Part shown: positions 1 through 43,751 of the stretch, one piece after another
Layout: every line of letters begins with the position of its first letter
Numbering within the stretch: position 1 is the first letter of the stretch
Source of the DNA: Oscillospiraceae bacterium
GTDB taxonomy: Bacteria > Bacillota > Clostridia > Oscillospirales > Oscillospiraceae
Assembly: GCA_017887695.1 (NCBI GenBank)
Contig: JAGHHM010000098.1
Span: 1 to 43,751 of the forward strand
Direction of reading: 5' to 3'
Length of the DNA: 43,751 nt
The notes under the pieces: generated by a model
What the model was told of the DNA's origin: nothing
What the model saw: the letters and a program-made list of their open reading frames with translations, nothing else
Databases searched by the model: none
Made by a program: the position numbers and the translations under genes

Positions 1-41
1 GGGACTGCGACGGTACCGACTATCCCGAGGAGCTGAAAAGC

Positions 42-2066
42 GTGGATGCCAAGGTGTACTCCACCTATTACACCACCCGCAAGGACAACGCCTGGGCCAA
101 GGCCAATCCTGACGAGGTGCAGCAGTGCTACATCATGACCGGCTTCCACACCGCTGTGGGCGGCCCCCTGTCCATCCCCCTGATGCAGGGCATCAGCCCC
201 GAGCTCATGGAGGTGAACACCCGGGATGACATCAAGCGCTGGTGGGAGGTTATGGACCGCACCACCGGAGAGCCTCTGTCCCCTGACGCCTGGCACTATG
301 ACGCTGAGAGCGGCTGCGTGGTCATCGATGAGCCTGCGGCCTTCCACGACTATACGGTGAGCTTCCTTGCTTACCTGATCTGGGACCCGGTCCATATGTA
401 CAACGCCGTCACCAACGACTGGAAGGACTTCGAGCATCAGATCACCTTTGACGTCCGCCAGCCCAAGACCCACAAGTTTACCATGGAGCGGCTGCGCAAG
501 TTTATCGCCGACCACCCCTATGTAAATGTCATCCGCTACACCACCTTCTTCCACCAGTTCACTCTGGTGTTCGACGAGCTCAAGCGGGAGAAGTATGTGG
601 ACTGGTACGGATACTCCGCCAGTGTTTCCCCCTATATCCTGGAGCAGTTTGAGAAGGAAGTGGGGTACCGGTTCCGTCCTGAGTACATCATCGATCAGGG
701 CTACTACAATAACCAGTACCGGGTGCCCTCCAAGGAGTTCAAGGACTTTATGGCCTTCCAGCGCCGGGAGGTGGCCAAGCTGGCCAAGGAGATGGTGGAC
801 ATTACCCATGAGCTGGGGAAGGAAGCCATGATGTTCCTGGGAGACCACTGGATCGGCACCGAGCCCTATATGGACGAGTTCAAGACCATCGGTTTGGACG
901 CAGTGGTAGGCTCCGTGGGCAACGGTTCCACCCTGCGCCTGATCTCCGATATCCCCGGCGTGAAGTACACCGAGGGCCGGTTCCTGCCCTATTTCTTCCC
1001 CGATACCTTCCACGAGGGCGGCGATCCCGTCCGGGAGGCCAAGGAGAACTGGGTCACCGCCCGCCGGGCTATCCTCCGCAAGCCCATCGACCGCATTGGC
1101 TACGGCGGCTACCTGAAGCTGGCCTGCCAGTTCCCGGAGTTCATCGACTATGTGGAGAGCGTGTGCAACGAGTTCCGGGAGCTCTATGAGAACATCAAGG
1201 GCACCACGCCTTACTGCGTCAAGACAGTGGCGGTGCTCAATGCCTGGGGTAAGGCCCGTTCCTGGGGCTGCCACATGGTCCATCACGCCCTCTATCAGAA
1301 GCAGAACTACTCCTATGCCGGGGTGATTGAGGCTCTGTCCGGCGCTCCCTTTGAGGTGAAGTTCCTGAGCTTTGACGATCTGAAGGCGGATCCCCACTGC
1401 TTGGACGGCGTGGATGTTCTCATTAACGTGGGTGACGGCGACACCGCTCATACCGGTGGCCTCTGGTGGGAGGATCCCGCCATCTCTGCCGCTGTGAAGG
1501 CCTTTGTGTGGAACGGCGGCGGTCTCATCGGTGTGGGCGAGCCTGCCGGACACCAGTACCAGGGCCACTACCTCCAGCTGGCTCAGGTGATGGGCGTGGA
1601 AAAGGAAACCGGTTTCACCCTGGGGTACGACAAGTACAACTGGGAGGAGCATCCCGACCACTTTATCCTGGCCGACTGCAAGGGTCAGGTGAACTTCGGC
1701 GAGGGCAAGAAGAGCATCTACGCCCTGCCCGGTGCCCAGATCCTTGTCCAGCGTGACAAGGAGGTGCAGATGGCGGTAAACACCTTCGGCTCTGGCCGCA
1801 GCGTGTACGTTTCCGGCCTGCCCTATTCCTTTGAAAACAGCCGGGTGCTCTATCGTTCTATCCTGTGGGCCGCCGGCGGGGAGGAAGAGCTGCATCGCTG
1901 GTACTCCGAGAATTACAACGTGGAGGTCCACGCCTTTGTCAAAAACGGCAAGTACTGCGTGGTCAACAACACCTATGAGCCTCAGCACACCACGGTGTAC
2001 AAGGGGGATGGTGAGAGCTTCACGCTGGATCTGGCCGCCAATGAAATCCGCTGGTACGAGATCTGA
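42..2066 (+). CDS. 1,3-beta-galactosyl-N-acetylhexosamine phosphorylase (GH112); 5' end may extend upstream of the window
   Basis: 674-aa ORF with GH112-like sequence (YYTTRKDNAWAKANPDEVQQCYIMTGFHTAVGGPLSIPLMQGIS, GDHWIGTEPYMDEFKTIGLDAVVGSVGNG); ORF is open near the window edge. Confidence 0.9.
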   Translation: MDAKVYSTYYTTRKDNAWAKANPDEVQQCYIMTGFHTAVGGPLSIPLMQGISPELMEVNTRDDIKRWWEVMDRTTGEPLSPDAWHYDAESGCVVIDEPAAFHDYTVSFLAYLIWDPVHMYNAVTNDWKDFEHQITFDVRQPKTHKFTMERLRKFIADHPYVNVIRYTTFFHQFTLVFDELKREKYVDWYGYSASVSPYILEQFEKEVGYRFRPEYIIDQGYYNNQYRVPSKEFKDFMAFQRREVAKLAKEMVDITHELGKEAMMFLGDHWIGTEPYMDEFKTIGLDAVVGSVGNGSTLRLISDIPGVKYTEGRFLPYFFPDTFHEGGDPVREAKENWVTARRAILRKPIDRIGYGGYLKLACQFPEFIDYVESVCNEFRELYENIKGTTPYCVKTVAVLNAWGKARSWGCHMVHHALYQKQNYSYAGVIEALSGAPFEVKFLSFDDLKADPHCLDGVDVLINVGDGDTAHTGGLWWEDPAISAAVKAFVWNGGGLIGVGEPAGHQYQGHYLQLAQVMGVEKETGFTLGYDKYNWEEHPDHFILADCKGQVNFGEGKKSIYALPGAQILVQRDKEVQMAVNTFGSGRSVYVSGLPYSFENSRVLYRSILWAAGGEEELHRWYSENYNVEVHAFVKNGKYCVVNNTYEPQHTTVYKGDGESFTLDLAANEIRWYEI

Positions 2067-2141
2067 AGCAGAAGAGAGCCGGCACCGTGCAGACAAAACC
2101 TGGCAGGCCGGCTGTGAAAAAACCGGAAAGGAAGGCTGTCT

Positions 2142-2711
2142 ATGGCACAGACGACAAAACGAGCCATTGCCGCCTCGCTGAAAAGAATCCTTGAGCAAAA
2201 GCCCCTCAACAAGATTACGGTTACAGATATTGCAAAGGACTGCAGCATCAGCCGCCACACATTTTATTACCATTTCCGGGATGTGTACGACCTGATGGAG
2301 TGGACCTACCGTACGGAAGGCGAGCGCCTGCTGGAGGGTAAGCGGGACTATGAGAACTGGCAGCAGGGGATGGCGGAAATTTTCCGTTATATCCTGGACA
2401 ACCAGGCTATGGTACGCAACGCTCTTCGTTCCGGCAGCCGGGATTATCTGCTGCCTTATCTGTACCAGAGAACGCATAAGTTGCTTTTTGCGGTTGTGGA
2501 GGAGAAATCTCAGGGAAGAAGCATCTCCAGGGAACACAAGGAATTTATCGCTGACTTTTATAAAAACGCCTTTGCCGGCGTAGTTTTGGACTGGGTGGAA
2601 TCCGGTATGGAGCGGGATCCGGCGGATGTTATCGCTGATCTCGGCACGCTGGTCCGGGGCCAGATGGTAGATGCCATCGATAAGTTCAGCCGGGAAGCGG
2701 TAGAGGTATAA
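2142..2711 (+). CDS. TetR/AcrR family transcriptional regulator
   Basis: N-terminal HTH KITVTDIAKDCSISRHTFYYHFRDVYDLMEW typical of TetR_N. Confidence 0.88.
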   Translation: MAQTTKRAIAASLKRILEQKPLNKITVTDIAKDCSISRHTFYYHFRDVYDLMEWTYRTEGERLLEGKRDYENWQQGMAEIFRYILDNQAMVRNALRSGSRDYLLPYLYQRTHKLLFAVVEEKSQGRSISREHKEFIADFYKNAFAGVVLDWVESGMERDPADVIADLGTLVRGQMVDAIDKFSREAVEV

Positions 2712-2717
2712 TCACAA

Positions 2718-2757
2718 AAAAAGGCCGGACAGGAATCCAATTCCTGTCCGGCCTTTT
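2718..2757 (+). terminator. Rho-independent terminator after the TetR gene
   Basis: aaaaaaaggccggacaggaatccaattcctgtccggccttttg inverted repeat with flanking A/T tracts. Confidence 0.85.
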
Positions 2758-2799
2758 GCGTGATAAGGCAGTAAAGGGAAGGTGCTGCGAAAGGGACGG

Positions 2800-3543
2800 T
2801 TATTTGCGGCAGCATTGCTGGCGGCCGCTGTCACAGGGATTGTCGCAGGGCGGCTTGGGAGGGAAGAACTGATCCACAGGGAAGGAAATATTCTGGAACA
2901 TTTCGCAGGGATCATCGCAGCTGCAGCCGGAGCCGCAGTTGCAGGATTTGTCAGGCAGGCAGTAGTCGTATACCGGCATGAGCAGCTGGCTGTCCCGCTC
3001 CAGGCGGATGATGGAAAACTGACCCAGGGTGACAAAGACCCGGCGGTAGTCATCTCCCGGCGTCAGGTCGCAGCTGAAGCACTGGCACACACAGGTGGGG
3101 ATCTCACACAGGTCACAGTCGCAGCAGCGGCAGTCGCAGCAATCTACCAGCTTGGCGCCCAGGACGATGGGATCCACTGCCTCTACAACGGCAATGGGCA
3201 TATTGCTCTGCTCGATAAGCTGCTGATCCAGGGCGTCCAGCCGCACCCGGGAGGAGAATACCTTGGCGGTGCCTTCGCCGCCGAAGAGGATTACGCGCTT
3301 GTCAAAGACACACAGGCCCTCCACTTCCATGGCTCGGGAGCTGGAGCAAAAGGCGCTGATGGTCACACGGTAGAAGAAACGCATATCCACGGAGTAGCAG
3401 CCCCGGTTAAAGGCTACCGGCTCCACATTGATGTAGGTATACAGCAGCTCGGCCTTGCCGCCCTTGACGGACTGGGCACGGTTGAGGATTTCCTGGCCGG
3501 ACTGGGTGGGATAGAAGCGCAGATCCTCAATACAGTCTTTATC
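2800..3543 (-). pseudogene. 3' fragment (247 codons) of a cysteine-rich clostridial protein gene interrupted by the prophage
   Basis: Frame stays open past the listed GTG start at 3426 up to attL: DKDCIEDLRFYPTQSGQEILNRAQSVKGGKAELLYTYINVEPVAFNRGCYSVDM..., Cys-rich C-terminus; no start codon or RBS at its 5' end; continues from 29989-30090(-). Confidence 0.85.
3542..3543. other. attL crossover (left prophage boundary, proposed core TC/GA)
   Basis: Minus strand CCA TGT TGT|GAT AAA GAC TGT; codon-register alignment with attR (GAC GCG TGC AGA|GAA TAG) rebuilds one ORF. Confidence 0.75.
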
Positions 3544-3577
3544 ACAACATGGAGCGATTTAGAAGAAATGGCAAAAA

Positions 3578-3604
3578 GGCCGGAGGGGAACCCCTCCGGC
3601 CTTT
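3578..3604 (+). terminator. Rho-independent terminator at the left prophage end
   Basis: aaaaaGGCCGGAGGGGAACCCCTCCGGCCttt perfect inverted repeat; nearly identical to the one at 4564. Confidence 0.8.
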
Positions 3605-3742
3605 GCTATTTGGGTTACCAGTAAGGTTTTATTACGGCAGTTCAGCGTTGTCTGTTTCACAGCAATTTTCTGCAGATTCTGTCCATGATCACATGTATAC
3701 TATTGTTGCAACACAGAAATTATGAAATTTTATGGCGAAATA

Positions 3743-3771
3743 TTGAATTATGCAGAAAGGCGTGGTACAAT
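3743..3771 (+). promoter_or_regulatory. Sigma-A-like promoter of the cargo operon
   Basis: TTGAAT-N17-TACAAT with TG 2 nt upstream of the -10. Confidence 0.65.
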
Positions 3772-3854
3772 TGCAACGTAAAGTTACACCAGCAAATGAG
3801 CCAAGCAATTTGCGGTCTGCAGCACGGGAAAGAGATTATGAGGAGATGTTTTGC

Positions 3855-3986
3855 ATGACTTCTGGAAGCAAGAATAATGTTTTTGTGGTCGGTGCCCCGA
3901 AAAACCCGCAAAAGCCCCTTCCTACTGTCAGTAAAGGTCAGGTGGCAAAAGCCCTTGCGTCTGCTGAAAGGTATAAGAAGAAATGA
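3855..3986 (+). CDS. 43-aa basic hypothetical protein, first gene of cargo operon
   Basis: MTSGSKNNVFVVGAPKNPQKPLPTVSKGQVAKALASAERYKKK; AGGAG at 3841-3845; the longer 3750 start lies inside the promoter; stop overlaps downstream ATG (ATGA). Confidence 0.65.
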   Translation: MTSGSKNNVFVVGAPKNPQKPLPTVSKGQVAKALASAERYKKK

Positions 3987-4549
3987 TTGAAAATGCCCAT
4001 TTTGACATATGGAGCAAAGATATATACGGGTTGGCTTTGGGATTCAAAGTCAACCCTTCTTCTTGCGGGAACCCGGAGCACTTCGAGAATTATATCCGCT
4101 GGTCTGCCATTGATGACAACAACGCCGGGGTATCCACCACCCATGCCTTTATTGATGATGAAAATCATGCCCTCATGGGGTTTGTGAGCCTGAAGGCATC
4201 CTCGCTGCTGAGCAGAGAGGGGAGCATGACCATGGGAGAGCCGGCCCTGGAGATCTCCAACCTGGCAGTCAGTAAGGACTATGAAAGAAGAAGAGTCGGA
4301 ACAGAGCTGATCCTCCATGTCATTGCCGAGGTGCTGAAGGCCAATCGGGGCTTTGCCGGGATCAAGTATATCGTTTTGGCGGCAGATCCTAAAGCCGTTG
4401 GGTTTTATGAGAAAATGGAATTCTATAAGCTGAGGGAATATTTTGAAATTCCTCGGCAGATGGATAATGCCGATTGTGTTCCCATGTTCATGAAGATTCA
4501 GCACAATCAGGACGAAGCCCGCTATGTGGATGTTTCGGATGACGAATAA
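3983..4549 (+). CDS. GNAT family N-acetyltransferase
   Basis: LEISNLAVSKDYERRRVGTELILHVIAEVLK...YIVLAADPKAVGFYEKMEFYKL typical GNAT acetyl-CoA and C-terminal motifs. Confidence 0.85.
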   Translation: MIENAHFDIWSKDIYGLALGFKVNPSSCGNPEHFENYIRWSAIDDNNAGVSTTHAFIDDENHALMGFVSLKASSLLSREGSMTMGEPALEISNLAVSKDYERRRVGTELILHVIAEVLKANRGFAGIKYIVLAADPKAVGFYEKMEFYKLREYFEIPRQMDNADCVPMFMKIQHNQDEARYVDVSDDE

Positions 4550-4563
4550 CTGGATAGATAAAA

Positions 4564-4590
4564 GGCCGGAGGGGAGCCCCTCCGGCCTTC
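4564..4590. terminator. Bidirectional terminator between the GNAT gene and the endolysin gene
   Basis: aaaaGGCCGGAGGGGAGCCCCTCCGGCCttctt. Confidence 0.8.
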
Positions 4591-4598
4591 TTCTATCC

Positions 4599-5270
4599 TT
4601 AACCGAACACTCCGGCCCGGTCGCAGATAACCAGGATCCGCAGCATGTCCCGGCTGAGATCCAGATCCGCCGGTCGGCCCTGGTCGTCCACCTTGCCGCT
4701 GTTTCCGGTGAGGTAGCCCAGGGCCACCAGCTTGTCCACGGTGGCCTGCGCCCAGCTGGGGCATCCGGCCACGGTGTCGTACCGATCCACCATCTCCTCT
4801 GTCACCTCCTCCATAAGATCCTTGGCCCGGACGGCGCCCACGATGACACTCCAGGCACGGCTCCGGCGCTGGACCTGTCCGCCGTCGGCGTCGCTGCCGG
4901 AGCCGGTATTGCCCTCGATGGCCACCACGCCGCTGCCCGTCACGCTCTCCACGATGCCGCAGTGATCCGTGGCGGCGCCGCCGGGGAAGTCGTAGATCAC
5001 CACGTCTCCGGGGCGGTAATCCTCCGTCACCCACTGGCCGCTCATCTGAGCAGCCCGCATGAGAGCCCCGCAGGAGGCGGTGCGTTGGGGCAGTGCCACG
5101 CCCAGCTGGGCAAAAACCCATTGGACGAACACCATGCACCAGGGATAGCTGCCACCACTGACCTCCCGGCCGTAATACCAGGTGTTATAGCGCACATTGT
5201 TGCTATTGGGCGGACTTTCGCTGATGCCCACCTGGGTAGCGGCCAGGAGGGCCACGTCCCGGCCGGTCAT
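4599..5270 (-). CDS. Phage endolysin, CHAP-type with C-terminal wall-binding-like region
   Basis: YPWCMVFVQWVFAQLGV, RPGDVVIYDFPGGAATDHCGIVESV, EGNTG. Confidence 0.85.
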   Translation of the reverse strand: MTGRDVALLAATQVGISESPPNSNNVRYNTWYYGREVSGGSYPWCMVFVQWVFAQLGVALPQRTASCGALMRAAQMSGQWVTEDYRPGDVVIYDFPGGAATDHCGIVESVTGSGVVAIEGNTGSGSDADGGQVQRRSRAWSVIVGAVRAKDLMEEVTEEMVDRYDTVAGCPSWAQATVDKLVALGYLTGNSGKVDDQGRPADLDLSRDMLRILVICDRAGVFG

Positions 5271-5596
5271 GACTGATCCCTCCTGGATTTGATGACGCCC
5301 AGCTGCTCGATCAGCTCCCGCAATTTATCGAAGCCAAACATAGCCGCATAGGCTACGATCAAGCCCAGCACCACCGCCGCGGCCACCATGTACCACACCA
5401 CCGGGATCCCCCGGACCTGACAGATGGCGAAGAATGCCAGCAGGGTGATGGTCTCGGCCACAATGAACGCCAGCAGGTTGGTGGGGATCAGGTCCCAGGT
5501 GATCTTCTTCAGCACCTCCACGATGATGTTGACCAGCACGGTGGCCACCGCCACCACGATCAGCAAAGTACTGATATATGCCTCAAGATTCTGCAT
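5267..5596 (-). CDS. Putative holin / small phage membrane protein
   Basis: Three hydrophobic segments; directly upstream of and overlapping endolysin. Confidence 0.65.
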   Translation of the reverse strand: MQNLEAYISTLLIVVAVATVLVNIIVEVLKKITWDLIPTNLLAFIVAETITLLAFFAICQVRGIPVVWYMVAAAVVLGLIVAYAAMFGFDKLRELIEQLGVIKSRRDQS

Positions 5597-5975
5597 TTCC
5601 GTCCTCCTTGTCCTTAAGGGCCAGGTCGTAGGTGATCCCGCCCTTTGTGTTCTGCTTTTCTGATTTCTTTATGAGAAACGCCCGGACAGCGCTCCAGCCG
5701 GCGAAGGCCGCCGCCGGGGTACCGGTGAGCCAGGGGAGGGCCCCCTGGTACCCCTTGTATATGGCGTAGGCTGCCAGGATCATGTAGCCGATGGTGGTGG
5801 CCCACACCAGGCCCCCGTCACTGAGGACCAAGAGCTGGGTGAACTCCTTGGCCCGGCCCTTGGCCTGGGCTCCGGCGGTGCTGCCGGTGCGGGAGAGCCG
5901 CAGCAGCCCCACCAGCACCATCACCAGCACCCCCGCCAGGAAGCCCGCCGCCCCGGCCAGGATTACGGCCATCAT
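5583..5975 (-). CDS. Small phage membrane protein (holin-like)
   Basis: N-terminal and central TM segments; in lysis cassette. Confidence 0.55.
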   Translation of the reverse strand: MMAVILAGAAGFLAGVLVMVLVGLLRLSRTGSTAGAQAKGRAKEFTQLLVLSDGGLVWATTIGYMILAAYAIYKGYQGALPWLTGTPAAAFAGWSAVRAFLIKKSEKQNTKGGITYDLALKDKEDGNAES

Positions 5976-6337
5976 TCGTCCATCAGGGCGTGGATGCCCT
6001 GCCTCGCCAGGAAGTCCTTCTGTTCGTGTTTGATCTTGACGGCGTAGTCCAGGGCGGCGTGCATGTCGCCGTTGCAGTGGGCGTCCGGGATGCGCTGGAC
6101 AGCCTTGGCTGTTGCCTCACCCAGGGCGATGGAGGCCCTGGTTCCCTTCACAAGGATCAGTGCCAGCTCCTGCTGAGCCTTGGCCTTTTCTTCCGCTGCC
6201 TTATCTCTGGCCCGTTCCCGGGCCTCGATCCGGGTCCGCAGCCGCCAGGCAATAAGCCCCATGAGAGCGGAGGGGATCCCCATGGCGGCAATGAAGGCCG
6301 CCAGAAATCCGCCTGCGGTGATGGTCACCTCGCTCAC
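5972..6337 (-). CDS. Membrane-anchored phage hypothetical protein
   Basis: GTG start overlapping upstream stop; TM followed by charged coiled coil (RERARDKAAEEKAKAQQELA). Confidence 0.6.
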   Translation of the reverse strand: MSEVTITAGGFLAAFIAAMGIPSALMGLIAWRLRTRIEARERARDKAAEEKAKAQQELALILVKGTRASIALGEATAKAVQRIPDAHCNGDMHAALDYAVKIKHEQKDFLARQGIHALMDE

Positions 6338-6807
6338 CCCTGCACCTCCTCGATCGTCCCCAGGTCGTCCCACTTTACGCCAACGGACCCAGGGGCCCAT
6401 ACATTTCCGTCCTGGCCGCTGCGCCAGACGTGCCCTTCATAGGTGCAGCAGTCCCCGGTGTTGTAGGGGCTGGTGGAAAGGGCGATGAAGGGCAACGCCT
6501 TCTTCGGGTCGTTGGACCAGTAGAAGCCCCACTGGGCGGGCAGCTCCTCCGGCTCCTGGGTGTAGGTCATGGAGTCATAGGGCTGGATGAGCTTTACCGC
6601 CCGGCCGGCGGAGGACCGGCACACATAGCCCGCTTTGAAATCCTTGTACTGCCGGGTGTGGTCAAATTTGGGTAGGTAGTCCTGCTGGGCCACCACCTCG
6701 GTACCGGTCATGCCCGGCGCGTCCTCCTGGAGCTTCTCCGCCACCTGGCGGCCGATGCGCCGCAGGGCGTCCAGCACCAGGTCCCGGCTGCTCATGGTTG
6801 TACTCAT
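6334..6807 (-). CDS. Phage tail-associated protein with chitinase/carbohydrate-binding-like C-terminus
   Basis: NTGDCCTYEGHVWRSGQDGNVWAPGSVGVKWDDLG resembles CBM5/12-like modules. Confidence 0.6.
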   Translation of the reverse strand: MSTTMSSRDLVLDALRRIGRQVAEKLQEDAPGMTGTEVVAQQDYLPKFDHTRQYKDFKAGYVCRSSAGRAVKLIQPYDSMTYTQEPEELPAQWGFYWSNDPKKALPFIALSTSPYNTGDCCTYEGHVWRSGQDGNVWAPGSVGVKWDDLGTIEEVQG

Positions 6808-7130
6808 ACGCCGTCAACTCCTTCCTTGATGGCCGCCGCCATCTCGTCATAGGTGGGATCCCCAGAGGGCTCCGGCTCCGGAGGATCCGGGGGGAGGGTG
6901 GCCTTCCAGGCCTCCCAGGCCTCCACGTTGGGCTCATACTTGGTCACGGTGTCCACGCCGTCCACCTGCTCTACCGTCAGGATCACAAAGCCGTTGTTGG
7001 CGTAGTAGTCAGCGGTGTCCAGGCTGTCGGGCCATCTCGCATACTTGTTCGGCAATTCTTCCCAGGGCCAGTCTTGAATAGCGGGGTATGCACCATTTTT
7101 GCCTTGAGATAAAAGAATAATTTTATTCAT
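6804..7130 (-). CDS. Phage tail-fibre-associated hypothetical protein (XkdW-like position)
   Basis: 108 aa, position after tail fibre. Confidence 0.5.
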   Translation of the reverse strand: MNKIILLSQGKNGAYPAIQDWPWEELPNKYARWPDSLDTADYYANNGFVILTVEQVDGVDTVTKYEPNVEAWEAWKATLPPDPPEPEPSGDPTYDEMAAAIKEGVDGV

Positions 7131-7145
7131 GAGTTTTCTCCTCTT

Positions 7146-7802
7146 CTAGGCAATAGCCCATAAGGTATATTTGACCCCAGAGTGGTTCATCTGGCCAGCA
7201 GCAGTCCCTTGATAAGCAGTGCTGTACCAGCTGAACGTTTTGCCGCTTTCATCCCTTTTGCATTTAATATAGTCTCTGCCTGTGCTCCATGATCCGGTGA
7301 ACCATACTTGGGGCGCGTATTCTGTTGTTACTTGAGTTGCGTCTATGATATTGCGATATTGGCCATATGATCCGTCCCAGTTTTCTGGCCAAAAAACCAG
7401 CTTTGGCGCGAAAGGGAATGTGATAGAAGTAGGATTGTCGCTACCAACTGTACCAGTCCCTATCCAAGAGACAGAAAAGATCCTCACTCTGGTGTCCACC
7501 TGTGCGTCGACATATCCTTTTCTAGCGGCGTGATCGTCCGCCACGGGATCTACTAGACCGGATACAGGGGAGCCACCCATAGCAATAGCGCCCTTCATGG
7601 TGCCGCCGATGAGCTTCAGGAACAGATCGTCCGGCAGCTCATTGTCCGGCACCTTCCCGGTGTCCGGATCCAGGTTGGCCTTTCCGTCGCTGAGCTTCTT
7701 CATGGTGGCGTCCACCGTGTCCATGTTCTCGTTGAGATCGTCCACCAGAACGTTGTCCTGGTCGCCGGGCTTTTTCAAATTGTAGTTGGTTGTGTATTCC
7801 AC
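7146..7802 (-). CDS. Phage tail fibre / receptor-binding protein
   Basis: NYNLKKPGDQDNVLVDDLNENMDTVDATMKKLSDGK fibre N-terminus; AHAARKGYVDAQV-like repeat. Confidence 0.75.
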   Translation of the reverse strand: MEYTTNYNLKKPGDQDNVLVDDLNENMDTVDATMKKLSDGKANLDPDTGKVPDNELPDDLFLKLIGGTMKGAIAMGGSPVSGLVDPVADDHAARKGYVDAQVDTRVRIFSVSWIGTGTVGSDNPTSITFPFAPKLVFWPENWDGSYGQYRNIIDATQVTTEYAPQVWFTGSWSTGRDYIKCKRDESGKTFSWYSTAYQGTAAGQMNHSGVKYTLWAIA

Positions 7803-7814
7803 AAAATCCCTCCT

Positions 7815-8360
7815 TTATGGGTGGTCGCCGAACAGCACGCCCTGCCAGGTGTAGGGAGCCATCTGGCCCCACTGATAGGGCCTGAGGTCGCCCCACTGCT
7901 GGAATTTGTACTCGAAGATCAGCTCCAGGTGGGCGGGCTTGATCTCCTCAATGGCCCGCTTCAGGTCGTCGATGTTGGGCGGGATGCCGTAGATGGAGAC
8001 GAAGCGGACGATGAAGTAATATTCGTCGTTGTGCTCCTCCACCTCCACCTCGCCGTTGACGAAGGCGGCGGCCACGTCGTGGATGAGCTCCACGGTGGTG
8101 ACGCCCTGGCCCCGGAGCTTGGCCACGATCCGGGTCCGCCGGTAGTCCTCCGGCCGGCTGAGATCCACGGGGATGCCGTAGGCCTCCTCCCAGAGCTGCA
8201 GCCCCCAGCCGGAAGCGGTGGTGGGGAAGAGCTGCCGGAGGGTGAGATCCGTGTCCGCCGCCGCGGCGTCCACCATAAGCCCCAGCACCCGCTGCAGCTC
8301 CACGAACTCCGGCGGCGTGCCGTAGTGCTCCGGCAGCATGGCCATCAGGTCGTAGCTCAT
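7815..8360 (-). CDS. DUF2313 (YmfQ-like) phage tail protein
   Basis: Synteny downstream of baseplate J; RQLFPTTASGWGLQLWEEAYGIP. Confidence 0.8.
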   Translation of the reverse strand: MSYDLMAMLPEHYGTPPEFVELQRVLGLMVDAAAADTDLTLRQLFPTTASGWGLQLWEEAYGIPVDLSRPEDYRRTRIVAKLRGQGVTTVELIHDVAAAFVNGEVEVEEHNDEYYFIVRFVSIYGIPPNIDDLKRAIEEIKPAHLELIFEYKFQQWGDLRPYQWGQMAPYTWQGVLFGDHP

Positions 8361-9463
8361 ACGGTGACCACCACCTCCCCCACCTGGGGGATGGCGTCCG
8401 CCCCCAGGATCACGTCCGTGGCTCCGCCGTTCACCGTCAGGGTGGTGTAGTTTTCCACGCCGTCGATGGTGAGGAGCAGGGCGGCAATGCGGTTAAAATA
8501 GACCGGCCAGTCTGTGTCCTCCTCCGGCGTGTAGTAGATCTGGCCATAGCGGGTGTCGATGAGCTGGCGGAAATATTCCGCCAGCCGGCTCTCCAGCTCC
8601 CGCTTCACCGTGTCCGCCGAAGTAGCCGGGGAGATCACCACCTGGGCTGTGATGGAGATCTCCGTGCCGGTAGCGGCGATCACGGTGGGCGTGGCGCCGA
8701 TGGGGCGCTCCTGATCGATATAGGCCTGGCAGGCGGCCACGATCTCCGGAGAGGCCGGCTCGTAGTTGCTGTCCACGATGGTCAGCCCCACGGTGCCCCG
8801 GCCGTTCTTCAGCTCCGTGACCTTTGCCTCGCCCACGCCGGGGACGGAGAGGGCCCACTGGCGGTAATGGTAGCCGTTGCCGGAGGTGGGTGGTCGCTTG
8901 CGCCGCTCATCGATCCGCTCCAAGAGGGCCTGGTCGCTCTCGGTGTCGGTGCCGCCGGCGGCCTCCTGGTTGGTGTAGCCGGTGAGGCCGGGGATGTTGA
9001 CCCACATGCTCACCAGGGCCCCTTCCGGGATATTGTAGGCGGAGCCCATCTCCTGGGCCTCCAGGGAGCCCGTGGCGGTGCCCTCTGCGGGGATGGTGAC
9101 CTGGGCCTCCAGCCGGAAGCGAAGGCCGTCAGCGGTGAGGAAAACGGCCCCCTGGGGCACGATGGTGCCCGGCGCGCCCGTCAGGGTGACGGCACAGTGG
9201 GCGTAAGTGCCGGTGCGCCGGATGATGTTGAAATAGCAGTAGCCCACCAGGTCGATGTATTTCCCGCTGGTGGCGTCCACGAACAGCATGGACGGCACCG
9301 CCCGCAGGGCCTGGTACAGCTGCATCACCACCCGGGCGGCAGGGCCGATGGTGCCGTCGGCGTAGCTGCCGGCCAGGGAGCTCAGGCCGGTGGCGGGGTT
9401 GATTGACCCCAGGGCCTCTGCCTTGATATTGGCTGTGGTGCGATCTTCAAACATAGATGACAT
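8357..9463 (-). CDS. Baseplate J-like protein (XkdT-like)
   Basis: GTIVPQGAVFLTADGLRF..., GGTDTESDQALLERIDERRKRPPTSGNGYHYRQWALSVPGVGEAKV. Confidence 0.92.
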   Translation of the reverse strand: MSSMFEDRTTANIKAEALGSINPATGLSSLAGSYADGTIGPAARVVMQLYQALRAVPSMLFVDATSGKYIDLVGYCYFNIIRRTGTYAHCAVTLTGAPGTIVPQGAVFLTADGLRFRLEAQVTIPAEGTATGSLEAQEMGSAYNIPEGALVSMWVNIPGLTGYTNQEAAGGTDTESDQALLERIDERRKRPPTSGNGYHYRQWALSVPGVGEAKVTELKNGRGTVGLTIVDSNYEPASPEIVAACQAYIDQERPIGATPTVIAATGTEISITAQVVISPATSADTVKRELESRLAEYFRQLIDTRYGQIYYTPEEDTDWPVYFNRIAALLLTIDGVENYTTLTVNGGATDVILGADAIPQVGEVVVTV

Positions 9464-9866
9464 CCCTCCCGTAGGGTGTGGTGTACTCCACCGTCATGTG
9501 GAGGGTGGAGCCGGTAAAGCTCACCGAGGACACCCGGGCGCTGGTGATGTAGGGGTTGACGGTGAGGGCCTCCGTCACATAGCGGATGGCCTCGCTGCGC
9601 TTGGTGTCCGCCTGGTAGGGGTAGCCCACCAGCCGCTCCAGCTCGCAGCCGTAGGACCAGGAAAAGACGGGGAAGCGGTAGCGCACTGTGGCGATGGCCC
9701 GCCAGACCCAGCCCCGGACGGCCTCCTTGCCGGTGACGATCACCGGGTTGCCCCCGGCCCACCGGGGCCTTCCCGCCTCCACATCCCAGCTCACGTCGGT
9801 GTAGAGGGGGAGGGGGCCGGTTTCCTGGGCCGCCGGCGTGGGAAAAATGGGGAAAAGCTCTCTCAT
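9447..9866 (-). CDS. DUF2634 phage protein (XkdS-like)
   Basis: Synteny; AIRYVTEALTVNPYITSARV. Confidence 0.8.
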   Translation of the reverse strand: MRELFPIFPTPAAQETGPLPLYTDVSWDVEAGRPRWAGGNPVIVTGKEAVRGWVWRAIATVRYRFPVFSWSYGCELERLVGYPYQADTKRSEAIRYVTEALTVNPYITSARVSSVSFTGSTLHMTVEYTTPYGRDVIYV

Positions 9867-9876
9867 AGCTCACCTC

Positions 9877-10179
9877 CTAAAATTTACCCACCATGTAGTA
9901 GGTCTGCTGGTCCCGGGAGACCAGGACGGCCAGATCCCCGGCTCTGAGAGCCCGGGGGCATACGGCCAGCTTGTCATTGGGACAGCTGACGCAGATGCAG
10001 TGGCTGAGCACCAGGCTCCCGTCCCCGGCGGACAGGGTGAAGGTGCCCAGCTGCACCACAGGCGGTGCGGCCGACGTCACTTTCCCGATCCATACCTCCG
10101 GATCCGGGTTCTCGGCTTTGGAGAACTTCCTTACCGTTGCCGCTACCCGGGCCATGGAATCGTCAAAAGTAGGGTTCAT
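9877..10179 (-). CDS. DUF2577 phage protein (XkdR-like)
   Basis: Synteny; LRAGDLAVLVSRDQQTYYMVGKF. Confidence 0.75.
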   Translation of the reverse strand: MNPTFDDSMARVAATVRKFSKAENPDPEVWIGKVTSAAPPVVQLGTFTLSAGDGSLVLSHCICVSCPNDKLAVCPRALRAGDLAVLVSRDQQTYYMVGKF

Positions 10180-11156
10180 AGCTCACCTCCCGCGCTGGTC
10201 TCATTCATGAGATTGCGGAAGTTGAGGGTCAGCTTGGTAAAGTGCTGCCCGTTCTTCCAGGTGTGTGTGTCGCTGTCGATCCAGAAAAGGCCGCTGACGC
10301 CCATGCCTGTGTCCCGCAGGATCACAGCCTCCCCGGTGATGAGCCGCTTGTCGCCGGGCACTTCCACCGTCAGCTTCTGGGCCGTCTCGTGGTCGGTGAG
10401 GTAGGCCTGGGCCTCCGCCTGGGCGTCCGTGCCGTTCTGCTGGCTTATGGCGTGCTCAAGCAGGCCGTTGATGGCCACGCTGTCCTCGTCCGATACCCGG
10501 CCCAGCAGGTCCCCCGTATTGGAGTAGATGGCCACGCTGTTCTGCAGGCTCTCAATGCTCCAGCTGGTTGCCACCGACTGGGTCACCCGGATCTCGTAGC
10601 CCGCCGCCGTGGGCTTCTCCAGCACCTCCAGAGCGCCGGAGCCGGAAAAGCGGAGGATGTAGCGCTTGCCGCTCTCCGCCCCGGCCATGGTGTAGGCGGT
10701 GGTCATGATGTCCCCCAGGTTCACGCCGGGGAATTTCCGGCGGATGGCTGTCCCTGCCGCCGCCAGAGAGCCCACGGGGATCCCGTAGTCCTGGCAGATG
10801 GCCCGGACGATCTCCTCCGGCGTGTTGCCGTTGAACTGGTACCAGCCCTCGTTCTGCTCCAGGTAAAAGGCTCGGTCCATGCTGTCAAAGTCCACCACGA
10901 TGCTCTGGCTCTCGGTGGTGACGCTGGTCAGGGGGCCGGTGTAGAGGGCCTGGCCGCTGTGCTGCAGCGTCAGGATGGAGCCCTCATCCAGCGCCGGGGG
11001 ATCTACTGAGCCGTCCCTGGGGATGGCCAGGGTCCCACGCAGCTCCCGGGGCATCTGCCGCACGTTGCCGCTCCAGGTCAGGGAGCTTACCAGCTCCGTA
11101 ATGTCCCGGACAGTGCCCTGCCGATCCGTCAGCAGCAGGCGATAAGGCTCAGCCAT
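10176..11156 (-). CDS. XkdQ-like tail/hub protein
   Basis: Synteny; late-control-D/XkdQ-like [35 protein letters not shown]. Confidence 0.8.
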
Positions 11157-11916
11157 TGGGGAACGTCACCTCCTTCAGCGTCAGCGTCCAGGTCTCCGTC
11201 ACCGGATCCCAGGCGCTCACCGTATCGTCGGAGATCTGCTCGCCCCAGCCCTTGGGCTGCTCCGCAGGCAGGTCGTCCCGGGCGGGAATGGTCAGCACCT
11301 GGCCGGGGTAGATCAGGTTGGGATTTTTGATCTGGTCGCTGTTGGCGGAGGCGATCCGCCGGTACTCCGTCCCGGAGCCATAAAACCGCTCGGCAATGCC
11401 CCAGAGGGTGTCGCCGCTGACCACGGTATAGCGGTGGGCGGAGTTGGCGCCGGTGGCGTCGTCCCGGCCGGTCTGAGCGCCGCCGCCCTGGGCGGAGAGC
11501 ACCGGCGTCTCCACCCTGCGCCAGCCCCGGAGGATGATGGTGGCGGTGACGTCGTTGGTACCGTCGCTCTCGCCGAAGGTTACCTCCTCCAGGATCACCT
11601 GCTCGTTGACCCTGGTGCCGCTGACCAGGAAGCGGAGGATAGTGCCCTTGCGGCACCAGTCCTGGAGCACGTCCAGGTAGTAGTCCGGATCCGCCACGGC
11701 CCCGGGGGCGCAGAAGGGGTAGAGCTGGGCGGGGAGGAGGGCCTCGATAGAGGTCTGGCCCAGGTTGGCGGTGCCGGGATAGTTGACCTCGCCCACCTGA
11801 TCCAGCCGCACGGTCTCCACCTGATTGCCGAACCGCCAGGTGTAGCCGCTGGGGGTCACAGGGAGCAGCAGCTCCCGGCCGGTGGCCTCGTCCAGAAAAG
11901 AAAAGATCCTCAGCAT
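11149..11916 (-). CDS. LysM domain tail protein (XkdP-like)
   Basis: [51 protein letters not shown] LysM; ATG at 11916 with GAGGTGA RBS. Confidence 0.88.
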
Positions 11917-11920
11917 CGTC

Positions 11921-13999
11921 TCACCTCGCTCCTGCCGCCAGCTTCCGCTCCAGGGCGTTGGCGATGGCCAGGCCAATGGCGTCCAGGTCGCTCTCGCCGC
12001 GGACGCTCCACTGGCCGGTTACGGTCACGGAGATGGGGCCGGAGGCCCGGCCGCTGTCCATCTCCCGGGCCTGCCGGGCGGTGAGCACCCGCTCCCCCTG
12101 GTGGAGAATGGCGGCGTAGTTGTCGTAGGGCACCCGGCTCAGGCCGTAGGCGTTGGAGCTTATTCCGTAAGGAGACTGGCCGTGCATGGCCCCCTGCCAT
12201 TGCGCAGGCATCCCGCTCAGGAGCTGTTCTCTGTTGCTGGAGCTGGCGGCATAGCCCTTGGTGAACTCTAGGTTTTTTTCGTAGTTGCTACGCCAAGATT
12301 CGAGGGCGGCCGTGTTGTCCCGAATAGCCGAAATCTGATCTATCTCCACATTGTTAAGGGACAGGTACTGCTCGCTGGATTGGTAAGCGGCTGTTGCTAA
12401 CGCCTCCGCCTGCTCTTTCAGCGCTTCCATTTTCATGCCGGCCTCTTGATTGCCCTGCTCATAGGCTGCGCTGTTTAGTACAAAAGCCTCTCGCATCTCG
12501 TCCAGCTTTAGTTTGTCTTCATTGGAAAACATGGTTGCCTCTTGGCCCAGCAAAACGGCGGAGAGAGCTTCCCGGGTGTACCGCTCAGACAAATTTTCAA
12601 GGTATGCTTTGTTCTCGCCGGCAATACGATTGATCTCGCCAACCGCATCTCCCAGGATTCCGCCATAGGCGTCTTGCTGTGCCTGTATCCCAGAGATCCG
12701 CGTACTGTTGTATCCTGTTCCGCCCATAGCTTCCAGGTTTGCCATGGTGTCCTGAAGATTATTTACCATGGCGTCATAGGTTCCGGCCAGCTTCTCGCTC
12801 AGACCGCCAAATTCCTGATCAATATAGTCCAGGATAGCTTGAGCGGCTTCTGCGCCGCCGATCTGGCCTTTGGTGACCATTGCGGAAATCTGGCTCTTGT
12901 CCACCCCCAGGGACTGCCCCAGGGCGGCGTAGGCATCCACGCCCCGCACGGAAAAGTAGTCGAGATACTCATTGGTAGCCTTTCCGAGGGTTCTCATCCG
13001 GCTGAGGCCGGAAATAAACATCTGTATATCGGAGGTGTTCAAATTCAACCCTGCAGAAGCGTCGGACAAAGTCCCGAGAATACCGAATACAGATTCTGGA
13101 TCGTAGCTGTTTAGCAAAAGCTTGGAGTATCCCGTGATTTCGTCATAGGAGTAGTTGGTTTTTGTAGCCATACTTTGGACTCTGGCCAGATAAGCGGCAG
13201 CAGCCTCGTCACTGCCGAAGCGCTGAGCAAAAGCCATTTGAGTTTGCTCCCGGCTTCCCGCAATTGCCGAGCCAGAAGACAGCATATCCGCTGTCCCTTG
13301 GGCGACAGCCTCGTAAAGCCCACCATAGTAATCTTTAAAGGCCGCGTCCTTGCTCTCAAAGTTCTGGGCCGCGCCGCCCAGCATCCCCACAGCGCCGCCC
13401 AGGGCGGCGCCTACGGCGGTACCGATGCCTGGGCCTCCCAGCATAGTACCGATGGCGGCGCCGCTGCCGGCGCCGCTGAGGGCACCGGAGAAAAGGTTCC
13501 CCCCCGCGCTGCCCAGGGCGCTCCCCGCCAGGGCGTTGGCCCACTGGCTGGCGGTCTGGCCCAGCATCTGCCAGGCACCCGCCTGGCCCAGCTGGGCCAT
13601 GATGCCGGGGCCCGCCCGGTTCTGGGATCGGCTGGCCACGCCGCTCATATTCTCAAATTCCCGGGTAGTGGCCCGCACCTGGCGCTCCACCAGGTTGTAC
13701 TCCTGCCGCAGGCTCCGGAGGTTGGACTCCGCCTGCTCCCAGTTGGCCTTTGCCGCAGCCCGCTGGGCCTCGTCCACGCTGTCCCCCAGCTCCTGATAGG
13801 CCTTTTTGGCCGCCTTGACCTCCTCGGTGGCAGCAGACAGCCGGGTTTTTGTCCCGGCCTGGATGTCGTTGAGCTTCTTGAGCTCCTGTTCCAGCTTGGT
13901 CACGTCGCCCCGAAAGGCCGTCATGGAGTTTTTCATGCCGATGACCGCCTGGCTCAGGTTGTCCTTGACGCTCATGGCCACGCTGGCATCAATAGCCAT
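11921..13999 (-). CDS. Phage tail tape measure protein
   Basis: 692 aa; coiled-coil N-terminus, Gly/Ala-rich hydrophobic block, position between chaperone and LysM protein. Confidence 0.85.
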
Positions 14000-14574
14000 T
14001 TATTCCCTCGCCTCCTCTCTCCGCCGGTTATAGTCGATCAGCAGCGCGGAGATCACCGCCCGCTCCCCTGGGCTCCGGCGGAGATAGTCCAGGGGAAGGA
14101 TGCCGTGCTTCACCAGCAGCACCTGGCAGGTGGCGAGATCTACGCGCTCATTCAGTTTTTTTCCAGGTCCTCCAGGGCCCCGGCAATGGCGGCCCCCTCC
14201 AGGGCCTCTCCCGGGGCCTCCACGGCCACCACGCTGCCGGGGGCGTAGCCGTTGAGGCTGTCCGCCTGGATGCACAGTCGCTCGATCTCACCGGCCCGCA
14301 GCAGGCGCTTCAGGGCGTCCGCCGGGGTAGCGCAGCCCATCTTGCCCTTGTACCAGGCCTCTGTCCGGATATCCGGGGCGGCAATGCTCTCCATCAGGTA
14401 GTAGATCTTGGGATCCGGCCGCTGCCGGCACTTCATGACCTTGTCGTAGCTAAGCTCCTGCAGGGTGATGGTGAGCCCCAGCCGGGGGATCTGTACGTCC
14501 TTCCTCTCCGGCTGGATCGCCTCCAGCTCCAGCAGCCGGTCAACGGTGAATTTGCTGTCCTTTTTCTCACTCAT
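14000..14574 (-). CDS. Tail assembly chaperone, -1 frameshift product (~191 aa)
   Basis: Slippery A_AAA_AAC at 14161-14155 just before TGA; -1 frame continues LNERVDLATCQVLLVKHGILPLDYLRRSPGERAVISALLIDYNRRREEARE to 14000. Confidence 0.8.
14152..14574 (-). CDS. Tail assembly chaperone, zero-frame product (XkdN-like)
   Basis: 140 aa between tube and tape measure. Confidence 0.8.
   Translation of the reverse strand: MSEKKDSKFTVDRLLELEAIQPERKDVQIPRLGLTITLQELSYDKVMKCRQRPDPKIYYLMESIAAPDIRTEAWYKGKMGCATPADALKRLLRAGEIERLCIQADSLNGYAPGSVVAVEAPGEALEGAAIAGALEDLEKN
14155..14161 (-). promoter_or_regulatory. -1 ribosomal frameshift heptamer A AAA AAC
   Basis: GAG GAC CTG GAA AAA AAC TGA on the minus strand. 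Confidence 0.8.
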
Positions 14575-14631
14575 GGCGTGTCCTCCTTAATCCGTTACGC
14601 CCCGCCCCTGTCATCGGGGCGGGGCTGGTGG

Positions 14632-15072
14632 TTATTCTGCGGCGATCAGATCCAGCAGCTCATAGCGGCTGAAGGTGAAGGGCCGGGTGATGGTGCCCAG
14701 AGTGGCGGCCCGGTGGTCCGCCAGGGTCACGTCGTCAAAGCTCACGTTGTAATAGGCGATCCGCTCCGCCCCCAGGGCGTCGGGGTCCGCCACATTGGTG
14801 ATGACGGTAAAGCGCCGGTCCACGCCCTGCTGGAGATCCCGCTCCTGGTCAATGGCGCCGCTGTCCACCTTGTACATGGTGAGGCTGCCGCTGCCGGCGG
14901 CGCTCACGGCCTTGGTGTCCTCCATGAACTGTCCGCACAGGTTCACGGTGCTTTTGCTCTTGCTCACCTTGGCCTGGCAGGCGCTGCACTCGGCGATCAG
15001 CTGGCCGTCTACCCACACCTGAGTATAGGTGCCGTTGATGATGCGCTTGGCGCTGTCGATTCTCGTTGCCAT
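14632..15072 (-). CDS. Phage tail tube protein (XkdM-like)
   Basis: Synteny with sheath; GTYTQVWVDGQLIAECSACQAKVSKSKSTVNLCG. Confidence 0.85.
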   Translation of the reverse strand: MATRIDSAKRIINGTYTQVWVDGQLIAECSACQAKVSKSKSTVNLCGQFMEDTKAVSAAGSGSLTMYKVDSGAIDQERDLQQGVDRRFTVITNVADPDALGAERIAYYNVSFDDVTLADHRAATLGTITRPFTFSRYELLDLIAAE

Positions 15073-15087
15073 GTTGTCTGCACCTCC

Positions 15088-16188
15088 TTACAGGTTGGAG
15101 AACTGGACCTTGAAGTCCTCCTGGGCGTCCACCAGGCGGCCGCCGCAGCGGATAAACACCCAGCTGCCGGTCTGGTACTCCAGGATCTCCTGCCGGGTCA
15201 TGGTTGAGGTGTCCACCCCCTGGCTCTTGATCCAGCTCAGCTGTGCCTCGTAGTCCACCTCGGCAAAGCTCTCGTTGGGGTTAAGGACGCCCACGTCCTC
15301 CAGGAAACGGAGATACCCCAGGATGGCGGCCACCAGGATCTGCTTGTTGTCGTAGGTGTTGGAAAATTTGCCGACATACTCGTTCTCGATAGTGGTCCGG
15401 AGGTAGTAGGTGATGAGGTCCATGCCCTCCACGATCTTGATCTTCCGCCAGTCGTCCTTGCCGGTGGCGGGGATGGTCTGCAGGGAGTTGACGCCCCGGG
15501 CGATCTTGGCCTGTACGCCGTCGTGGATCAGGATCAGTTTGCCGGCGTCCACCGCCGCGTCCGCCTCCGCCGTTGTCCGGGCGGTGACTGCCGTCAGCTC
15601 CGGCAGAGGGGCGTAGGTAGAGGACATGGCCATGGGGATGCCAGCGAGGATCCCTGCGATCCGGGCGCAGTAACTGGCAGCCGTGACGGCGTCCTTGCCC
15701 ATCATCATGCCGCTCTCGTCCAGCTCGATGACGCCCATGTCGTCGGCGCCGGCGGTCTTGTAGGGGCGCACCAGCTTGGGGGTGCGGTACAGGGCACGCT
15801 GGGCCTTGGTCCACTCCAGGAGCTTGGCGCTCTCGTCGTCCGTCAGGTCCAGGGGGCCGGCAAGATAGTCCACGCTGTATCGCTCAATGAGCTTGAGCCC
15901 CGCCTCCAGGGCGGAGGTATTCTCAGTCCCGGGGGCGATCACCACCAGGATCACCAGGGAGGGAGCGCCCCGGTCGCTGCCTTCAAATGCGGTGAGGATA
16001 TGCTTCTTGTTGGCCTCCCCCAGATCCGCGGGGATCAGGGTCTCGTCATTGAGGAGGTGGACGCCCTGGCTGTTGGCGTCACGCACGAAGATGGCCACAT
16101 AGCCCCGCTTGCTGCGGTTGTTCACCGCCTGGGCTGCCTTGGCAAAGGCGATCCTCAGCTTGGGCAGGCCAATGCTGGGAAGTGCCAT
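15088..16188 (-). CDS. Phage tail sheath protein (XkdK-like)
   Basis: LPKLRIAFAKAAQAVNNRSKRGYVAIFVRD...; contractile sheath family. Confidence 0.9.
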   Translation of the reverse strand: MALPSIGLPKLRIAFAKAAQAVNNRSKRGYVAIFVRDANSQGVHLLNDETLIPADLGEANKKHILTAFEGSDRGAPSLVILVVIAPGTENTSALEAGLKLIERYSVDYLAGPLDLTDDESAKLLEWTKAQRALYRTPKLVRPYKTAGADDMGVIELDESGMMMGKDAVTAASYCARIAGILAGIPMAMSSTYAPLPELTAVTARTTAEADAAVDAGKLILIHDGVQAKIARGVNSLQTIPATGKDDWRKIKIVEGMDLITYYLRTTIENEYVGKFSNTYDNKQILVAAILGYLRFLEDVGVLNPNESFAEVDYEAQLSWIKSQGVDTSTMTRQEILEYQTGSWVFIRCGGRLVDAQEDFKVQFSNL

Positions 16189-16204
16189 TAAAATCAGTCC
16201 TTTC

Positions 16205-16702
16205 TCAGTTGGTGTCCCCGGCCGTCTCCACGTCCAGGGCGTAGTGCTCCATCAGGGGGATGGCCCCGGTCACCGGGTCGTCACGGTCTTCCGGATCGTG
16301 GTACCCCGGCCGGTGGTCCATCCAGCTGGCGGAGAATTTGACATAGGCCGCGCCGGGCCCCGCACCGTCCGCCAGGGCGGTGACGGTGACGTGCCGGTCC
16401 CCCACGGGGAGGGAGGGGCCGCCGAAGGCCTCCAGCACCGCCGCCTGCTCCTGGCGCAGCTGCTCGGTGCTCTGCTCGTCGTAGCTGTCGGTGGCGCAGA
16501 AGATCTCCAGCTCCAGCTCCACGTCCCATTCCACCAGGCCCAGGGCAGCGTCGGTAAAGCCTGCCTGGGTGACGTAGAGGAAGCCGGAGGGCCGCTGGAA
16601 GTCGCTGGGGCAGAAGTCCCGGTACAGCGTCCTGGTGGGCCACAGAGCCACCAGCTTGGCGGCGATGGCCTCGCACAAGTCGATCTGGTTGATGGTGTTC
16701 AT
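16205..16702 (-). CDS. Phage tail completion/terminator-like protein
   Basis: Synteny between gp10-like protein and sheath. Confidence 0.6.
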   Translation of the reverse strand: MNTINQIDLCEAIAAKLVALWPTRTLYRDFCPSDFQRPSGFLYVTQAGFTDAALGLVEWDVELELEIFCATDSYDEQSTEQLRQEQAAVLEAFGGPSLPVGDRHVTVTALADGAGPGAAYVKFSASWMDHRPGYHDPEDRDDPVTGAIPLMEHYALDVETAGDTN

Positions 16703-17184
16703 GCGGCTCCCTCCAATCTTCTGGCAATCTCAGCGGCCAGCCGTTCCAGTTCCGCCTTCCCGAAGGTGCCCAGGCGGCCTCGGACAGCGGCGTAGAAGTG
16801 CCGCCCGGCTGTGGCTGCCGTCTTGTTCCGGCCTTTAGTGTAGTGGTAACCCTCCCTGTTGGTGGGCTGTGGTTTCCGGTTGCGGTGGCCGTTCTCAATG
16901 GCGTTGGTCACATATCCCACGGCATACCGTTTGCCGCTCTGGGTGGTCTGGTAGGTGTTGGCCTTTGGCCGGACGGCCACATAGCCCAGCTTGCTGCCCA
17001 CATGGCGCTCCTGCCATCCAGCCACATTACCACGGCCGCCGATCTCCTGTTGGACGTCGGAGAGCATCTGCTGTCCCATCTTGTCCAGCAGCTCCGCCTT
17101 CATGGCGGGGAAGGCCTTCAGCAGGGCGTCCCAGCTCCGGAGCAGCTGATCAATGCCGTCGATTCTCACTTCGGTTTCCGCCAC
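16699..17184 (-). CDS. HK97 gp10-like / XkdI-like protein
   Basis: MAETEVRIDGIDQLLRSWDALLKAFPAMKAELLDKMGQQMLSDVQ. Confidence 0.75.
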   Translation of the reverse strand: MAETEVRIDGIDQLLRSWDALLKAFPAMKAELLDKMGQQMLSDVQQEIGGRGNVAGWQERHVGSKLGYVAVRPKANTYQTTQSGKRYAVGYVTNAIENGHRNRKPQPTNREGYHYTKGRNKTAATAGRHFYAAVRGRLGTFGKAELERLAAEIARRLEGAA

Positions 17185-17196
17185 GCTGCCGCCTCC

Positions 17197-17805
17197 TTAC
17201 ACATCCCGCCGCCAGGCGATCTCGTACTCGTTCTTGTAGGGATCCAGGACGTGGCGGATCTGCACGTTGTACTCCGCCGGCTGACCCGCCATCACTGTCA
17301 CCAGATCCCCCTCCATCAGCTCGATGGCCTTGGGGACCACCAGCACCAGGCGGGTCTCCGCCTGGGCGTGGGTGTCCTGCCGGTCATAGCCGGTGTATTT
17401 CTCCGTCAGCACGCCGGGGAAGGTCACCGGCTCCAAAGGTGTCCGGACGGGCCGGTTTCCCGGCCCCAGGCTGGATTGGTAGCGGATGGCGCTGCAGGCC
17501 ACCGGCGTCACCAGAGCCGCTCTGGCGGTCAGGTGCATACGGTCATAGTCGGTCAGCTCCGTAAGAAACAGGTGCTGCTGGCCCCAGCGGAGGGCCTGGT
17601 GGAGGGTGATAGGCCGTTTCCGGAGGATGATCTCCGCATCCCTGGCCCCGATGCCCACAGAGGAAAAGAGGTTTTTCTTGCCACTCAGGGTCAGGTCGCC
17701 CCAGAGAAGCCCCGTCTCCACCCAGTGCCAGTCGCCGGGAGAGTCCTCCTGGAAGCTCAGCAGCACCAGCCGCTTGTCAAGGCTCCCGGCGTCCACATAG
17801 TTCAC
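17197..17805 (-). CDS. XkdH-like head-tail protein
   Basis: GTG start with AAGGAGG upstream; synteny. Confidence 0.65.
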   Translation of the reverse strand: MNYVDAGSLDKRLVLLSFQEDSPGDWHWVETGLLWGDLTLSGKKNLFSSVGIGARDAEIILRKRPITLHQALRWGQQHLFLTELTDYDRMHLTARAALVTPVACSAIRYQSSLGPGNRPVRTPLEPVTFPGVLTEKYTGYDRQDTHAQAETRLVLVVPKAIELMEGDLVTVMAGQPAEYNVQIRHVLDPYKNEYEIAWRRDV

Positions 17806-17829
17806 GCCGCATCCCTCCTTGTCTGAATA

Positions 17830-17990
17830 TACGGCCGGCGTCAGCCGGCCCGCCGGGAGTCCGGCGTACGAGGTCCCGCCCGGTGCGGGACCTCGGCGCA
17901 AGGGGCGATTCACTCGCCCCGCGCAAGTGCAATAAAGCGGGGTCCCCGGCCGGCGTCAGCCGGCTGGGGTGTCCGAATCGGACACCCCCA
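17830..17990. repeat. Cluster of five to six palindromes/hairpins (REP/BIME-like mosaic)
   Basis: GGCCGGC-GTCA-GCCGGCC; CGCCGG-GAGT-CCGGCG; GAGGTCCCGC-CCGGT-GCGGGACCTC; GGGGCGA-TTCAC-TCGCCCC; second GGCCGGC-GTCA-GCCGGC; GGGGTGTCCGA-A-TCGGACACCCC. Confidence 0.85.
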
Positions 17991-18297
17991 TCCAGGGGTC
18001 GGTGAGCTTCAGCTGCACCAGCATCCGGCGAAAGGCGAAGTTTTCCGCAGCCATCGCCCCCGGCTCCTTCAGGTCCCGGTGATCCCAGGCGTCCAGCACC
18101 ATGGCGTTGACGCAGAGGTCATACTGGGCGGCCCGGGCCGTCCCGGCCTCCGGGGGAGAGATGCCCGCCTGGGTCATGTAGCTGACGGCGGCCTCATACA
18201 GGACGGGGATCACCGCCTCCACCTCCGGGTCGTCCTTCAGTTCCGTCAGACGGCAGTAGGCCAGCAGGGCCTCCCGCCGCTCGTCACTCAGGGCCAT
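17956..18297 (-). CDS. Phage head-tail connector
   Basis: 113 aa, immediately downstream of capsid; RREALLAYCRLTELKDDPEVEAVIPVLYEAAVSYMTQAGI. Confidence 0.8.
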   Translation of the reverse strand: MALSDERREALLAYCRLTELKDDPEVEAVIPVLYEAAVSYMTQAGISPPEAGTARAAQYDLCVNAMVLDAWDHRDLKEPGAMAAENFAFRRMLVQLKLTDPWMGVSDSDTPAG

Positions 18298-18312
18298 GGG
18301 CTATCCCTCCAA

Positions 18313-19539
18313 TCAGGCCCCGGGGGTGGTGGCCACCACGAAGCCCTTGTCCACCACCAGGTTGCCGCCTACCATGGCGTCGCCCAGGATGGTGAACATG
18401 CGCTCCACGGCCTTCACGCTCTCATCCACCCGGATGGAGTAATCACCAAAGAGGCCCAGCTCGTAGTTCATGGGATCGCCGTAGACCATGGTCTGCACCT
18501 CGGTGCCGGCGCCATCCAGGGCGGTGAGGAAGGAGTTGATGGCGTAGGGGATCATGGTGCCGCCGTCCACGATCACGCCGCGGTTGGGGTTGTTGCCCTC
18601 GGGGCGGATCTCAAAGACCCGCTTCTTGTCCTGGGTGCCCCGGATCTTGCCCAGGGCCAGAAGATCCTTCTTGTTGAGGTAGAGCCGGGCGTTGGCGCCG
18701 ATGGTCTCGTCGCCGCCGTAGCCGAAGAACAGCTCGGTCAGCAGGCTCTCGGTTACGCCGCCGGTGATCTCCAGCTTCTTGAAGATCTCCGCACCCGCCA
18801 CGTTCTTGGCGTTGAGGATACCGAACATATCGGGGCTGGCCTGGCCGTCACCCTTGACGATCAGCTCGCTGAGCTTGCGCCGGATGGCCCGCATGGCCAT
18901 GGAGCGGATCTTCTCGTAGTAGCTCGCAGGGCTCAGGCGGGAGATGTTGCGGTCCACATAGCTGGTCACGTTCAGCTCATAGGGGCTGATCTTGGCCACG
19001 CCGAAGGTGGGATCAGTGGACACCGTCCGGGCGGTGCCGGCGTTGGTGGTCACCTTGCCGCCCTTGGCGTCCAGCTCGGTGATGACGTAGGGCTCCAGGA
19101 AGCTGCCCATTCCGGTAAGATCCTGGACATAGACCTCATCCACGATGGAGCTCACCACGTTGCCCAGGGGGTCGCGGATCAGGCTGCCGGCGCCGGTGGG
19201 CTCCACGATGGTGCCGGTGGCCAGGGTCACCTGCTTGCTGGCCTGGTACAGGTCACGGATGGTCTCCCGGGCGGTGAACTTGATCTCGCCGCCCTTCTGC
19301 AGGATGTCCGCCCGCTCCAGGGCCTTGTCCCGCTCCTCATGCCGGTCGGGGGCCTTTTCCATAAACTTGCGGTCCTGCTCCTGGATCAGATCCTGAAGGT
19401 CCTTGATCTCGCCGTTCATGTTGGAGACCTTCTCCATTTCGCTGCGGTACTCCGCCTGCTTGCCCTCCTTCAGGAAGGCCTCCGCCTTCTCCAGAACGGC
19501 GGTACGCTGCTGCTGCAGGTCAATCAGTTTCCGTCTCAT
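18313..19539 (-). CDS. HK97-type major capsid protein
   Basis: N-terminal coiled coil then GTGIVEPTGAGSLIRDPLGNVVSSIVDEVYVQDLTGMGS..., IVKGDGQASPDMFGILNA; ATG at 19539 with AAGGAGG. Confidence 0.92.
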   Translation of the reverse strand: MRRKLIDLQQQRTAVLEKAEAFLKEGKQAEYRSEMEKVSNMNGEIKDLQDLIQEQDRKFMEKAPDRHEERDKALERADILQKGGEIKFTARETIRDLYQASKQVTLATGTIVEPTGAGSLIRDPLGNVVSSIVDEVYVQDLTGMGSFLEPYVITELDAKGGKVTTNAGTARTVSTDPTFGVAKISPYELNVTSYVDRNISRLSPASYYEKIRSMAMRAIRRKLSELIVKGDGQASPDMFGILNAKNVAGAEIFKKLEITGGVTESLLTELFFGYGGDETIGANARLYLNKKDLLALGKIRGTQDKKRVFEIRPEGNNPNRGVIVDGGTMIPYAINSFLTALDGAGTEVQTMVYGDPMNYELGLFGDYSIRVDESVKAVERMFTILGDAMVGGNLVVDKGFVVATTPGA

Positions 19540-19556
19540 GCTGCTTGTCCTCCTTG

Positions 19557-20264
19557 TCAAACAAATCTGGTTTTCTCCAGTTCCAGCAGGGCCTCGTCCT
19601 GCCAGGCCTGGCTATCTGCTCCGGGGCCTTTCCCCGGCTGGGGATCTTCTGCGGGCCCCTCCGGTCCGCCGTAGCGCTTGGCTTTGATTACGCCCGCCTC
19701 CGGCTGAGTGGGCACGGCCACCAGGGACACCTCGTATGCCTCCGCCGCCCCGTCCAGCAGGAACACGCAGCGGGCGCCGTCGTACTCCCGGCCGGGGATG
19801 TGCTCGCACCACTCCCGGCGCTGGTCCTTGCCGCAGATGGAGCAGATCACCCGCTCCACCGCCACGCCCACACTGCACTCCCGGAGGATCCCGGTCTCAA
19901 TGGCGGCGATGGTGTCCTCAGTCTTGTCCATCCTGGGCATATAGCAGCTGAGGACCAGCTGGCGGCCGCCGCCCGGCTTGTCCTCCACGGCAGCGGCATA
20001 TACCCGGGCGGTCTGGACAGTGGCGCTCCAGCGGTGGTCCATCAGCACCGGCCGGCCGGGGAACAGCTCCGCGAAGCCCTGGAGGGCCTCCTCGGTGAAG
20101 CGCTCATCGTCCCGGTCCACCTGGTCGTTGCAGGCCGCCAGCCGGAAGGTGAATACCTCTTCGGCCTTCAGATCCCGCAGGGCCTGCTGGTTGATCAGCC
20201 GCAGGGCCTCCTCGCTCAGCTCCGCCGCCTTTTCCACCAGGGCGGCTTTGAAAAGTTCAGCCAC
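19557..20264 (-). CDS. Prohead protease-like protein
   Basis: VDRDDERFTEEALQGFAELFPGRPVLMDHRW...; position before capsid; GTG start near 20264 with AGGAG. Confidence 0.8.
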   Translation of the reverse strand: MAELFKAALVEKAAELSEEALRLINQQALRDLKAEEVFTFRLAACNDQVDRDDERFTEEALQGFAELFPGRPVLMDHRWSATVQTARVYAAAVEDKPGGGRQLVLSCYMPRMDKTEDTIAAIETGILRECSVGVAVERVICSICGKDQRREWCEHIPGREYDGARCVFLLDGAAEAYEVSLVAVPTQPEAGVIKAKRYGGPEGPAEDPQPGKGPGADSQAWQDEALLELEKTRFV

Positions 20265-20294
20265 TTTCTCACTCCTTTCTCGTTTCGCAGGCAT

Positions 20295-20345
20295 AAAAAA
20301 ACGCCAGAACCGGAGAAGAAGATCATCCTTCTCACGGCTCTGGCG
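20295..20345 (-). terminator. Intrinsic terminator/attenuator inside the structural operon
   Basis: Minus strand CGCCAGAGCCGTGAGAAGGATGATCTTCTTCTCCGGTTCTGGCGTTTTTTT. Confidence 0.8.
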
Positions 20346-20397
20346 CTGGGCTTTCTCAGCCTCTGGCTCTGGCACTTACCTGTATGTTCTTTTTCCA

Positions 20398-21087
20398 TCA
20401 CTCTACAATTGGCCTGCTGGCGGCCCGGATCCGGCTCAGCTCCGCCCAGTCCGCCAGGGGGACAAAGTTGAGACTGGCCCGCCGGTGCTCGCCGCCGGGC
20501 ACGTCCGGCATGTCCTCCAGGGCCAGGATGTCGTTGACGGAGAACACGCCTTCGTCAATCATCGTCTGATACCAGCCGGACCGGGCGCCGGTGTCGCCCC
20601 GGAGCTCGGCCATGAGGTTGATCCGCAGCTCCAGGCCCCGGTCTACCTGGCTTTTGGCCAGCAGCTTCCAGGTCTGCTCCTCCTCGTACTGGTTCACAAT
20701 GGGGTGGAGGGTGCCCACCACATACTCGATGGCGTTCTGCTCATTGGAGCCGTAGGCCTGCTTGCCCTCCTGAAGCTTGTAGAGAGGGACGCCTGACATG
20801 GCCACCTCTGCCCCGCCGCTGCCCTCAATGATCATGCCGTAGGTGGCGCCGTCCGGGGCCTCGCCTTTGAAGTACTGCTCATAGAAGGTCCCTCCGCAGG
20901 CGGAGCACCGGCATTCCACCGCCGGCACCTTCCGCCGCTTACCGCTGAGGACGGCCTCGGGGGAGGTGTCCTCCTCCCAGACTTTCCGGTACACGATCCC
21001 GGCGGTGTCCAGCTCTCCCAGGTTCATCGCCCATGGAAGCAGGCCCTCCGGGGCCTTGCGGCTCACCAGATCTTTGTAGTCCTTCAT
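20398..21087 (-). pseudogene. Chimeric ORF: PcfJ-like N-terminus fused in frame to phage portal C-terminus
   Basis: First ~85 aa (VECRCSACGGTFYEQYFKG zinc-ribbon, following a PcfK-like gene); last ~145 aa portal-like (GVPLYKLQEGKQAYGSNEQNAIEYVVGTLHPIVNQYEEE...RGDTGARSGWYQTMIDEGVFSVNDILALEDMPDVPGG). Confidence 0.78.
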
Positions 21088-21099
21088 CCTGCCGTCCCC

Positions 21100-21450
21100 C
21101 TAAAAGAAGTCAGTCAGATCAATGAATTTGCTGCTTCTCCTGTCCTCCTGACTGGCCGTCGGATCAACGTCCCGCTCCGGCAGGCCGTAAAACTCCCGGA
21201 TGATCTTCTCCGCCCGGATCGGTGTCACACAGGCGAAATTTCCCACCTTGTGCTGGTCTGCCCACGCCTTGATCTTCTTCTCGCAGTGCTCCAGGCTCAT
21301 TTCCGGTACTTCCAGATCACGCAGAACGATCTCCGCCATGTGGGGCTCCTGCCGCAGCATATCCTTCAGCTGTTCGCCCACCATCCATACAGCGTTTTCC
21401 TCTTTAGGCTGCTGTGCGGTGATAGCCTCTATCGCGGCACTCAGGATCAT
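21100..21450 (-). CDS. PcfK-like protein
   Basis: MILSAAIEAITAQQPKEENAVWMVGEQLKDMLR...MSLEHCEKKIKAWADQHKVGNFACVTPIRAEKIIREFYGL. Confidence 0.75.
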   Translation of the reverse strand: MILSAAIEAITAQQPKEENAVWMVGEQLKDMLRQEPHMAEIVLRDLEVPEMSLEHCEKKIKAWADQHKVGNFACVTPIRAEKIIREFYGLPERDVDPTASQEDRRSSKFIDLTDFF

Positions 21451-21695
21451 TGAGAATCCCCCCCTTCCGCCGGCTCCGCCTCCCGGCCCAGCCACTGCTC
21501 CAGGCACTGGGCGCACTGGTCGTTGTCAATTCCCTCCAGGCGTTCCAAGGAGACAAAGCACTCCGGTCGCTCCTGGCAATACTGGGGGCCCTCCAGCTCC
21601 TCGATCTGCATGATGAACCGGGCCAGGGCCTTGTCATCCATGGCCCGGATCTCATCGCCCCGGGTCATGGGCTTGTGTTCCATCTTGATAGCCAT
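21447..21695 (-). CDS. Phage hypothetical protein
   Basis: 82 aa in tightly packed early operon; overlaps neighbours by a few nt. Confidence 0.55.
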   Translation of the reverse strand: MAIKMEHKPMTRGDEIRAMDDKALARFIMQIEELEGPQYCQERPECFVSLERLEGIDNDQCAQCLEQWLGREAEPAEGGDSQ

Positions 21696-21849
21696 TATTT
21701 TTCTCCTTTTCCGCAGCTGCCAACAGGTCCTCCAGGGCCCAGGCCACCGTCAGGTGGTCCACCTTCAGCTGCATATCATTCGCCATGGTGCTTAGGGATC
21801 TGTGCCGCCGGATCTCTGCCTTGATGATCTGCACGGCAGTCTCATCCAT
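21652..21849 (-). CDS. Phage hypothetical protein
   Basis: Start MDETAVQIIKAEIRRHRSLSTM at 21849, overlapping the DnaB-like stop. Confidence 0.5.
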   Translation of the reverse strand: MDETAVQIIKAEIRRHRSLSTMANDMQLKVDHLTVAWALEDLLAAAEKEKNNGYQDGTQAHDPGR

Positions 21850-23224
21850 GGGCTGCCACCTCCTGGTCAAAGGGACTGGGCTCATAGGAGCGCACTGGCC
21901 GGAAGAGATTTTGCTGGGGATCTGGCTCCTTCTTGGGAACAGTGGACATCGGCTGGGATACGGACTTGGAAAAGCGCTGCTTGTCCCCTTCGAAGTTCAG
22001 CAGAAGCCCCAGCCCGGCCTCGCCGTCTTTGTTCTTGGCCAGATCCAGAACCCGCCGGCTGTAGGCGAAGTCCTGGTACTCCTTGTAGAGCAGCAGCACC
22101 ACATCGGCGTCCTGCTCGATCTGTCCGGACTGGCGGAGGCTGGAGAGGGTAGGGGGTGGTGTGGAGCCGTCCTTCTTTTTGTCGGGGCGGCTGAGCTGGG
22201 AGAGGGCCACCACGGTTTTCTTGGTGGTGCGGCCCAACTGCTGCAGGTCGTTGGAAACCTGGGAGACCTTTTCAACGTCGCTCATGTACCGCCCGGCCCG
22301 GACGACGGGGATCTTCTGCAGGTAGTCAATCATGATAACGTCGTAGTGGTGGGCCATGGCATAGGAGCCGATGGAGCCTACCGTCATGCCGCTGGCCTCG
22401 ATAAGATCCATCACCGGTGCGGTAAGGTGCTGCCGGAGATCTCTGATCCGGCCATAGTCCTCCTGCTGGAGGGCGTTGCCCAGGATCCGCTTGAAGCTGG
22501 TGTGGGTCTGACAGGCCACGGTCCGGTCATAGAGCTTGTCCGCGTCGGTCTCGTAGCTGAAGAACCCCACCCGCTTGCCATTCTTGGCCAGGTGGAAGGC
22601 CACCTGCAGGGCAAAGGCGGTCTTGCCGGCGGAGGGGTATCCGCCGATGACCACCATGTCCCCGGGGCCGGCGTGGAGCTGCTGGTCCAGATCCGGGAAA
22701 CCCAGCTTCAGGAAGTCGGGAGGCTTGCCGCCGTCCCGGCGCTTGAAGAAGGCCCGGAAAGCCTCCTGGAGGGTCACCCGCCGGATGCCGGACCGCTCGC
22801 AGAAGAGGAGGTTTGCCTGGTCGATGGCGGCCCGGCAGGCGTCCTCGTCCTCGGCCGTGGCCAGTTGCTCTCCTATCTGACGCAGACGATGGAGCCGGGA
22901 TGTTTTTTTCAGGGCCTCGGCGTAGGCGTCGGCATTGGCAGAGGTGGGAGTCACCTCGATGTACCGGGCCATAAGGTCGCGGTATTTGCCGCCCAGGGCC
23001 TCACTGACGGTGATGGCGTCCACCGGCTGTCCCTGGCCATAGAGCTGGGCCATGCAGCGGAAAATGGTCCGCTGCTCCGGCAGCTGGAAGTCATCCTCCG
23101 CCACTGCCATGAGCATGGGGCCCACGGCGGCCTCGTCGATGAGCATGGATCCCAGGACGCCTACGGCAGCGGTCATGAGGCTCTCGCTGAGGAGATGCCC
23201 CTGCTTGTCCTTGTCGTTCATCAC
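21842..23224 (-). CDS. DnaB-like replicative helicase
   Basis: VIGGYPSAGKTAFALQVAFHLAKNGKRVGFFSYE Walker A; VIMIDYLQKI Walker B; DnaB N-domain. Confidence 0.93.
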   Translation of the reverse strand: MMNDKDKQGHLLSESLMTAAVGVLGSMLIDEAAVGPMLMAVAEDDFQLPEQRTIFRCMAQLYGQGQPVDAITVSEALGGKYRDLMARYIEVTPTSANADAYAEALKKTSRLHRLRQIGEQLATAEDEDACRAAIDQANLLFCERSGIRRVTLQEAFRAFFKRRDGGKPPDFLKLGFPDLDQQLHAGPGDMVVIGGYPSAGKTAFALQVAFHLAKNGKRVGFFSYETDADKLYDRTVACQTHTSFKRILGNALQQEDYGRIRDLRQHLTAPVMDLIEASGMTVGSIGSYAMAHHYDVIMIDYLQKIPVVRAGRYMSDVEKVSQVSNDLQQLGRTTKKTVVALSQLSRPDKKKDGSTPPPTLSSLRQSGQIEQDADVVLLLYKEYQDFAYSRRVLDLAKNKDGEAGLGLLLNFEGDKQRFSKSVSQPMSTVPKKEPDPQQNLFRPVRSYEPSPFDQEVAAHG

Positions 23225-23994
23225 AGGTACCGCACCCCCTCACCGCGAAGCGGCTGGGGCCCATCCGGAGGACCACTGGGGCTGGCGGACAGATCCACCT
23301 CTGTCCACCGGCGCTGGTTGAGCCAGGTGGAGGCGTAGGGGATGCCGATGCCGTCCTGCCACATCTTGCTGGCCATCTGGATGGTCAGGGCCCGGCCCAT
23401 GACGGCCAGAAGGTTGTCATCTGGCTTCAAATTGTCCCAGGCCCTGATAGCCGCCTGCTTGCTCTCACCCCGTGGGTAGTAGTCCCAGAAGGCGGCAAAG
23501 CGATCCGGCTTCCAGTCGGGGGCGGCTTTTGGCTTCTTGGGGCCCTTGGTGCGCCTCCCCCGTTGGGGGATTATAGGGGGTATGTTCATATCTTTAGATT
23601 GTTCTAGTGGCGAATTTTCGCCGGAGGGGTCCGGCGGATTTTCGCCAGAGGGGTATGGCGGATTTTCGCCGGAGGGGGTGACCTGCGGCTCTTCCACGAT
23701 GGTGGGCCTGTCCATCCAGATCCGGCGCTCCACTACGGCATTATTGCCGGGGTCTCGGATCACCTCCACCGAGAGGTAGCCCTTTCGCTCCAGGGACTGG
23801 ACCAGCTCCCGGACTGTCCTGGGGCTGATGGCAAACAGCTCCGCCAGATAGGCGTTGCTGGCCCAGCAGTAGCCGGTGGCGTCGGCCATGGCGGTTATCT
23901 CTGCATACAGGAGCTTGGCATTGGGCCGCAGCTCCGGATCATAGCGGACCCGGGCAGGGAGGACGGCCCAGAAAGCCGGCTTTTGCTCAGCCAT
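23221..23994 (-). CDS. Phage replication initiation protein (N-terminal helix-turn-helix)
   Basis: FWAVLPARVRYDPELRPNAKLLYAEITAMADATGYCWASNAYLAELFAISPRTVRELVQSLERKGYL; adjacent to DnaB. Confidence 0.8.
   Translation of the reverse strand: MAEQKPAFWAVLPARVRYDPELRPNAKLLYAEITAMADATGYCWASNAYLAELFAISPRTVRELVQSLERKGYLSVEVIRDPGNNAVVERRIWMDRPTIVEEPQVTPSGENPPYPSGENPPDPSGENSPLEQSKDMNIPPIIPQRGRRTKGPKKPKAAPDWKPDRFAAFWDYYPRGESKQAAIRAWDNLKPDDNLLAVMGRALTIQMASKMWQDGIGIPYASTWLNQRRWTEVDLSASPSGPPDGPQPLRGEGVRYL
23609..23680. repeat. Three tandem 24-bp iteron-like repeats inside the replication gene
   Basis: GGCGAATTTTCGCCGGAGGGGTCC / GGCGGATTTTCGCCAGAGGGGTAT / GGCGGATTTTCGCCGGAGGGGGTG. Confidence 0.85.
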
Positions 23995-24008
23995 ACTGCG
24001 CCACCCCC

Positions 24009-24037
24009 TTGCGGTCCGCTGGTGAATATGCTATAAT
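24009..24037 (+). promoter_or_regulatory. Promoter for a putative antisense small RNA
   Basis: TTGCGG-N17-TATAAT with TG 1 nt upstream of the -10. Confidence 0.65.
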
Positions 24038-24042
24038 CAACA

Positions 24043-24103
24043 TGTGAGCGCGGCTTATGCCTCCTGTCCTCTGTGGGGTCCCATCCCACAGGGGACTTTT
24101 TTT
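24043..24103 (+). ncRNA. Putative ~60-nt antisense RNA opposite the replication-gene leader
   Basis: Promoter immediately upstream; ends in 12-bp stem GTCCTCTGTGGG-GTCCCAT-CCCACAGGGGAC followed by TTTTTTT. Confidence 0.55.
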
Positions 24104-24135
24104 ATCTGCCTTCATGGCTGCCTCCTCCTATGTAC

Positions 24136-24378
24136 TCAGGCCAGGATCTCCCCCCGGCGGTACAGATCAATACACTTCTGCCGGATCCGCTCCCGGCGGC
24201 GCTCCTGGGCCTCCGGGGTAACGCAGGGGTCCCACAGCTCCACCGTGGTCACGCCGTATTTAGGGCCCCAGTCGATCTTCCGGATGCTCTTGATCCAGGG
24301 CTTTCCGTCCCGCTCCACAGTCTCGGTGGAGACGATGGTCATGATGGGATTATCCGGGCTGGCGGGTTTGTCCGTCAT
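24136..24378 (-). CDS. Phage hypothetical protein
   Basis: 80-aa ORF in early operon. Confidence 0.55.
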   Translation of the reverse strand: MTDKPASPDNPIMTIVSTETVERDGKPWIKSIRKIDWGPKYGVTTVELWDPCVTPEAQERRRERIRQKCIDLYRRGEILA

Positions 24379-24421
24379 GGCGCCACCTCCTCGCTGCAGT
24401 CTATGGCCCTCCGGGGTTGTC

Positions 24422-24871
24422 CTATGTCCGGGTGTGCTCTGATACCTTCAGGTTGGTTGCGGCCTGGATGATGCCGTCCAGCTCCGCCACGATCTCGCCA
24501 AACAGTTCCCGCTCGCTCTCGTCGATGACGCCGTCCTCGGCGATTTGGAGCAGTTCCCGGTCCCGATGGCGGTCAGCGAAGGCGATGACCTTGTTGATCA
24601 GCTGGATGGCGGCCCGGGGCAGATCCAGCACCTGAATCTCCGGCACTACCTTGATCTCCCCGGAGGCGATCCGGTTGTGCTGATAGGCCAGATAAAGGGC
24701 ATCGTAGACGATGCACATCCGGTCCACGATCTCGGCAGGGGGCAGGCGGTTGTAGCTTTCATAGGCCTTGATGCTCTCCACGGAGATTCCAATGGCCTCG
24801 GCAGCCCCTTCCTGGGTCTTTCCGGCCTTGATCCGTGCGGTTTTGTAGATGTTTGTGTCGTACATGGACAT
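24422..24871 (-). CDS. XRE-family HTH protein
   Basis: NIYKTARIKAGKTQEGAAEAIGISVESIKAYES. Confidence 0.8.
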   Translation of the reverse strand: MSMYDTNIYKTARIKAGKTQEGAAEAIGISVESIKAYESYNRLPPAEIVDRMCIVYDALYLAYQHNRIASGEIKVVPEIQVLDLPRAAIQLINKVIAFADRHRDRELLQIAEDGVIDESERELFGEIVAELDGIIQAATNLKVSEHTRT

Positions 24872-24898
24872 GGTTTATTTCTCCTTCCAGGGGTAAAA

Positions 24899-25150
24899 TC
24901 AGGATAGTGGGAGGATCATGCCCTGCTCCAGATCATAGCGATAGCTGGCCCGAGCGAAGGCTTCCTCGTCGAAGTCCTCCGGGAGGTCCAGGCACTCCAC
25001 CGGGCCGCTGTAGGTCACCGGGTGGGCCTCGATGTCGTACCAGAGCCGGGCGGTGAATCCCAGGGACAAGGCCAGCGCCAGGATCAGCGCGGCGAGGGCG
25101 GCGTACCAGAGCCGCCGGCGGCGTCGCCGCTGTAATCGTGTCTTGTGCAT
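24899..25150 (-). CDS. Small membrane protein
   Basis: Arg-rich N-terminus then one TM helix (LWYAALAALILALALSLGFTARLWY). Confidence 0.5.
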   Translation of the reverse strand: MHKTRLQRRRRRRLWYAALAALILALALSLGFTARLWYDIEAHPVTYSGPVECLDLPEDFDEEAFARASYRYDLEQGMILPLS

Positions 25151-25163
25151 GGTGCGCCTCCTT

Positions 25164-25424
25164 TCAGCTGGTGTGTTGGGTATAGAGCTGGCCCACCTCC
25201 ACGCCCAGGATCTGGGCCAGGAGGGGGAGCTTGTCAGATCTAGGGGAGGACTTTCCCGTCTCCCACTTGACGACCGCCGGGCGGCTGACGCCCATCAGCT
25301 GGGCCAGCTCACCGGGGCTGTAGCCCTTGGCTTCCCGCAGGGCTTTGATGGCCATGGCCACCGCGATCACCTCGCTCTCTTGAAATCTTGGGGGTTTTGT
25401 GATACTGTAACTTTGAGTTACCAT
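25164..25424 (-). CDS. XRE/Cro-type regulator
   Basis: GYSPGELAQLMGVSRPAVVKWETGKSSPRSDKLPLLAQILGVEVGQLY. Confidence 0.85.
   Translation of the reverse strand: MVTQSYSITKPPRFQESEVIAVAMAIKALREAKGYSPGELAQLMGVSRPAVVKWETGKSSPRSDKLPLLAQILGVEVGQLYTQHTS
25407..25421. promoter_or_regulatory. Perfect inverted repeat GTAACT-TTG-AGTTAC over the Cro-like start codon region
   Basis: Directly downstream of the minus-strand ATG at 25424. Confidence 0.5.
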
Positions 25425-25453
25425 ACGCCGGAGGGATAGAAGGGTGTGATAGG

Positions 25454-25831
25454 ATGCTCAGCAAAGATTGTACCCAGCTCATGGAATGGATAGGGGATCA
25501 GTGGTGCCCGGTTCCCATGGCACGGATGCAGGAGCTCCTGCCGCCCGGGTTCTCCGAACAGCGTGTGAATGACCTGCGGAAAGATGGATTTCTGAAATGG
25601 GAATACGTTCCTTTTGGAGATGGGCTTGCAGCTGGATATTCTCTCAGCGATAAAGGGAAGGCGTACCTAGAGGAGCGAGAACAGATAGCTGAGAAAGCTA
25701 GTCAGCAAGCTGCCGAAAAGCGCGCAGAGCACAAGTTTCAGATATTTTATGTGCTCCTCGGTTCGCTGCTTACGCTGCTGATCGAGCATGGGCCCAGGAT
25801 CTTCAACTATCTTCAGACCCTGCTTAGTTAA
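25454..25831 (+). CDS. Winged-helix-like protein with C-terminal TM helix
   Basis: PPGFSEQRVNDLRKDGFLKWEYVP...YSLSDKGKAYLEEREQ; FQIFYVLLGSLLTLLIEHG. Confidence 0.6.
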   Translation: MLSKDCTQLMEWIGDQWCPVPMARMQELLPPGFSEQRVNDLRKDGFLKWEYVPFGDGLAAGYSLSDKGKAYLEEREQIAEKASQQAAEKRAEHKFQIFYVLLGSLLTLLIEHGPRIFNYLQTLLS

Positions 25832-25990
25832 TCGCGCCTCGAAGTCATTCCAAAATGCCTGGAATTGAGCGTCATCATAGCCCTCCTCCACTTCGGGGAT
25901 CATACCAGCATTGAAGGCAGACAGTAGAGCGATGGCTTTTGGCGTTAGTGAGATGTGAAGGACTCCCATCTCCTTCATGTGGTCAGGCAC
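25667..25990 (-). CDS. Hypothetical protein with C-terminal TM helix; antisense overlap with 25454-25831
   Basis: GTG at 25990 with AAGGAGG; ...TEEHIKYLKLVLCALFGSLLTSFLSYLFSLL. Confidence 0.55.
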   Translation of the reverse strand: MPDHMKEMGVLHISLTPKAIALLSAFNAGMIPEVEEGYDDAQFQAFWNDFEARLTKQGLKIVEDPGPMLDQQRKQRTEEHIKYLKLVLCALFGSLLTSFLSYLFSLL

Positions 25991-25995
25991 TTCTT

Positions 25996-26030
25996 CCCTC
26001 ACCTCCTTCTGTGGCGGCTGCCGTGGGGCG
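25996..26030. repeat. 35-bp repeat copy 1
   Basis: ccctcacctccttctgtggcggctgccgtggggcg; 33/35 identical to 26372-26406. Confidence 0.85.
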
Positions 26031-26059
26031 ATCTAAAATTTTGAAAAGGAGACAAAGCG

Positions 26060-26272
26060 ATGGCAATGCCCGATTTTCAAGACTTTATGGCCACTCTCGA
26101 CGGAGAAACCATATCCAGCATCATGAAAGATGCCAATAATGCCATGAAACTAGCAGAGATGCAGGATATTAACCGCGAGAGCATTCCCGGGGCCCAACTG
26201 CTCAGCGCGAGCTTTCAGATTGCCCTTGAGCTCCTCGCAATCTATCACAAATGGCTTGAGAAACAGCTTTAA
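26060..26272 (+). CDS. Small phage protein, 70 aa
   Basis: AAAGGAGA RBS; MAMPDFQDFMATLDGETISSIMKDANNAMKLAEMQDIN. Confidence 0.6.
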   Translation: MAMPDFQDFMATLDGETISSIMKDANNAMKLAEMQDINRESIPGAQLLSASFQIALELLAIYHKWLEKQL

Positions 26273-26366
26273 GGTCATCATCGGAGACAGTGCTGGTTGT
26301 GGGGCTGGTTAGCTCCGACACAAAAGAGGCAATCTCTTCTGGCGTGCCTCTGATGATAATTTTCAT
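26202..26366 (-). CDS. 54-aa phage protein below ORF-track cutoff
   Basis: GGAGGTGAGGGCGGGG RBS; MKIIIRGTPEEIASFVSELTSPTTSTVSDDDLKAVSQAICDRLRGAQGQSESSR; convergent overlap with 26060-26272. Confidence 0.5.
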   Translation of the reverse strand: MKIIIRGTPEEIASFVSELTSPTTSTVSDDDLKAVSQAICDRLRGAQGQSESSR

Positions 26367-26371
26367 CCCCG

Positions 26372-26406
26372 CCCTCACCTCCTTCCGTGGCGGCTGCCGT
26401 GCGGCG
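26372..26406. repeat. 35-bp repeat copy 2
   Basis: ccctcacctccttccgtggcggctgccgtgcggcg. Confidence 0.85.
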
Positions 26407-26434
26407 TGTGGTGTAACTTACGGTATTATCATAA

Positions 26435-26501
26435 TTTTGTAATTACAAAATGTCAACCGGTTAAATTATGTTATTACAAAATTTGTATGTAATCACAAAA
26501 T
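26435..26501. promoter_or_regulatory. Repressor operator region
   Basis: Perfect 16-bp palindrome TTTTGTAATTACAAAA (26435-26450), plus ATTACAAAA and TAATCACAAAA half-sites upstream of the CI-like gene. Confidence 0.65.
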
Positions 26502-26517
26502 CTTTTTTATATTGTAG

Positions 26518-26877
26518 GTGATGCCTATGGACAGAGAAGTTCTTGTGCAAAACATCAAATTGCTTTGCGAAAAAAAGGGAATTAAACAAACAGTGGCTTG
26601 CCGAGAAAGTGGCGTTGGCGTTAGCTTTGTCAACGATATTGTTCGAGGACAGACACCTTCAGTTGCAAAAGTGCAGATGCTGGCCAACTATCTGGGCGTG
26701 ACCACAAGCGAGCTCCTGGGAGAAGAAAACAAAAAGCCCGCCGCCGGAGACGGCGACGGGGTGTCCGAAAACGAAGCTATTTTCCGGGCGCTGCCTCCTG
26801 ATCTGCAGGAGGAGGCCCTGCGGTACATGCGCTATCTCGCAGCGCAAGCAGGTACTCACGAAGATCCAAAGGATTGA
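26518..26877 (+). CDS. CI-like XRE repressor
   Basis: IKQTVACRESGVGVSFVNDIVRGQTPSVAKVQMLANYLGVTTSELLGEE; AT-rich palindromic operator upstream. Confidence 0.85.
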   Translation: MMPMDREVLVQNIKLLCEKKGIKQTVACRESGVGVSFVNDIVRGQTPSVAKVQMLANYLGVTTSELLGEENKKPAAGDGDGVSENEAIFRALPPDLQEEALRYMRYLAAQAGTHEDPKD

Positions 26878-26926
26878 TGCTGGCTTCCAGCCGGCGGAAC
26901 TCGGCAATGCGTTCTTGTTCGGTCAT
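26777..26926 (-). CDS. 49-aa phage protein below ORF-track cutoff, convergent overlap with repressor
   Basis: AAAGGAGG RBS; MTEQERIAEFRRLEASINPLDLREYLLALRDSACTAGPPPADQEAAPGK. Confidence 0.5.
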   Translation of the reverse strand: MTEQERIAEFRRLEASINPLDLREYLLALRDSACTAGPPPADQEAAPGK

Positions 26927-26977
26927 GATGGCAGCCTCCTTTGTTGAGATATACCATCATCGCAAATTGTGACCCAA

Positions 26978-27025
26978 GTTGCACGAAGCTGTGCAACAAA
27001 AATAAAAAGTGTCCGATTTGGACAC
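26978..27025. promoter_or_regulatory. Two inverted repeats upstream of the DUF4041 gene
   Basis: GTTGCAC-GAAGCT-GTGCAAC (26978-26997) and GTGTCCGATTTGGACAC (27009-27025). Confidence 0.6.
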
Positions 27026-27040
27026 AGAGGGAGAGAGAAA

Positions 27041-28351
27041 ATGGAAGCTTATATAGTCCTGACGATTGTATTTTTGATTCTTTGGCTATACGAGCGCAGT
27101 AAGTCGAAAAAGGCAAAGCAAACGATTTCAGAAGCAAATAGTTATGCTGAAGAAAAAAAGGCAGAGGGAGACAAATTATACGAGGATAAGCACCGGGAGG
27201 CCCTAGATTATTATTGGAAGAAAACCCAAAGCGCCGATGAAAGAGTAAAAAAGGCTGAGCAGGAAATTGAGAAACTAGGTAATGAAAAAGCCAAATTGGA
27301 AGAGGAGCTTGATATTCTCAGTAAGGATGTAATCTGTGCTGCGGTTTCTGTTGATGCCTATGAGGGATTAAAGTCCGATGAGATAAAGAACCAGTTGGCC
27401 ATCCTAAAAACCCGCCAGGAGGAGCTGATTCGATCTGGCAACGCTCTAGTGGTTTCCGGAAACGATGGGCCTCGGCGTGTTGTAGATAGTCAAAAAAAGC
27501 AGATCCTTCGTTGCTTTAACTCGGAATGTGGGACGATCATTGGTGGGGTAACTGCCAATAATGTGGATACAGCCAGATCAAAACTCCAAAAGACCTATGA
27601 AGCGTTGAATAAGATGTTTGCAGTTGATGGAGTGCAGCTGTCTGAAGAAGTTTTTTCTTTAAAACTTGAAGAATTGAGCATGGTATATGCCTATATGCTA
27701 AAGGTTGAGGAAGAAAAGGAGACCAAGAAGGCGATTCGAGAGCAGATGGTCGAGGAAGAAAAAGTCAGAAGGGAGATTGAAAAAGAAAAGCAGAAAATTG
27801 AGAAGGAAGAAGCTCAGTTTTCTAATGAAGTTAAAAAGCTCATGGGGTATATGCAGAAGGCTAAAGATGATATAGAGAAGCAGCTTTATGTTGATAAGAT
27901 TAAGGAACTAGAAGCAAAGCTGCAGGATCTTGCAAAGGATAAGGAAAATGTTCTCCAAAGAGAACAGAACACCCGTGCCGGCTTTGTGTATATCATTTCC
28001 AACATAGGTTCCTTTGGGGAACAAGTATTTAAAATCGGCATGACCCGCCGGTTGGATCCTATGGATCGTATTAGTGAGCTGAGCAGTGCCTCGGTTCCGT
28101 TTCCTTTTGATGTCCATGCGCTGATTTTCTCTGACGATGCACCTGCCCTGGAAACTGTTCTCCACCATCATTTCCAAAGCCAGCAGGTTAATAAGGTAAA
28201 CGCACGAAAAGAATTTTTCCGCGTTGACCTTGATAGCATCAAAAAGGTTGTTCTGGAAAACCATAATGCTACGGTTCAATTTGTGGAAATCCCAGAAGCT
28301 ACGGAATATAGAGAGACTTTGCGCATCGAGAAGGAAGCGCAAGTAGGTTAA
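27041..28351 (+). CDS. Membrane-anchored DUF4041 / T5orf172 (GIY-YIG-like) protein
   Basis: N-terminal TM; coiled coil; DUF4041-like core (LRCFNSECGTIIGGV...); C-terminal GFVYIISNIGSFGEQVFKIGMTRRLDPMDRISELSSASVPFPFDVHALIFSDDAPALETVLHHHF. Confidence 0.85.
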   Translation: MEAYIVLTIVFLILWLYERSKSKKAKQTISEANSYAEEKKAEGDKLYEDKHREALDYYWKKTQSADERVKKAEQEIEKLGNEKAKLEEELDILSKDVICAAVSVDAYEGLKSDEIKNQLAILKTRQEELIRSGNALVVSGNDGPRRVVDSQKKQILRCFNSECGTIIGGVTANNVDTARSKLQKTYEALNKMFAVDGVQLSEEVFSLKLEELSMVYAYMLKVEEEKETKKAIREQMVEEEKVRREIEKEKQKIEKEEAQFSNEVKKLMGYMQKAKDDIEKQLYVDKIKELEAKLQDLAKDKENVLQREQNTRAGFVYIISNIGSFGEQVFKIGMTRRLDPMDRISELSSASVPFPFDVHALIFSDDAPALETVLHHHFQSQQVNKVNARKEFFRVDLDSIKKVVLENHNATVQFVEIPEATEYRETLRIEKEAQVG

Positions 28352-28426
28352 CTATTGGTGATACATAGAGGGGGCCGCTCCGCCGGAATGGCGGGGCGGC
28401 TCCGATTAAAGAAAGGAGGCCCTCCC

Positions 28427-29968
28427 ATGACCCGTGAGCTGCTGGAGCAGATGCGCTCCGAGGGCCGGCTGGTGCCGGCGTCCATGTACCTGAGAAAATC
28501 CCGGGCGGAGGAGCACATGGGCCTGGAGGAGACCCTCTCCCGCCACCGCTCCACCCTGACGGCCTTCGCGGAGAAGTACGGCTTCCTGATCCGGGAGGAA
28601 GATGTCTACGAGGAAGTGGTCTCCGGCGAGAGCCTGTTCGCCCGGCCTCAGATGCTCCGGCTCCTGGAGGCGGTGTCCCAGGGGCGGTATGCCGCCGTCC
28701 TCTGTATGGACATGCAGCGTCTGGGCCGCGGCGGCATGTATGACCAGGGCATCATCCTGGACACCTTCAAGGGTTCGGAGACCCTGATCGTCACCCCGGA
28801 GCGGACCTATGACCTGACCCAGGACATAGACGAGGAGGCAGCGGAGATGCAGACCTTCCTCAGCCGCAGCGAGTACCGGCTCATCACAAAGCGTCTGCGC
28901 CGGGGAGTGCTCCACTCGGTGGAGCAGGGGGCCTACATGGCAAATCCGCCTTTTGGGTACCGCAAGACGGAGATCAATAAACTGCCCACCCTGGAGATCG
29001 TGCCGGAGGAGGCGGAGATCGTGCGGACCATTTTCCGGATGTACGCCGCCGGGAACGGCTGCACCCGGATCGAGCAGACAGTCAACGCCATGGGAGCCCA
29101 TGGCCGCCGGGGGAGCCGCTTCAACCGGAACACCATCCGCCAGATATTGGATAACCCGGTCTATGTTGGCAAGATCCGGTGGAACCGGACCAACACGGTT
29201 AAGACTGGGGTAGGGGAGCAGCGCCGGCGGGTGGTGGTGTATAACACCGCTGACCGGTGGACGATCCTTGACGGAAAGCATCCGGCCATCATTGACCAGG
29301 ATCTGTGGGATGAGGTGCAGGCACTGCGAAAGAGCCGCTATTTCTACATCGATAATAAGCATGTGGCCAGCCCGTTGGCAGGGCTTGTCCGCTGTACTAA
29401 GTGCGGCCGTGGCTGCAATATGCAGGGGAAGAACAAAGGGGTGGCGTACCTCCTGTGCCCCACACCAGGCTGTACAGCAGGGGCAAAGTTTGAGTTGGTG
29501 GAGCAGGCGGTGCTGCTGCAGCTGCAGGAGATTGCCCGGGGACTGGAAATCAGCCTCAGCCGGCAGGCGCCGCCGGACACGGCAGCCTTGGAGAAGGAGC
29601 TGGCCCAGACCCGGGAGCAGCTGGGGCGGCTGTCCGGCCGTCGGGACCGGCTGTATACCTTTCTGGAGGATGGCACCTACACCCGGGAGATCTTTGCCCA
29701 GCGGATGGCGGTGCTCTCTGAAGATGAGGAGCGGCTCCGGGGACGTATCGAGGAACTGGAGGGAAAGATCCGCGCGGAGCTTGGCAGGGATAAGCGCAAG
29801 CAGCTGGCACGGCTGAAGGAAGTCCTGGCCAACTACCAGGAGGCGAGCCTTGCAGGCAAAAAGGATCTTCTGCAGTCCATCGTGGCGGTGATCTACTACA
29901 CCAAAAAGAAAAAGACGAAACCTGGTGATTTCTCCATCCAGGTCGTCCTGCGTGAAGATCTGGAGTAA
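28427..29968 (+). CDS. Large serine recombinase (phage integrase)
   Basis: YLRKSRAEE...MDMQRLGRGGM resolvase domain; recombinase domain; zinc ribbon CTKCGRGCNMQGKNKGVAYLLCPTPGC; C-terminal coiled coil; AAAGGAGG RBS. Confidence 0.95.
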   Translation: MTRELLEQMRSEGRLVPASMYLRKSRAEEHMGLEETLSRHRSTLTAFAEKYGFLIREEDVYEEVVSGESLFARPQMLRLLEAVSQGRYAAVLCMDMQRLGRGGMYDQGIILDTFKGSETLIVTPERTYDLTQDIDEEAAEMQTFLSRSEYRLITKRLRRGVLHSVEQGAYMANPPFGYRKTEINKLPTLEIVPEEAEIVRTIFRMYAAGNGCTRIEQTVNAMGAHGRRGSRFNRNTIRQILDNPVYVGKIRWNRTNTVKTGVGEQRRRVVVYNTADRWTILDGKHPAIIDQDLWDEVQALRKSRYFYIDNKHVASPLAGLVRCTKCGRGCNMQGKNKGVAYLLCPTPGCTAGAKFELVEQAVLLQLQEIARGLEISLSRQAPPDTAALEKELAQTREQLGRLSGRRDRLYTFLEDGTYTREIFAQRMAVLSEDEERLRGRIEELEGKIRAELGRDKRKQLARLKEVLANYQEASLAGKKDLLQSIVAVIYYTKKKKTKPGDFSIQVVLREDLE

Positions 29969-29988
29969 ATCCTCTAAACTGCTTCATG

Positions 29989-30090
29989 CTATTCTCTGCA
30001 CGCGTCATAGATCTTTTTGGTATGGATACAAACGGCCTCACAGGTATCCTTGGAGCCGGATACGGGGCCGGGTACAATGCGATCAGGCAT
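29989..30090 (-). pseudogene. 5' fragment of the interrupted cysteine-rich gene (33 codons then phage-derived stop)
   Basis: TAGGAGG RBS; MPDRIVPGPVSGSKDTCEAVCIHTKKIYDACRE*; continues in frame at 3543(-). Confidence 0.82.
29993..29994. other. attR crossover (right prophage boundary, proposed core TC/GA)
   Basis: Minus strand GAC GCG TGC AGA|GAA TAG. Confidence 0.75.
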
Positions 30091-30239
30091 AATGGACCTC
30101 CTACTAAGTAAAACTATGGAAGGCGTCTGCCTTCATTTCCAGTGTATGCGCTCCAGAGCGGTTGGTGAAAATTCGGACTATACAAATTTGTCCCGGGCGG
30201 GTATAATGAAAGCGGAAAGAGTAAGAGCGGAGGTGGGTC

Positions 30240-30806
30240 ATGACCGAATTCGGCTTTATCAGCGACAAGCTGGAGATCAAATTTTTGATCCTGTATATCG
30301 CCGCCAGGATTATTGAACCGGTGCCCTTTGAGGTACTGCAGGATCTGAGCATGTGCGACGGCGGTGTGGATTATTTTGACTTTTCCGAGTGCCTGGCGGA
30401 TCTGGTCCGTACCGGCCACCTCAGCCGCAGCGAGGACGGACTCTACGCCATTACGGAAAAGGGGCGGCTTAACGGGGCCATCTGTGAATCCAGCCTGCCC
30501 TATTCCGTGCGGATGCAGGTGGATCAGAACCTGGTAAGTCACAATGAGCGCCTCAAGCGCCGGGCTTTGGTGCAGGCTCAGGTCCAGGAGCGGCCGGAGG
30601 GAGGCTACACAGTGACGCTTGCTCTCAGCGATGAGCTGGATAATCTCATGAAGCTGGAGCTTTTGGTCACCCGGGAGGATATGGCTCAGACGATTCAGAA
30701 GAATTTTAAGGCAGATGCGGAGAGTATCTACTCCCGGATTTTGGCGGTGCTGTTCAACCCTGAGGAGGGGCGGGACACCAGGCCGTCAGACGCTCCACCT
30801 GTGTAA
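30240..30806 (+). CDS. DUF4364 family protein
   Basis: FGFISDKLEIKFLILYIAARIIEPVPFEVLQDLSMCDGGVDYFDFSECLADLVRTGHL. Confidence 0.85.
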   Translation: MTEFGFISDKLEIKFLILYIAARIIEPVPFEVLQDLSMCDGGVDYFDFSECLADLVRTGHLSRSEDGLYAITEKGRLNGAICESSLPYSVRMQVDQNLVSHNERLKRRALVQAQVQERPEGGYTVTLALSDELDNLMKLELLVTREDMAQTIQKNFKADAESIYSRILAVLFNPEEGRDTRPSDAPPV

Positions 30807-30850
30807 TAAGGGTAAAATTTTTACAAAATATCATATGACGGAGATCTTGT

Positions 30851-30891
30851 CCCCGTCCCATCCAGTAAGATGGGACGGGGCTTTTTTGCTT
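30851..30891 (+). terminator. Rho-independent terminator
   Basis: CCCCGTCCCATC-cagtaa-GATGGGACGGGGcttttttg. Confidence 0.88.
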
Positions 30892-30897
30892 CTGTGG

Positions 30898-30926
30898 GCA
30901 TATCCGGGGACGAGCTCTCATACAGT
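30898..30926 (+). promoter_or_regulatory. Sigma-E-like promoter of spoIIIA operon
   Basis: -35-like GCATATCC and -10 CATACAGT just upstream of spoIIIAA. Confidence 0.6.
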
Positions 30927-30950
30927 GGGAACAAGAACGGACAGGGAGGA

Positions 30951-31859
30951 ATGGCGATGACAGAGGACCGCTATAAGGAGGCCTGCGCCCTGCTGCCGGA
31001 GGCATTGCGGAAGGTAGCGCTGGGGGTGGATCCACCTCGGCAGGCCAGGACGGAGGAATTGCGGCTGCGGGTGGGGAGGCCCCTGGCGCTGACGCTGCCG
31101 GAGGGAGAAGTATCTCTGCCGGGACCGGCGGTGGACAGCAGCGATCTTACCCAAGTGCTGGACAAGGCCACCGCCTTTTCCCGCTATGCCGCCGGGGAGA
31201 CCATCAGCCAAGGGTTTGTGACAGCGGAGGGTGGCTTCCGGATTGGCCTGTGCGGAACAGCCATTCCCGAGGGTGGAGAGAACCGGGGACTGCGGGATAT
31301 TACTTCGGCGGCGATCCGGATCCCTCATGCTTGCCCCGGGGTGGCGGAGCCTTTGCTGCCGGAGCTCCTGGAGCGGGGCAGGGTGCGCAGCACCCTGATC
31401 CTTTCCCCACCGGGGGGCGGCAAGACCACACTGCTGCGGGACCTGGTGCGGCTTCTGAGCCAGGGCGGCGCTTTGGCGGGGCCTATGCGGGTGGCGCTGG
31501 TGGACGAGCGGGGGGAGCTGGCGGCGGTGTGCCGGGGTAAGCCGCAGCTGAATGTGGGGCCCTCCACAGATATCCTGGACGGCTGCCCCAAGGCGGCGGC
31601 GGTACCCATGCTGCTGCGGGCCATGAATCCCCAAGTCATTGCCCTGGATGAGATTGCCCTGCCGGCGGATGTGGGGGCGGTGCTGTCGGCGGCAGGGTGC
31701 GGGGCGGCAATCCTGGCCACTGCCCACGGCGCTTCGGTAGCGGAGCTGCGCCGTCGAACGGTGCTGCGGGAGCTTCTGGAGAGCGGGGTATTTCGTCGGG
31801 CGGTGGTCATTGAGGGCCGGGGCGCGGAGCGCTGCTGCCGGGTGGAGGAGCTGCTGTGA
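30951..31859 (+). CDS. spoIIIAA: Stage III sporulation protein AA (ATPase)
   Basis: LILSPPGGGKTTLLRDLVRLLS; VALVDERGELAAV; operon order. Confidence 0.95.
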   Translation: MAMTEDRYKEACALLPEALRKVALGVDPPRQARTEELRLRVGRPLALTLPEGEVSLPGPAVDSSDLTQVLDKATAFSRYAAGETISQGFVTAEGGFRIGLCGTAIPEGGENRGLRDITSAAIRIPHACPGVAEPLLPELLERGRVRSTLILSPPGGGKTTLLRDLVRLLSQGGALAGPMRVALVDERGELAAVCRGKPQLNVGPSTDILDGCPKAAAVPMLLRAMNPQVIALDEIALPADVGAVLSAAGCGAAILATAHGASVAELRRRTVLRELLESGVFRRAVVIEGRGAERCCRVEELL

Positions 31860-32347
31860 GATGGCTGGGGGCCCTGCTGATGCTGGCCGGGGCCGGCGGC
31901 GGTTATCTGCTGGCCCGGCGGGAAAGTTTGCTGCCGGAACGTCTGGCCCGGGCGCTGCTGGTGGATCTGGGGGTATTGGCAGACGGAGTATGCTGTCTGC
32001 GCCGCCCTCTGCCGGACATTTTGGGAAAGGACCTGGCGGAGGGCCTGGGGGCAGTATGGTTGTGGAGGCCTCTGCTGGAGATGCTGAAGGGAGAGACGGG
32101 GCAGTCCCTGCCCGCCTGCTGGGCGGAGGTTACAGGGCAGCTGCCGGCTCCTATGGATGGGATGCTGGCCTCCCTGGGCCCTTTGCTGCCGGCAGGAGGC
32201 GAGGCCCTGCGCAGGGCCATTGAGGAAACGAGAGAGGAGCTTACCGGATTTTTGCGGGAGGAACGTTCCCGGCAGGCCGTGGAGGCCAGGCTGACTGCGG
32301 CAGTGTGTTTGTCGGGAGCATGCCTTCTGATCCTGGTATTGATGTGA
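31856..32347 (+). CDS. spoIIIAB: Stage III sporulation protein AB
   Basis: Operon order; membrane termini. Confidence 0.9.
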   Translation: MRWLGALLMLAGAGGGYLLARRESLLPERLARALLVDLGVLADGVCCLRRPLPDILGKDLAEGLGAVWLWRPLLEMLKGETGQSLPACWAEVTGQLPAPMDGMLASLGPLLPAGGEALRRAIEETREELTGFLREERSRQAVEARLTAAVCLSGACLLILVLM

Positions 32348-32349
32348 CA

Positions 32350-32544
32350 ATGGATGTTGATCTGATTTTTAAAATAGCGGCCATCGGTATTGTGGTGGCG
32401 GTGCTCAACCAACTGCTGGTGCGCTCCGGCAGGGAGGAGCAGGCCATGATGACCACGCTGGCGGGGCTGGTGGTGGTGATGATGATGCTGGTGCAGGAGA
32501 TCAGCGACCTCTTCCAGCTCATCAAGGCCCTGTTTGGGTTTTAG
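32350..32544 (+). CDS. spoIIIAC: Stage III sporulation protein AC
   Basis: MDVDLIFKIAAIGIVVAVLNQLLVRSGREEQAMMTTLAGLVVVMMM. Confidence 0.95.
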   Translation: MDVDLIFKIAAIGIVVAVLNQLLVRSGREEQAMMTTLAGLVVVMMMLVQEISDLFQLIKALFGF

Positions 32545-32546
32545 CC

Positions 32547-32933
32547 ATGGAGCTGCTGCGGCTGATGGGGCTGTGTGCCCTGTGCCTCCTGCCGGTAATG
32601 GTTCTGCGGGGCAAGAATCCGGAGCAGGCTTTGCTGCTGGTGCTGGCCATTGCGGCAGTAGTGCTGGGACGGGTGCTGGCGTTGGCGGCCCCTCTGCTGG
32701 AGCGGCTGGACGCCCTGTTCCAGCAGGCAGGGGTAGAGAGCGGCCATGTGGCGATCCTGCTGCGAACAGTGGCAGCGGCCCTGGTAACCCGGCTATGCGG
32801 CGATCTGTGCCGGGACGGAGGCTCCCAGACCCTGGGAACGGTAGTGGAGCTGGCGGGGGCGGCAGCGGCTTTGCTGATCGCTCTGCCGTTGCTGGAGGCA
32901 GTGGCACAGCTGCTGCTGGGATACTTTACATAG
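32547..32933 (+). CDS. spoIIIAD: Stage III sporulation protein AD
   Basis: Operon order; hydrophobic SpoIIIAD-like. Confidence 0.92.
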   Translation: MELLRLMGLCALCLLPVMVLRGKNPEQALLLVLAIAAVVLGRVLALAAPLLERLDALFQQAGVESGHVAILLRTVAAALVTRLCGDLCRDGGSQTLGTVVELAGAAAALLIALPLLEAVAQLLLGYFT

Positions 32934-32943
32934 GAGGAGAACC

Positions 32944-34044
32944 ATGAGGAGACGGTTTGGGCGGGTCCTTCTGGCGGCGGCAGGATGTGTGCTGGCACTG
33001 CTGCTGCTGGGCGGACAGGCCAGGGCGGCGGAGACAACGGAGCAGCTGCCGGAGGAGCTGATCCGGGCGGCGCCGGAGGCGGCGGAGCTTCTGGAGGGCG
33101 GGGAAGATTTCGGCCTGCTGTCCGGGGTATCGGCCCTATGGGAAAAGAGCGTGAGGGAGGTGAAGGACTACCTTCTGGCAGGGGTCAGGAGTGTGGCGGC
33201 GCTGATGTGCGGCGTGGTGGTGCTGGGGGCGGCGGAAGGGCTGGTGCCGGATAAAAGTGGCGCGGTAGGCCGCTGCATTACCGTCAGCGGCGCCCTGTGG
33301 ATCACGGCGGTAGCTGCCGGGGATCTGGATTCCCTCATGGGGCTGGGCCGGGAGACGATTACAGAGATCTCTCAGTTCAGCAAACTTCTGATGCCGGTGC
33401 TGGCGGCAGCCACCGCTGCCTCCGGAGGGGTAACATCCGCCTCGGTGCGGCAGGTGGGAACGGTGTTTTTTTCCGATGTGCTGCTGACTGTGATTGAAAG
33501 ACTGCTGCTGCCGGCGGTATATCTCTATGTGGGGCTGGCGGCGGCGGGAACTGTGCTGGAGGGCGACGCGCTGGAGAGTATCAGCCGCCTGCTGAAAAAG
33601 GCCATCGGTTGGATTCTGGGCGGCCTTTTGTTTCTGTTCACCACCTATCTTACGGTATCCGGCGCGGTGGCGGGAGCCACTGACGCCAGGGCGGTAAAGC
33701 TGGCCAAGACCGCCATTTCCGGCGCGGTGCCGGTGGTAGGCGGGATTTTGTCGGAGGCGGCGGAGAGCGTACTGGCAGGCGCCGGCGTCCTGCGGGCTAT
33801 GGCGGGTGTGTTTGGTATGCTGGCGGTGCTGGCCTGCTGCCTGACGCCCTTTCTGCGGCTGGGAGCTCAGTACCTGCTGTATCAGGGCGCCTCGGTGGTG
33901 GCGGCCACAGTGGGGCAAAAACGGCTGGTAAGGCTCATCGCCATGCTGGGGGACGCTTTTGGACTGGTACTGGCCATGACCGGGGCGTCGGCCCTGCTGC
34001 TGCTGGTATCCGTGGTGTCATCGCTGACGGTGGTGACGGCATGA
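32944..34044 (+). CDS. spoIIIAE: Stage III sporulation protein AE
   Basis: Operon order; multispanning membrane protein with signal peptide. Confidence 0.95.
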   Translation: MRRRFGRVLLAAAGCVLALLLLGGQARAAETTEQLPEELIRAAPEAAELLEGGEDFGLLSGVSALWEKSVREVKDYLLAGVRSVAALMCGVVVLGAAEGLVPDKSGAVGRCITVSGALWITAVAAGDLDSLMGLGRETITEISQFSKLLMPVLAAATAASGGVTSASVRQVGTVFFSDVLLTVIERLLLPAVYLYVGLAAAGTVLEGDALESISRLLKKAIGWILGGLLFLFTTYLTVSGAVAGATDARAVKLAKTAISGAVPVVGGILSEAAESVLAGAGVLRAMAGVFGMLAVLACCLTPFLRLGAQYLLYQGASVVAATVGQKRLVRLIAMLGDAFGLVLAMTGASALLLLVSVVSSLTVVTA

Positions 34045-34529
34045 TGGAGGGGCTGCGGCAGTGGCTGCTGGGAATTACCCTTACCGCCTTTGCCGCGGGT
34101 CTGGCCCGGCAGCTGGCACCGGCAGGCCGGGAGCAGGGGGCCGTGCGGCTGGTAGGAGGATTACTGGTGGTGCTGGCTATTCTGCGGCCCTTGGGCAGCT
34201 GGCAGTGGGAGGGCCTGACACTGCCAACCTTTCAGGAAACGGAGGAGATGACGCAGCAATACCGTGAGGAGCAGACGGCGGCCCTTTCCGCAATCATAGC
34301 GGAGAAAACCGCCGCATATATATGGGACAAAGCGGAAGAGCTGGGCCTGTCATGTACGGTAGAGGTGACGGTGGCGGCAGGGGAGAACGGCATCCCTCTG
34401 CCGGACACGGTGATCATTACCGGCCCGTATGACCCGGGCCTGTCGGCGCTGATCGAAAAGGAGGTGGGCATCCCCGCCGGGAAGCAGATATGGGAGAACA
34501 TAGGGAGCGGGAAAAACGAAAGTGGCTGA
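34041..34529 (+). CDS. spoIIIAF: Stage III sporulation protein AF
   Basis: Operon order. Confidence 0.88.
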   Translation: MMEGLRQWLLGITLTAFAAGLARQLAPAGREQGAVRLVGGLLVVLAILRPLGSWQWEGLTLPTFQETEEMTQQYREEQTAALSAIIAEKTAAYIWDKAEELGLSCTVEVTVAAGENGIPLPDTVIITGPYDPGLSALIEKEVGIPAGKQIWENIGSGKNESG

Positions 34530-35047
34530 AGCCCTTGGAAATTCTGGGCCGCTATAAATATGTGCTGGTAGTAGTGGCTCTGGGAGCGCTGCTGCTGGCC
34601 TGGCCCCAGGGAACGGACAAGGAAAACAACAGCGCTGTTTCAGAAGAAACGGCGGACGCCGTCGGCGAGCTGGCGGAGCTGGAGACGGCTATGGAGGAAA
34701 TCCTGGGCAAGATCAGCGGCGTGGGGAAGGTGGATGTGATGCTGACGCTGCAAAGCGGTTCGGAAAAGGTGCTGGCCGCGGACACGTCCCTTCAGTACAG
34801 CGGAAGCGTCCAGGCCCCTGATGACTATTCGCGCACGTCGGAGACGGTGGTAGTGTCCGGCGGCGGGGAAGGGGGCGTGGTGGTCACCCAGGAGCGGTAT
34901 CCTCAGTACCGGGGGGCCCTGGTGGTATGCGAGGGCGGCGGCAGCGATAGCGTGCGTCTTCAGGTGACGGAGGCGGTGGCGGCCCTGACGGGCCTTGGGA
35001 CAGATCGGATCGCCGTGGTGCGCTGGCATAGCGGCGAAGCGAATTAA
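34490..35047 (+). CDS. spoIIIAG: Stage III sporulation protein AG
   Basis: LEEILGKISGVGKVDVMLTLQSGSEKVLA-type sequence. Confidence 0.93.
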   Translation: MGEHREREKRKWLKPLEILGRYKYVLVVVALGALLLAWPQGTDKENNSAVSEETADAVGELAELETAMEEILGKISGVGKVDVMLTLQSGSEKVLAADTSLQYSGSVQAPDDYSRTSETVVVSGGGEGGVVVTQERYPQYRGALVVCEGGGSDSVRLQVTEAVAALTGLGTDRIAVVRWHSGEAN

Positions 35048-35062
35048 GAAAGGATCAAGGAT

Positions 35063-35662
35063 ATGGGAGGAAAACGTGAGATGAGAAGGCAATGGAAACG
35101 GAATGCGGTGGTAGCCACAGTGCTGCTGTTTGTCTGCGCGGCGGTTTACCTCAACTGGCGCTATGCCGGGGAAGCGGCGGTAGACCAGGCGGCGGAGGTT
35201 TCGGCTCAGCAGCAGGAACAAAACGGTGACAGCACCAAGGTGCTGGGGGACGCGGCCTTGGTGGATGGCCAGGTGGTTTCCGGCCAGGAAGAGGACGCGA
35301 CTGCCGTCAGCAATTATTTTGATACGGCCCGTCTCAGCCGCCAGCAGTCCCGGGACAATGCCCTGAGCCTGCTGCGTGAGGCGGCGGAGCAGGAGGGCGC
35401 GGAGCAGGCTGCTGTGGACGAGGCCAACCAGACCATCCAGACCCTGGCGGGGTACAGTGTTCTGGAGAACCAGATTGAGAACCTGGTGATAGCCAAGGGC
35501 TATGCCGACTGCGTGGCTTTCATGGGGGAGAACGGCATCAGCGTGGTGGTTTCAGCGGCGGAGGATGGCCTCCAGACAGAGGATGTGGCCAAGATCACCG
35601 ACATTGTTCTCAGCGAGACAGAGTATACCGCCGATCAGATCAAGATCATGGAGGCCAATTGA
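35063..35662 (+). CDS. spoIIIAH: Stage III sporulation protein AH
   Basis: YFDTARLSRQQSRDNALSLLREAAEQEGAEQAAVDEANQTIQTLA. Confidence 0.93.
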   Translation: MGGKREMRRQWKRNAVVATVLLFVCAAVYLNWRYAGEAAVDQAAEVSAQQQEQNGDSTKVLGDAALVDGQVVSGQEEDATAVSNYFDTARLSRQQSRDNALSLLREAAEQEGAEQAAVDEANQTIQTLAGYSVLENQIENLVIAKGYADCVAFMGENGISVVVSAAEDGLQTEDVAKITDIVLSETEYTADQIKIMEAN

Positions 35663-35676
35663 CAGAGACATACATC

Positions 35677-35719
35677 CCGGCGCCGGAGGAGCAATTCTTC
35701 CGGCGCCGGGACTTTTTGC
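35677..35719 (+). terminator. Terminator after spoIIIAH
   Basis: CCCGGCGCCGGAGGAGCAATTCTTCCGGCGCCGGGACTTTTTG. Confidence 0.85.
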
Positions 35720-35761
35720 TGGGGGAAAGGATAGGAAATGAGCCTGCGGCAAAATTTCAGG

Positions 35762-35790
35762 TTGTATTTTATGGAATAAGGTGGTACAAT
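35762..35790 (+). promoter_or_regulatory. Sigma-A-like promoter of asp23
   Basis: TTGTAT-N17-TACAAT. Confidence 0.7.
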
Positions 35791-35835
35791 AGATGAGCCA
35801 ATTTGCTTACCTACTTTTGCAAGGAGTGTTAGAAT

Positions 35836-36177
35836 ATGGGCGAAAACAAAGATTATATGACGCATCCGGAGGAACTGGGCTGCATCCATATCTCCGAGGA
35901 TGTGCTGGCCACCATCGCCGGCGGCGCCGCCAGCGAAGTGGAGGGCATCGGCGGCATGATGAGCCTTGCCACCAAGAAGTCCAGCGCCCGGGGCGTTCGC
36001 GTTGCTGTGGATGAGGACGGGGCTGTCATCGACCTCTATGTGATGATTCGCTACGGCTATCCCATTCCCGAGGTAGCGGAGAAGATTCAGAATGCTGTGT
36101 CCACCGCGGTGGAATCCATGACCGGTTTTGCGGCCAAGGCGGTAAACGTCCACGTGGGCGGCGTCAGCTTCCAGTAA
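35836..36177 (+). CDS. Asp23/Gls24 family envelope stress response protein
   Basis: GCIHISEDVLATIAGGAASEVEGIGGM...VNVHVGGVSF. Confidence 0.93.
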   Translation: MGENKDYMTHPEELGCIHISEDVLATIAGGAASEVEGIGGMMSLATKKSSARGVRVAVDEDGAVIDLYVMIRYGYPIPEVAEKIQNAVSTAVESMTGFAAKAVNVHVGGVSFQ

Positions 36178-36230
36178 GGGAGCCCCGCCGGCGCTTCCCA
36201 TGCCGGCAGAGAGAGAAAGGAAGCTGTACC

Positions 36231-36743
36231 ATGATTAGAAATGTTGCGCGGGAGATCGCTATGCATCTCTCCTATGAGCTGAGCTTTACGGATCTGAGTG
36301 CCGATGAGCTGCTCAACCAACGGCTCAATCCTGACCGTTTTGACCAGCTGGCCCCGGAGTATGAGGTTTACGGCAAGCTGCCCGGCCCCAGCCAGCAGGC
36401 CTATATCCGTCGTGTGGTCAAGGGCATTGCCGAGCACGGCTATGAGCTGGATCAATATATTGAAAAGTATGCCGTGGGCTGGAAGTTTGAGCGGATCCCT
36501 CTGGTGGCGTCGGCCATTATGCGCCTTGCCATGTATGAGATCCTCTACATGCCGGAGATCCCCAACGGCGCCGCCATCAACGAGGCGGTGGAGATCGCCA
36601 AAAAGTACGAAAGCAGCGACGTGGTTCGCTTTATCAACGGTATCCTGGGCTCTTTCGTGCGCAAAGAGGCGGGGGATGTGCCGGCTGTCCAGCCGGAGAC
36701 GGCCCCGGTTGACGAGTCCCAGGACGACGAGGCCGGTCAGTGA
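36231..36743 (+). CDS. nusB: Transcription antitermination factor NusB
   Basis: RIPLVASAIMRLAMYEILYMPEIPNGAAINEAVEIAKKYESSDVVRFINGILGSFVRKE. Confidence 0.93.
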   Translation: MIRNVAREIAMHLSYELSFTDLSADELLNQRLNPDRFDQLAPEYEVYGKLPGPSQQAYIRRVVKGIAEHGYELDQYIEKYAVGWKFERIPLVASAIMRLAMYEILYMPEIPNGAAINEAVEIAKKYESSDVVRFINGILGSFVRKEAGDVPAVQPETAPVDESQDDEAGQ

Positions 36744-36754
36744 CCATAGCATCT

Positions 36755-36788
36755 GAGAGCGCACAGTTTTGTGCGCTCTTTTCTTTTT
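36755..36788 (+). terminator. Terminator between nusB and xseA
   Basis: GAGCGCACAgttttgTGCGCTCttttcttttt. Confidence 0.8.
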
Positions 36789-36806
36789 GTGCCGGGAGGT
36801 GATGGT

Positions 36807-38048
36807 TTGGAGCGGCATATTTTCACAGTGTCCGAGGTCAATGAGCTCATCAAAGCCATTCTGGATAACGAACCTTTGCTGGGGGACGTATGTATCCGGG
36901 GTGAGCTCTCCAATTATAAAATGTACCCTTCCGGGCATCATTACTTTACCCTCAAGGATGAGCAGAGTGCCATCCGCTGCGTCATGTTCCGGGGTCAGGC
37001 GTCCCGCCTGCGGTTCCGGCCGGAAAACGGAATGAAGGCCCTGGCCCTGGGCCGGGTGACGGTGTTCCCCCGGGATGGGGCCTACCAGCTCTACTGCAAC
37101 GAGCTGACCCCTGACGGCGTGGGGGATCTCCATGTGGCTTTTGAGCAGCTCAAGGAGAAGCTCTGGAAAGAGGGACTCTTTGATGAGAGCCATAAGAAGC
37201 CCCTGCCCCCCTATCCCCGGGCCATTGCGGTGATCACCTCCTCTGCCGGGGCGGCGGTCCACGACATGATCCGTATTCTTCGGCGGCGGTATCCTCTGGC
37301 GGCGGTAAAGCTCCTGCCCGTCCGGGTCCAGGGGGCAGAGGCGCCGGCGGAGATCGTGGGGGCCATCCGCTACGCCAATCGCTACCAGGTGGCGGATCTG
37401 ATCATTACCGGCCGGGGCGGCGGCTCCATCGAGGACCTCTGGGCCTTCAATGATGAGCGGGTAGCCAGGGCTATCTATGAATCCCAGCTGCCGGTAATTT
37501 CAGCCGTGGGCCACGAGCCGGATGTGACCATCGCCGACTTTGTGGCAGACGTCCGGGCAGCCACCCCTTCCCATGCGGCGGAGATAGCCGTGCCGGACCA
37601 GGGGGAGCTGCGGGAAAAGCTGCAAAGCGCCGGACTCCACATGACCCGCGCCCAGGCCAAACGGTTGGAGCTGCTGCGACGGCGGCTGGAAGCATTGGCA
37701 TCCAAGCGGGTGCTGACAGACCCCATGGCCGTCATTCAGGACAAGCGGATGCTCCTGGCTCACCTTCAGAAGAATTTGGGCTATGCCGCCTCTGCCCGGC
37801 TCACCGGGCCCCGGCAGCGGCTGGGGGCCCTGGCGGCGTCGCTGGACGCCATGAGTCCCCTGAAGGTTTTGGGGAGAGGCTTTGCCATGGCCACAGACAA
37901 CCGAGGACAGATTCTGCGGCGGGCTGGAGAAGCAGCGCCGGGCGACGGGATCAGAGTGACCCTGGCGGAGGGAAGCTTGGACTGCCGGGTAGAGAATGTA
38001 CACACGGAGGAGGATTCTCATGAGCGCGAAGAAGGAAAAGAGCTTTGA
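36807..38048 (+). CDS. xseA: Exodeoxyribonuclease VII large subunit
   Basis: FTVSEVNELIKAILDNEPLLGDVCIRGELSNYKMYPSGHHYFTLKDEQSAIRCVMF; TTG start with GGGAGG RBS. Confidence 0.95.
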   Translation: MERHIFTVSEVNELIKAILDNEPLLGDVCIRGELSNYKMYPSGHHYFTLKDEQSAIRCVMFRGQASRLRFRPENGMKALALGRVTVFPRDGAYQLYCNELTPDGVGDLHVAFEQLKEKLWKEGLFDESHKKPLPPYPRAIAVITSSAGAAVHDMIRILRRRYPLAAVKLLPVRVQGAEAPAEIVGAIRYANRYQVADLIITGRGGGSIEDLWAFNDERVARAIYESQLPVISAVGHEPDVTIADFVADVRAATPSHAAEIAVPDQGELREKLQSAGLHMTRAQAKRLELLRRRLEALASKRVLTDPMAVIQDKRMLLAHLQKNLGYAASARLTGPRQRLGALAASLDAMSPLKVLGRGFAMATDNRGQILRRAGEAAPGDGIRVTLAEGSLDCRVENVHTEEDSHEREEGKEL

Positions 38049-38256
38049 GGAGAACATTACCCGTCTGGAGGAGATCGTCTCTCTCCTGGAGCGGGGGGAC
38101 GCTCAGCTGAAAGATTCCCTGGCCCTTTTTGAGGAGGGGACAGGGCTGGTAAAGCTCTGCACCGCCATGCTGGACAACGCGGAGCAGAAAGTGGTGAAGC
38201 TCCAGAAGGGGAGCGATGGGGCGCCTGCAGAGCTGCCCTTTGCGGTGGAGGAGTGA
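38020..38256 (+). CDS. xseB: Exodeoxyribonuclease VII small subunit
   Basis: SFEENITRLEEIVSLLERGDAQLKDSLALFEEGTGLVKLC. Confidence 0.95.
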   Translation: MSAKKEKSFEENITRLEEIVSLLERGDAQLKDSLALFEEGTGLVKLCTAMLDNAEQKVVKLQKGSDGAPAELPFAVEE

Positions 38257-38262
38257 TTAGAT

Positions 38263-39135
38263 ATGTGCGCATTTCAGCTGCGATATGATACCTACCGTGC
38301 GGCGGTAGAGGAATACCTGGGAGGTTTGTTCCCTGGGGACAAGCCCTATGGCCGACTCCAGGAGGCCATGCGATACAGCCTCATGGCCGGAGGTAAGCGG
38401 GTGCGGCCGGTAATGGCCCTGGCTTTCTGCGACCTGATGGGTGGGGAGTGGCGGCGGGCCATTCCCTTTGGCTGCGCTTTGGAGCTGGTCCATACCTATT
38501 CCCTGATCCACGATGATCTGCCCTGTATGGATGACGACGACCTCCGCCGGGGCAAGCCCACCTGCCACAAGGTTTACGGTGAGGCTATGGCGGTGTTGGC
38601 AGGAGACGCTCTCCAGGCGGAGGCGTTCCGTCTGATTGCTTCGGCCCCCGGCGTTACCGACCGGCAGCGGGCAGAGGCGGCGCTGGTGCTGTCCCGGGCC
38701 TGCGGGGCGGATGGTATGGTGGCGGGCCAGACCCTGGATATGCTGGGCCTGGGCCGTAACCGCGGAGAGCTGGAGCTGCTTCATAGCCTTAAAACCGGAG
38801 CTATGATCCAGGGGGCGGCGGAGCTGGGCTGCGTAGCGGCCGGAGCGGACAGCCGCCAGCGGGAACGGGCGGCGGAGTATGCCCGGCATATTGGCCTTGC
38901 CTTCCAGGTCCGGGACGACATCCTGGATGTCATTGCCGACCAGAAGGTGCTGGGCAAGACGGTTGGCTCCGATCAAAGAGACGGTAAGACCACCTTCGTG
39001 GATCTCCTGGGCCTGGAGGACTGCGAAGCTTTGGTGGCCCAGGAGACAGCCAAGGCCAAGGCTGCCATTTCGGATCTGCCGGGCTGCGAATTTCTGCTGA
39101 ATCTGGCGGAGCGGCTGGCGGACAGGGGGAACTGA
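38263..39135 (+). CDS. ispA: Polyprenyl (farnesyl/geranyl) diphosphate synthase
   Basis: GGKRVRPVMALAF; LIHDDLPCMDDDDLRRGKPTCHKVYGEAMAVLAGDAL; FQVRDDILD. Confidence 0.95.
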   Translation: MCAFQLRYDTYRAAVEEYLGGLFPGDKPYGRLQEAMRYSLMAGGKRVRPVMALAFCDLMGGEWRRAIPFGCALELVHTYSLIHDDLPCMDDDDLRRGKPTCHKVYGEAMAVLAGDALQAEAFRLIASAPGVTDRQRAEAALVLSRACGADGMVAGQTLDMLGLGRNRGELELLHSLKTGAMIQGAAELGCVAAGADSRQRERAAEYARHIGLAFQVRDDILDVIADQKVLGKTVGSDQRDGKTTFVDLLGLEDCEALVAQETAKAKAAISDLPGCEFLLNLAERLADRGN

Positions 39136-39581
39136 TGATGGTGCGTTTCGGCATGCTGACAGGCAACGTCATTATTGACTGTGCCCTGCTGGCCTGGTTT
39201 TTGGCTCAGCTGATCAAAGTGATCCTGGAACTGGTGCTGCTGCGGCGGTTTGATGTGAAGCGGTTTGTATCCAGCGGGGGTATGCCCAGCAGTCACTCGG
39301 CCCTGGTGGTGGCTGCCGCCACCGCTATTGGCCGGCTTTACGGCTTTGACGGTCCGGCTTTTGCCCTGGCGGCGGTGCTGTCTGCTGTGGTGATGTACGA
39401 TGCCTGCAACGTCCGCCGCAGCGCCGGGGATACAGCCCGCCTGGTCAATCAGCTGCTGGAGCATGTGGAAAAGCTGACAGCGGAGGACTTTGCCGACGAT
39501 CTGAAGATCATCATGGGCCATACGCCCCTCCAGGTGGCGGCAGGGGCTCTGCTGGGGCTGGGAATCGGTTTGCTGGCTTGA
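39135..39581 (+). CDS. DUF212 / PAP2-haloperoxidase-related membrane protein
   Basis: RFVSSGGMPSSHSALVVAAATAIG...VMYDACNVRRSAGDTARLVNQL. Confidence 0.9.
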   Translation: MMVRFGMLTGNVIIDCALLAWFLAQLIKVILELVLLRRFDVKRFVSSGGMPSSHSALVVAAATAIGRLYGFDGPAFALAAVLSAVVMYDACNVRRSAGDTARLVNQLLEHVEKLTAEDFADDLKIIMGHTPLQVAAGALLGLGIGLLA

Positions 39582-39590
39582 TTTCCGGCC

Positions 39591-39619
39591 TTGACAAACG
39601 GTTCCCCGACGGATATACT
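39591..39619 (+). promoter_or_regulatory. Sigma-A promoter of the T-box transcript
   Basis: TTGACA-N17-TATACT. Confidence 0.85.
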
Positions 39620-39624
39620 AAACT

Positions 39625-39882
39625 GGAATATGGCTGTGAAGGGGAGCAGTACGCTTGGTGCGGATGCGCAGAGAAGGGCCGGTTTGGTGCAAGGCCCTGT
39701 GAAGTACCGGCGGAAGTCGCCCCGGAGCCCCGGCGGGAACGGGTGCGGTTTCATGTGCGCCCTGGTAGATGCCGGCGGATCTCCCCCGTTACCGGGAGCA
39801 AGGAGTGTCTCTGAAAAGGGAAATTCGGGTGGTACCGCGGATTTGATTCGCCCCGAGCCGTTGCGGCTCGGGGCGTTTTTTT
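39625..39882 (+). promoter_or_regulatory. T-box leader (tRNA-Val specific candidate) with terminator
   Basis: AGTA motif, GGTTTGGTGCAAGGCCCT, AAATTCGGGTGGTACCGCGG T-box (~39821-39840), terminator CGCCCCGAGCCGttgCGGCTCGGGGCGttttttt (39849-39882); candidate specifier GTC 39716-39718 or GTA 39704-39706. Confidence 0.9.
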
Positions 39883-39949
39883 ACGTGCAGTCCCAGGGGC
39901 GGACAATGTGCCATATTGCCGAGTCGTCCGCTCCAGAAAGGAGTCCTCT

Positions 39950-40513
39950 ATGACATTTACGTTCCACATGCCCGAGGGATATTCCACGGCAGACCTGGTG
40001 GCCCTCAACAAGGTCCACACCAGGCGGGGAAAGATCCGCCGCTGGCTGATACCGGCGCTGCGGGTGGTGCTTACGCTGGGCGGAATTTTGCTGGTGTTGG
40101 GCGCGGCGGTGCTGTTGGCCTACGGCTGGGCGGAGAATGGCCTTCTCATCTCCATTGTCGTATTTTTTGTAGTCGGTATCCTGTGGATCCTGATTGGGCT
40201 GTTCCACTACCGCATCAGCGCCTGGAACTCCCGGCGGCTGACCATAAGGGACCTGGGCAGCATCACGGTGACGCTGGGCGAGGAGGGGATCTCTGAGATC
40301 ACCGGCAAGGGCAGCGCTCTCCACCCCTATGCCGCCTTTGCGGGCGCGGCCTGCTATCGGGATATCCTCTTTTTGTTCCTGGACAAGAACCACGCTATGA
40401 TTCTGCCCTACGCTGCCATGACAGGCGGGACGGCTGCGGAACTGGAGGCCTTCTGGGCCCGGCACAGCAGCCTGCCTATCCAGCATTTTGATAACAAGCA
40501 ACACGCTGATTGA
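39950..40513 (+). CDS. YcxB-like membrane protein
   Basis: Two TM segments then YcxB-like domain (HPYAAFAGAACYRDILFLFLDKNHAMILPYAAMTGG). Confidence 0.65.
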   Translation: MTFTFHMPEGYSTADLVALNKVHTRRGKIRRWLIPALRVVLTLGGILLVLGAAVLLAYGWAENGLLISIVVFFVVGILWILIGLFHYRISAWNSRRLTIRDLGSITVTLGEEGISEITGKGSALHPYAAFAGAACYRDILFLFLDKNHAMILPYAAMTGGTAAELEAFWARHSSLPIQHFDNKQHAD

Positions 40514-40529
40514 TAAGGAGAGTCAACTG

Positions 40530-43175
40530 ATGAGACAAGAACTGCCAAAAACCTATGAGCCCCGGGAGGTAGAGGGTAAGATCTACCAGGCCTGGATGGA
40601 TGCCGACTGCTTCCATGCCGAGCCCAATCCGGACAAGAAGCCCTTCTGCATCGTTATGCCGCCTCCCAACGTCACCGGCCAGCTCCACATGGGCCACGCC
40701 ATGGACGCTACCCTCCAGGACATCCTCATCCGCTATAAGCGGATGCAGGGCTACGAGGCTCTGTGGATGCCCGGTACCGACCATGCCGGCATCGCCACCC
40801 AGATCAAGGTGGAGGAGGAGCTGCGCACCAAGGAGGGCCTGACCCGTTACGACCTGGGCCGGGAGAAGTTCCTGGAGCGGGTGTGGGACTGGAAGAACAA
40901 ATATGGCAACCGTATCGTGGAGCAGCAGAAGAAGCTGGGTGCCTCCTGCGACTGGGATCGCGCCCGGTTCACCATGGACGAGGGCTGTTCCAAGGCCGTC
41001 CGTGAGACCTTCTGCGAGCTTTATGACAAGGGCCTTATCTACAAGGGAAGCCGGATCATCAACTGGTGCCCTCACTGCGTCACTGCCCTTTCCGACGCGG
41101 AGGTGGAGTATCAGGATAAGCCTGGTCACCTCTGGTATATCCGCTACCCTCTGACTGACGGCTCCGGCGACCTGGTGGTGGCCACTACCCGTCCGGAAAC
41201 CATGATGGGTGATACCGGCGTGGCGGTGAACCCGGAGGACGAGCGCTTCAAGCATCTGGTGGGCAAGACCTGTATCCTGCCCATTATGAACCGGGAGATC
41301 CCCATCGTGGCTGACGAGTACGTGGAGCTGGGCTTCGGCACCGGCGCGGTGAAGATGACCCCCGCCCACGATCCCAACGACTTTGAGGTGGGTCTGCGCC
41401 ACAACCTGGAGACTATCCGCGTCATCGGTGACGACGGAAAGATCAATGAGAACGGCGGCCCCTACAACGGTATGGATCGCTACGAGTGCCGCGCCGCCAT
41501 CATCAAGGATCTGGAGGAGCAGGGCTACCTGGTCAAAACTGAGGATTACAGCCACAACGTGGGCACCTGCTACCGCTGCCACAACGACGTGGAGCCCCTT
41601 ATTTCCGCCCAGTGGTTCGTGAAGATGGAGCCCCTGGCCAAGGAAGCTTTGCGGGTGGTGAACGAGGGCGAAGTGAAGTTCGTTCCCGACCGCTTTGCCA
41701 AGACCTACACCAACTGGATGGAGAACGTCCATGACTGGTGCATTTCCCGCCAGCTCTGGTGGGGCCACCAGATTCCCGCCTGGACCTGCGCCGACTGCGG
41801 TCACATCACCGTGGACCGCACCGACCCCACCTGCTGCGCCAAGTGCGGCAGCAAGAATATTGAGCGGGACCCCGACGTGCTGGATACCTGGTTCTCCTCC
41901 GCTCTGTGGCCCTTCTCCACCTTGGGCTGGCCCGACAAGACCCCGGAGCTGGACTACTTCTATCCCACCTCTGTTCTGGTCACCGGCTATGATATCATCT
42001 TCTTCTGGGTCAGCCGCATGATCTTCTCCGGCTGTGAGCAGATGAAGAAGTATCCCTTTGAGAAGGTCCTCATCCACGGCCTGGTCCGGGATGACAAGGG
42101 CCGGAAGATGTCCAAGTCCCTGGGCAACGGCATCGATCCTCTGGAGATGGCCGATAAGTTTGGCGCCGACGCCCTGCGCTTCAACCTCATCACCGGCAAC
42201 AGCCCCGGAAACGATATGCGTTTCTACGTGGAGAAGTGCGAGGCTATGCGGAACTTCGCCAATAAGATCTGGAACGCCAGCCGGTTCGTGATGATGAACC
42301 TGACCATCGATGAGGTGAAGCTGCCTGAGAAGCTGGAGCTGGAGGACAAGTGGGTCCTCTCCCGGCTCAATACCCTCGTAAAGGAAGTCACCGAGAACAT
42401 GGACGCCTACGAGCTGGGCGTGGCCAGTGCCAAGGTCTATGACTTCATCTGGGATACCTACTGCGACTGGTATATTGAGCTGACCAAGGGCCGTATGCAG
42501 GCGGATGACCAGGCTGCCCGGCTGTCTGCTGAGAACGTGCTGTGCTACGTCCTCATCCAGATGCTCAAGCTTCTGCATCCCTTCATGCCCTTCATCACCG
42601 AGGAGATCTATCAGGCCCTGCCCCATGTGGCGGGGGAGGATGCCTCCTTCATCATGCTCAGCGACTGGCCGGTGTACGACGAGAAGTTCGCCTTCCCGGC
42701 TGAGGAGGCGGCCATGGAGGAGATCATGGATGCTATTCGGGCCATTCGTACCCGCCGCAGCGAGATGAACGTGGCTCCCGGCCGGAAGGTGCAGCTCACC
42801 ATTGCTACGGCCAAGGAGGATGTATTTACCGCCGGCGCCCCCTTCTTTAAGCGCCTGGCCGGTGCCACCGAGGTCCATGTGGTGCCTGCTGATCAGGCTC
42901 CCGCCTCCAAGGGCCAGGTGGAAGTGGTGACGCACTCCGCCCGGGTGTTCATGCCCCTCCAGGAGCTGGTGGATGTGGCTCAGGAGCTCCAGCGTATTGC
43001 CAAGGAGAAGGAGAAGGCTCTGGGCCACCTCAAGGGCATCGAGGCCAAGCTTGCCAACGAGGCCTTTACCTCCAAGGCTCCTGCCAACATTGTCCAGAAC
43101 CAGCGGGACCAGGCGGAGAAGCTCCGCTCCCTCATCGCCCAGCTGGAGCAGTCTGAGGCTGCCATGCAGGGCTGA
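40530..43175 (+). CDS. valS: Valyl-tRNA synthetase
   Basis: PPPNVTGQLHMGHAMDATLQDILIRYKRMQGYEALWMPGTDHAGIATQ; GRKMSKSLGNGIDPLEM; C-terminal coiled coil. Confidence 0.98.
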   Translation: MRQELPKTYEPREVEGKIYQAWMDADCFHAEPNPDKKPFCIVMPPPNVTGQLHMGHAMDATLQDILIRYKRMQGYEALWMPGTDHAGIATQIKVEEELRTKEGLTRYDLGREKFLERVWDWKNKYGNRIVEQQKKLGASCDWDRARFTMDEGCSKAVRETFCELYDKGLIYKGSRIINWCPHCVTALSDAEVEYQDKPGHLWYIRYPLTDGSGDLVVATTRPETMMGDTGVAVNPEDERFKHLVGKTCILPIMNREIPIVADEYVELGFGTGAVKMTPAHDPNDFEVGLRHNLETIRVIGDDGKINENGGPYNGMDRYECRAAIIKDLEEQGYLVKTEDYSHNVGTCYRCHNDVEPLISAQWFVKMEPLAKEALRVVNEGEVKFVPDRFAKTYTNWMENVHDWCISRQLWWGHQIPAWTCADCGHITVDRTDPTCCAKCGSKNIERDPDVLDTWFSSALWPFSTLGWPDKTPELDYFYPTSVLVTGYDIIFFWVSRMIFSGCEQMKKYPFEKVLIHGLVRDDKGRKMSKSLGNGIDPLEMADKFGADALRFNLITGNSPGNDMRFYVEKCEAMRNFANKIWNASRFVMMNLTIDEVKLPEKLELEDKWVLSRLNTLVKEVTENMDAYELGVASAKVYDFIWDTYCDWYIELTKGRMQADDQAARLSAENVLCYVLIQMLKLLHPFMPFITEEIYQALPHVAGEDASFIMLSDWPVYDEKFAFPAEEAAMEEIMDAIRAIRTRRSEMNVAPGRKVQLTIATAKEDVFTAGAPFFKRLAGATEVHVVPADQAPASKGQVEVVTHSARVFMPLQELVDVAQELQRIAKEKEKALGHLKGIEAKLANEAFTSKAPANIVQNQRDQAEKLRSLIAQLEQSEAAMQG

Positions 43176-43216
43176 GCCGCCAGCTGCGCAGCTGTCCCTT
43201 TCTGACAAAATGAATG

Positions 43217-43257
43217 AGCCGCCCCCGGGATTTGTCCCGGTGGGCGGCTTGCTTTTC
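43217..43257 (+). terminator. Terminator after valS
   Basis: GAGCCGCCCCCGGGATTTGTCCCGGTGGGCGGCTTGCTTTT. Confidence 0.8.
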
Positions 43258-43434
43258 CAGAAGATTTCTCCGGATACCCTCTTGCATTTTCCAAAGTGTA
43301 TGCTATACTGTTATTGACATATGTCAGAAATAACCGGGCAGGAACGGCCCTCTGAAGGGCTCCTTTTCGGAGCGTTTTGGTTGGAAAGGGCGGGCGCCCG
43401 GCTGACACAGGATCATATCAGGAGGAATATAGCG

Positions 43435-43751
43435 ATGCGTATTGCGGTAACGTACGAGGACGGCCAGGTGTTCCAGCACTTCGGCCATACGGAACAGTTC
43501 AAGATCTACGACGTGGAGGACGGCAAGGTGGTGAACGCCGTGGTGGTGCCCACCAACGGCAGCGGCCACGGGGCCCTGGCGGGCTTCCTGTCCCAGATGA
43601 AGGTCAACGCCCTGATCTGCGGCGGCATCGGCGGCGGTGCCCGGGCGGCCCTGGACGAGGCGGGGATCCTGCTCTATCCCGGCGTAGTGGGCCAGGCTGA
43701 CGCAGCGGCTGAGGCCCTGGCGGCGGGAAATCTGGTCTATAATCCCAACAC
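43435..43751 (+). CDS. NifB/NifX-type dinitrogenase iron-molybdenum cofactor biosynthesis family protein (3' truncated by window)
   Basis: MRIAVTYEDGQVFQHFGHTEQFKIYDVEDGKV...LICGGIGGGARAALDEAGILLYPG; GGAGGA RBS. Confidence 0.88.
   Translation, partial: MRIAVTYEDGQVFQHFGHTEQFKIYDVEDGKVVNAVVVPTNGSGHGALAGFLSQMKVNALICGGIGGGARAALDEAGILLYPGVVGQADAAAEALAAGNLVYNPN

Follow-up and report, generated by a model that had tools for sequence, protein, structure and literature searches.

The window, the whole 43,751-nucleotide stretch of DNA analysed here, carries a contractile-tailed prophage that was very probably made defective by one internal deletion joining pcfJ to the portal gene in frame. The join lies within a 229-aa open reading frame, which the earlier note had read as an in-frame chimera of a PcfJ-like N-terminus and a portal C-terminus. 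Here, we confirm this reading: the homology of the frame is split, with a sharp boundary at codon 99. The prophage and its main features are:

3544 to 29997: the prophage; in the congener L077, where the site is empty, the counterparts of 3543 and 29998 are neighbours, 3 bases apart
20398 to 21087, minus strand: chimeric ORF of 229 aa, PcfJ-like N-terminus and portal C-terminus (ORF list, Pfam, homologue alignments)
20794 to 21087, minus strand: PcfJ-like N-terminal 98 residues (alignment and matches to relatives, L032 at E 2.4e-21; PF14284 in the full-length L054 and L073 proteins)
20791 to 20793, minus strand: deletion junction, codon 99 GGC (Gly99), where the PcfJ and portal alignments meet
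20398 to 20793, minus strand: C-terminal 131 residues of an HK97-type portal plus stop (about residues 298-428 of relatives)
21100 to 21516, minus strand: partner gene preceding the PcfJ-like part; phrog_36399, with 21450 as the likely ATG start (PHROGs; ORF as listed)
19557 to 20375, minus strand: head maturation protease-like gene, full length against relatives
18313 to 19560, minus strand: major capsid protein, PF05065 (Pfam, relatives)
15088 to 16188, minus strand: contractile tail sheath, phrog_1480 (PHROGs)
11921 to 13999, minus strand: tail tape measure protein of 692 aa, with matches in L054 and L012 over almost its entire length
21842 to 23224, minus strand: DnaB-like replicative helicase (Pfam, PHROGs)
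28355 to 29968, plus strand: large serine integrase

The portal half (residues 99-229) represents the C-terminal third of a portal and is 85% identical to its nearest relative. The sole Pfam match in the ORF is the end of Phage_portal (PF04860, E=7e-16), in which residues 99-192 align to positions 232-321 of the 321-position profile, so that the full portal fold is not present; the PHROGs match is phrog_12 (E=4e-22). The retained portion, 131 aa rather than the approximately 145 aa first proposed, corresponds to the final third of the 8cez portal in the PDB (residues 309-413), and the structural comparisons confirm the portal half. Among phages, viral contigs and species genomes, homologue matches nearly all start at residue 99. 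When the genomes of the family were included as well, no homologue spanned the whole protein; a single family of full-length homologues, which would have spoken against a chimera, is thus absent from the collections searched.

Residues 1-98 behave as the beginning of a longer protein. Within 400 genomes of the family, matches occur in 11 others and fall on the first approximately 100 residues of ORFs that are mostly long; the best is in L032 (E 2.4e-21). They match only the start of PcfJ-domain proteins of 550-610 aa. Those relatives that are readable throughout measure 549-598 aa, and the alignment starts at residue 1. The same query found no match in viral contigs and phages, and its relatives come only from whole genomes of the family. 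In the full-length proteins of L054 (590 aa) and L073 (607 aa), PF14284 occupies residues 415-557 (E=9e-37) and 419-559 (E=1.5e-20), respectively; the L054 position lies past the join, and the domain is missing from the hybrid. Relatives have two Cys pairs, of which the PcfJ-like half retains the first (CRCSACG) alone. Identity to the closest PcfJ reaches only about 50%, and none of the relatives compared is close over both halves. The upstream gene had been called PcfK-like. This conserved gene has no Pfam match and belongs to phrog_36399, though its place as partner stands: found in 22 loci, it sits immediately before a PcfJ-like gene in every one.

Where exactly do the two homologies meet? 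Alignment to the PcfJ proteins of L032 and L073 extends as far as 20791, and alignment to the portals of five relatives begins at 20793, leaving an overlap of one codon, GGC, or at most about 3 nt. This places the junction at 20791-20793, slightly outside the range of 20800-20850 suggested before. The two join regions of L054 share an exact match of at most 7 nt, a length not above that in shuffled sequence. Scanning viral contigs with a degenerate pattern that spans the join gave no second copy, and no second genome with a PcfJ-portal fusion was found among phages, viral contigs, species genomes and the genomes of the family.

The size of the missing segment can be estimated from relatives. 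In L054 (CALWYA010000001.1), the order is partner gene, PcfJ, TerS, TerL, portal, protease, capsid, neck, sheath, tube, chaperone, tape measure and tail genes, and the window is colinear with it on both sides of the gap. About 8.2 kb of L054 separates position 1844 or so, matching the last of the PcfJ part, from 10001, the first kept portal residue, and the window has nothing in its place, which supports the proposal that a deletion ran from within pcfJ into portal; measured against L073, the segment is about 8.6 kb. Both sizes are inferred from relatives rather than read from an undeleted form of this same phage, and a search of viral contigs for an intact sister by DnaB, integrase and partner gene returned partial relatives only. 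Among the other loci with this portal C-terminus, the portal N-terminus lies directly upstream of it in 56 of 56 with enough upstream DNA, and TerL is present in 44 of 45. TerS, TerL and the portal N-terminus, all present in relatives, were not found in the window, in agreement with the earlier note.

In the remainder of the source genome (93% complete), no PcfJ domain PF14284, no PF03354 terminase, no second PF04860 portal and no portal N-terminus were found. Its other TerL, on contig C108, is of the Terminase_6N family and has no similarity to the TerL of the relatives, and it was rejected as the missing piece. This gene (G000:C108:18270-19775; L108, L109) belongs to a second, unrelated prophage, whose protease-like gene is 43% identical to that of the window.

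The bacterial attachment site that the prophage occupies lies upstream of the spoIIIA operon. Window positions 702-3543 correspond to 1-2822 of L077 and positions 29998-32672 to 2826-5500. Since the host flanks adjoin in L077, they form one locus with a 26.5-kb prophage. An uncharacterised host gene between lacto-N-biose phosphorylase and the spoIIIA operon contains the integration site in its 3' part (window 2782-3624 and 29998). At least two prophages use this site in the host gene, and a further insertion in the same gene is present in L080. Next to the integrase lies a 460-aa gene of phrog_1847 (26969-28351).

What is left of the prophage looks undecayed. Matches to relatives cover almost the whole of the capsid, protease, sheath, tube and tape measure genes, and the tail, lysis, replication and integrase genes look intact. 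None of 48 conserved positions is altered in the portal remnant and none of 71 in the major capsid protein, and the dN/dS of the remnant is similar to that between intact relatives. As the remaining genes are undecayed and look full length, the deletion is probably recent.

We propose that the phage, with relatives in Oscillospiraceae, integrated into a gut bacterium via its serine integrase, and that one deletion of about 8.2-8.6 kb then removed the 3' approximately 80% of pcfJ, the genes at the early/late boundary, TerS, TerL and the 5' approximately 70% of portal. The ends would have been joined by illegitimate recombination at a homology of at most about 3 nt, the frame being kept by chance. 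The hybrid would be translated from the pcfJ start, with a zinc ribbon short of one Cys pair, and, without about 297 portal residues, would be unable to act as a portal; from what portals are known to do, a fragment of this kind is not expected to form a packaging channel. With neither terminase nor portal, DNA packaging would be lost and the prophage defective. We infer a single, recent event, a hybrid without function and the loss of packaging; more than one deletion step is possible.

Could the join instead be an assembly artefact, pcfJ having been wrongly linked to portal while the prophage is in fact whole in the cell, or at least in some of the population? The source is a fragmented draft genome of 201 contigs, and undecayed remaining genes would also fit an assembly that skipped the segment. 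However, there is no shared repeat at the join, the 7-nt match being no longer than expected from shuffling, the missing parts lie on no other contig of the assembly, and the reading frame is kept. We therefore consider a misassembly at the join unlikely. A contig composed of two loci is ruled out by the contiguous host flanks in L077.

A sister prophage bears on whether the chimera could be a gene under selection. In G010, a different species of the genus, the same site carries a prophage that is 92% identical to the window in the replication region and 93% in the integrase. There, the 82-aa ORF that precedes the partner gene in the window is followed by an ORF starting MAEVSNPNTTPVIREIPLE, which runs in frame into the tape measure protein from residue 239. 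The first 20 residues of this fusion weakly match the start of ParB-like genes, which sit after DnaB in L083-L085. The fusion locus (L079:308-1964, G010:C18, with L078) thus holds a probable parB start joined to the tape measure gene. No capsid, sheath or tube homologues were found in the G010 prophage; its deletion took the tape-measure N-terminus besides the sheath, tube and head gene homologues. Judged from sequence, this is a second, different, larger and independent early-late deletion.

One might argue that selection maintains the chimera as a functional gene, for instance in a satellite or a tail-only (tailocin-like) particle with no further need of packaging. Its open frame, the intact appearance of the tail, lysis, replication and integrase genes, and the loss of packaging and head genes in the sister by a different deletion, also with an in-frame fusion, would fit this idea. 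Yet no second genome with the fusion was found, the capsid and protease genes are kept, unlike in tailocins, the sister also lost its sheath and tube homologues and the tape-measure N-terminus, and an in-frame join has a one-in-three chance. We consider a functional chimera very unlikely. A broader proposal starts from the two sister prophages, which at one attachment site each have an early gene start fused in frame to a late gene: packaging loss by such early-to-late fusion would be recurrent in the lineage and selected, with the early operon keeping the downstream late genes translated in elements that serve the host or depend on a helper. This, too, is very improbable. Two in-frame joins have a one-in-nine chance, and selection therefore need not be assumed.

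In summary, the preferred reading remains that of a prophage disabled by a single deletion from pcfJ into portal. Loss of this sort is an ordinary way for a prophage to die, and the prophage in the window looks like a clean first step of decay, with one deletion, exact ends and undecayed neighbours. Set beside its sister, which occupies the same site and was deleted independently, it offers a small natural comparison of which functions go first. Profile searches will label the hybrid 'portal protein', and a non-packaging prophage may be called intact.

Defective prophages with internal deletions are known, and the window probably holds a further case: among genes essential for the lytic cycle, loss of at least one of which marks a prophage as defective, it lacks TerS, TerL and the portal N-terminus. 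Grounded prophages have been described as highly prone to deletions, which are said to be frequent (PMC6379469), and portal and terminase are among the genes preferentially lost in incomplete prophages (PMC7744054). The prophage in the window shares with such defective (cryptic, 'grounded') prophages this reported bias, terminase and portal being lost and integrase and tail kept, but differs in that its deletion ends inside two genes, leaving one open hybrid frame and undecayed remaining genes. We found no paper on a PcfJ-portal fusion in the literature searched. R-type tailocins such as Marinomonas MEDPRO2 (PMC10870725) likewise combine a contractile tail, baseplate and lysis genes with the absence of a packaging system. 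An R-type tailocin is, however, a tail cluster without capsid and replication genes, as in MEDPRO2, whereas the window has both (PF05065, DnaB) and an integrase. The closest likeness in gene order is to the L054-type contractile prophages of Oscillospiraceae, which share the succession of phrog_36399 partner, PcfJ, (segment), portal, protease, capsid, sheath, tube and tape measure; unlike the window, L054 keeps its 590-aa PcfJ, TerS, TerL and a full portal.

Follow-up and report, generated by a model that had tools for sequence, protein, structure and literature searches.

A predicted antisense RNA gene opposite the leader of a phage replication initiator, conserved in related temperate phages of gut Clostridia

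Introduction

Antisense control of replication initiators is classical in plasmids and, by way of OOP, has been discussed for lambdoid phages. Does a prophage of an Oscillospiraceae bacterium carry a control of this kind? The question is raised by the leader of the rep gene in a stretch of 43,751 nucleotides (hereafter the window, meaning the whole of it), where a promoter followed closely by a terminator reads against the direction of the replication genes. We analyzed this unit in the window, in related rep loci and in bacterial genomes at large, and asked what it most probably does.

The window holds a prophage with a serine integrase (28355–29968) and capsid, tail sheath and baseplate genes, flanked by host genes such as those for lacto-N-biose phosphorylase and sporulation stage III. 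The prophage encodes its early genes on the minus strand, HTH regulators first, followed by rep and then dnaB. Profile matches identify rep (23221–23994, minus strand) as a replication initiation protein gene (phrog_270, HTH_36), the presumed target of the antisense RNA, and the next gene of the operon as a DnaB-like replicative helicase (21842–23224, minus strand). Upstream of rep and in the same direction lies an 80-aa ORF from the ORF list (24136–24378, minus strand), for which the profile search returned no family match. A repeat search found three 22-nt iteron-like repeats at 24-nt spacing within rep (23608–23677), 317–386 nt into the gene, and the replication origin is therefore probably inside rep, as in lambda O. 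A candidate early promoter, TTGACA-N17-TATGAT (26428–26456, minus strand, a consensus match only), would place the rep leader within a polycistronic transcript; it diverges from an HTH repressor-like gene at 26518, and 26428–26518 is the probable early promoter and immunity region. The portal match (20398–21840) covers the C-terminal part of the profile only, and the window showed no terminase like that of phage Cormatin; a defect in the prophage, or genes that escaped recognition, may account for this.

Results

The antisense unit is directly visible in the sequence of the window. As the original prediction had described, TTGCGG and TATAAT, 17 bp apart, are followed by a stem and a T7 tract on the plus strand. 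The −35 hexamer occupies 24009–24014 and TATAAT 24032–24037; a TG at 24029–24030, which that description lacked, makes this an extended −10 (TGCTATAAT, 24029–24037, plus strand). Judged by promoter spacing, the RNA would begin near 24044, and fold, scanner and covariance model R1 (see below) support a predicted product of about 55–60 nt (24044–24103, plus strand) that is fully antisense to the leader of rep, as had been proposed for a gene starting at the ATG at 23994 on the minus strand. Folding places a first hairpin, H1, at 24052–24061 (plus strand), where it is short in the window (GGC-UUAU-GCC). The second, H2, forms with the T7 tract an intrinsic terminator (24066–24103, plus strand) recognised by scanner, fold and family covariation; the T7 tract (24097–24103) is as predicted, but the stem (24066–24096), put at 12 bp originally, has 14 pairs around a 3-nt loop when the scanner allows G-T. 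The predicted RNA folds at −30.3 kcal/mol (z −4.45), and 0 of 200 shuffles folded as well. Its end at 24103 leaves about 33 nt to the stop of the upstream 80-aa ORF at 24136. On the minus strand, the rep Shine–Dalgarno (SD) sequence AAGGGGG (24004–24010) shares two bases with the antisense −35, the first two of the hexamer. The match of CCTCCT in the RNA to AGGAGG in the leader is also present but is a weak argument, as it is automatic for any antisense RNA and so uninformative; the nearest relative has AGGCGG.

TTGCGG is a weak −35 that a simple promoter scan missed, as might be expected if promoter and terminator motifs without function had come together by chance. We therefore turn to controls. 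A scanner for a promoter followed by a terminator, for which lambda oop served as positive control (the sole unit in a 1.9-kb lambda stretch), reported two units in the 43.7-kb window, the one at the rep leader scoring higher for both promoter and terminator. First-order Markov shuffles of the window (n=20) gave a mean of 0.0 units, and a single shuffle of the related rep loci, 873 kb in all, gave 1. These shuffles, the conservation, the covariation and the independent model match described below all contradict a chance origin, which we regard as exceedingly improbable.

Conservation was examined first in the nearest relative (G395), which shares 94% DNA identity with the window over the antisense unit. 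Between the two, 6 of the 17 spacer bases are changed, compared with 1 of the 53 RNA bases and none in the −35, TG, −10 or T tract, a distribution that suggests purifying selection on the unit. The six substitutions are clustered in 10 bp of the spacer (24022–24031 in the window) between nearly identical flanks, and they alter four codons of a putative leader ORF. The relative keeps the rep module, while the head and tail region of the window does not align. On its contig C18 (L167, L168), amid host genes similar to those around the prophage, lies a related element whose integrase and rep module can be aligned with the window's; about 8 kb of sequence takes the place of the head and tail genes. 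Loss of promoter and terminator from close relatives, which the original prediction had named as a ground for rejecting it, was not seen: the nearest relative and distant relatives alike keep the layout.

Among 89 non-redundant loci with related rep genes, 51 have an antisense unit upstream of rep; in 26 it sits right at the start of rep and in 25 elsewhere within 1.6 kb upstream, whereas sense-strand units in the same loci number 3 (binomial p 3e-12 for the antisense excess); no unit was detected in the remaining 38. Across the family, in which the −35 takes the form TTGCAA or TTGTNN, the antisense −10 is mostly 35–40 nt before the rep start codon and the −35 overlaps the SD. This recurs on the sense strand as ATTATAnCACA-N-CAAGGGGG-N-ATG, and antisense promoter and ribosome-binding site are therefore locked together. 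Some of the 25 units placed further upstream face a small ORF or an HTH gene. One locus (L108) has two RNA units about 1 kb apart upstream of rep (2519–2601 and 3607–3689), each before a different small ORF.

The unit also keeps company with a partition gene. Where the sequence extends far enough, 32 of 33 loci that carry the unit encode ParA downstream of rep-dnaB, compared with 10 of 21 loci that lack the unit (Fisher p 3.5e-5, ignoring the relatedness of the loci). The association fits a plasmid-like module, although ParA is absent from the window itself, and suggests plasmid-like partition in these temperate phages. In Cormatin (L045, 6102–8422), ParA and a ParB-like protein follow rep-dnaB, and in many IMG/VR loci ParA lies about 2 kb downstream of rep.

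The search for covariation in related phages that had been proposed for this element gave a clear answer: the terminator stem covaries strongly. It is 91% paired across the family, and 12 of its 13 pairs show double changes. Double-change cells numbered 59, against 23.4 ± 4.0 after shuffling and 14–29 when the structure was slid along the alignment. The covariation score of the whole structure, which was drawn from the very sequences scored, was 0.512, compared with 0.217 ± 0.024 (shuffled) and at most 0.158 (slid); the slid control carries more weight than the shuffle because related sequences can inflate covariation scores. The sequences of the stem arms diverge widely while the structure persists. 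Folding energies show which strand is maintained: the antisense form of H2 is the more stable in 47 cases against 2, and that of H1, which is dispensable for termination, in 36 against 9. This bears on a reading in which not the RNA but a convergent polymerase at the overlapping promoter, by interference or as a roadblock, lowers rep expression. The overlap of the −35 with the rep ribosome-binding site and the shortness of the unit would suit it, but a bare promoter would need neither of the hairpins, and the antisense strand has kept both, even H1, which is no part of the terminator; we hold interference to be very unlikely.

The 5' motif UGUUCUCRUG and the loops are conserved beyond what pairing in cis needs, which leaves room for another target. 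Together with the copies that lie away from the rep start, this would fit a trans-acting sRNA that merely adjoins rep and whose conserved 5' tail finds its partners among other mRNAs of phage or host. Against it stand the repeated, exact antisense placement at initiator leaders, where the −35 is tied to the SD, and the pairing energies of the 5' tail: within the window, to which the search was confined, its best off-target duplex reached −33.6, far weaker than the −46.6 of its own complement. We consider a purely trans-acting role unlikely.

In order to follow the unit beyond these loci, covariance model R1 was built from 18 relatives, the window being left out, with the promoter TGnTATAAT, the 5' tail, H1 and the covarying terminator hairpin H2 as its features. 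It matched the window at 24029–24104, scoring 41.1 bits. Over the 2.4-Mb host genome this corresponds to an E of 1.9e-4, the runner-up having 0.92, so that the rep-leader unit is the sole convincing match in the host genome. Matches occurred in 40 of 351 genomes of the bacterial family and in 7 of 338 sampled across the class, the window's genome included, in scans whose stricter filters lose weak matches; the unit is thus mostly a feature of the phages of this bacterial family. Among the best 35 matches in other genomes, about 20 lie before rep-family genes; others lie before an unrelated initiator (phrog_11233), or before small ORFs and HTH genes that immediately precede rep. Weak matches in four loci (L160–L163, locus position about 1501–1600) are antisense to integrase leaders, the integrases being serine in L160–L162 and tyrosine in L163. 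Given these matches and the units placed upstream, rep may not be the sole target.

Cormatin, an induced phage (PMC10197239) that Flavonifractor plautii YL31 carries as a prophage, has the unit before its replication initiation gene (L045, 3500–3567). Ten distant records that have related rep genes were searched as well; R1 matched a single one of them, Acetoanaerobium phage ANDSL2_ph1 (E 2e-4), whose unit sits before a small ORF upstream of rep. In Erysipelothrix phage SE-1 (L169, position 827, minus strand) the scanner reported a unit with TTGACA-N17-TAGAAT upstream of the rep module; R1 gave no match to it, and it may be an OOP-like RNA in its own right. When viral contigs were scanned for the exact pattern, which proved too strict, 2 matches came back. 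A search of 20000–31000 of the window against Rfam gave no match at the site even at E<=5, and in relatives there were sub-threshold matches only, among them sar and ctRNA_pGA1. The family has the plasmid-type countertranscribed layout, with its own promoter and terminator and an antisense position to the initiator leader. A literature search found no published description of the unit; a set of 3161 candidate RNAs from human microbiomes could include it (PMC8040213).

Discussion

Promoter, terminator, conserved RNA fold and placement opposite initiator leaders are established here by computation. How, then, would an RNA from this unit act on rep? The original prediction had pointed to pT181, pIP501 and R1. 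In attenuation as in pT181 and pIP501, the RNA would pair with the nascent leader and favour a terminator just before rep. Attenuator-like arrangements do occur: in two of the loci with integrase-facing matches (L162 and L163) a sense hairpin with T6 lies directly before the integrase start, L163 having a 16-bp competing pairing besides, and a few rep leaders (L048, L082) have a small hairpin with UUU before the SD. In rep leaders, however, neither a sense terminator nor preemptor pairing is general. The region after the −10 is no more structured in 53 leaders than in shuffles (mean z 0.0), the RNAs pair barely better with their own leader than with others (mean rank 0.44, with 0.5 expected), and the window is without a sense terminator at the rep leader. 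Attenuation is accordingly quite unlikely.

Nor did the R1-type coupling survive. The 18-codon leader ORF that had been suggested (23987–24043, minus strand) is not conserved and has no well-placed SD, the AGGAGG lying 16 nt from the proposed ATG; overlapping short ORFs with a plausible SD were present in 7 of 53 leaders, the window not among them. Both pT181-type attenuation and leader-peptide coupling are thus disfavoured. Masking of the SD by the RNA was likewise rejected: pairing with the SD and start region (−26.1) was no better than in shuffles (−26.7 ± 3.9), and the predicted RNA stops about 30 nt short of the SD, which makes direct masking impossible. Covariation between loop and SD, judged by eye, showed no clear trend. 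With no general attenuator, leader ORF or SD pairing, what remains is that the RNA inhibits translation by acting ahead of the SD, or that the duplex is cleaved.

The reading we favour, and consider probable, is a stand-alone antisense RNA gene whose product would act as a countertranscript and lower rep-dnaB output. Host RNA polymerase would start at about 24044 from the extended −10 promoter, whose −35 lies inside the rep ribosome-binding site, and would yield a product of about 60 nt with a 5' tail and two hairpins, ending at the T7 terminator. Its complement would lie in the intergenic leader of the early mRNA, in the stretch from about 50 to about 110 nt ahead of the rep ATG, and pairing would most likely lower Rep (and DnaB) by blocking translation initiation, by exposing the duplex to RNase III, or both. 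Since each template would yield the RNA, more phage or prophage copies would mean more RNA and less Rep, a dosage-sensitive brake on initiation. For phages that replicate lytically, the benefit of such a brake is not obvious.

Among known systems, pMV158 RNAII, pSK41 RNAI and lambda OOP come nearest in layout, nearer than pT181 or R1; the unit most likely works like a plasmid countertranscript or OOP. Repression has been tested in all three (PMC4485353; PMC5703833; PMC3349717). RNAII of pMV158 is a short, self-terminating intergenic RNA against the copG-repB operon, with a 5' tail and a terminator hairpin, complementary to the mRNA immediately upstream of the translation signals of the initiator (PMC4485353). 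However, pMV158 is a rolling-circle plasmid with an unrelated initiator, and its RNAII has 48 nt and one hairpin, whereas most members of the phage family have two hairpins, and the setting is a phage early operon with a strong SD. RNAI of the staphylococcal RepA_N plasmid pSK41 resembles the phage RNA in form: it runs to about 83 nt, has two stem-loops behind an unstructured 5' tail, and opposes the rep leader of a theta replicon that has its origin inside rep and uses no attenuation (PMC5703833). RNAI is, however, a proposed inducer of a stem-loop that sequesters the ribosome-binding site, of which the phage rep leaders show no general trace. The countertranscripts pT181 RNAI and pIP501 RNAIII also face rep leaders and limit Rep (PMC5703833), but they do so by attenuation, and the sense terminator that this requires is not general in the phage rep leaders.

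Lambda OOP (pO-oop-tO) is alike in being a short, self-terminating RNA read away from O, with its promoter at the O start, and in the iterons inside O, which parallel the iteron-like repeats inside rep. It differs in that it overlaps the end of cII, its established target, while the RNA of the window ends before the upstream ORF. The best R1 match in the lambda stretch falls at the oop position, with 10 bits and a non-significant E of 0.22. The OOP hybrid is cleaved by RNase III (PMC5869508), and OOP and ori have been tied to silencing of early replication (PMC3349717). A replication-linked transcript, serving as primer or in origin activation, was once discussed for oop, and for the window it could draw on the lambda-like geometry of iterons 317–386 nt into rep and on the report that oop together with ori silences theta replication (PMC3349717). 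The RNA of the window is, however, transcribed away from the iterons and stops after about 60 nt, with the iterons more than 350 nt behind its start, and such a role is highly improbable.

Taken further, the countertranscript reading leads to a broader proposal, which we offer tentatively and think rather less likely than its converse: temperate phages of gut Clostridia may carry a hitherto unnamed antisense-RNA family that sets initiation frequency by gene dosage, usually within a plasmid-like module (antisense RNA, rep, dnaB, parA), and that can be redeployed before unrelated initiators and integrases. If true, this would fit with the partition genes that these modules often carry, would add to phage annotation an RNA family that it currently misses, and could be tested directly in Cormatin, an inducible isolate in Flavonifractor plautii. 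It would also mean an extra layer of early lysis/lysogeny control in the temperate phages of gut bacteria.
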